This document shows, piece by piece, positions 1 to 22,534 of a stretch of DNA of 22,534 nucleotides. Below the pieces are notes generated by a model. The model was given only the letters and a program-made list of their open reading frames with translations. It did no database searches and was not told the DNA's origin. The DNA is from a virus. Location of the stretch: positions 1 to 22,534 of the IMG/VR virus record IMGVR_UViG_3300025890_000176; one strand, written 5' to 3'. Made by a program: the position numbers and the translations under genes. How positions within the stretch are numbered: the first letter of the stretch is position 1; each line of letters begins with the position of its first letter.

Positions 1-2
1 AA

Positions 3-266
3 GAGAACACCCTTAATCGTGAACATGAATATCTACTCGTAGAAGATAATGTAGACATTCTTAAAAACATTGTAAAGAACAAGCAAAACAAGAACATCAA
101 GTTTAAAGATGGTTCTATGAAAGTTGACTTGTACACTGCATCAGCAATTACACAAGTGTTTGACAAAGTTAATCGTTCTAATCAACAAAAGATGAAAACT
201 ATGATTAATGGTAAAAAAGCACAGTTTATGAAAATTGCAGACTTTGCCTTATCCAAGGTAAAGTAA
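3..266 (+). CDS. C-terminal part of an unrecognised phage protein (5' truncated)
   Basis: An open frame enters from the window edge and ends at TAA 264-266, giving 87 residues without a start. The fragment is lysine- and asparagine-rich and mostly polar, with no membrane segment and no motif I can name. It reads as a compact helical C-terminal domain (for example the stretches EYLLVEDNVDILKNIV and KKAQFMKIADFALSKVK). The next gene begins two bases after its stop, so the two are probably co-transcribed. I do not recognise the family. Coding status is well supported by the open frame and the tight junction. Confidence 0.7.
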   Translation, partial: ENTLNREHEYLLVEDNVDILKNIVKNKQNKNIKFKDGSMKVDLYTASAITQVFDKVNRSNQQKMKTMINGKKAQFMKIADFALSKVK

Positions 267-267
267 A

Positions 268-717
268 TTGAAAACCTTTTTACAGTTTGAACAGTCGTAT
301 TCCTATGCGTTGGGAATGTACAAACCAATTGCAGATTTAAATGCTGCATCTGGTGAAGGACAACTAACCAAATCAGATTTGGACAACGTAGAGAAATATG
401 CAGACAGACTATATAAGAGTGTAGGAATTGACGTAGAATTCACTCGTCACTTTCTAGATAGAGTAAATGATGCACGAAACAAGAAACAGATTACTGTGGC
501 AGAGCTTATACGGATGTTTAAGCAGTCGTATAAGAAACATGGTAAGAAGATTGCTCAACTCGGCCCAGACGCCGAAGCAGTCTTAAACGATATGCAGACG
601 GATGTTAACATGCCGTTTGTATTAAAATGGGATGGTAAGGAACTAGACTTAGTTGCAAAGACAGTTATGAGAAAGAAATCATTTGCAACGTCTAACCCCA
701 AACTATCTTTTAAATAA
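268..717 (+). CDS. conserved T4-like marine phage protein of unknown function
   Basis: 149 residues. The start is TTG at 268, because it follows the previous stop by one base and an AAGG lies at suitable distance within the preceding gene's end; the first in-frame ATG would remove 16 residues. The segment from about residue 60 to the end (RHFLDRVNDARN, KYGKK-like KKHGKK, DMQTDVNMPFVLKWD, LVAKTVMRKKSF, TSNPKL) matches from memory a module widespread in T4-like cyanophages and pelagiphages, sometimes as the C-terminal domain of longer proteins. It is soluble and basic. The role is unknown; proximity to the lysis cluster may be only positional. Confidence 0.8.
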   Translation: MKTFLQFEQSYSYALGMYKPIADLNAASGEGQLTKSDLDNVEKYADRLYKSVGIDVEFTRHFLDRVNDARNKKQITVAELIRMFKQSYKKHGKKIAQLGPDAEAVLNDMQTDVNMPFVLKWDGKELDLVAKTVMRKKSFATSNPKLSFK

Positions 718-731
718 AAAAGGAGACAGAA

Positions 732-893
732 ATGAAAAATTGGATTAAATCAAGAATTGAAGAAAGAACTTCATGGGATGGAGCGGCTCTTATTGCTCTT
801 GGTGTAGTCATGCTCATTGCAAGTCCACTTGCAGACATAGCAGCTTACATTGCTATTCTATATGGTGCATGGACAATTTGGAAGTCTGAGTAA
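732..893 (+). CDS. small two-TM protein, candidate holin
   Basis: 53 residues (MKNWIKSR... to ...WTIWKSE), preceded by a strong AAGGAGA ribosome site at 719-725. After a short charged N-terminus (RIEERTSWDG) come two hydrophobic stretches, roughly residues 17-31 and 33-48, with almost no loop between them. That makes a membrane hairpin, the topology of small class II holins. It sits directly upstream of a TM/coiled-coil protein and the spanin pair, so a pore-forming lysis role is a reasonable inference. There is no direct homology evidence here. Its stop overlaps the next start by one base. Confidence 0.65.
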   Translation: MKNWIKSRIEERTSWDGAALIALGVVMLIASPLADIAAYIAILYGAWTIWKSE

Positions 894-991
894 TGTTCAA
901 GTGGTTTTTTAAATTGTGGAATTTTGAACATGAAGGCGACCTGTCAAAACACAGGTTGCATTCCACAAGATATGAGGATTTGTGCAAATGA
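893..991 (+). CDS. very small protein in the lysis cluster
   Basis: 32 residues starting at ATG 893, which shares its first base with the stop of the upstream gene (TAATG). The protein opens with an aromatic segment (MFKWFFKLWNF) followed by a polar tail with EGDLSKHRLHSTRYE. It ends at TGA 989-991, overlapping the next ATG at 988. The chain of 1- to 4-base overlaps supports translational coupling and a real gene despite the length. The amphipathic N-terminus could associate with membrane. Function unknown; I half-recognise the DLSKHR.HSTRYE tail from other marine phages. Confidence 0.5.
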   Translation: MFKWFFKLWNFEHEGDLSKHRLHSTRYEDLCK

Positions 992-1329
992 ATATGAAAT
1001 TTAGCATTGGTGTTTTAGTTGCAATTGTTTTACAGGTATCAGCATTTGTCTGGTGGACTGCTCAACAAGCACAAACTATTTCACAGTTGAATGAACAAGT
1101 ATCAGAATTGACAAGCAGGTTTGCTGTCGAAGATGATGTAAACATTAAACGTGACATTGAAGATTTGAAAGCAAAAACAAATGACATGGATAATTGGATT
1201 ACACAAAACTATGAGAATATTGAAGATTTGATTGGTTTTGCTACATTCACTGAAAATAGATGGGCAAATGAATATGCAAACGACCCCTCTTATGAGAGAA
1301 AGTTTGGAACTAAGGCGCCTAAAGAATGA
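988..1329 (+). CDS. single-TM coiled-coil protein in the lysis cluster
   Basis: 113 residues from ATG 988; a GTG six bases upstream is in frame, but the GAGG at 974-977 is better spaced for 988. Residues about 4-26 form one membrane segment ending in VWWTAQQAQ. A helical, heptad-like region follows (TISQLNEQVSELTSRF, then DVNIKRDIEDLKAKTNDMDNW), and the tail is polar. The topology is N-in/C-out, like many lysis accessory proteins. It overlaps the i-spanin start by four bases. It may be a second i-spanin-like or antiholin-type component, but nothing in the sequence decides this. Confidence 0.8.
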   Translation: MNMKFSIGVLVAIVLQVSAFVWWTAQQAQTISQLNEQVSELTSRFAVEDDVNIKRDIEDLKAKTNDMDNWITQNYENIEDLIGFATFTENRWANEYANDPSYERKFGTKAPKE

Positions 1330-1718
1330 TTAGACTATATGCAATATTGATTGTAGTTGGTTTGCTGGGTGGTGCAGCTTATGGTGCAAAATACTATTAC
1401 GACACCACTCAAGCAACTATTGCTACATTGCGTGATAACAACGCAAAACTAGAAGTTGCAAATGAAACAAACCAAGCAACTATTGAGAAGATGGGTGAGG
1501 ACTCAAGAAGATTGAATGAACTTACTAATCAACTTAATGCAGATTTACGCAAGTCTGAAGCATATGGTGATGAATTGCGTAATACTTTAAATAAACACAA
1601 CCTAACGCATCTTGCAAACAAGAAGCCAGGGTTGATTGAAAAGAGGATGCAGAATGCGACAGATAAACTTTGGGATGACCTTGAGTCTATTACTAGTGGC
1701 GACAATACTACTGAGTAG
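1326..1718 (+). CDS. i-spanin (Rz-like) candidate
   Basis: 130 residues. A single N-terminal transmembrane segment (about residues 3-20, rich in I, V, L, G and A) is followed by a long periplasmic helix with heptad character (about 27-90, including ATLRDNNAKLEVANETNQATIEKM split across heptads) and a basic/acidic tail. That is the classic inner-membrane spanin layout. Decisively, an outer-membrane lipoprotein gene starts inside its 3' end in another frame (1654) and runs on past it, the Rz/Rz1 overlap architecture. Spanins fuse inner and outer membranes at the last step of lysis of a Gram-negative host. Assignment is by topology and context, since spanins share little sequence. Confidence 0.75.
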   Translation: MIRLYAILIVVGLLGGAAYGAKYYYDTTQATIATLRDNNAKLEVANETNQATIEKMGEDSRRLNELTNQLNADLRKSEAYGDELRNTLNKHNLTHLANKKPGLIEKRMQNATDKLWDDLESITSGDNTTE

Positions 1719-2058
1719 TTGTTCCACTTTTAGACCAGAACCAGAAATTGTTATACAAACAAAGATAGTTGAAAAAACTATCCCAACGGTTCAGCATCCA
1801 AAACCAGTTCAATTGAACAAGGTTAAGATTTATGTTGTTTCTCCCGATGAGAACTATGATGAATTCATCACAGAGTATTCGGCGAAGAACGGTGCAGACT
1901 CATATATTGCGATAAGTGTGAAAGACTATGAAAACTTGTCTAAGAACTTTGCAGAACTTAGACGTTACATAGAACAACAAAAACAGATTATTGTATATTA
2001 TGAGAAAGCAGTTGCCCCTACCCCAGAGGAAGAGGACAACGATAATACAGGAGAATAG
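1654..2058 (+). CDS. o-spanin (Rz1-like) lipoprotein
   Basis: 134 residues from ATG 1654, chosen because AGAGG lies 8 bases upstream; a TTG at 1636 is also in frame. It begins within the i-spanin gene in a different frame, overlapping by 65 bases. The N-terminus is a lipoprotein signal: a hydrophobic run (LSLLLVATILL) ending in the lipobox LSSC, with the modified cysteine at residue 23. After it comes a proline-containing segment (FRPEPE, TIPTVQHPKPVQL), then a compact domain with YVVSPDENYDEF and a C-terminal helix. It is probably anchored in the outer membrane and complexed with the i-spanin across the periplasm. It is longer than lambda Rz1, resembling separated or partly overlapping spanins. 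Confidence 0.78.
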   Translation: MRQINFGMTLSLLLVATILLSSCSTFRPEPEIVIQTKIVEKTIPTVQHPKPVQLNKVKIYVVSPDENYDEFITEYSAKNGADSYIAISVKDYENLSKNFAELRRYIEQQKQIIVYYEKAVAPTPEEEDNDNTGE

Positions 2059-2061
2059 TAA

Positions 2062-2664
2062 ATGGAATATTTACAGCTTATAACATGGGACTTGATTGTC
2101 CATCTTGCAATGACATGGTGGCAGTTCACAGTGGTAGGAGTTCTTATCATTGTTGGATTTATAATCAATAAGTTTGATGATAAAGAAGGTACAAAACGTG
2201 TGGGATTTGAATACAAAGAAATGCCTCACATGAAACCAATCCCAATCCCAACAAAGGGAAAAGGATTCTGGAAAGCAATCTGGATGTGGTTGACAGGAAG
2301 TCGCCATTGGATTGTTGCAAAGGACTTTCATTACACACTAGATGCAGTTGAATATGTAATCCCCAAAGGATTTCAATTTGACGGAGCATCAATACCAAAG
2401 TTCCTACACACATGGTTATCACCAACAGGTGTATTGCTTATGGGTGGACTAGTACACGACTATGCTTACAAGTATGCAACCCTTAAAAGAAAAGGTAAAG
2501 GTACTTGGGGTAAGATGATACAGAAAGAAGCAGACGTTATTTTCAGAGATATTAATATTGAAATTAACGGATTCAAATTTCTAAACTATCTTGCTTACTG
2601 GGCGCTTAGACTTGGTGGCTTCGTTGCATGGAACGGACACAGAAAAGCAACTAAGAAGAAATAA
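2062..2664 (+). CDS. DUF1353 family membrane-anchored phage protein
   Basis: 200 residues. Hydrophobic segments occupy about residues 8-36 (one or two passes). The rest is a DUF1353-like domain recognised by the series WIVAKDFHY (83-91), VIPKGFQFDGASIP (99-112), HDYAY (132-136) and EADVIF (156-161), with histidine and acidic residues typical of this family. DUF1353 has no firm biochemical role; it recurs in tailed phages and prophages, often near tail or lysis genes. A GGAG site precedes ATG 2062, and the gene follows the o-spanin by three bases. The placement suggests an envelope function, which is inference. Confidence 0.8.
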   Translation: MEYLQLITWDLIVHLAMTWWQFTVVGVLIIVGFIINKFDDKEGTKRVGFEYKEMPHMKPIPIPTKGKGFWKAIWMWLTGSRHWIVAKDFHYTLDAVEYVIPKGFQFDGASIPKFLHTWLSPTGVLLMGGLVHDYAYKYATLKRKGKGTWGKMIQKEADVIFRDINIEINGFKFLNYLAYWALRLGGFVAWNGHRKATKKK

Positions 2665-2665
2665 T

Positions 2666-3121
2666 ATGGCTACTGTAAAGACGATTGAAACCGAAGTTGA
2701 ACTTTTAAAAAGAGAGGTGTCTGACATGAAGGGCATTCATGTTCGACTTGATTCTGCAATTGAAAAGATTGCAGAGGTATCATCGTCTTTACACACCATA
2801 ATGGCGGTGCATGAAGAAAAACTAATGAGACAGGAAGAAGCTTTGAACGAACAAGAAAAAGAATTCAAAACAACTGTTCTAGAATTGCACAGTAGAATTA
2901 CATCTAATGCTAAAGAAAACACCACTCAAATGAATGAGATGGAACGTAGACTAGTAGATGCCATGAGTGAACACAATAAGACTGAATCTGAACATTTCAG
3001 ACAGTTAAGAGAAGAATTATCAACCAGAGTAGGTGTTCTGGAAAAATGGAGATACGTCCTAATTGGGGGCTCCATAGTCATAGGTTTTGCATTAACGGAG
3101 ATACTTCCAGTACTTATGTAA
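2666..3121 (+). CDS. coiled-coil protein with C-terminal membrane anchor
   Basis: 151 residues from ATG 2666, one base after the preceding stop (an upstream in-frame start at 2591 would lie inside the DUF1353 gene and is unlikely). Most of the chain is a charged helix with heptad-like spacing (VETEVELLKREV-type pattern through EKLMRQEEALNEQEKEF). It ends in a single membrane span from about residue 130 (YVLIGGSIVIGFALTEILPVLM in two halves). A long coiled coil plus a C-terminal TM resembles XhlA-type lysis accessory proteins, though those are usually shorter. It is the last gene before the primase promoter. Confidence 0.75.
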   Translation: MATVKTIETEVELLKREVSDMKGIHVRLDSAIEKIAEVSSSLHTIMAVHEEKLMRQEEALNEQEKEFKTTVLELHSRITSNAKENTTQMNEMERRLVDAMSEHNKTESEHFRQLREELSTRVGVLEKWRYVLIGGSIVIGFALTEILPVLM

Positions 3122-3127
3122 AAACTC

Positions 3128-3156
3128 TTGACATTGACGGTGATTTCCTGTATATT
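3128..3156 (+). promoter_or_regulatory. sigma70-type promoter for the primase/RNR block
   Basis: TTGACA at 3128-3133, a 17-base spacer and TATATT at 3151-3156. The predicted transcription start, about 7 bases after the -10, falls at 3163-3164, which coincides with the primase ATG. The gap between the two genes is only 42 bases and is filled by this element. Confidence 0.6.
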
Positions 3157-3163
3157 ATGACAT

Positions 3164-4183
3164 ATGAATTATATCGATACAAAGTACATTTCCCTAATAT
3201 CCCCTCGTCTGAGGAACTTCAAGAGAAAGACTGATTATCTCTGGCAGTTCTCATGCCCGTACTGTGGTGACTCACAGAAGATACGGACTAAGGCAAGAGG
3301 GTTTATCTATAGAACAAAGAATGACCTTTTCTATAAATGTCACAACTGTTCTGTGGGTACAAATCTATCTAAATTGATAGAACATGTAGATTCAAATTTA
3401 CACAAGGAATATGTACTAGAACGGTACAAAGAAGGTCTTACTTCCAATGGTCGAGGGGATAAGACGCCTGGGGCAGGCATTAAGGCGCCTGACTTCAAGT
3501 TTAAGAAACCTGTGTTTCGTAAGTCACTGAAACTGGATTCGTTTTTGCAACTTGAAAAAAATCACCCTGCTATCAAATTTTTATCTGATAGATGCATCAG
3601 CGAAGAGCTCTGGAACGATATATATTTCTGTCCAAAGTTTTTTGAATATGTCAATGGACATGTTAAAGACAAGTTCCCCTCATTAAGTGGTGACCATCCA
3701 AGGATGGTAATTCCATTTAGGAAAGAGGATGGAGAGGTCTTTGCATTTCAAGGACGGGCATTTGGGGATGAACCCCAAAAATATATTACTATAATCTTGG
3801 ACAAAGAACATCCCAAGATTTTTGGATTAGATAGAGTTAACAAAGAACATACGGTGTATGTTGTTGAAGGCCCTATCGACAGTCTTTTTCTAAAGAACTG
3901 TATCGCAGTTGCACAGAGTGATTTGCGTGTTCCACAGTTCAAAGACAATGCGGTACTCGTTCCAGATAACGAACCTCGCAATGAACAGGTCTGTAAACAG
4001 ATTGAACGGTGTATCGATGAAGGATATAGTGTTTGCATCTGGCCACAGAGTATTTTAGAAAAAGATATAAACGACATGATTCTTTCTGGAAAGACTCCAG
4101 TAGAGATTCAAGAAATAATACATACTAACACCCACAAAGGATTGCAGGCAAAAACCGTTTTCAATTCTTGGAAGAAAATATAA
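3164..4183 (+). CDS. 61: DNA primase, T4 gp61 type
   Basis: 339 residues, close to T4 gp61. The N-terminal zinc-binding module has CPYC at 31-34 and CHNC at 59-62. The central TOPRIM-like core shows VYVVEGPIDS (231-240, catalytic Glu 235), LVPDNEPRN (265-273) and a downstream KDINDMI (300-306). It makes the RNA primers for lagging-strand synthesis at the phage fork with the gp41-type helicase, which is not in the window. There is no convincing ribosome-binding site in front of ATG 3164, and the predicted transcript start nearly coincides with the ATG, so translation may be leaderless or rely on upstream read-through. The 189-base frame overlapping its start is a shadow. Confidence 0.93.
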   Translation: MNYIDTKYISLISPRLRNFKRKTDYLWQFSCPYCGDSQKIRTKARGFIYRTKNDLFYKCHNCSVGTNLSKLIEHVDSNLHKEYVLERYKEGLTSNGRGDKTPGAGIKAPDFKFKKPVFRKSLKLDSFLQLEKNHPAIKFLSDRCISEELWNDIYFCPKFFEYVNGHVKDKFPSLSGDHPRMVIPFRKEDGEVFAFQGRAFGDEPQKYITIILDKEHPKIFGLDRVNKEHTVYVVEGPIDSLFLKNCIAVAQSDLRVPQFKDNAVLVPDNEPRNEQVCKQIERCIDEGYSVCIWPQSILEKDINDMILSGKTPVEIQEIIHTNTHKGLQAKTVFNSWKKI

Positions 4184-4204
4184 GCAAACAGGAGAACTAA
4201 AAAC

Positions 4205-6028
4205 ATGGCCCTTGAGAACGTAGTAACTTTCCCAAGTGCCGAGGGAACAACTGGTCTCGACCACCTCGGCATTCAAATAGACAGAACCAGAGACAAAGAT
4301 TTATCAGAACAAGCATACAAACTACTCAAGGATTATTATTGTAAAGATGAAGAACAATCACCCCAAGAAGCATACGCAAGAGCAGCAGTTGCTTATTGTC
4401 AAGGTGACTTAGAACTTGCACAAAGAATTTATGATGCAGTATCTAAAGGTTGGTTCATGTTTGCATCACCAGTATTATCAAACGCACCTAAGCCAGGCAA
4501 GAAAGCAAAGGCACTTCCTATTTCGTGCTTTCTAACTTATGTACCAGATTCACTTGAAGGACTAATCGACCATACTGCTGAGTTGCGTTGGTTATCAGTC
4601 AAAGGTGGTGGTGTTGGTGGACACTGGAATGATGTTCGTGCAATCTCTGATAAAGCACCAGGCCCTATGCCTTTTCTACACACGGTTGATGCAGACATGA
4701 CTGCTTATCGTCAAGGTAAAACTCGTAAGGGTTCTTATGCAGCATACATGGATATTTCACATCCAGACATTATTGAGTTTTTAAATATGCGTGTACCAAC
4801 AGGTGACGTAAATAGAAAGAACCTTAATCTACACCATGCAATCAATATCACTGATGATTTTATGAGAGCAGTAGAACGAGGTGAGATGTGGGACTTAAAA
4901 GACCCTAATGATGCAACTGTTAGAGAAACAATGCCTGCAAGAACTTTGTGGCAACAAATTCTAGAAGTAAGATATCGTACAGGTGAACCTTATCTTAATT
5001 TTATTGACACTGCGAATAGAGCATTACCACATACTATGAAAGCAAAAGGATTAAAGATACACGGTTCAAATCTATGTAACGAAATCCATCTTCCAACCTC
5101 AGAAGATAGAACTGCTGTTTGTTGTTTATCTTCATTAAACTTGGAGAAATATGATGAATGGAAAGAAACTTCTTTGGTTCGTGATCTTATACGTTTCTTG
5201 GACAATGTATTACAATTCTTCATTGATAACGCAGGCGATGAAATATCAAGAGCAAGATATTCCGCTACACAGGAACGTAGTTTGGGATTAGGTGCAATGG
5301 GGTGGCATTCACTGTTACACCAAAAAAGAATTGCATTTGATTCACACGAAGCAAGAGAACTTAATTGGGATGTTTTCAGAACAATTAAAGAAAAAGCAAA
5401 AGAAGAAACATTACAACTAGGACTTGAACGTGGTGAAGCACCAGATATGCAAGGTACAGGTAGACGTAATGCACATCTACTTGCAATTGCACCAAACGCT
5501 AATAGTTCTATTATTGTTTCTACTTCACCATCTATTGAACCATCAAAAGCAAATGCATATACACATCGTACTCGTGCTGGTTCACATTTAGTGAAGAATA
5601 AATATCTGGAACAAGAACTAAAGAAAGTAAAGAAAAATACTCAAGATGTTTGGTCAGATATTATCACTAATGGCGGTTCAGTCCAACACCTCGACTTCCT
5701 ATCAGAGAAAGTTAAAGAGGTATTCAAAACTGCAATCGAACTTGACCAAAATGTTCTGGTGGAACAAGCCGCAGACAGACAAGAGTTCTTGTGTCAAGGA
5801 CAATCACTAAATCTATTTTTCCCTGCTGGTGCAGATAAGAAAGAACTACATAAAGCACATTTCGCTGCATGGAAGTTGGGAACTAAAGGTCTATATTATC
5901 TAAGAACAGAAACATCACAACGTGCAGAAAACGTATCCCAAAAGGTTGCTCGTGATGCACTAAAAGATTTTGAATCTCAAGCCATAGAGGCACAATCACA
6001 AGAGGAGTGTGTAGCATGTCAAGGGTAG
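4205..6028 (+). CDS. nrdA: ribonucleotide reductase large subunit, class I, without ATP cone
   Basis: 607 residues, against about 760 for E. coli NrdA. It reduces ribonucleotides to deoxyribonucleotides for phage DNA synthesis. The active-site set is complete: Cys108 in PISC, Asn289-Leu-Cys291-Asn-Glu293 in the NLCNE motif, Cys306/307 in CCLSSLNL, and the radical-transfer pair Tyr564-Tyr565. A C-terminal Cys pair (CVAC, 602-605) can accept electrons from glutaredoxin. The protein starts almost directly at the catalytic domain; the N-terminal ATP-cone that gives dATP feedback inhibition is absent. A GGAG site precedes ATG 4205. The 3' end overlaps the next gene by 13 bases. Its reductant and partner subunit lie just downstream as one fused protein. 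Confidence 0.95.
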   Translation: MALENVVTFPSAEGTTGLDHLGIQIDRTRDKDLSEQAYKLLKDYYCKDEEQSPQEAYARAAVAYCQGDLELAQRIYDAVSKGWFMFASPVLSNAPKPGKKAKALPISCFLTYVPDSLEGLIDHTAELRWLSVKGGGVGGHWNDVRAISDKAPGPMPFLHTVDADMTAYRQGKTRKGSYAAYMDISHPDIIEFLNMRVPTGDVNRKNLNLHHAINITDDFMRAVERGEMWDLKDPNDATVRETMPARTLWQQILEVRYRTGEPYLNFIDTANRALPHTMKAKGLKIHGSNLCNEIHLPTSEDRTAVCCLSSLNLEKYDEWKETSLVRDLIRFLDNVLQFFIDNAGDEISRARYSATQERSLGLGAMGWHSLLHQKRIAFDSHEARELNWDVFRTIKEKAKEETLQLGLERGEAPDMQGTGRRNAHLLAIAPNANSSIIVSTSPSIEPSKANAYTHRTRAGSHLVKNKYLEQELKKVKKNTQDVWSDIITNGGSVQHLDFLSEKVKEVFKTAIELDQNVLVEQAADRQEFLCQGQSLNLFFPAGADKKELHKAHFAAWKLGTKGLYYLRTETSQRAENVSQKVARDALKDFESQAIEAQSQEECVACQG

Positions 6029-6231
6029 ATGAATATATAAAAGTTCGTGTCGGACAATTAAAAGAGGACATGGAGAAAGCATCAGATGAAATGGACAAAG
6101 CATGGTACAATCGTCTGATTCAAGAATTGGATTGGGTTGAACAAATGAATACAAAACCCACACACAATTGTTATATGGAGAAACCATATAATGTTACGAT
6201 AACAAGTTATAATGGTAGGAGCATAAGTTAA
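6016..6231 (+). CDS. small helical protein between nrdA and nrdB
   Basis: 71 residues from ATG 6016, chosen because AGAGGAG at 6001-6007 is ideally placed; a GTG at 6007 is in frame but lies on that site. The first half is a charged amphipathic helix (DEYIKVRVGQLKEDMEKAS, DEMDKAWYNRLIQEL); the tail is polar with an N-T-S pattern. It sits in the RNR operon with a 13-base overlap upstream and a one-base overlap downstream, so it is translated with both subunits. I do not recognise it; a role beside RNR is only suggested by position. Confidence 0.72.
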   Translation: MSRVDEYIKVRVGQLKEDMEKASDEMDKAWYNRLIQELDWVEQMNTKPTHNCYMEKPYNVTITSYNGRSIS

Positions 6232-7439
6232 TGAAAGTAGAAATTTATAGTAAGTCAAATTGTCCGTTTTGTGACAAAGCAAAACACTGGTTTAAATCTC
6301 ATGGATATGAGTATACAGAACATCGTATGGATAACGAAGAAGAAAGACTTGCCTTCTATCAAAGAGTTCCTAATGCTCGTTCAGTACCACAAATCTTTAT
6401 TGATGATAAACTAATTGGTACTTACGATGACTTTATGAAAGTTTCAGAGTCATTCGTAAAGAAAAAGGGTGGTGGACTTATGGAGTTTTCTGAAACCTAT
6501 AAACCATTCCATTATCCATGGGCAGTAGAAATTACAACAAGACATGAGAAGGTTCACTGGATTGAAGATGAACTTGATTTGTCTGAAGATGTTGCTGATT
6601 GGAAATCTGGTAAGACTTCTGTTATTGAAAGAGAATACATTACAAACATCCTAAGACTATTCACACAGTCAGATGTAGCAGTAGGACAGAATTACTTTGA
6701 CCAATTTATACCTAAATTTAAGAATAATGAAGTACGCAATATGCTTGGTTCATTTGCATCTCGTGAAGGTATCCACCAACGTGCATATGCACTTCTTAAT
6801 GAGACACTTGGGTTATCTGATGCCGAGTATCATGCCTTCCTAGAATATCAAGAGATGGCAGACAAGATTGAGTTTATGATGGATAGTGACCCTAACACAG
6901 TTCGTGGATTGGGACTATCACTTGCAAAATCTGTTATGAATGAAGGTGTGGCACTATTTGCATCATTCGTGATGTTGTTGAACTTCCAGCGTTTCGGTAA
7001 AATGAAAGGTATGGGTAAAGTTGTTGAGTGGAGTATTCGTGACGAATCAATTCACGTTGAGGGTATTGCAAAACTATTCAAAGCATACTGTGGTGAACAT
7101 CCTCGTATTGTAGATGATGAATTCAAATCTGCAATTTATGAGATGGCAAGACAAGCAGTTAAACTTGAAGATAAGTTTGTTGACCTTGCATATAAGTTAG
7201 GAGAAATTGAAGGACTAGAACAGTCTGAAGTAAAGACATATATAAGGTATATCACTGATAGAAGATTGCTTCAATTGGGGATGAAACCTAACTTCAAAGT
7301 GAAGGACAATCCCTTACCTTGGTTAGAGTGGGTACTTAACGGTGCAGACCACACTAACTTCTTTGAGAACAGAGTAACCGAATATGAGGTTGCTGGACTT
7401 ACAGGTAAGTGGGACGATGTTTACGAACAAGTAGCTTAA
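6231..7439 (+). CDS. nrdB: glutaredoxin-NrdB fusion, RNR radical subunit
   Basis: 402 residues. Residues 1-75 are a glutaredoxin: active site CPFC (11-14) and the cis-proline motif SVP (51-53). Residues from about 85 on are a class I ribonucleotide reductase beta subunit. By alignment from memory with E. coli NrdB, the di-iron ligands are Asp148, Glu179, His182, Glu238, Glu272 and His275, and the radical tyrosine is Tyr186 (motifs REGIHQRAY, NEGVALF and RDESIH). All are present, so a standard tyrosyl-radical di-iron enzyme is predicted. The fused domain would reduce the NrdA C-terminal Cys pair directly. The join is a short lysine/glycine linker (about 77-82) with no frame interruption, so this is a true fusion. 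Confidence 0.95.
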   Translation: MKVEIYSKSNCPFCDKAKHWFKSHGYEYTEHRMDNEEERLAFYQRVPNARSVPQIFIDDKLIGTYDDFMKVSESFVKKKGGGLMEFSETYKPFHYPWAVEITTRHEKVHWIEDELDLSEDVADWKSGKTSVIEREYITNILRLFTQSDVAVGQNYFDQFIPKFKNNEVRNMLGSFASREGIHQRAYALLNETLGLSDAEYHAFLEYQEMADKIEFMMDSDPNTVRGLGLSLAKSVMNEGVALFASFVMLLNFQRFGKMKGMGKVVEWSIRDESIHVEGIAKLFKAYCGEHPRIVDDEFKSAIYEMARQAVKLEDKFVDLAYKLGEIEGLEQSEVKTYIRYITDRRLLQLGMKPNFKVKDNPLPWLEWVLNGADHTNFFENRVTEYEVAGLTGKWDDVYEQVA

Positions 7440-7597
7440 TGATAAAAATTATTACATGCGAAGGCTGTGATGCAGTCTTTAAAATACAACATGACATGGA
7501 AGAAAGATTCTATCCAGTTGCTCATTGCCCCTTTTGTGGGGACAGACTAAATAGTGATAACGAAGATGATATCGAAGAGTTTGATGAAGATGAGTAG
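7439..7597 (+). CDS. small zinc-ribbon protein
   Basis: 52 residues from ATG 7439, which shares a base with the nrdB stop; an in-frame start at 7409 would extend into nrdB and is less likely. Two Cys pairs, CEGC (7-10) and CPFC (30-33), are spaced as in a treble-clef or zinc-ribbon fold. The tail is strongly acidic (residues 39-52, mostly D and E), which argues against simple DNA binding and suggests a protein partner or DNA mimicry. It is part of the RNR operon by overlap. Specific function unknown. Confidence 0.75.
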   Translation: MIKIITCEGCDAVFKIQHDMEERFYPVAHCPFCGDRLNSDNEDDIEEFDEDE

Positions 7598-7599
7598 TT

Positions 7600-8040
7600 A
7601 TGTGGACATTCAAAGGTGAAGAAGTAGACGAACTCCCACAGGATTGTGAGGGGTTCGTTTATGTTATCACAAACTTAATTAATAATAAAAAATATATTGG
7701 TAAGAAACTAGCACGTTTCAAAGTTACCAAACCCCCATTAAAAGGTCGGAAGAACAAAAGACGTTCAACGAAAGAGAGCGATTGGAAAACCTATTGGGGT
7801 TCTTCCGACCACCTTAATGCTGACGTTAAAGAATTGGGTGAAGAAAACTTCACACGAGAGATTCTACACTACTGTCAAAGTAGAGGCATGCTCAGTTACC
7901 TAGAAGCAAAAGAACAGTTCGATAGAGAAGTACTATTGACAGATGAATACTATAACGGAATAATAAACGTCAGAGTTGGTTCATCAAAAGTACTGAAAGA
8001 AGAGCTATGCAATTTTGTTACAAAGGGTATGCAAAAATAA
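7600..8040 (+). CDS. GIY-YIG superfamily nuclease-like protein
   Basis: 146 residues. The N-terminal signature is FVYVITN (19-25) followed by KYIGKK (31-36), the GIY...YIG pair of the nuclease fold with substituted first motif. Then comes a basic region (PPLKGRKNKRRST), then DWKTYWGSS, and FTREIL with the candidate metal-binding Glu. The same layout is common in T4-like marine phages, where it stands alone rather than inside an intron. It could be a homing-type or a repair/host-DNA-degrading nuclease; the sequence does not decide. It follows the zinc-ribbon gene by two bases. Confidence 0.8.
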   Translation: MWTFKGEEVDELPQDCEGFVYVITNLINNKKYIGKKLARFKVTKPPLKGRKNKRRSTKESDWKTYWGSSDHLNADVKELGEENFTREILHYCQSRGMLSYLEAKEQFDREVLLTDEYYNGIINVRVGSSKVLKEELCNFVTKGMQK

Positions 8041-8075
8041 TTCCACTAAAAAAGTCATAGCAACTGTCCTAGTTG

Positions 8076-8083
8076 TATAAATA
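8076..8083 (+). promoter_or_regulatory. T4-type late promoter
   Basis: The octamer TATAAATA is an exact match to the T4 late promoter -10 element recognised by the phage sigma factor gp55. It lies in a 148-base gap after the GIY-YIG gene and points toward the small-protein/Na-Pi module. No matching -35 element is seen, as expected for late promoters. A chance octamer is possible in AT-rich DNA, but the intergenic position is supportive. Confidence 0.6.
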
Positions 8084-8159
8084 AGTGCGAATAACCCCCC
8101 CATAGGAGTGTTTCATAATCTGCCTGAGATTGGTGAGCACTTTTTTGAGCGTGTTATTC
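8083..8159 (+). ncRNA. structured leader with terminator-like hairpin, possible attenuator
   Basis: Immediately after the late promoter, 8107-8141 folds into a hairpin (outer pairs 8107-8113 with 8135-8141; inner AATCT/AGATT at 8117-8121 and 8127-8131; loop GCCTG) followed by TTTTTT at 8141-8146, an intrinsic-terminator shape. Around it GAATAAC (8089-8095) can pair with GTTATTC (8153-8159). AAGTGC (8083-8088) can pair with GCACTT (8137-8142), which would break the terminator stem. These pairings compete, so a switchable attenuator or a short stable RNA are both possible. A run of seven C (8095-8101) is unpaired in the main fold. No known riboswitch class is matched. Confidence 0.45.
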
Positions 8160-8188
8160 ATTAACCAAAACAAAGTAGGAGAATGAAA

Positions 8189-8347
8189 ATGGGTAAATGG
8201 TTTGCGAAATTATTTCCACACCAACCAAATCCAGTTGACATTGTACGCTTTATTAGAACAGAGTATGCGAATGAAGTCAAACATCTCAGAGATGACGATG
8301 TTATTGCATTTTATGACCATATTATGTCGAAAAAAAGGAGAGCGTAG
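8189..8347 (+). CDS. small basic protein of the accessory module
   Basis: 52 residues from ATG 8189, selected because GGAG at 8178-8181 sits seven bases upstream; the ATG at 8183 is too close to it. The sequence (MGKWFAKLFPHQPNPVDIVR then a charged helix and the basic end SKKRRA) has no known domain. The next gene's ribosome site overlaps its 3' end, so it is the first gene of the 8189-8777 group. A longer frame covering the same DNA (8202-8396) is a shadow. Function unknown. Confidence 0.65.
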   Translation: MGKWFAKLFPHQPNPVDIVRFIRTEYANEVKHLRDDDVIAFYDHIMSKKRRA

Positions 8348-8349
8348 AT

Positions 8350-8559
8350 ATGTCTATAGGATTAGTGTTGAGACACACTTATCAAGAAACTTGTGAAATC
8401 TGTGAAAAGATTGCACATTTAGTAAGCAAGGTATGGGACGGTATTGTTGCACATGCTGAGATTGTTGGAACTGCGAGAGCAGCTGCAGAACTTTCTCGTC
8501 AAGGATACCATAAGGAAGCGAAAGCACTTATGTTAGAATTGGATAGGATGAAAAGATAA
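8350..8559 (+). CDS. small alpha-helical protein next to DUF1127
   Basis: 69 residues with a strong AAGGAG upstream. The C-terminal half (TARAAAELSRQGYHKEAKALMLEL, residues 41-64 in two helices) resembles short helical proteins of alphaproteobacteria that accompany DUF1127-type proteins; this is from memory and unverified. The N-terminal half contains a CEIC pair (15-18). It overlaps the DUF1127 gene by one base, so the two are translationally coupled. It was probably acquired from a host. Confidence 0.72.
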   Translation: MSIGLVLRHTYQETCEICEKIAHLVSKVWDGIVAHAEIVGTARAAAELSRQGYHKEAKALMLELDRMKR

Positions 8560-8777
8560 TGACTGTACTTACACAAACTTACTGTGCGTTTTGTGATGTT
8601 ATTTCTGATTTGTATAAAAACTTCAGAAAATCTATCACACCAAAAATGGACAAAAAAATCTACAGAGAACTTGCCAGTCTTACTGACAGGGAACTAAACG
8701 ACATGGGTATTTGTCGTGGTGATATTACAAATATTGCTATGGGTAAACATGTACCTAGAGATGGTTGGACAAAATAA
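8559..8777 (+). CDS. DUF1127 small protein
   Basis: 72 residues. The core YRELASLTDRELNDMGICRGDI (about 35-56, shown here in its motif order: RELAxLxDRELxDxGxxRxDI) is a clear DUF1127 signature. DUF1127 proteins are short, basic and most abundant in alphaproteobacteria, where members have been linked to RNA turnover and to phosphate and carbon metabolism. In phage DNA this is unusual and supports an alphaproteobacterial host. An extra N-terminal segment with two Cys (9 and 12) precedes the domain. The gene ends the small-protein group and is followed by a promoter/hairpin and a Na/Pi cotransporter homologue. Confidence 0.85.
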   Translation: MTVLTQTYCAFCDVISDLYKNFRKSITPKMDKKIYRELASLTDRELNDMGICRGDITNIAMGKHVPRDGWTK

Positions 8778-8791
8778 ATTATTAAACTTTT

Positions 8792-8820
8792 GTGACAAAG
8801 GGGTGTAACCCCCCTATATA
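8792..8820 (+). promoter_or_regulatory. possible sigma70 promoter with G/C hairpin in the spacer
   Basis: GTGACA at 8792-8797 and TATATA at 8815-8820 are 17 bases apart; an overlapping TATAAT at 8817-8822 would need 19. The spacer holds GGGG-TGTAA-CCCC (8800-8812), an inverted repeat that is striking in this AT-rich sequence. The element points at the Na/Pi gene. It is weaker than the other promoters of the window. Confidence 0.4.
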
Positions 8821-8830
8821 ATAGTGAACT

Positions 8831-8857
8831 AAAGGCGTAATGAGAGTTACGCCTTTT
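8831..8857 (+). terminator. intrinsic terminator or 5' stabilising hairpin
   Basis: AAAGGCGTAA (8831-8840) pairs over 10 bases with TTACGCCTTT (8847-8856) around a TGAGAG loop; TTTT follows the GC-rich part at 8854-8857. The flanking A- and T-runs would allow function on both strands. It lies only 18 bases before the Na/Pi start, and just after the predicted start point of the 8792 promoter, so it may act as a leaky terminator of the DUF1127 operon or as a hairpin on the transporter mRNA. Confidence 0.6.
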
Positions 8858-8874
8858 CTATTATGGAGAAAGCC

Positions 8875-9345
8875 ATGAAAGATAAACTCTGGAAGAAGGT
8901 AAGTAAAATGGATTTAGGAAACCCTGTAATCACCACCCTTGTGGGTCTGGTGATTTTTTATATTGGACTCAAAACATTCTCAGGCGGCATGAAGTCGATG
9001 GGAAATATGGAACATCTAACTTGGTTTATTGCAAATCCATATTATATGTTCTTTGGTGGAATCATTATGACATTGCTCTGGCAATCGTCTAGTCTATCCA
9101 CTACGGCAATCATCGCACTAGTCGCTTCTGGTGCAGTACCACTGCCTGCCGCAATCGCTTGTGTACTTGGTGCAAACATTGGAACAACTGGAACTATCTG
9201 GTTAGCAGGACTTCTGGTTTCAGATGGAATGCCGAAGGGTGACACTTTGCGAATAGCACTCGCACATACAGGGGTAAACCTATTCATGGCTGCAACCCTA
9301 CTACCTTTTGTACATCATATTGCAAGATTCTTAGGTAGATTCTAA
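8875..9345 (+). CDS. half-length Na+/phosphate cotransporter (NptA/PF02690-like)
   Basis: 156 residues from ATG 8875, chosen for GGAG at 8865-8868 (an in-frame ATG at 8863 overlaps that site). The signature motifs of Na/Pi cotransporters are present once: GGMKSMG (37-43), LLWQSSSLSTTAI (67-79, the QSSS ion/phosphate motif), GANIGTTGT (99-107) and the later helix HTGVNLFMA (131-139). About four to five hydrophobic segments cover residues 17-150. Bacterial NptA proteins carry two such repeats plus a PhoU-like tail; this protein is a single repeat, which would have to dimerise to form a transporter. It sits in the inner membrane by inference, possibly supporting phosphate uptake for DNA synthesis. 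Confidence 0.85.
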   Translation: MKDKLWKKVSKMDLGNPVITTLVGLVIFYIGLKTFSGGMKSMGNMEHLTWFIANPYYMFFGGIIMTLLWQSSSLSTTAIIALVASGAVPLPAAIACVLGANIGTTGTIWLAGLLVSDGMPKGDTLRIALAHTGVNLFMAATLLPFVHHIARFLGRF

Positions 9346-9371
9346 AAAATAAAATAAACTTTTTTACTAAG

Positions 9372-9397
9372 TCCCTGTTTTTACAGGGATTTTTTTT
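9372..9397 (+). terminator. intrinsic terminator after the Na/Pi gene
   Basis: TCCCTGT (9372-9378) and ACAGGGA (9383-9389) form a perfect 7-base stem with a TTTT loop, followed by eight T (9390-9397). It closes the accessory module, and a strong promoter starts 12 bases later. The terminator at 15893-15917 has nearly the same design. Confidence 0.92.
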
Positions 9398-9408
9398 GGC
9401 GATTTGCC

Positions 9409-9437
9409 TTGACTTTGTTGTGAAAACAAGTTATAGT
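9409..9437 (+). promoter_or_regulatory. early-type promoter with TGTT..AACA operator-like spacer
   Basis: TTGACT at 9409-9414, 17 bases, TATAGT at 9432-9437. The spacer contains TGTTGTGAAAACA (9416-9428), a 13-base imperfect inverted repeat shared with the promoters at 9965, 10822, 15941 and 16274. The leader includes AATGAGAGAGG (9450-9460), which serves as ribosome site for the gene at 9470. Confidence 0.85.
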
Positions 9438-9469
9438 ATATGTATAGTCAATGAGAGAGGAACTTAATT

Positions 9470-9730
9470 ATGGAAACAATTTTTATCAGTGCGAACAACG
9501 GTGGTTTGGAAATCTACAAAGGTGTAGGAAATCTGATTGCTGGAAACATCAAGACTGCAAAGACTTTCAAATATGTGATGGATACTCATGGTATTGATGT
9601 TGACGATGATAACATCTACTACACAAGCAGCATGGACTTTGCAGATGAAGAAGGGTTCGCCCATTATGGTGATGCAAAGATACTTGCAGAAGAAGGTTTC
9701 AAGTTGATGGAAATGACAAAGGCGTATTAG
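9470..9730 (+). CDS. small acidic orphan protein
   Basis: 86 residues behind its own promoter. The ribosome site is GAGAGAGG at 9453-9460. An ATG within that leader (9451) is out of frame, which shows that the leader ATG of this promoter family is not the start. The sequence is acidic (VDDDNIYY, SMDFADEEGF) with a helical end (KILAEEGFKLMEM); no signal peptide or known domain. It is the first gene of an array of small, separately promoted genes, a place where T4-like phages keep host-takeover proteins. Function unknown. Confidence 0.75.
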   Translation: METIFISANNGGLEIYKGVGNLIAGNIKTAKTFKYVMDTHGIDVDDDNIYYTSSMDFADEEGFAHYGDAKILAEEGFKLMEMTKAY

Positions 9731-9731
9731 A

Positions 9732-9917
9732 ATGGATCAGTTAACTGCACTACAGAATCAATATGTTTATTTTACAGATATGCTAAAGACACTAGAACGC
9801 AAGAAAAAGAAAACACCAGGCACTGGTTTTGCGAAAATGAAGTGTCGTGAACGGATTGCAGAACTAGAGGCAATCTTTGACAAAATTGATTATGCCTCAC
9901 AAATAACCCATGATTAA
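9732..9917 (+). CDS. small basic coiled-coil orphan protein
   Basis: 61 residues, one base after the preceding stop, so probably co-transcribed from the 9409 promoter. The chain is helical with a very basic patch (LERKKKKTPGTGF, 22-34) and a following helix (CRERIAELEAIFDKI). Size and charge would suit a nucleic-acid or ribosome-binding protein, but no family is recognised. Followed by about 47 bases of non-coding DNA and the next promoter. Confidence 0.65.
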   Translation: MDQLTALQNQYVYFTDMLKTLERKKKKTPGTGFAKMKCRERIAELEAIFDKIDYASQITHD

Positions 9918-9964
9918 GGTGCGACAATCTGTCAAAATAATGCAAAAAAAGATGAATTTAGGCC

Positions 9965-9993
9965 TTGACTTTTGTTCTTAAAACATGTATAAT
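9965..9993 (+). promoter_or_regulatory. early-type promoter with TGTT..AACA operator-like spacer
   Basis: TTGACT at 9965-9970, 17 bases, TATAAT at 9988-9993. Inverted repeat TGTTCTTAAAACA at 9973-9985, then CATG just before the -10. The leader holds AATGAGAAAGG (10006-10016). Confidence 0.92.
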
Positions 9994-10027
9994 ATACTTA
10001 TAAACAATGAGAAAGGACGTTAAAAAT

Positions 10028-10279
10028 ATGATTAATAATGATAAAGTTGAAGTGATAGTTTCTGAAGTGGTTGACTTCATTGCTTATGTAGAGTCTTTCT
10101 ACGGTAATGTTCCCAATGCGGTTTATCCGATTGGTGCGAGTCCCAAAATGATTATCGCTGCAACTAGTAAGTACATCAATTCCCTAAATGACAAAGTTAC
10201 TTGGGGTGGTGGAGATAGTCTTGACAGAGAAAGAGTTAGAGACATTTTGATTGAAGATAATAACTTGGAGTGGAAATAA
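10028..10279 (+). CDS. small orphan protein
   Basis: 83 residues from ATG 10028, 10 bases after the AAGG of the leader. An ATG at 10007 is in frame, but it belongs to the shared leader, whose ATG is out of frame in the sister unit at 9451. The protein is a mixed alpha/beta-looking small domain (VEVIVSEVVDFIAYVESFY, then a polar glycine stretch VTWGGGDSLDRERVRDIL). No known family. The next gene follows by two bases. Confidence 0.75.
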   Translation: MINNDKVEVIVSEVVDFIAYVESFYGNVPNAVYPIGASPKMIIAATSKYINSLNDKVTWGGGDSLDRERVRDILIEDNNLEWK

Positions 10280-10281
10280 TT

Positions 10282-10485
10282 ATGGATACAGTTGGTAGAA
10301 AATTTGAGGTTCATTCATTCAACGAAAAACTTGGTGAGATGGGTTCGCAAGTTGCAGAAATCATTGGACACTGTTGTGGCCCTGATGGTGGTGAAGATAT
10401 ATTAATAATCGACTATGAGAATAAAGATTGGGAAGTAAGTTTACCATTCAGTTCTTTTGTCAAATCAATCATAAAGGAGATATAA
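10282..10485 (+). CDS. small orphan protein
   Basis: 67 residues from ATG 10282; a GTG at 10270 inside the previous gene is in frame but GGAG at 10267-10270 fits the later start. The sequence looks beta-rich (KFEVHSF, EDILIIDYENKDWEVSLPF) with a central CCGPDGG stretch, and a short terminal helix. It resembles small SH3- or KOW-like folds in size only. It is in the same transcription unit as 10028. Function unknown. Confidence 0.7.
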   Translation: MDTVGRKFEVHSFNEKLGEMGSQVAEIIGHCCGPDGGEDILIIDYENKDWEVSLPFSSFVKSIIKEI

Positions 10486-10486
10486 T

Positions 10487-10816
10487 ATGGGTTTACATAT
10501 TAACGTATATAAGAGTAATCTAGGTGATACCACAAATGGTGGAGTGTCAGCAAATTGTAAAGGACTTTGCATTACAAATGTGAGTGGGCCTTTTAATCCT
10601 AGTGAAGAATACCCCGAAGCACAATTAGTTTCAAGGAATGTTATGGGTAGGACTATCGTTAACATTGTTCCAGTGAAAGAAATCGAAAAAGGTTCATGGA
10701 CTATGTTCGGTGGAAACTACGGTGCAACTTCTGATTCAAGGTTCAGTGAAAAAGTTGAAGAGATGATGGGTTCATCATTTTATGGTGCCGTACCAATTCA
10801 CGATAGGGTAGAATAA
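10487..10816 (+). CDS. conserved phage/bacterial hypothetical protein
   Basis: 109 residues after a strong AAAGGAGAT site. Motifs that I recall from a conserved phage and prophage family: MGLHINVYKS at the start, DTTNGGVSA, WTMFGGNY.ATSDSRF (71-85) and FYGAVPIHDRVE at the very end. The family has no assigned biochemical role that I know. It is the last gene of the 9965 promoter unit; a new promoter begins six bases after its stop. Confidence 0.8.
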   Translation: MGLHINVYKSNLGDTTNGGVSANCKGLCITNVSGPFNPSEEYPEAQLVSRNVMGRTIVNIVPVKEIEKGSWTMFGGNYGATSDSRFSEKVEEMMGSSFYGAVPIHDRVE

Positions 10817-10821
10817 AAGCC

Positions 10822-10850
10822 TTGACATTTGTTCTAAAAACATGTATACT
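10822..10850 (+). promoter_or_regulatory. early-type promoter with TGTT..AACA operator-like spacer
   Basis: TTGACA at 10822-10827, 17 bases, TATACT at 10845-10850. Inverted repeat TGTTCTAAAAACA at 10830-10842. The leader carries GATGAGAAAAGAGG before the gene at 10883. Confidence 0.9.
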
Positions 10851-10882
10851 ATGCTAGTAATGATGAGAAAAGAGGTGAGATT

Positions 10883-11434
10883 ATGGAAAAAGCACTTGTA
10901 GATTATATCAATGCCCAAAGAAAAGAGGCAGAAGAGTTTTCTAAAAAAGACGGTTGTTGGATGGGCATGATGCCTGAACCAGAAGATACCAAGTATTGGA
11001 ATGAACGAGTTCCATCTGGTACTCTTGCAGAGTTCAAGAGAACTGACCTTGAGGAAACTGCTTACTACTGTGTTGCTGATGCATACTCTAAGTCTTATGC
11101 TCGTTCTGTTGATTTTGCATCTATGACAGATGCAGAGTTGGATGCTGAAATCGCATCTGCTTCTAAGATTAATGAAGAGAACTTTATTGCAGAAAAGAAA
11201 GCAGAAGAACTTGCGGTTACAGAATTCAAAACTCTTGTCAAAGAAACCATTGACTTGGGTGCTGGTGATGAGGAAACTGCACTAAGGTGGTTGACTCAAA
11301 ATGAAGAGTTCTATCATTCACAAGATGTAGAGTCTTGGGTTTGGGACAAAGGAATTCTCTTCTGTGACTATGGTAGACAACTAGTCAAGAAGTTAGAAAA
11401 AATTGTGAAATTTAAATCATGGGAGATTGCGTAA
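10883..11434 (+). CDS. acidic orphan protein
   Basis: 183 residues with AGAGG upstream. The protein is rich in Glu and Ala and appears mainly helical (LVDYINAQRKEAEEF, then ASMTDAELDAEIASASKI, FIAEKKAEELAVTEFK). Tryptophans are scattered (CWMGMM, RWLTQNEEF, VESWVWDKG). No signal peptide, membrane segment or known motif. It heads an operon of four or five short overlapping genes. Acidic, helical early proteins of phages often bind host enzymes, but that is only an analogy. Confidence 0.8.
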   Translation: MEKALVDYINAQRKEAEEFSKKDGCWMGMMPEPEDTKYWNERVPSGTLAEFKRTDLEETAYYCVADAYSKSYARSVDFASMTDAELDAEIASASKINEENFIAEKKAEELAVTEFKTLVKETIDLGAGDEETALRWLTQNEEFYHSQDVESWVWDKGILFCDYGRQLVKKLEKIVKFKSWEIA

Positions 11435-11601
11435 TGGTTGATGTGTTAGAAGATATTGGTGTTCTGGAGAATTTGTTGATTGCAATGAATGAGGGTGCGT
11501 CTGATGAAAAGAGGATGGCACTTAACTCTGTTGAGTCGCTTCTAAATAAAAAGAAGCAAATCATAACTGAGTTTGAAAAGGAGTTCGCACCAAATGATTA
11601 G
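11434..11601 (+). CDS. small helical orphan protein
   Basis: 55 residues from ATG 11434, which overlaps the previous stop (TAATG); GGGAG at 11420-11424 is the ribosome site, which disfavours the in-frame ATG at 11419. Two predicted helices (VLEDIGVLENLLIAM and RMALNSVESLLNKKKQIITEF) make a helical hairpin. No family recognised. It overlaps the next gene by eight bases. Confidence 0.68.
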   Translation: MVDVLEDIGVLENLLIAMNEGASDEKRMALNSVESLLNKKKQIITEFEKEFAPND

Positions 11602-11809
11602 GAACAAAACTACAAAGAGTGAAATCGTAATTGATTTAACTGGGCCAGATGGAAATGCATACGTTCTATTGGGTAAGGCAAAAGACCTTGCAAGACAATT
11701 GGAACTGGATGCAACTAAAATTTGTAATGAAATGACTACTGGTGATTACGAAAACTTGATTTCAGTGTTCGATAAATATTTCGGACATATCATTGTATTG
11801 GAGCGTTAA
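11594..11809 (+). CDS. conserved marine phage small protein
   Basis: 71 residues from ATG 11594, with AAGGAG at 11578-11583 inside the preceding gene; a TTG at 11573 is in frame but precedes that site. The motifs IDLTGPDGNAYVLLGKAKDLA (split at about 15-35) and MTTGDYENLISVFDKYFG (48-65) are familiar from several T4-like marine phages, where the protein is uncharacterised. Small alpha/beta domain, no Cys cluster. Stop and the next start are adjacent. Confidence 0.78.
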   Translation: MIRNKTTKSEIVIDLTGPDGNAYVLLGKAKDLARQLELDATKICNEMTTGDYENLISVFDKYFGHIIVLER

Positions 11810-12013
11810 ATGACAGGATTAGAGCATTCTCTTCTTGCTACAGGATTACTCGCCATATTCTATTATGTGGGTGTTCATGTGGGAAAGAAAGAAAAGATTG
11901 AGGACATAGTGTCAACTATGTTGGACAAGTTAGAACGTGGTAATTTTATCAAGGTAGAGTTAGACAAAAAAACTGGCGAAAAAGAGTTAATACCTCTTGA
12001 CAAAGCTATTTAA
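11810..12013 (+). CDS. small single-TM protein
   Basis: 67 residues starting directly after the previous stop. Residues about 5-24 form one membrane segment (HSLLATGLLAIFYYVGVHVG); then comes a charged cytosolic-type domain with KLERGNFIKVELDKKTGEKEL. The second half looks like a short beta hairpin. Similar TM-plus-basic-domain proteins occur in other marine phages. A promoter (11997-12025) overlaps its 3' end. Confidence 0.72.
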   Translation: MTGLEHSLLATGLLAIFYYVGVHVGKKEKIEDIVSTMLDKLERGNFIKVELDKKTGEKELIPLDKAI

Positions 12014-12025
12014 ATGGTGTACTAT
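11997..12025 (+). promoter_or_regulatory. sigma70-type promoter within a gene end
   Basis: TTGACA at 11997-12002, 17 bases, TACTAT at 12020-12025. It lies across the 3' end of the 11810 gene, and the leader has GTGAGAAAG before the gene at 12053. The spacer lacks the TGTT..AACA repeat. Confidence 0.7.
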
Positions 12026-12052
12026 GTATATTGATTGTGAGAAAGTAGAATT

Positions 12053-12196
12053 ATGATTTATAAGACTTTGGGTGATGCAATTATCGCCGCAAAAGAAATG
12101 TGTACTGTATTGGACACATATGTAAAAATTACTAAAGCAAAGGACGGATATGAATTGTTCGGAACTGGAGCTGTAGTAAAAACCGTGAAGGAGTAA
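12053..12196 (+). CDS. very small orphan protein
   Basis: 47 residues (MIYKTLGDAIIAAKEM... ending VVKTVKE), preceded by GAGAAAG in the promoter leader. It is alanine/lysine-rich with a helix at the start and a short strand-like end (YELFGTGAVV). Only two bases separate it from the next ATG, and its last codons supply the AAGGAG for that gene. Coding is supported by promoter, spacing and coupling, not by homology. Confidence 0.6.
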   Translation: MIYKTLGDAIIAAKEMCTVLDTYVKITKAKDGYELFGTGAVVKTVKE

Positions 12197-12198
12197 AA

Positions 12199-12609
12199 AT
12201 GAAAAAACTATCTATTGGACTTTGTGCCATGTTGGTAATGTCGAGTACGGCATTCGCTCATGAAGCACAAGTTACAGATGTTAACAAGAACGTAATTAAT
12301 CGTGTACCCTACAATGTAGAAGTGTGTACGAATGTTACTTCTGGTGGAGACAAATCTGGTGACATGCTAAAGGGTGCTATCATTGGTGGTATTCTAGGTA
12401 AAGTAGTTACCAAGAAAGATAATGGTGCGGCCGCAGGGGCAGTACTTGGTGGGATTATCGGACACGATAATTCTGGAGCAACAGCGTCTACTAAAAGAGT
12501 ATGTAGTATTGAGACACGTTATGACGAAGAGGTGACAACTGTTTATTCACACAGTATCGTTACTTTTTACCATAATGGACAACAGTATAGAGTACAATTT
12601 AGTAAGTAG
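12199..12609 (+). CDS. exported glycine-zipper protein
   Basis: 136 residues. An N-terminal signal peptide ends at AFA (18-20), so the mature protein starts near His21. Residues 54-93 are a glycine-zipper region (repeating GxxxG-like steps such as GAIIGGILG and GAVLGGIIG) of the type seen in 17-kDa surface antigens and outer-membrane-associated proteins. Two Cys (43 and 101) flank it. The C-terminal part is beta-like (TTVYSHSIVTFYHNGQQY). It probably inserts into or coats the host envelope. It resembles host 2TM glycine-zipper lipoproteins but has no lipobox. Confidence 0.85.
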   Translation: MKKLSIGLCAMLVMSSTAFAHEAQVTDVNKNVINRVPYNVEVCTNVTSGGDKSGDMLKGAIIGGILGKVVTKKDNGAAAGAVLGGIIGHDNSGATASTKRVCSIETRYDEEVTTVYSHSIVTFYHNGQQYRVQFSK

Positions 12610-12623
12610 ACAAACCAAGAATA

Positions 12624-12701
12624 CTGCCCGTAGCTCAGTTGGATTAGAGCAACGGTCTTCTAAACCGTAGGTCGCAAGTTCGAGTCTTGCCGGGCAGGCC
12701 A
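12624..12701 (+). tRNA. tRNA-Arg (anticodon TCT)
   Basis: Full cloverleaf: acceptor CTGCCCG (12624-12630) with CGGGCAG (12691-12697); D stem GCTC/GAGC; anticodon stem ACGGT/ACCGT with loop CTTCTAA, giving anticodon TCT; T stem GCAAG/CTTGC with loop TTCGAGT. The discriminator G and the CCA end are encoded (12698-12701). It reads AGA/AGG, and AGA is common in this phage's genes. It lies in the 106-base gap between the glycine-zipper gene and the bS21 gene, so it is likely cut out of an mRNA. Confidence 0.96.
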
Positions 12702-12715
12702 AATATGAGGATTTA

Positions 12716-12988
12716 ATGAGGTATAATAAATTTAATAAGTATAATAAGAAACGTAATTTTAAACAAGAAGAGCGTCCTGCTGGGATGACTGTGATTGTTC
12801 GTGATAATGATGTAAACAAAGCGTTAAGAGTTTTAAAGAAGAAACTCTTGCGTGATGGGTTCTTTCAAGAATTAAGAGATAGAACCTTTTATGAGTCCAA
12901 GGGAACTAAACGTAGAAAAGCAAAGGATGCTGCGACACGAAGATTCAAACGAAACTTGGAAAAACAAAAACTTGAACGTGGATATTAA
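12716..12988 (+). CDS. rpsU: phage-encoded ribosomal protein bS21
   Basis: 90 residues. Residues about 24-90 follow the bS21 pattern: a starting strand (MTVIVRDND), ALRVLKKKLLRDGFFQELRDR, then the conserved FYESKGTKRRKAKDAATRR (58-76) and a basic tail. bS21 binds the 30S platform next to the anti-SD end of 16S rRNA and assists initiation; phage copies are known from marine phages, including SAR11 phages. An unusual basic, Asn/Lys-rich extension (residues 1-23, MRYNKFNKYNKKRNF...) precedes the core. GAGG at 12707-12710 is the ribosome site. The gene directly follows tRNA-Arg, so two translation functions are adjacent. Confidence 0.92.
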   Translation: MRYNKFNKYNKKRNFKQEERPAGMTVIVRDNDVNKALRVLKKKLLRDGFFQELRDRTFYESKGTKRRKAKDAATRRFKRNLEKQKLERGY

Positions 12989-12999
12989 AAAGGTGACTT

Positions 13000-13530
13000 A
13001 TGAAAAGGAATTTGAACGTAGAGAACGACTCTACTCTACCGAAGAAACGTAAACCTCGTAAGCCTATGACTGCTGAACAGAAGGCAGCGGCAAGTGAGAG
13101 ACTTGCAATAGCGAGAGAGAAACGTCTAAAAGAAAATCCCCCCGAATATAAATCCATTCATCCGTCTGTACTCGCAAGAGGTGATGACGATGCATGGAGT
13201 CATATCAAAGTCAAACAGTGGATTAAAACACAAAAGAGTTTAATGTCTACTGAACGCTCTGCAATGAGAGCAAAAGTAAAAGGTGCAGAAGCACGTTACG
13301 AAAGTCATCGTGGTTACATTCGTAACATGGAAACATATCTTAGAACAGGTGAATGGTTAGACTTGTTTTGGGGTGAATACCAACAGAATAAATGTAAACA
13401 AGTATGTTTAGTTATGGCATACCATCCAGACGGAACACCAAAAAGAAATATTGGAACTTGGTATCCAGACATTCAATGTGAATGGACAAAGGAAATGGAA
13501 GAGGAAGATTTTGATGGAACAAAAGGGTAA
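13000..13530 (+). CDS. conserved marine T4-like phage protein
   Basis: 176 residues. The N-terminal third is very basic and disordered-looking (LPKKRKPRKPMTAEQKAAASERL). The middle is helical (KQWIKTQKSLMSTERSAMRAK, YESHRGYIRNMETYL), and the C-terminal part contains EWLDLFWGEYQ and a strand-rich end (CLVMAYHPDGTPKRNIGTWYPD). I recall similar proteins next to replication genes of marine T4-like phages without assigned role. The basic tail suggests nucleic-acid contact. It overlaps the next gene by 17 bases. Confidence 0.78.
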   Translation: MKRNLNVENDSTLPKKRKPRKPMTAEQKAAASERLAIAREKRLKENPPEYKSIHPSVLARGDDDAWSHIKVKQWIKTQKSLMSTERSAMRAKVKGAEARYESHRGYIRNMETYLRTGEWLDLFWGEYQQNKCKQVCLVMAYHPDGTPKRNIGTWYPDIQCEWTKEMEEEDFDGTKG

Positions 13531-13900
13531 AGTAATTCAGTTCCCTTTGCAGGCAACACCAAATCCAAATATTAAAGTTGATAGTTATGCACTACAAATG
13601 CAACAAGATATGACATTTGCAGACCATCTAACTGAAGGTTTGGTTGTTAATATGATTCACAATATGAGTGAGAATGGTGTTGACACAGAAGATGAAGATT
13701 TTATTGCTGATATATCAATGATGATAGAAATGGTAAAGTCTACACTTTATAGAAGTTGTAACATACCACATCCATTGCAAACCGTTACGGATGAATTTGT
13801 TACGACAACAAAAGAGAATGGTAAAACTAGTGTGTATCTAGATTGTTTTGAAATAAGAGATGCCTGTATTGAAATGGAAGAAGAAGATGATGAGGAGTAA
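13514..13900 (+). CDS. conserved phage protein with acidic tail
   Basis: 128 residues from ATG 13514; GAGGA at 13500-13504 fits this start, so the 63-base in-frame upstream extension is not used. The protein starts MEQKGKVIQFPLQATPNPN, has a helical centre (DHLTEGLVVNMIHNMSENG; ADISMMIEMVKSTLYRS) and ends in a Glu/Asp tail (EMEEEDDEE). A similar small protein often precedes RNase H or similar genes in marine T4-like phages. No catalytic motif visible. A promoter starts six bases after its stop. Confidence 0.75.
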   Translation: MEQKGKVIQFPLQATPNPNIKVDSYALQMQQDMTFADHLTEGLVVNMIHNMSENGVDTEDEDFIADISMMIEMVKSTLYRSCNIPHPLQTVTDEFVTTTKENGKTSVYLDCFEIRDACIEMEEEDDEE

Positions 13901-13906
13901 AATCTA

Positions 13907-13935
13907 TTGACTTCTTGCCTATTTTAGGGTACTAT
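13907..13935 (+). promoter_or_regulatory. sigma70-type promoter for RNase H
   Basis: TTGACT at 13907-13912, 17 bases, TACTAT at 13930-13935. The following TATATAAATG overlaps a near-match to the late element TATAAATA, so the gene might be read in two phases. The spacer begins TCTTGC, as in the 17011 promoter, and lacks the TGTT..AACA repeat. Confidence 0.72.
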
Positions 13936-13967
13936 ATATAAATGTAAATAAAAGTGAGTATTAAGTT

Positions 13968-14828
13968 ATGATATTAGTTGATATGAATCAAGTTACCATT
14001 AGTAATCTAATGATGCAACTAGGTTCAAAGCGTGACAACGAACTGGATGAAAATCTAGTTCGACATATGGTATTAAACTCTATAAGAGGATACCGTAGTC
14101 GATTCCATGAAGCCTTTGGTGAAATGGTACTTTGTTACGATAGCAAAAAGTATTGGAGAAGGGATTACTTCCCCAACTACAAATCTAATCGAAAGAAGGA
14201 CAGAGCAAACTCTGGACTTGATTGGAACACCATCTTTGAAACTCTGAATAACATCAGAGATGAAATCAAAGAAATCTTTCCCTACAAAGTTTTAGAAGTA
14301 GAGGGTGCAGAAGCAGATGATGTTATTGCATCTATCGTACAGCATGTTGCTGAAACTCCTAGTGAGTTTGAGCATATCCTTATATTGTCTGGTGACAAAG
14401 ATTTCATTCAGTTGCAGAAACACAACTTTGTGAAACAATATTCTCCCACATTGAAAAAATTTGTGAAAGATATTGACCCCGACATATATATAAGGGAGCA
14501 TGTACTAAAAGGTGATAGAAGTGACGGTGTACCTAATTTTCTTTCGCCAGATAATACTTTCGTTGATGAGTTGAGACAGAAACCATTATCCAAGAAAAAG
14601 TTGGAGACATGGATTGACTTAGAACCATCTGACTATTGTTCAGATGAAATGATGAGAAATTATCAACGAAATAAAACCCTAATTGATTTAGAATGTATAC
14701 CTAGTGACTTGAAGGTAAAGATTCTGGAAGAATACCAGAATGCTGAACACGGTGACAGGTCGAAACTACTAAATTATTTTATTAACAAAAGATTGAAAAA
14801 TCTTATGAATGACATTGGAGACTTTTAA
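13968..14828 (+). CDS. rnh: T4-type RNase H, 5'-3' exonuclease (FEN1-like)
   Basis: 286 residues, near the 305 of T4 RNase H. Acidic active-site motifs of the FEN/PIN-like 5' nuclease fold are in order: Asp5 (LVDMN), Asp58 (LCYDSK), EGAEADD (112-118), SGDKDF (141-146) and GDRSDGVPN (182-190). The arch segment KYWRRDYFPNYKSNRK (61-75) matches the T4 enzyme. It removes RNA primers and adjacent DNA from lagging-strand fragments, working with the gp61 primase of this window. It has its own promoter and a weak ribosome site (GTGAG). Its end overlaps nothing; the next ATG is one base away. Confidence 0.93.
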   Translation: MILVDMNQVTISNLMMQLGSKRDNELDENLVRHMVLNSIRGYRSRFHEAFGEMVLCYDSKKYWRRDYFPNYKSNRKKDRANSGLDWNTIFETLNNIRDEIKEIFPYKVLEVEGAEADDVIASIVQHVAETPSEFEHILILSGDKDFIQLQKHNFVKQYSPTLKKFVKDIDPDIYIREHVLKGDRSDGVPNFLSPDNTFVDELRQKPLSKKKLETWIDLEPSDYCSDEMMRNYQRNKTLIDLECIPSDLKVKILEEYQNAEHGDRSKLLNYFINKRLKNLMNDIGDF

Positions 14829-14829
14829 T

Positions 14830-15282
14830 ATGGTTCAAGATACCTATACACCTCTACTTTCTGAGGTATTAAAGAAAGTACATAATGCAAAGACGAAGGC
14901 AAAGAAAGTTGAACTCTTGCAAAAATATGATTGTGACGCATTGCGTGTAATCATTAAATCATCATTCGACCCTAACATCGAATGGGTGATTCCAAAAGGT
15001 GAAGTTCCCTTTACAGCAAATGATGCTGAAGAAGGAACTGAACATACTGTACTACGAAGAGAGTACAAAAAACTTTATCGTTTTGTGAAAGGTGGTGATG
15101 ATGGATTAGTTGGTTTTAAACGTGAAAACATGTTCATTCAATTACTAGAAGGATTACATAAAAGTGAAGCTGACCTCGTTATCTCTGCAAAAGATAAAAA
15201 ACTACATCAAGCATTCAAAGGACTCTCTGAGAATGTCGTTAAAGAAGCGTTCCAATGGAACGACAGTTACAACAAGGAATAA
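14830..15282 (+). CDS. DUF6433-like conserved phage protein
   Basis: 150 residues from ATG 14830, one base after the RNase H stop (an in-frame TTG at 14809 lies in RNase H, but a GGAG at 14817-14820 favours 14830). Family motifs recalled from T4-like marine phages: PLLSEVLKKVHNAKTKAKKVELL, DALRVIIKSSFDPNIEWVIP, EGTEHTVLRREYKKLYRFVKGG and MFIQLLEGLHKSEADLVISAKDKKL (each seen in parts). Adjacent to RNase H in many such genomes, so a link to replication or recombination is plausible. Biochemical function unknown. Confidence 0.82.
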   Translation: MVQDTYTPLLSEVLKKVHNAKTKAKKVELLQKYDCDALRVIIKSSFDPNIEWVIPKGEVPFTANDAEEGTEHTVLRREYKKLYRFVKGGDDGLVGFKRENMFIQLLEGLHKSEADLVISAKDKKLHQAFKGLSENVVKEAFQWNDSYNKE

Positions 15283-15286
15283 AGAT

Positions 15287-15796
15287 ATGAAAGATAACTA
15301 TCAACATTGTTTGGAGATGATTCTCCATCACGAGGGTGGTTATGTCAACCATCCAAAAGACCCAGGCGGTGAAACTAATCTTGGCATTACCAAGAGAGTT
15401 TACGAAGATTTCGGTGGTACGAAAGACATGAAAGACTTAACTGTAGAGGATGCCGCACCCATCTACGAAAAAAATTATTGGAATCGTCTAAAGTGTGACG
15501 ATATTCCAGACGGGCTTGACCTCTGCGTATTCGATTTCGGAGTAAACGCTGGTACAGGACGAAGTGCAAAGTATTTGCAAACAATGATTGGGACAACTGC
15601 CGATGGTGGCATTGGCCCCAATACACTGAGGAAACTTGGTGAGTATATTGACGAACATGGTCTTGAAACAACTATCAAGAACTTTCAAGAAGCACGTCAA
15701 TCATACTATGAAAAATTAAAAACATTTGAAACATTCGGTAGGGGTTGGACTCGTAGAGTTACAGAAACTACAGAAGAAGCTCTAAAAATGTGTTGA
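15287..15796 (+). CDS. GH108-type endolysin (N-acetylmuramidase)
   Basis: 169 residues from ATG 15287; the longer frame back to 15164 would overlap the DUF6433 gene and is unlikely. The N-terminal GH108 signature is HHEGGYVNHPKDPGGETN (14-31) with catalytic Glu16, followed by LGITKRVYEDF. The middle shows YWNRLKCDDIPDGLDLCVFDFGVN (about 64-87 in sequence) and then a peptidoglycan-binding type-3 segment with DGGIGPNTLRKL and the terminal GRGWTRRV. It cleaves the glycan strand of the cell wall at lysis. It has no signal peptide, so a holin is needed. It is about 13 kb away from the spanin cluster. Its TGA overlaps the -35 box of the sRNA promoter. Confidence 0.92.
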   Translation: MKDNYQHCLEMILHHEGGYVNHPKDPGGETNLGITKRVYEDFGGTKDMKDLTVEDAAPIYEKNYWNRLKCDDIPDGLDLCVFDFGVNAGTGRSAKYLQTMIGTTADGGIGPNTLRKLGEYIDEHGLETTIKNFQEARQSYYEKLKTFETFGRGWTRRVTETTEEALKMC

Positions 15797-15821
15797 CTTA
15801 TGCGTACCTTTAAGGTATGAT
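15793..15821 (+). promoter_or_regulatory. promoter of the small RNA, with own inverted repeat
   Basis: TTGACT at 15793-15798 (overlapping the endolysin stop), 17 bases, TATGAT at 15816-15821. The expected transcription start is 15828-15829, exactly where the RNA hairpin begins. TACCTTTAAGGTA (15805-15817) is a 13-base inverted repeat overlapping the -10, different from the TGTT..AACA repeat of the neighbouring promoters. Confidence 0.8.
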
Positions 15822-15827
15822 ATAAAC

Positions 15828-15917
15828 AATGGATGGGAATTCACCTCTCTCTCGACTTTCTCTCTCAGAATTTCCATCCATTACCTCAAAAGCCCTTGTT
15901 TTTCAAGGGTTTTTTTT
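15828..15917 (+). ncRNA. candidate anti-Shine-Dalgarno small RNA, about 90 nt
   Basis: Bounded by a promoter (15793-15821) and an intrinsic terminator (15893-15917), with no reading frame of note. AATGGATGGGAATTC (15828-15842) pairs over 15 bases with GAATTTCCATCCATT (15868-15882; one G-U pair). The 25-base loop (15843-15867) has 21 pyrimidines and contains CCTCTCTC (15844-15851) and CTTTCTC (15856-15862). These are exact complements of the ribosome-binding leaders GAGAGAGG (9453-9460) and GAGAAAG (seen before the genes at 10028, 16334 and 17072). A further unpaired ACCTC follows at 15883-15887. Base pairing with these leaders, and perhaps with host SD sites, is the likely action. Expression and targets are inferred. 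Confidence 0.72.
15893..15917 (+). terminator. intrinsic terminator of the small RNA
   Basis: CCCTTG (15893-15898) and CAAGGG (15904-15909) with a five-T loop, then eight T (15910-15917); AAAA before the stem can extend it. The U-tail would also suit Hfq binding. Nearly identical in design and in the following GGC to the terminator at 9372-9397. Confidence 0.92.
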
Positions 15918-15940
15918 GGCCAAAATAATGAAGAAATGCC

Positions 15941-15969
15941 TTGACTTTTGTTCTAATAACATGTATACT
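15941..15969 (+). promoter_or_regulatory. early-type promoter with TGTT..AACA operator-like spacer
   Basis: TTGACT at 15941-15946, 17 bases, TATACT at 15964-15969. Inverted repeat TGTTCTAATAACA at 15949-15961 followed by TG before the -10. The leader holds AAGAAAGAAAGG instead of the usual AATGAGAAAGG. Confidence 0.92.
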
Positions 15970-16000
15970 ATAAGTATAATCAAGAAAGAAAGGAAATTAT

Positions 16001-16264
16001 ATGATTAAAAATTTGAATATACCAGAAACTTGTGGGTGGTTGGGAATGATTCTCATCCACGGAGCAACTGCTCCAACCTCAATTTCAGTTCTAATGGGAT
16101 GGTCAACTGACTTACCCCCATTGAATTTCATACTGTTAGTATGGTTAGGACTGTTCTTGTTCCTAGTAAGAGCAATATATGCTAAGGATACTTTGTACAT
16201 TGTATCTAATGCGATTGGGTTTTCACTAAACAGTCTTTTATTAAGTTTAATTGCATTTAATTAA
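16001..16264 (+). CDS. small three-TM membrane protein
   Basis: 87 residues behind its own promoter and an AAAGGAAAT site. Three hydrophobic segments are visible: about 11-33 (GWLGMILIHGATAPTSISVL), 40-58 (LNFILLVWLGLFLFLVRAI) and 64-86 (YIVSNAIGFSLNSLLLSLIAF). Length and three-helix topology match SemiSWEET/PQ-loop half-transporters, but no PQ motif is present, so this is only a size comparison. It is probably an inner-membrane protein made early in infection. Function unknown. Confidence 0.78.
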   Translation: MIKNLNIPETCGWLGMILIHGATAPTSISVLMGWSTDLPPLNFILLVWLGLFLFLVRAIYAKDTLYIVSNAIGFSLNSLLLSLIAFN

Positions 16265-16273
16265 AAAAATGCC

Positions 16274-16302
16274 TTGACTTTTGTTATGATAACATGTATA
16301 CT
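16274..16302 (+). promoter_or_regulatory. early-type promoter with perfect TGTT..AACA palindrome
   Basis: TTGACT at 16274-16279, 17 bases, TATACT at 16297-16302. TGTTATGATAACA (16282-16294) is a perfect inverted repeat around a central base, the best example of the family. The leader holds AATGAGAAAGG (16315-16325). Confidence 0.93.
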
Positions 16303-16333
16303 ATAGGTATAGTTAATGAGAAAGGAAAAAATT

Positions 16334-16579
16334 ATGAAGTTTGAAAAATGGTTAGATACTCTAGTCGAAGAAAAGAACCTAGATATAGAACATGTATTTG
16401 AATATAAAGGCCCTGTGTGGGGTATGAATATGATTCCTTTGGGTGCAGTAATTGAACAGATTAAAGCGTTCCACCCAAAAACTCAACAGATGACAAAAAA
16501 CAGATTAGTTGAGATTGATTTTAAAAACGGTGATGTAATGCACTTCTTTGGTTACATTGCTCAAAAGATGGCACAATAA
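16334..16579 (+). CDS. small orphan protein
   Basis: 81 residues from ATG 16334, 8 bases after AAAGGA; the in-frame ATG at 16316 is the leader ATG of this promoter family and is not favoured. The sequence begins with a helix (FEKWLDTLVEEKNLDIEHVF) and continues with a mixed segment (GPVWGMNMIPLGAVIEQIKAF) and a strand-rich end (NRLVEIDFKNGDVMHFFGYI). No family recognised. Overlaps the metallopeptidase start by one base, so the pair is coupled. Confidence 0.75.
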   Translation: MKFEKWLDTLVEEKNLDIEHVFEYKGPVWGMNMIPLGAVIEQIKAFHPKTQQMTKNRLVEIDFKNGDVMHFFGYIAQKMAQ

Positions 16580-17001
16580 TGAAAAATAGAAATGTTATAT
16601 CAGTTGTTGGTGGTGTTAAACATGAGAGACACATTGCAGAAAAATGTGTTGCTCACATGATTGACAAACTAATGCCTAGAATGAAAACCTTGGATATTGA
16701 GGTTGAGATAAAAAACATTCCAGGCTCTGCAATTGGTTATTGTGATATGCAAGATACCAATAGAGAATTCACTCTGGAAATTCAGAAGGGATTAACTCTA
16801 AAAGAATTAGTAACAACCGTGGTTCACGAGATGATACACGTTAAACAGTACGCAAGAAAAGAAATGGATGTCGAAGGTAAAACTTGGAAAAGATGTTTCG
16901 TTGTTGAGGGTACTGGTTACTACGACCTTCCTTGGGAAAAGGAAGCTTACCGTCTGCAAGACAAATATGCACAGTCAGTTTGGGATGCAGATATTTTGTA
17001 A
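16579..17001 (+). CDS. SprT-like zinc metallopeptidase
   Basis: 140 residues. The zinc-binding motif HEMIH at 83-87 sits in a helix (VTTVVHEMIHVKQY) and a candidate third ligand lies in the WEKEA segment (119-123), the arrangement of compact SprT-like gluzincins. Length fits the minimal protease domain. SprT/Spartan relatives cleave proteins crosslinked to DNA, but the phage members are uncharacterised, so a host-protein target or DNA-protein repair are both open. Start shares a base with the upstream stop; unit driven by the 16274 promoter. Confidence 0.85.
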   Translation: MKNRNVISVVGGVKHERHIAEKCVAHMIDKLMPRMKTLDIEVEIKNIPGSAIGYCDMQDTNREFTLEIQKGLTLKELVTTVVHEMIHVKQYARKEMDVEGKTWKRCFVVEGTGYYDLPWEKEAYRLQDKYAQSVWDADIL

Positions 17002-17010
17002 AAAATAGCC

Positions 17011-17039
17011 TTGACATCTTGCTTAATGCTTGATACAAT
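17011..17039 (+). promoter_or_regulatory. sigma70-type promoter
   Basis: TTGACA at 17011-17016, 17 bases, TACAAT at 17034-17039. The leader AATGAGAAAGAGG (17052-17064) matches the family, but the spacer lacks the TGTT..AACA repeat. Confidence 0.85.
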
Positions 17040-17071
17040 AGCTATGTTGATAATGAGAAAGAGGAAATATT

Positions 17072-17344
17072 ATGATTAGTAATGAAATGCAAAAAACCCT
17101 AATGGGTATGACAGTTGGTGAATTGACAGAACTTCAGAAGTTTTGTTCAGACCTCAAAGTGATGAAAAACAAAACTGGTTTAGAAGTTGGCCAGAGAGTT
17201 TATGTTGTTCAGAAAACAAAAAAGACTCCAGGCACTATCAGAAAGATTAACAAGACAAGAGCGATTGTTGATATGGTGACTAACCCTATCAGTGGTGCTG
17301 TGTCTGGTTACAATGTTCCATTTTCAATGTTGGAGGCTGCGTAA
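17072..17344 (+). CDS. small protein with possible KOW/SH3-like barrel
   Basis: 90 residues with GAGG eight or more bases upstream of ATG 17072. The first part is helical (GELTELQKFCSDLKVMKNK); from residue about 38 the pattern GQRVYVVQKTKKTPGTIRKINKTRAIVDM resembles a small beta barrel of KOW/SH3 type, seen in ribosome- or RNA polymerase-associated proteins. Positive charge in this part supports RNA contact. This is a fold guess, not a family match. Overlaps the next ATG by one base. Confidence 0.75.
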   Translation: MISNEMQKTLMGMTVGELTELQKFCSDLKVMKNKTGLEVGQRVYVVQKTKKTPGTIRKINKTRAIVDMVTNPISGAVSGYNVPFSMLEAA

Positions 17345-17700
17345 TGACACAAGTTTCTGTTATTCATACTGCATTTGAGGACAGTCCACAAACCGTTGCG
17401 TTTGTGGATGTTCCAGAATTCCCTACTACAATCGAAGCACTTGAGTATGCTTACAGATGGACTAACAATGTTATGGGTTCGTGGAGTATTAAAAAACCTA
17501 CTCTAGACTTTGGTGATGGTGAGGAAACAAATGGTGACTATAATAAGAATGTCACTGTTATGACTTCACTTAATACTGATGAGAACGGTAAAGAGTGGGG
17601 ACTAAGGTCAACTTCAGTAGGTGACCAGATGTTAATCGGTAATCAAAAGTATGTGGTTGCTGGTTTTGGATTTAAAACAATAGACGGAAAGGACGTTTAA
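17344..17700 (+). CDS. conserved phage protein, unknown function
   Basis: 118 residues, starting on the last base of the upstream stop. The pattern EALEYAYRWTNNVMGSWS (32-49), then WGLRSTSVGDQMLIGNQKYVVAGFGF (about 86-111), is familiar from uncharacterised proteins of phages and prophages where the SVGD...YVV..GF segment forms a small beta domain. No membrane or catalytic motif is seen. In the 17011 operon. Two bases separate it from the next gene. Confidence 0.77.
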   Translation: MTQVSVIHTAFEDSPQTVAFVDVPEFPTTIEALEYAYRWTNNVMGSWSIKKPTLDFGDGEETNGDYNKNVTVMTSLNTDENGKEWGLRSTSVGDQMLIGNQKYVVAGFGFKTIDGKDV

Positions 17701-17702
17701 TT

Positions 17703-17960
17703 ATGAGTGCTGTGAAAAGTTTAATGATGGATGTAGAAGATTTTGTTTACGACTTCTACACTAAAGAAGGAAAGTTAACTGACTCTCCAAAAAATATTAT
17801 CCAGAAGGCGATTGAGAAATTCGGTTATTCTTTTGGAAGTTATGCCGCAGAGGTTATTGAAAAATCTGAGGAAGAAAATGGAGCGAGTTGGGATTTTGAA
17901 AAATCTGTCTCTCAAAACTTAGTAGGATTTGAGATGGCAAATGATAAGATTCCTTTTTAG
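17703..17960 (+). CDS. small acidic orphan protein
   Basis: 85 residues. Helical and acidic (MDVEDFVYDFYTKEGKL, AAEVIEKSEEENGASWDFEK), with no Cys and no membrane segment. The upstream spacer TTATG is short; AAGGACG at 17691-17697 is the ribosome site. Its last 20 bases overlap the start of a lipoprotein gene in another frame. Function unknown. Confidence 0.72.
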   Translation: MSAVKSLMMDVEDFVYDFYTKEGKLTDSPKNIIQKAIEKFGYSFGSYAAEVIEKSEEENGASWDFEKSVSQNLVGFEMANDKIPF

Positions 17961-18087
17961 TATAATGATAATTATGATGTTGGGTGGATGTAGTGCAGTA
18001 GAGACTTCCACCCAAATCTATCAACTGTGTAAGTATCAAAACAAATGCCCAGTTGAAGTGATAGGAGATTGGTTAAATGGTAATTAA
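17941..18087 (+). CDS. small lipoprotein
   Basis: 48 residues from ATG 17941, which lies inside the end of the previous gene; a later ATG (17965) would truncate the signal. The N-terminus is a convincing lipoprotein signal: MIRFLFSIMIIMM followed by the lipobox LGGC, with lipidated Cys17. The mature part is about 31 residues and holds two further Cys (C30 and C36) in CKYQNKC, perhaps a disulfide. It overlaps the next lipoprotein gene by 11 bases. Tiny phage lipoproteins can block superinfecting phages at the receptor; that is analogy only. Confidence 0.62.
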   Translation: MIRFLFSIMIIMMLGGCSAVETSTQIYQLCKYQNKCPVEVIGDWLNGN

Positions 18088-18709
18088 AGTTTTAGGTACA
18101 GCAGTTGGTATTTTCGCACTAACAAGTTGTAACTATGCGGTTGCAAAACTTCCATCTGCATGTGAATATGAAAAAGTTGTAAAAACAAATTGGACTCAAC
18201 ATATAGAAAAGACTTCTAATATTTCAGAGAAAGTTTTTCCGTATGTTGATGATACTAGAAAATGTATAGTATCGATGGACGTAACTATAGATGGCACAGA
18301 CTATCCTACCAGTGGTGAATATGTGTTCGGCCCAGACATGACACAGAACGCTGCATGTGGTGAGGCAACCATCAAAGCAAAAAAGAAAATAATAACCCAA
18401 GTATCACCAGAAGTATTGACTGCTCAAACTGAGATGGTTTGTAATTCTAATAAAGCGGTAACTGCTGATAAAGATGTTATCGAAACAACAGAAACAACTA
18501 CAAAAGTTATACAAGGTAAAACTATTGACAATAGGCCTACTGTTGTGATACAATCTAATAATAATTTTGAAAGAAACTTATACGACCCAACATATTCTAT
18601 TTGGGACACATTCTTTGGACAACCAAAGAACCAACCGTATGTAGACCCAAGACAGCCAAGATGTAAGGCGAATTGGAATACTGGTGGAAGGACATGTTGG
18701 TATGATTAA
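18077..18709 (+). CDS. exported lipoprotein, unknown family
   Basis: 210 residues from ATG 18077, with AGGAG at 18063-18067. Lipoprotein signal: VLGTAVGIFA then lipobox LTSC, lipidated Cys18. The mature protein is Cys-rich (C29, C63, C95, C122, C198, C207 approximately), Thr-rich in the middle (ETTETTTKV) and ends in an aromatic/Pro segment (DPTYSIWDTFFGQPKNQPYVDPRQP) and the motif GGRTCWYD. It overlaps both neighbours. Likely periplasmic or surface-associated; function unknown. Confidence 0.78.
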   Translation: MVIKVLGTAVGIFALTSCNYAVAKLPSACEYEKVVKTNWTQHIEKTSNISEKVFPYVDDTRKCIVSMDVTIDGTDYPTSGEYVFGPDMTQNAACGEATIKAKKKIITQVSPEVLTAQTEMVCNSNKAVTADKDVIETTETTTKVIQGKTIDNRPTVVIQSNNNFERNLYDPTYSIWDTFFGQPKNQPYVDPRQPRCKANWNTGGRTCWYD

Positions 18710-18839
18710 GTTTATATTAGGAATTCTGGTGGGTGTTGTTATAATAACATATTACCCACAGATAGGGTCAGACTTGCTCGATTTATTTCGTGAGTCTGGT
18801 GTTCGTGACAAGATAATTAACCAATTAGAAGGGATATAA
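18702..18839 (+). CDS. small single-TM protein
   Basis: 45 residues from ATG 18702 (8-base overlap with the preceding gene). A membrane segment covers residues 2-20 (IKFILGILVGVVIITYYP) and a short amphipathic tail follows (DLLDLFRESGVRDKIINQL). I recall a similar small protein in cyanophages and pelagiphages, always near lipoprotein or photosystem/PhoH regions; its role is not known. Followed by the LPP20-like lipoprotein after three bases. Confidence 0.68.
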   Translation: MIKFILGILVGVVIITYYPQIGSDLLDLFRESGVRDKIINQLEGI

Positions 18840-18842
18840 ATT

Positions 18843-19499
18843 ATGAAACATGTCATGTTACTTGGTTGTGCAGCACTGCTTGGTGCGTGTAGTACAGCGA
18901 AGGTGAGCCAGTTGGAATCAGTTCCACCTAGTTCAATTGTTGATGCAGAAACGTATCAATATAAAACAAAGGTAGTTGAAGAACAAATTGCAGAGATGCC
19001 AAAATGGTTCAAAAAATTGCCTGAAAGTAAAGATGCAATCTATTCCACAGGGACAGCAGCAACATCAGATTTGCAGTTATCAGTTGACCTTGCGGTATTG
19101 AATGCAAAGACAACTCTTGCCGACCGTATTAATGGTAGAGTTCGTTCTCAAACTAAATCATTCGTTGCCAAGATTGGTAATGAAGATATCGGTAGTTCAG
19201 TTCTCTCTGAAGTAGAGAAAGCAACAAAGAACATCATTGCAGATGTAGACGTTGCTGGATACAAAGTTCAAGAGACTGAGGTTGTTGCAAACGGCCCAGA
19301 CTATCGTGCATATGTTTTGTTGGTTTACTCTGATAAAGAAGCAAACAAAATTATTATGAACCGTCTGAGAAAAGACAGGATGCTCTTGTCTAAAGTTCGT
19401 TCTACCAAAGCGTGGGAAGAACTAGAAAAAACTGTTGATAGTGTTAAAGAAGAAGATGCTATTGAATCTGAAAACAACATGAAGGTATTGACACAATAA
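18843..19499 (+). CDS. LPP20-family lipoprotein
   Basis: 218 residues. Signal with lipobox LGAC, lipidated Cys16. The central domain (about 40-170) shows the LPP20 pattern: MPKWFKKLP, AIYSTGTAATSDLQLSVDLAVLNAK, TTLADRINGRVRSQTKSF, ATKNIIADVDVAGYKV and YRAYVLLVY. LPP20 proteins are outer-membrane lipoproteins of Gram-negative bacteria; a copy on a phage may alter the host surface. The C-terminal part is helical and charged. It overlaps the wall-hydrolase start by one base. Confidence 0.85.
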   Translation: MKHVMLLGCAALLGACSTAKVSQLESVPPSSIVDAETYQYKTKVVEEQIAEMPKWFKKLPESKDAIYSTGTAATSDLQLSVDLAVLNAKTTLADRINGRVRSQTKSFVAKIGNEDIGSSVLSEVEKATKNIIADVDVAGYKVQETEVVANGPDYRAYVLLVYSDKEANKIIMNRLRKDRMLLSKVRSTKAWEELEKTVDSVKEEDAIESENNMKVLTQ

Positions 19500-20026
19500 T
19501 GCTAAAAGAACTACTCGTTTCACTTATGATAACTGGTACACCAGTTGCGATATCAGATATTTCATCTGTAGAACAATTTACTTTTGACGAGGCAACTTGT
19601 CTCGCTCAGAATGTTTACCATGAAGCAAAGAACCAACCCCAAGTAGGGCAGATGGCAGTAATGTCTGTAACACTTAATCGTGTTTCTGATGATAGATTTC
19701 CAGATACAATCTGTGAAGTTGTTAAAGAAGGCCCATCTCGACCTAGTTGGAAAGGCACAGGTGAAATGATTCCAGTTCGACATAAGTGTCAATTCAGTTG
19801 GTGGTGTGATGGCAAATCAGATAAGATACATAAACAGAACCAAGAAATATATAATGACATTTTTGTCTTTACATTGGGGATTGTTTCTGGTAAAATAACA
19901 CTATTAGATGTCACAGAAGGAGCAACACATTATCATGCAGACTATGTGTCTCCGTCTTGGGCAAGTTCTAAAACTAAAACAGTGGAAATCGAAGACCACA
20001 TATTTTACAGATGGGAGAAAAAGTGA
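19499..20026 (+). CDS. SleB/CwlJ-type cell-wall hydrolase
   Basis: 175 residues. The Hydrolase_2 (SleB) pattern is clear: ATCLAQNVYHEAKNQP (32-47, catalytic Glu42), GQMAVMSVTLNRV, FPDTICEVV, CQFSWWCDG (97-105) and ATHYHADYVSPSWA. SleB-type enzymes are lytic transglycosylase-like and act on peptidoglycan. The N-terminus (LLVSLMITGTPVAIS) is a weak signal or anchor, so periplasmic export is possible. It is the second wall hydrolase in the window beside the GH108 endolysin, and it is linked to lipoprotein genes, not to the lysis cluster, hinting at a role in entry or envelope remodelling. Confidence 0.9.
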   Translation: MLKELLVSLMITGTPVAISDISSVEQFTFDEATCLAQNVYHEAKNQPQVGQMAVMSVTLNRVSDDRFPDTICEVVKEGPSRPSWKGTGEMIPVRHKCQFSWWCDGKSDKIHKQNQEIYNDIFVFTLGIVSGKITLLDVTEGATHYHADYVSPSWASSKTKTVEIEDHIFYRWEKK

Positions 20027-20580
20027 ATATATTTTATCTAGATGAAGATGCAAAGACAAGTGCAATGATGCATGTGGATTCTCATGCAAGTAAAATGATT
20101 ATCGAATATGCTCAACTCATGTCTACTGCACATCGTGTATTGGATGGTAAACAAGTAAAACGATTGAGTAAAAAGAATCGTTTGCTTACAACTTATGACC
20201 ATCCAGACCCACAACTAGACCATACTTTGTACAAATCTTGTCATGTCAATCATCCTAGTGGTATTTGGGTACGACAGTCCAAGAAAAACTACAGATGGTT
20301 GTATGAAATGTGGACAGAACTGAATACAGAATTCATGTACAGGTATGACAAAAATGTACCACATGAAAGTTATCGTAAACTAAAGTGGGCATTATTCAGT
20401 CCACCAGAGAATATGCCTGAGGGTGTATTTACAGAACCCTTACAGGCAATGCCAGACGATGTAAAGAATGAATCGTCAATAACGGCCTATCGGGATTACT
20501 ATATAAAGTATAAGCAACATTTGGCATCATGGAAAAAGAGGGGTATGCCAGATTGGATGGAGTTAAGACATGCTACATAA
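20023..20580 (+). CDS. conserved T4-like phage protein (MNIFYLD... family)
   Basis: 185 residues from GTG 20023, which has GGGAG at 20013-20017 and overlaps the previous stop; an in-frame ATG at 20011 has no ribosome site. The opening NIFYLDEDAKTSAMMHVDSHASKMIIEYAQLMSTAHR (split, residues 2-38) with its conserved His/Lys pattern and the ending YRDYYIKYKQHLASWKKRGMPDWM are typical of a family seen in many marine T4-like phages. It is sometimes annotated as DNA glycosylase-like; I cannot confirm that from the sequence. Overlaps the next gene by 11 bases. Confidence 0.8.
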   Translation: MNIFYLDEDAKTSAMMHVDSHASKMIIEYAQLMSTAHRVLDGKQVKRLSKKNRLLTTYDHPDPQLDHTLYKSCHVNHPSGIWVRQSKKNYRWLYEMWTELNTEFMYRYDKNVPHESYRKLKWALFSPPENMPEGVFTEPLQAMPDDVKNESSITAYRDYYIKYKQHLASWKKRGMPDWMELRHAT

Positions 20581-20863
20581 AATAAGTGATTTGTGTGATA
20601 AGATAGATTCAATAAAAATGATGAGTGATAAACTTAGGATAATGAAATATAACGAACCTAAGGCTCGAAAGCATGAATTAAATGCATTGATTGAAACTAT
20701 ACAAGCAGACTGTCTCTTAGTTGCTATGGATAAGGGTGAATATTGGAAACCCAACAACGAAGAAAAAGTTGGAAATTCCATTATAGGTGGAACAATGTCT
20801 CCAGAAGAAGAACGAGAATGGATTAGAATTGAACAACAACAGGATGGGAAAAGTACAACATAA
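20570..20863 (+). CDS. conserved phage small protein
   Basis: 97 residues, starting inside the preceding gene (overlap 11) and sharing one base with the next ATG. Mostly helical (KISDLCDKIDSIKMMSDKL, RKHELNALIETIQADCLL) with a glycine-containing break (NSIIGGTMSPEEEREW). No motif I can name. Position between conserved core genes and the tight overlaps support it as part of a stable conserved block ending in phoH. Confidence 0.75.
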   Translation: MLHKISDLCDKIDSIKMMSDKLRIMKYNEPKARKHELNALIETIQADCLLVAMDKGEYWKPNNEEKVGNSIIGGTMSPEEEREWIRIEQQQDGKSTT

Positions 20864-21174
20864 TGCCAACATTTAAATTTAGAAATACGGAAACAGGTGA
20901 AGAGTTTGAAGATTTCCTATCTAACAGTAGAAGAGAAGAACTTTTAAAAAAGAACCCACACATTAAACAGATGCCTTCAATGTTCTCTATCGCTGGTTCT
21001 ACTGGTGACAACATTGATGCCAAAACTGATGATGGTTGGAAAGAGGTTCTTGCAAAAGGGGCAGAGGCGCATCCCGATAGTCAATTAGGACAACGGTATG
21101 GTAAAAAATCTGCAAAACAAATTAAAACGGATGCGGTGTTAGCCAAACATCGACATAAATGGAGTACTAATTAA
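20863..21174 (+). CDS. FmdB-like protein without zinc cysteines
   Basis: 103 residues. The start MPTFKFRNTETGEEFEDF resembles the FmdB-type zinc-ribbon opening (MPxYxYxCxxCGxxFE), but the positions usually held by Cys are occupied by N/T and the protein has no Cys at all. Conserved continuation: KNPHIKQMPSMFSIAGSTGDN, DGWKEVLAKGAEAHPDS and a basic end KHRHKWSTN. This Cys-less form occurs upstream of phoH in other marine T4-like phages as far as I recall. Function unknown. Overlaps phoH by one base. Confidence 0.78.
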   Translation: MPTFKFRNTETGEEFEDFLSNSRREELLKKNPHIKQMPSMFSIAGSTGDNIDAKTDDGWKEVLAKGAEAHPDSQLGQRYGKKSAKQIKTDAVLAKHRHKWSTN

Positions 21175-21872
21175 TGGCTAAAGCAAAAGACATTAGAATT
21201 GATAATATGGTTTCTATTAAACCAATTACTGATAATCAAAAGAAAGCGTTTGCATCATATAAAGAAGGAAAGAATTTATTCCTCTATGGTGCGGCTGGTA
21301 CAGGTAAAACCTTTATATCATTATATAATGGATTACAGGATGTACTAAGAAATGAAACACCATATGATACAGTGTACATGGTTCGTAGTGCAGTACCAAC
21401 TCGTGAGATTGGTTTCTTGCCAGGCGATGAGGAAGATAAGACAGCACTATTCCAAGTACCTTATCAGAACATGGTTAAGTTTATGTTTGAACAACCGAAT
21501 GCAGCTGCATTCGCTGGATTGTACGAAAGACTTAAAAACCAAGGTTCACTGATGTTTCTTACTACGTCTTTCCTTAGAGGAATTACACTAGATAATGCAG
21601 TTATCATTGTGGATGAGTGTCAGAACTTGACCTTCCACGAATTGGATACTATCATTACTCGTGTTGGACAAGATTCAAAAATTATTTTCTGTGGAGATTT
21701 CTTTCAGACAGACTTGATGAAATCAAGTGATAAAGCAGGAATGGTTAACTTTATGAAAATCCTAGATGCAATGAAAGAATTTGATAATATCGAATTTACA
21801 ATCGGTGACATTGTACGTTCTGGTTTTGTGAAGGAGTATCTAATCAACAAAATCCGATTAGGAGTTGAATAA
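21174..21872 (+). CDS. phoH: PhoH-like P-loop ATPase
   Basis: 232 residues. Walker A GAAGTGKT (39-46), Walker B IIVDECQN (144-151) and the following GDFFQTD (174-180) give a PhoH/UvrD-like P-loop fold; other matches are MVRSAVPTREIGFLPGD (69-84) and FLTTSFLRGITLDNAV. PhoH is a common marker of marine phages; it is a predicted RNA helicase/ATPase linked to RNA metabolism and, in some hosts, to phosphate starvation. In this phage it lies about 12 kb from the Na/Pi gene. No Pho-box is evident upstream. Its stop overlaps the next start by one base. Confidence 0.94.
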   Translation: MAKAKDIRIDNMVSIKPITDNQKKAFASYKEGKNLFLYGAAGTGKTFISLYNGLQDVLRNETPYDTVYMVRSAVPTREIGFLPGDEEDKTALFQVPYQNMVKFMFEQPNAAAFAGLYERLKNQGSLMFLTTSFLRGITLDNAVIIVDECQNLTFHELDTIITRVGQDSKIIFCGDFFQTDLMKSSDKAGMVNFMKILDAMKEFDNIEFTIGDIVRSGFVKEYLINKIRLGVE

Positions 21873-22012
21873 TGGCGAAGATGTACGGAGCGACTATTGC
21901 ACATGAAGGTGTGTCGAAAGGAACTTCACTTGGACGTAAACCAATTACTTCCACAATGAATAAATCGAAAAGACGTAGTTACAAGAAATATAGAGGTCAA
22001 GGTAAGCGATAA
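21872..22012 (+). CDS. small basic conserved phage protein
   Basis: 46 residues from ATG 21872 (TAATG overlap with phoH). Very basic: the second half is SLGRKPITSTMNKSKRRSYKK then YRGQGKR, which I recall as a recurrent motif next to phoH in cyanophages and pelagiphages. Composition suggests RNA or ribosome binding, perhaps as a PhoH partner. This is an inference from neighbourhood and charge. Followed after five bases by a strong promoter. Confidence 0.72.
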   Translation: MAKMYGATIAHEGVSKGTSLGRKPITSTMNKSKRRSYKKYRGQGKR

Positions 22013-22017
22013 AGCTG

Positions 22018-22046
22018 TTGACAATAAAGTGAATATGGTGTATAAT
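22018..22046 (+). promoter_or_regulatory. consensus sigma70 promoter for the nuclease gene
   Basis: TTGACA at 22018-22023, 17 bases, TATAAT at 22041-22046: both hexamers perfect. The leader has AATAATGAGG before ATG 22078. The spacer lacks the TGTT..AACA repeat. Confidence 0.93.
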
Positions 22047-22077
22047 ACACTATAAGATTAAATAATGAGGATATAAT

Positions 22078-22534
22078 ATGTTTGTACATAATGCTGTAGA
22101 AATCCCAGAAGTGGGTACTACCAACGTGAACCGAAAAAGGTTCTACTTAACCCCAACTGGAACTTACCCATCAATCACGACAGTGTTGGGTGTTCGTAAA
22201 GAAAAGAAAGCAGGACTCCAAGCGTGGCGTGAACGTGTTGGACATGATGTTGCAAATCATATTATGCGTACTGCTGCATCTCGTGGGACAGCAGTTCACC
22301 ACATGTGTGAGGACTTCCTAAACAACAAAGAAGTTTTAAAGGAAGATGTTGCATTTTTACCTTGGTGTTTGTTCTCACAACTAAAACCAACTCTTGAAAA
22401 ATCAGTAAATAATATTTACGCACAAGAATGTGGACTATGGAGTGAGAAGTATCGTGTTGCTGGAAGAGTAGACTGTATTGCAGAATGGAATGGTGTACCA
22501 TCCATTATTGACTTTAAGACTTCTCGTTCTGAAC
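22078..22534 (+). CDS. PD-(D/E)XK nuclease, RecB-like exonuclease (3' truncated)
   Basis: 152 residues visible before the window ends. Motifs of the PDDEXK exonuclease family: SITTVLG near the start, SRGTAVHHMCEDF (68-80, with the His/Glu helix), Glu117 in AQECGLWS, GRVDCIAEW (129-137, metal Asp132) and IIDFKTS (143-149, Asp145/Lys147). Catalytic residues are all present, so only the C-terminal helix is likely missing. Marine T4-like phages carry such RecB-like or MGME1-like exonucleases for DNA processing or recombination. The gene has the strongest promoter of the window. Confidence 0.88.
   Translation, partial: MFVHNAVEIPEVGTTNVNRKRFYLTPTGTYPSITTVLGVRKEKKAGLQAWRERVGHDVANHIMRTAASRGTAVHHMCEDFLNNKEVLKEDVAFLPWCLFSQLKPTLEKSVNNIYAQECGLWSEKYRVAGRVDCIAEWNGVPSIIDFKTSRSE

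Follow-up and report, generated by a model that had tools for sequence, protein, structure and literature searches.

A half-size Na+/phosphate cotransporter-family gene is intact and strongly conserved on uncultivated marine phage contigs

A gene encoding a protein with a single repeat of the Na/Pi cotransporter family is present on hundreds of uncultivated marine phage contigs, where it is intact and strongly conserved. It was analyzed in a 22.5-kb virus record (IMGVR_UViG_3300025890_000176), a T4-like phage contig whose whole stretch of 22,534 nucleotides is referred to as the window. Two protein-guided scans of IMG/VR returned 498 and 534 stretches encoding relatives; the two sets overlap, and the counts refer to matching stretches and not to independent phages. 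PF02690 genes were already known in marine phages. What is new is that the product has a single repeat, that it is conserved over hundreds of contigs, and where it stands with respect to the repeats found in the cellular family. The gene is located in the window as follows.

8875..9345, plus strand: single-repeat Na/Pi-cotransporter-family gene encoding 156 amino acids (open reading frame list, PF02690 match, same end in 161 viral loci)

The start codon at 8875 is preceded by a GGAG Shine-Dalgarno sequence and relatives have homologous starts, while an alternative in-frame ATG upstream at 8863 would give 160 amino acids. The initial annotation had described one complete PF02690-type repeat, and counted from the ATG at 8875 its two motifs, QSSS (70-73) and GANIGTT (99-105), are exactly at the residues it gave. 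The Pfam search it had proposed to confirm a single repeat identified one PF02690 (Na_Pi_cotrans) domain, with an E value of 2.9e-16 and 60.2 bits against a gathering cut-off of 29.1. The NCBIfam model NF037997 (Na/Pi symporter, 294 positions) was matched at positions 124-257 only, which corresponds to one repeat. A phmmer search against solved structures detected zebrafish SLC34A2a (9z60), and the 156-aa protein could be aligned to each of its two repeats. The C-terminus lies about a dozen residues past the last LLPF. A second repeat in the same chain is absent, with only one PF02690 domain found in the window protein and in all of the 161 viral loci; Pfam gave no PhoU-like match in the 156-aa protein, and no PHROGs family matched it.

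Bacterial NptA (two PF02690 repeats, TIGR00704, NF037997) displays the same repeat fold with QSSS and GANIGTT, and the phage half can be aligned to both of its repeats. However, the NptA frames, 540-660 aa long, encode a second repeat, an additional terminal helix and in most cases a PhoU-like domain, while the phage protein has one repeat, 156 aa and no PhoU. In SLC34 (NaPi-II) each repeat holds the elements of the phage protein, and RU2 of human NaPi-IIa (335-489) is of the same size (PMC6325988). Unlike the phage single repeat, SLC34 proteins are eukaryotic and carry both repeats in one chain together with two further helices.

The end of the gene was the same in all 161 viral loci fetched from both scans. 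In 159 of them the stop was reached 122-123 residues after FSGGMK, and L122 and L123, which have FTGGMK instead, end at the same alignment column. The dN/dS ratios were about 0.01-0.07 for pairs with measurable divergence (0.015 for near pairs, median 0.07). A 37% identical homolog from another phage (L178/L182) also consists of one repeat with the same end; by our reading, its contig encodes clamp-loader-like, RecA-like and gp46/47-like proteins. L184 represents a further variant. Neither the window nor any of 20 other viral records (15-177 kb) contained a second PF02690 domain, and each of the 20 gave exactly one match. Few loci in the viral-contig scans, about a dozen, encoded two-repeat NptA. 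Chloroflexota was the one cellular group covered, and in 301 of its genomes the PF02690 frames were at least 355 aa long except one of 267 aa, and the only 165-aa frame belonged to a viral contig inside a MAG. The genes flanking the half-size gene vary between contigs, some of which carry genes of T4-like type for the tail sheath, the portal and RNR.

That the gene is a host NptA copy damaged by truncation, decay or misassembly, for which nothing but the small size speaks, is ruled out with near certainty by the constant length and the purifying selection (dN/dS well below 1), and the half-size homolog in another phage and the rarity of two-repeat NptA in viral contigs also stand against it. 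Assembly truncation or a frameshift, named in the initial annotation as what could undo the half size, is rejected: the 161 common ends and the dN/dS of 0.015-0.07 show that the half size is real and rule out chance.

Several other matches were also assessed. The GenBank phage records MT837808 (L084) and OR844989 (L085) encode full-length bacterial NptA with PhoU and are flagged as unverified. Their matching stretches adjoin ordinary bacterial genes and are probably host contamination; OR849875, judged from the match alone, agrees with them in both matched stretch and identity. The plasmid collection searched gave matches to Enterococcus sequences that were all partial, one of these sequences being annotated as a Na/Pi cotransporter. 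The sequence L083 (PAAV01000031.1), a match binned in a Chloroflexi MAG, is a viral contig 99% identical to L086 of IMG/VR. It carries an isocitrate lyase gene several genes 5' of the Na/Pi gene, and an IMP dehydrogenase/GMP reductase-like gene directly adjoins the Na/Pi gene (features at 716-1990 and 3979-4959 for these two entries).

Other neighbors were observed on single groups of contigs. A Nol-like carbamoyltransferase gene is located immediately 5' of the half-size gene in L049 (8452-9954) and L070 (8413-9954), identified by a PHROG match in L070 and by the same cluster in L049. In cluster 5, with eight contigs, the gene immediately 5' encodes a secreted small copper protein that resembles plastocyanin/pseudoazurin by eye; this neighbor was seen in L040, L051, L052, L055, L056, L067 and L068.

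The window displays about 93% DNA identity to the Melnitz methylophages (MZ577095-MZ577098) over 97% of its length. The host of these phages is the OM43 bacterium Methylophilales sp. H5P1. Pfam and PHROGs identified RNR subunits, a primase, a SegE-like endonuclease, an RNase H-like exonuclease and PhoH among the window genes. A tRNA-Arg(TCT) followed by a small protein annotated as ribosomal protein S21 in Melnitz is found at 12624-12988. The deposited Melnitz genomes differ from the window in having no half-size Na/Pi gene. The features around the gene are as follows.

8559..8777, plus strand: upstream DUF1127 protein (PF06568; Melnitz gene 46), marking the left border of the segment that Melnitz lacks
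8831..8856, plus strand: 5'-leader hairpin just 5' of the Shine-Dalgarno sequence, a terminator-like stem (fold z -3.9)
9369..9392, plus strand: intrinsic terminator 3' of the Na/Pi gene (terminator scan), with the same sequence after DUF1127 in Melnitz

In Melnitz the terminator directly follows the DUF1127 gene, while in the window the same terminator stands after the Na/Pi gene. Because DUF1127 of Melnitz directly precedes the shared terminator, the Na/Pi gene is an extra segment of about half a kilobase that was gained or lost at a defined place. The Na/Pi gene is a phage auxiliary metabolic gene, as it lies in a phage genome among phage genes (RNR, primase, exonuclease, PhoH), in synteny with Melnitz, and has a dN/dS below 0.1. 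A TATAAT-like hexamer (8817-8822), which the promoter scan did not list, precedes the leader hairpin. The fold of this hairpin is kept in relatives (L005, L035, L040, L055, L059, L060, L063) while the stem sequence differs. The hairpin carries a T-run and lies directly 5' of the Shine-Dalgarno sequence, in many cases preceded by an element like TATATAATA or TATATAAA; it could be the terminator of the upstream unit or stabilize the 5' end.

The PhoH gene of the same phage is located at 21174-21872, and mazG and phoH were given as the phosphate-related genes in the Melnitz paper (PMC9004378). The statement in the initial annotation that phosphate-uptake genes of phages are usually of the PstS or PhoH types is incomplete, as PF02690 genes with a proposed role in phosphate uptake had already been described in eight HMO-2011-type marine metagenomic phage genomes (PMC9038755). 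The text searched does not discuss their half size or half-repeat nature. These genes belong to another phage group and are likened to the phage half by family assignment.

An AlphaFold2 monomer model was obtained from 81 diverse rows, which include repeats of two-repeat proteins, and had a mean pLDDT of 88.7 and a pTM of 0.79; an earlier model built from close relatives only had a pLDDT of 60. The model contains helices at residues 2-10, 17-42, 46-53, 55-69, 72-84, 90-115 and 123-154, with the following correspondence to the DNA.

8923..9000, plus strand: TM1 of the repeat (residues 17-42 of 156; AlphaFold2 helix)
9037..9126, plus strand: predicted re-entrant hairpin region with QSSS (residues 55-84; QSSS 70-73 at 9082-9093)
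9142..9219, plus strand: predicted TM2 with GANIGTT (residues 90-115; GANIGTT 99-105 at 9169-9189)
9241..9336, plus strand: predicted TM3 with A-x-x-H-x-x-x-N...LLP (residues 123-154), aligning to the same helix in both SLC34A2a repeats

All 81 members of the alignment matched PF02690. Residues S71, S72, G99, N101, G103 and T104 were invariant among these sequences, and Q70 was conserved in at least 90%. With a profile built from the family and related sequences, positions 11-138 aligned to RU1 of SLC34A2a (79-214) and positions 53-137 to RU2 (393-481), and the last A-x-x-H-x-x-x-N helix was included in the alignment to both repeats. In NaPi-IIa, the repeats comprise residues 86-256 and 335-489, sodium and phosphate are bound between the HP and TM segments of the two repeats, and the Na3 site consists of Q417, S418, S419, T451 and T454 (PMC6325988). 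Mapped by eye, the equivalents in the phage protein are Q70, S71, S72, T104 and T107, which are invariant or nearly so, while the Na1-site residues of NaPi-IIa are apparently not conserved in the phage family, as judged from the alignment. Given the profile match to both SLC34A2a repeats and the kept Na3 equivalents, the protein is a complete repeat unit that carries the substrate-site residues of one side. The predicted monomer has all elements of a single NaPi-II repeat, among them the sodium/phosphate residues of HP-QSSS and GANIGTT. Fold searches with the model, for which a single repeat is a poor query, gave no significant match and no SLC34 entry among the matches listed; the best full-span transporter listed was NaDC3 (Z 4.9, rmsd 8.0, 151 aligned), which stood among unrelated entries.

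A phylogeny of the phage protein against the repeats of NptA had been proposed in the initial annotation. In this tree the half-size proteins formed one firm clade (99/96), placed between RU1 and RU2 of full-length NptA/SLC34. Its assignment to one side of the RU1/RU2 division is not firm: it branched weakly on the RU2 side (91/70), and grouping with RU1 was not rejected (AU p 0.43). Profile scores of the whole protein were 70 bits for RU2 versus 57 bits for RU1. The TM1 region before QSSS is slightly closer to RU2. The core around QSSS slightly favors RU1, at +8 bits compared with +42 or -43 for true members. The half-size sequences are thus specialized as neither repeat, as would be expected of a unit serving as both halves. 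The Chloroflexota genomes also encode Na/Pi proteins of 391-408 aa without PhoU (L195-L197), both repeats of which group with the corresponding SLC34 repeats; their charge pattern suggests an orientation opposite to that of PhoU-type NptA.

In 14 NptA-type proteins, K/R residues are more frequent ahead of RU2 than ahead of RU1, and the reverse is found in three SLC34-like proteins, as the positive-inside rule expects. The mean K+R of the N-flank was 2.7 in the half-size family, 2.6 in NptA RU2 and 0.6 in NptA RU1, a count that depends on start codons, which are uncertain in several half-size members. In the window protein, about seven K+R are inside and four outside by our own count from the model helices with three crossings. 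Dual-topology proteins usually have almost no positive-inside bias. The RU2-like N-flank predicts a fixed N-in orientation for all copies, and this prediction weakens an antiparallel homodimer or simple dual topology without excluding it.

We tentatively propose, at somewhat less than an even chance, that this auxiliary metabolic gene encodes a free-standing PF02690 repeat of which two copies pair as a Na+/Pi transporter aiding the phosphorus-starved host. Two copies would assemble in the host inner membrane, where their QSSS hairpins and GANIGTT segments would face each other and form one Na+/Pi site, like the one that full-length transporters have between RU1 and RU2. A phosphorus-starved host could then take up extra phosphate during infection for phage DNA synthesis, with the half-size gene acting beside PhoH of the same genome. 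Reproducing the architecture of the full-length proteins would require an inverted dimer, and this is the least certain step. The occurrence of one copy per record without a second half points to an inverted pair, as does the strongest constraint falling on the site motifs. Because the single copy, the site-centered constraint and the unspecialized sequence are set against the N-in charge, the inverted homodimer is the likeliest single mechanism but stays below one half. EmrE/SMR and Fluc are small membrane proteins working as antiparallel homodimers, according to the portions consulted of three reports (PMC9574504, PMC3755343, PMC4560821); their folds are unrelated to that of the phage half, which differs in its positive N-flank predicting one orientation. 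The initial annotation thus holds for one complete repeat with substrate-site motifs that is carried by a phage and derives from neither truncation, frameshift nor an assembly cut, while the antiparallel homodimer of the phage half stays a plausible proposal.

The RU2-like traits, namely the fixed N-in charge signature, the weak branching and the higher RU2 profile score, would also fit a hetero-complex, in which the phage unit pairs with a host RU1-like unit (a full-length Na/Pi protein or a half) and builds or re-tunes a transporter. We consider this improbable, since many phages that differ in gene neighborhood, and probably in host, carry this same protein, the QSSS core leans to RU1 and not RU2, and no half-size partner was found in the phage records searched. 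Also improbable, and placed after the hetero-complex, is a modulator that inserts into a host Na/Pi or other transporter with a dominant-negative or activating effect, or alters phosphate sensing or the entry of rival phages. A small single-repeat phage membrane protein with one predicted orientation would suit such a role, but the strongest constraint falls on substrate-site motifs that a pure inhibitor does not need. We know of no PF02690 protein that works as a parallel oligomer. A homo-oligomer with all subunits N-in, binding or conducting phosphate/sodium in a channel-like or uniporter-like manner, would agree with the charge signature, the single copy and the constant size, but is quite improbable as the site of this fold forms between inverted repeats (PMC6325988).

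The tree is compatible both with a relic that has always stood alone and with a half of derived origin, and preservation of the pre-duplication ancestor is one of these two readings. A working Na+/phosphate transporter of two identical inverted repeats, that is, a living state from before the NptA/SLC34 duplication spread through the ocean by phages, is a rather unlikely but possible outcome. Inverted-repeat transporters are thought to descend from single units that dimerized. In the literature and data searched, no lone unit of the NaPi-II/DASS-type fold is documented. The conserved family of exactly one repeat makes the idea of a single-unit origin testable in the laboratory. It also represents a widespread phosphate-related phage gene that was missed by PHROGs v4 and GenBank phage genomes, and it is of relevance for phosphorus cycling during infection of small marine bacteria.

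Follow-up and report, generated by a model that had tools for sequence, protein, structure and literature searches.

A spacer palindrome as the putative operator of one early promoter class in Melnitz-like T4-like phages

The window analysed here is a virus record of 22,534 bp, a fragment of a T4-like phage. Across most of positions 9000-17000 it shares ~93% identity with Methylophilales phage Melnitz (MZ577097; Kyanoviridae, T4-like), the host of which is OM43 strain H5P1. In the available sections of the Melnitz publication, 31 early sigma70 promoters were predicted, no middle promoters were found, and marine T4-like phages were described as devoid of MotA promoters, with a timing called simplified (PMC9004378); a repeat in the promoter spacers is not mentioned in these sections (PMC9004378).

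Five forward-strand promoters of the window combine TTGAC[AT], a spacer of exactly 17 bp and TATA[ACG]T, and each contains the inverted repeat TGTTnTnAnAACA (hereafter the dyad) between the two hexamers, as the first-pass annotation had described. The promoter at 9409..9437 (TTGACT-T-TGTTGTGAAAACA-AGT-TATAGT, dyad at 9416-9428 with the core GTGAA) drives an 86-aa ORF at 9470-9730. At 9965..9993 (dyad TGTTCTTAAAACA, 9973-9985; -10 TATAAT), the driven ORF starts near 10028 and belongs to phrog_7799. The third promoter, 10822..10850 (dyad TGTTCTAAAAACA, 10830-10842; -10 TATACT), drives a 183-aa ORF at 10883-11434, and the fourth, 15941..15969 (dyad TGTTCTAATAACA, 15949-15961; -10 TATACT), an 87-aa hydrophobic ORF at 16001-16264. 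The dyad is perfect in the fifth, 16274..16302 (TGTTATGATAACA, 16282-16294; -10 TATACT), which drives an ORF from near 16334 together with a SprT-like ORF at 16579-17001. The gap between the -35 hexamer and the dyad is 1 bp in the promoter at 9409 and 2 bp in the remaining ones. All five have a Melnitz orthologue with the same dyad (L001:31702, L001:32277, L001:33499, L001:38659 and L001:38992, respectively), and Melnitz carries 12 dyad promoters in total.

The pattern TTGACW-N17-TATANT was found 7 times in the window, with 0.10 occurrences expected. Exact TGTTnTnAnAACA also occurs 7 times, namely in the five promoters and at 5371 and 18737; the chance of finding it in a given spacer is ~1.5e-5 when five registers are allowed. 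When TGTTN5AACA was searched across the whole window with at most 1 mismatch, no enrichment was seen (34 sites, 27 expected), so the signal lies in the concentration of the dyad in promoter spacers.

Six further forward-strand promoters were confirmed to have 17-bp spacers and no dyad, three of them with weaker -10 boxes. They precede the ORF 3164-4183, a DNA primase in Melnitz (promoter 3128..3156), a 47-aa ORF at 12053-12196 (11997..12025, TACTAT), a flap endonuclease/RNase H ORF at 13968-14828 (13907..13935, TACTAT), a small RNA (15793..15821) and a 90-aa ORF at 17072-17344 (17011..17039, TACAAT); the sixth, 22018..22046, has its Melnitz counterpart at L001:44721, upstream of a PDDEXK nuclease gene. 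The dyad was present in 0/29 orthologues of promoter 11997, in 0/14 of promoter 17011 and in 0/30 of promoter 13907, where the orthologous spacers are unrelated to one another. A general palindrome across all non-dyad spacers was considered and rejected, as a slight excess over letter shuffles disappeared against column shuffles. A second group of non-dyad promoters (L002:23657 and others) carries an additional TTGAC within the spacer, ~11 bp from where the -35 begins, which resembles an 11-bp direct repeat; an example reads TTGACT ttctcTTGACAagatgg TATTAT.

Pattern scans of IMG/VR yielded at least 300 loci with a dyad promoter, and in several hundred related loci TGTTnTnAnAACA was located in the spacer of sigma70 promoters close to consensus; these loci are mutually related, and the promoter collection was partly assembled using the dyad pattern itself. 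The first two scans contributed 214 loci, nearly all of them Melnitz-like by translated comparison, with a median amino-acid identity to Melnitz of 57% among the matches listed. The dyad thus persists at a median identity of 57%, and the possibility raised at the outset, that the spacer sequence varies among relatives while the promoters persist, was not what was observed.

In a set of 163 unique promoters, conservation falls on the ten symmetric positions of TGTTnTnAnAACA, and the three N positions vary almost freely; the centre base is distributed A15/G14/C12/T11 over 52 distinct dyads. Symmetric conservation is independent of register, these 163 promoters showing it at offsets of 0, 1 and 2 bp from the -35 alike. 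The whole dyad shifts together, to starts 0, 1, 2 or 4 bp past the -35, within a spacer kept constant at 17 bp. In a register-free scan, the matches listed for the 17-bp spacer included at least 44 at offset 1, at least 35 at offset 2 and at least 11 each at offsets 0 and 4; the ~27 other combinations listed were scattered, some being second readings of one site, and few of the listed matches had longer spacers where these were allowed. The dyad is restricted to promoters with a 17-bp spacer, this length being found in 553/580 over all loci when 16-18 bp were scanned. More than one register occurs among relatives in 21/25 dyad gene families and, within single loci carrying several dyad promoters, in 92/184; the SprT-like gene has the dyad in 50/50 cases, at offsets 0, 1 and 2.

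The first-pass annotation had named compensatory changes between the two half-sites as a criterion. No reliable one was detected and no covariation of the outer half-site pairs was found, both halves being kept at one sequence; as half-sites held at the same sequence are expected of a protein operator, compensatory change is a poorly suited yardstick here. Apparent covariation of the inner T-A pair (p = 0.0005) was set aside because it probably stems from low-scoring sequences such as attgacgaatcaacagt, which are likely not family members.

When promoters were grouped into families according to the first protein encoded downstream, the dyad was present in 25 families and absent from 38, and 8 were mixed (22/44/7 in an earlier grouping). 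The proposed division into operator-controlled and uncontrolled gene units therefore holds across relatives: gene families are nearly all-or-none for the dyad, and, as in a regulon, a defined gene set has the site and others do not. With gene names taken from Melnitz annotations matched to the families, the dyad class includes the SprT-like protein, a 319-aa phage/plasmid-like protein, a nucleotidase, a HhaI-like methylase and many small unknowns, and the families without the dyad include flap endonuclease, DNA polymerase, primase, a gp32-like protein, a gp55-like protein and the PDDEXK nuclease. The dyad class consists mostly of small, host-takeover-like genes.

On these sequence data we consider TGTTnTnAnAACA to be the putative operator of a dimeric DNA-binding protein that, in Melnitz-like phages, represses one class of strong early promoters of the sigma70 type, with a probability of about 0.7. 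The promoters have the make-up of sigma70-type early promoters (-35 TTGACA, 17-bp spacer, -10 TATAAT, ribosome-binding site downstream), and the dyad has that of a dimeric-protein operator, with symmetric and conserved half-sites, a free centre and independence of register. The earlier suggestion that a protein reads the dyad as an operator remains the best explanation; repression itself we infer. A shift of up to 4 bp would not disturb occlusion, whereas an activator needing polymerase contact would not easily accommodate it. Early in infection, host RNA polymerase would use all near-consensus promoters of both classes. A dimeric protein, more likely phage-encoded, would then occupy the spacer and exclude polymerase, so that the takeover genes would be shut off, and expression of the replication and transcription genes, whose promoters have no operator, would continue.

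That a host regulator reads the dyad instead, either exploited by the phage or silencing it, appears rather unlikely. Neither SAR11 relative, HTVC008M or Mosig, has the dyad, which could accordingly follow the host, and the search for a phage-encoded binder gave no convincing protein. Against this stand the lack of the dyad in three unrelated phages of OM43, namely Venkman (which also infects H5P1), MEP401 and MEP301 (first 30 of 34.8 kb), and the outcome in cellular genomes: among 84,980 bacterial and archaeal genomes scanned, a promoter with the dyad turned up once, in a Clostridiales genome. This site (L131:354-380, in a metagenome-assembled genome) carries TTGACTTTTGTTTTAAAAACATGTATACT upstream of a gene resembling a heavy-metal (copper chaperone-like) protein and is probably due to chance. 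The early promoters of HTVC008M (L128-L130) have TTGACT and TGTGATATAAT in common, and their mid-spacer is not conserved.

The first-pass annotation had recommended searching the phage for a small HTH protein, which produced a weak candidate, gp224, and no clear binder. When 105 small Melnitz proteins were compared with Pfam and PHROGs, no clear HTH besides gp224 appeared among the best 25 families of each list. gp224 (L003:38447-38710 in Melnitz) has a weak Pfam match to HTH_39, below the cut-off; its AlphaFold2 model (pLDDT 71) is a winged helix, for which Foldseek returned ArsR/MarR-like winged helices with a best E of 0.02. Homologues occur also in HTVC008M and Mosig, both of which are without the dyad. 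gp224 is the best HTH candidate, yet nothing ties it to the dyad. Two other proteins, the phrog_385 'transcriptional regulator' (20863-21174) and the phrog_624 'DNA binding protein' (20011-20580), were rejected as binders, being likewise present in the dyad-free HTVC008M and Mosig. The promoter of gp224 (L003:38367-38395) contains a different dyad, ACCCTAgaaaTAGGGT, which becomes CCTC..GAGG in relatives (orthologous promoters in L024, L034, L039, L066, L093, L099 and L204), and autoregulation is possible.

Improbable, too, is that the dyad is an activator site, MotA-like as in T4 middle promoters, which would raise or delay expression of the dyad class. MerR-type spacer activators require spacers of 19-20 bp, in contrast to the 17 bp found here. 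Sliding by up to 4 bp is hard to square with a fixed polymerase contact, and no activator should be needed, since the dyad promoters are near consensus and optimally spaced. Melnitz is T4-like and is without recognisable MotA promoters in the sections of PMC9004378 at hand, and a divergent activator could therefore exist; moreover, the MotA box of T4 is centred at -30, near the position of the dyad, and likewise marks a promoter class by an element specific to the phage, close to the -35 region (position from the accessible part of PMC2988021). The T4 box (TGCTTtA), however, replaces the -35, MotA promoters being without this hexamer (same part of PMC2988021), and is non-palindromic and bound by a monomer, whereas all dyad promoters keep a near-perfect -35 and the site is symmetric.

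Very unlikely is a reading in which the spacer merely belongs to an early-promoter consensus that aids RNA polymerase. Early promoters of T4 likewise have strong UP, -35 and -10 elements, are used by unmodified host polymerase and contain additional consensus regions (PMC2988021, in the accessible part), and the dyad promoters share further features, namely a C before the -35, a TG before the -10 and a purine-T-A start. A polymerase consensus nevertheless fails to explain the dyad pattern: the palindrome shifts its register relative to both hexamers, its middle is free precisely at the symmetric N positions, and promoters just as close to consensus in these phages show no spacer conservation, mid-spacer information being near zero across 182 non-dyad promoters taken from the same loci.

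T4-type promoter-stem-loop cassettes consist of early promoters by terminators, scattered among small genes, and to our knowledge no common operator is associated with them. That the dyad is a functionless part of such recently multiplied cassettes is scarcely credible and does not account for the pattern: terminators do directly precede two copies (around 9373-9398 and 15890-15917), but the copies within Melnitz are alike in core and dyad and hardly in their flanks (upstream identity 37%, against 32% when shuffled, with spacers 83% identical), so that the homologous surroundings of a duplicated cassette are missing and the suspected recent duplication of whole promoters is not borne out, and orthologous promoters of strongly diverged phages keep the dyad with changing register.

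Among known systems, the proposed operator resembles spacer repressor/operator regulons, in which a short palindrome with a common symmetric consensus likewise lies between the -35 and -10 of strong sigma70 promoters; here, by comparison, it would serve a T4-like lytic phage, with at least 12 promoters in one genome and four registers. Protein p4 of the lytic phage phi29, made early, represses early promoters and recognises inverted repeats, at few promoters and upstream sites, whereas a spacer operator would act genome-wide here. Literature searches brought up no operator described for early promoters in lytic phages, T4-like or other. Shut-off of early genes in T4-like phages is unsettled even in T4, where it is independent of AsiA and persists without it, no operator being described in the accessible part of PMC2988021; in the phages studied here it would come from the operator. 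An operator placed genome-wide on a single promoter class would represent a concrete, testable switch in an abundant group of ocean phages. The operator model predicts which genes are silenced first, and the dyad provides a bait sequence for isolation of the protein.

Next to the fourth dyad promoter, a candidate anti-Shine-Dalgarno small RNA is encoded at 15828..15917 on the forward strand, with a 15-bp stem, a CU-rich loop (ACCUCUCUCUCGACUUUCUCUCUCA; as RNA, CCUCUCUCUC...CUCUCUC) and an intrinsic terminator; the Melnitz annotation places a 59-aa ORF (gene 66) over it. The exact loop pattern was found in 44 IMG/VR stretches, and an Rfam search gave no family at threshold. Comparison of 15 distinct relatives shows an almost unchanged loop and a stem that varies with pairing kept, the stem energy being -23.8 kcal/mol for a relative's own arms and -12.7 for arms swapped between dissimilar relatives. 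Pairing of the loop with gene leaders scored -13.3 for dyad families and -8.8 for non-dyad families (p = 4e-6), and scrambled and plain anti-Shine-Dalgarno control loops gave a difference of 1.7-2.6 between the classes. These values suggest that dyad-class genes may also be silenced at translation by the small RNA. A two-level shut-off of one early class, by a phage-encoded repressor at the operator and by the CUCUCUC small RNA blocking ribosome-binding sites, can be put forward tentatively from the predicted pairings. The promoter of the small RNA (15793-15821; L038, L012, L187, L304) has an inverted repeat of its own, GTACC..GGTAT, which extends into the -10; its arms vary among relatives, and complementarity is kept in several.

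The loops of the Cuckoo/CcsR small RNAs are pyrimidine-rich and anti-Shine-Dalgarno. These RNAs likewise form a hairpin with such a loop, and DUF1127 proteins accompany CcsR small RNAs in alphaproteobacteria (PMC10253847); DUF1127 genes are present in the phage too, whereas here the small RNA is phage-borne, has a CUCUCUC loop and is transcribed separately from the DUF1127 genes. Three small neighbouring ORFs lie at 8183-8777 of the window, of which the third is DUF1127 in Melnitz and the first two are alike by eye. At 12624-12988, a tRNA-Arg (anticodon TCT) is directly followed by an ORF that is annotated as ribosomal protein S21 in Melnitz.

Follow-up and report, generated by a model that had tools for sequence, protein, structure and literature searches.

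A small RNA gene with a conserved CU-rich loop, predicted to pair with early-gene leaders, in phage Melnitz-like marine phages

Directly behind the endolysin gene of a marine phage, a promoter, a hairpin with a CU-rich loop and a terminator follow one another within a short interval. Does this locus encode an RNA, and if so, what might its loop pair with? The window analysed here is the whole of one IMG/VR record, taken at full length (22.5 kb; 22,534 nt), and over the 1.5 kb compared around the small RNA it is 96.9% identical to four isolates of the Methylophilales phage Melnitz. Melnitz is a T4-like myophage whose host is OM43 (Methylophilales), and the paper describing it, in which the control of the phage was proposed to be simplified, does not name a small RNA (PMC9004378). 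Since the window is ~97% identical to a phage of OM43, its host group is OM43/Methylophilales, rather than the Alphaproteobacteria implied by an earlier note on this DNA. The phage also encodes a bS21 ribosomal protein (12716-12988; PF01165, E 8e-15), whose gene adjoins that of a tRNA-Arg(UCU) (12624-12701). The features relevant to the small RNA are collected in Table 1.

Table 1. Features of the small RNA locus, its syntenic neighbours and the predicted target leaders in the window. Energies are for pairing with the loop.
Feature	Position	Strand	Remarks
DUF1127 protein gene	8559-8777		PF06568, E 3.6e-9; preceded by two small ORFs without a Pfam match
Early-gene leader with GAGAGAGG (9453-9460)	9443-9469	+	predicted target; -18.2 kcal/mol
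Early-gene leader with GAGAAAGGA (from 10009)	10000-10027	+	predicted target
Early-gene leader AUGAGAAAAGAGGU	10857-10882	+	predicted target; -15.2 kcal/mol
DUF6433 gene	14809-15282	+	left syntenic marker of the small RNA
GH108 endolysin gene	15254-15796	+	PF05838; directly upstream of the small RNA
Sigma70-type promoter TTGACT-17-TATGAT	15793-15821	+	-35 box shares bases with the GH108 endolysin stop codon
Dyad CGTACCT-tta-AGGTATG	15803-15819		between -35 and -10; candidate operator
Stem, 5' arm (15 bp)	15828-15842	+	base 15828 is the predicted +1; covariation
CU-rich loop (25 nt)	15843-15867	+	two CU tracts linked by GA; proposed pairing region
Stem, 3' arm	15868-15882	+	fold and covariation
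59-codon ORF	15829-16008	+	begins at +2 of the RNA; annotated in Melnitz as hypothetical protein QZI94798.1; judged spurious
Intrinsic terminator	15888-15923	+	stem of 11 bp (15888-15914), then T-run
Leader of the next early gene, AAGAAAGAAAGG	15976-16000	+	weak predicted target; -8.7 kcal/mol
Early-gene leader AUGAGAAAGG	16309-16333	+	predicted target; -10.0 kcal/mol
SprT-like gene	16579-17001	+	right syntenic marker; Pfam match below cut-off
Early-gene leader AUGAGAAAGAGGA	17046-17071	+	predicted target; -13.4 kcal/mol

The element itself is real. The earlier note had described a promoter with a 17-nt spacer whose predicted start is the first base of a 15-bp hairpin, a 25-nt loop that is 84% pyrimidine, and a strong terminator, and all of these are present. 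The loop reads ACCUCUCUCUCGACUUUCUCUCUCA, with pyrimidines at 21 of 25 positions, and is laid out as ACCUCUCUCUC-GA-CUUUCUCUCUCA; a linker of 5 nt joins the hairpin to the terminator. The folded 90-mer reaches -32.1 kcal/mol (z = -6.15), and 0 of 200 shuffles were equally stable. With a promoter and a 3' end signal of its own, the locus has the make-up expected of an autonomous non-coding gene, whose product would be about 85-95 nt long.

The interval had also been described as lacking an ORF, which is incorrect, because a 59-codon frame overlaps the RNA and is annotated in Melnitz (MZ577097.1, 38547-38726). Could the region encode a small protein instead? Besides the annotation, an ATG is found at the equivalent place in many relatives. 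However, it is missing from 8 of 45 distinct hairpins, the frame ranges from 5 to 67 codons across relatives, and changes of 2 nt in the CT repeats shift it between one relative and another. The ORF has no Pfam match, and base changes in the stem are compensatory. Since neither its start, nor its length, nor its frame is conserved, we judged the ORF to be spurious and rejected the coding reading, which is hardly credible. The Melnitz entry for it, which lies over the small RNA, is thus probably spurious, and one such protein could be removed from Melnitz-like annotations.

The same arrangement of promoter, hairpin and CU loop lies directly behind the GH108 gene in 53 of 80 GH108 endolysin loci. 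Because stem sequences differ too much for RNAalifold on a raw MAFFT alignment, we adopted a covariance model of the hairpin; scanning for a pattern of the stem ends gave mainly inverted repeats unrelated to it. The model finds the hairpin in one syntenic place, between the DUF6433 and SprT-like genes, and the RNA stays there in several lineages in which the upstream endolysin has been swapped for other genes. When SprT-like loci were searched outward from that gene, the model detected the RNA in 47 of 63. Of the 16 loci left over, 11 show by eye a CU-loop hairpin that has diverged strongly, one of them doubtful (L296, with no visible promoter or T-run), and 5 of the 63 contigs end too near SprT to judge. 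The RNA is present in practically all related IMG/VR contigs that extend far enough to cover the locus, as 45 distinct hairpins plus very divergent ones.

Across 33 distinct hairpins, 93.9% of stem positions form standard pairs, and double-sided changes occur in 13 of the 15 pairs (88 cells), counted on an alignment that was fitted to the covariance model and thus leans towards structure. The covariation score for these hairpins is 0.610, compared with 0.214 after shuffling and at most 0.12 with slid partners. In most members, AA or GA links the two (CU)n tracts of the loop, and the number of CT repeats varies freely between close relatives. To judge from these alignments, the structure of the stem persists although its sequence changes, and the loop motif is retained. 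This is the reverse of the pattern that the earlier note had named as evidence against its reading, namely relatives that retain the stem and lose the loop. An undescribed small RNA gene in this phage and its relatives is thus well supported by comparative evidence.

We found no match to the covariance model in the Pelagibacter phages Mosig and HTVC008M, and no further copies of the RNA in Melnitz, Mosig or HTVC008M. Among phage isolates, the SprT-like gene occurs only in Melnitz, and two cyanophages with a DUF6433 gene carry different genes downstream of it. A scan of 84,980 genomes of bacteria and archaea gave a single match to the loop pattern, which lies in an archaeal MAG and is probably due to chance. 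A far larger structured version of the RNA is seen in L277 (~2770-2890) and its relatives, where an outer AAAGAC/GTCTTT stem encloses further elements around the CU-loop hairpin.

The promoter of the RNA has a conserved feature of its own, a dyad that recurs at the equivalent place in 36 distinct promoters, in most of them centred 18-18.5 nt from the first base of the -35 box. The arms average 5.6 bp, as against 3.3 bp after shuffling (the largest of 200 shuffled means was 3.8) and 3.5 bp in 137 other promoters of the same contigs; the dyad is specific to the promoter of the RNA. Its arms covary between relatives (TAGTAAC/GTTACTA, AATACC/GGTATT, GATAC/GTATC and others). The simplest reading is that the dyad is a candidate regulator-binding site, which suggests that a DNA-binding regulator may set the timing of the RNA. 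Other early promoters, for example those at 15941-15969 and 16274-16302, have a different spacer motif, TTGTTnTrATAACA, which is also found in relatives and is possibly the site of a phage-specific regulator.

Most members have a T-run terminator at the 3' end, but a tRNA-Gly(UCC), intact or degenerate, takes its place behind about 17 of the 45 distinct hairpins. This tRNA or its remnant usually starts 5-12 nt downstream of the hairpin, and RNase P would naturally be expected to form the 3' end of the RNA in these tRNA-linked members. Some tRNA-Gly-like stretches behind the hairpin are no longer called by ARAGORN (L040, ~6274-6350; also L044, L047, L048 and L049), and such degenerate stretches may have been retained solely to direct processing of the RNA's 3' end. 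The position of the hairpin, directly before tRNA-Gly(UCC) in these ~17 members and directly behind the endolysin gene in the window, would also fit a mere stabilising 5' leader or spacer in a tRNA/endolysin unit, with no function in trans. We regard this as improbable: most members terminate without any tRNA, the RNA remains where the upstream gene has been replaced, and retention of the loop sequence while the stem is rewritten is not expected of a spacer.

What, then, might the loop pair with? The complements that the earlier note had picked out in early-gene leaders are all in place. GAGAGAGG has its sole + strand copy in the window at 9453-9460; GAGAAAG, placed by the note at about 10010, 16318 and 17055, lies at 10009, 16318 and 17055, and has 16 copies in the window compared with 4.7 expected; and AGAGGT is present in the 10883 leader. 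Several coding-region sites in the window outscore its leaders for pairing with the loop. In two relatives (L281 and L069), the leader behind SprT, the counterpart of the leader at 17046-17071, is the best site of the whole contig.

Whether such pairing exceeds what a CU-rich composition would give depends on the class of leader. Over 208 annotated Melnitz leaders, whose consensus ribosome site is AGGAGA, the mean duplex energy of the loop (calculated, as throughout, with accessibility left out of account) was -8.94 compared with -9.57 for shuffled loops, and 174 of 200 shuffled loops were as good. Likewise, GAGAG is no commoner in the leaders of all long Melnitz ORFs than in those of Mosig and HTVC008M, which lack the RNA. 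Genes directly behind strong sigma70 promoters, however, have a separate kind of leader, typically UGAGAAARGAGRGG. When 19 loops, including very divergent ones, were paired with 115 of these early leaders, picked by a mechanical promoter rule that admits some false ones, only 0-13 of 150 composition-shuffled loops were as good. The same 19 loops favour early over other Melnitz leaders by 2.5-4.9 kcal/mol, a difference reached by 0-3 of 150 shuffled loops; as the sequences are related, these nominal counts overstate independence. When the leaders were shuffled instead, 0 of 200 were as good for each of 7 loops tested. With the 19 promoter-proximal Melnitz leaders alone, the result is marginal (58 of 1000 shuffles as good). 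Thus, pairing no better than that of shuffled CU loops, which the earlier note would have counted against its proposal, is what we find over all phage leaders, whereas the loop outperforms its shuffles on leaders behind sigma70 early promoters.

The CU repeat by itself does not account for this preference. A pure CU repeat fails the same test (136 of 150 shuffles as good against early leaders), and so the non-repeat letters of the loop matter. The pure repeat is gone from the loops of L068/L069 (CUUUUCUCAC) and L248, which show the best pairing with leaders, and near-continuous duplexes are formed with their own leaders by L248 (-22.5 kcal/mol) and L069 (-23.0 kcal/mol), with 4 and 2 of 3000 shuffles as good, respectively. 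In 6 of 44 contigs, an early leader provides the best + strand site, compared with a mean of 0.5 contigs for shuffled loops, and the median relative rank of the best leader is 0.012 compared with 0.11. Early leaders of phages without the RNA, a comparison group that is small or distant, belong to a different type and pair poorly, at -6.2 (Mosig/HTVC008M) and -4.8 (other contigs) versus -11.3 kcal/mol. A loop fits the leaders of its own contig no better than those found elsewhere (2311 of 5000 permutations were as good, on incomplete contigs that mostly hold few leaders), and there is no apparent lineage-by-lineage co-evolution of loop and target. The conserved, unpaired loop thus appears to be complementary to ribosome sites beyond composition, and specifically to those of early leaders.

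From these patterns, the most likely reading, to which we give a probability of about 0.5, is that the phage encodes a trans-acting small RNA whose loop base-pairs with the ribosome-binding regions of several early mRNAs and so reduces their translation. The loop would engage several early mRNAs at once, and pairing would either block binding of the 30S subunit or expose the mRNA to decay. The blunt 5' hairpin would stabilise the RNA, and early translation would drop after it has accumulated; we infer this direction and timing, as well as expression itself, from sequence.

Alternatively, the loop could be a general mimic of the anti-Shine-Dalgarno sequence in the 16S tail, acting mainly on host mRNAs (translation shut-off) or on ribosome assembly/bS21, in which case the early leaders would match only because they are strong ribosome sites. 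The loop starts with ACCUC, as the 16S tail does, and the phage carries its own bS21. Moreover, the 16S rRNA tail, GGAUCACCUCCUUUCU, favours the same leaders (its difference is -2.7, that of the loops about -2.5 to -4.9). Such a preference is unavoidable if these leaders are strong ribosome sites. Part of the pairing signal may therefore only say that loop and tail both resemble an anti-Shine-Dalgarno sequence. Yet the early-leader preference of most loops exceeds that of the tail, bulk leaders are paired no better than by shuffled loops, and most loops contain neither CCUCC nor UCCU, although the ribosome sites of Melnitz are mostly AGGAGA. For these reasons we consider a general mimic unlikely. 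It is also doubtful that the loop serves as a protein-binding decoy, that is, a G-poor UC run, held open by the stem, that could fill the primary site of Rho or of some other host protein with affinity for pyrimidines. Rho prefers YC dinucleotides, and nearly all members have an almost G-free loop with many of these, which is a matter of composition only; the number of CT repeats is also free to vary in close relatives, as a protein ligand would allow. However, a decoy would not lead one to expect loops that match early leaders in a sequence-specific way; the L068 and L248 loops pair best with leaders despite having no pure CU repeat; and the pure repeat pairs worse than its own shuffles. Among the papers listed in literature searches, none showed a phage-encoded Rho-decoy small RNA.

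An RNA that pairs with early leaders through a conserved loop would resemble several known RNAs in part. The alpha-r14 RNAs carry an unpaired, ultraconserved pyrimidine anti-Shine-Dalgarno motif in their loops, on stems of highly different sequence (PMC10746234). The phage RNA follows the same principle of a fixed loop motif on changing stems as the Cuckoo/alpha-r14 (NfeR1-type) RNAs of Alphaproteobacteria, but it is carried by a virulent OM43 phage and its predicted targets are phage early leaders. Cuckoo/alpha-r14 RNAs have three hairpins with CCUCCUCCC, whereas the phage RNA has one hairpin with two (CU)n tracts, and CCUCCUCCC occurs in none of the 45 phage hairpins. CcsR RNAs, also of Alphaproteobacteria, are encoded together with a DUF1127 protein (PMC10253847). 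At the CcsR/CIN1 locus the RNA is part of a DUF1127 unit; the phage RNA has its own promoter and a predicted start at 15828, with the DUF1127 gene 7 kb away. Thus, of what the earlier note proposed, the RNA gene and a loop complementary to leaders beyond composition stand, but the link to DUF1127 and alphaproteobacterial RNAs does not: the phage does encode a DUF1127 protein, as the note had said, but the gene and the RNA do not share an operon, and the host lies outside the Alphaproteobacteria.

An Rfam search at E up to 5 returned only tRNA and a sub-threshold suhB match, and no family of the cuckoo/alpha-r14 type. The suhB (MmgR) match (RF00519; 24.1 bits, gathering threshold 41; E 0.38) covers the loop, the 3' arm and the terminator and leaves out the 5' arm, so that the compensating stem is not part of it. 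Since CCUCCUCCC is absent, no such Rfam family is matched at threshold and the DUF1127 gene is distant, we judge the phage RNA to be a new family, which would work like the cuckoo/alpha-r14 RNAs but is not one of them. RepG of Helicobacter pylori reportedly pairs through its C/U-rich terminator loop with a G-repeat in one bacterial leader and tolerates changes in repeat length. Compared by description only, the likeness lies in a C/U-rich hairpin loop facing a purine-rich mRNA leader, and the difference is that the phage RNA would use a 5' hairpin and many leaders. T4 encodes its small stable RNAs C and D beside tRNA genes; these are likened here by description, not sequence, and come from a different phage group from Melnitz. 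In the sections of one review drawn on here (PMC12197685), most of the phage small RNAs, such as lambda OOP, VpdS, PreS, AsxR and 24B_1, act by base pairing on phage or host RNAs. The RNAs in those sections stem mainly from temperate phages or prophages, whereas the present one is from a virulent phage, and none is described there as having a loop complementary to the ribosome sites of an entire class of the phage's own early genes.

A broader proposal is possible but tentative, and we lean somewhat against it: in T4-like phages of streamlined marine bacteria, the early regulon may be controlled post-transcriptionally by one hairpin RNA antisense to a shared leader motif, with a covarying operator in its promoter and a 3' end made by a terminator or by tRNA processing. 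Temporal control in T4-like phages has been described mainly at the level of transcription. If the proposal is true, a regulon-wide early switch at the RNA level would be open to study in a cultured, testable marine phage-host system. The covariance model would also let annotators mark an RNA family that is missing from Rfam.

The leaders have features of their own. The early gene at 17072-17344 has a sub-threshold match to Phage_ProQ_C_like (E 0.0046), and because the leader behind SprT ranks top in two relatives, an RNA-chaperone-like target is conceivable. In many early leaders, an upstream AUGA lies just before the GA-rich stretch (AUGAGAAAG). The AUGA at 16316 begins a reading frame that continues into the annotated gene, and the annotation of its start codon may therefore be off.
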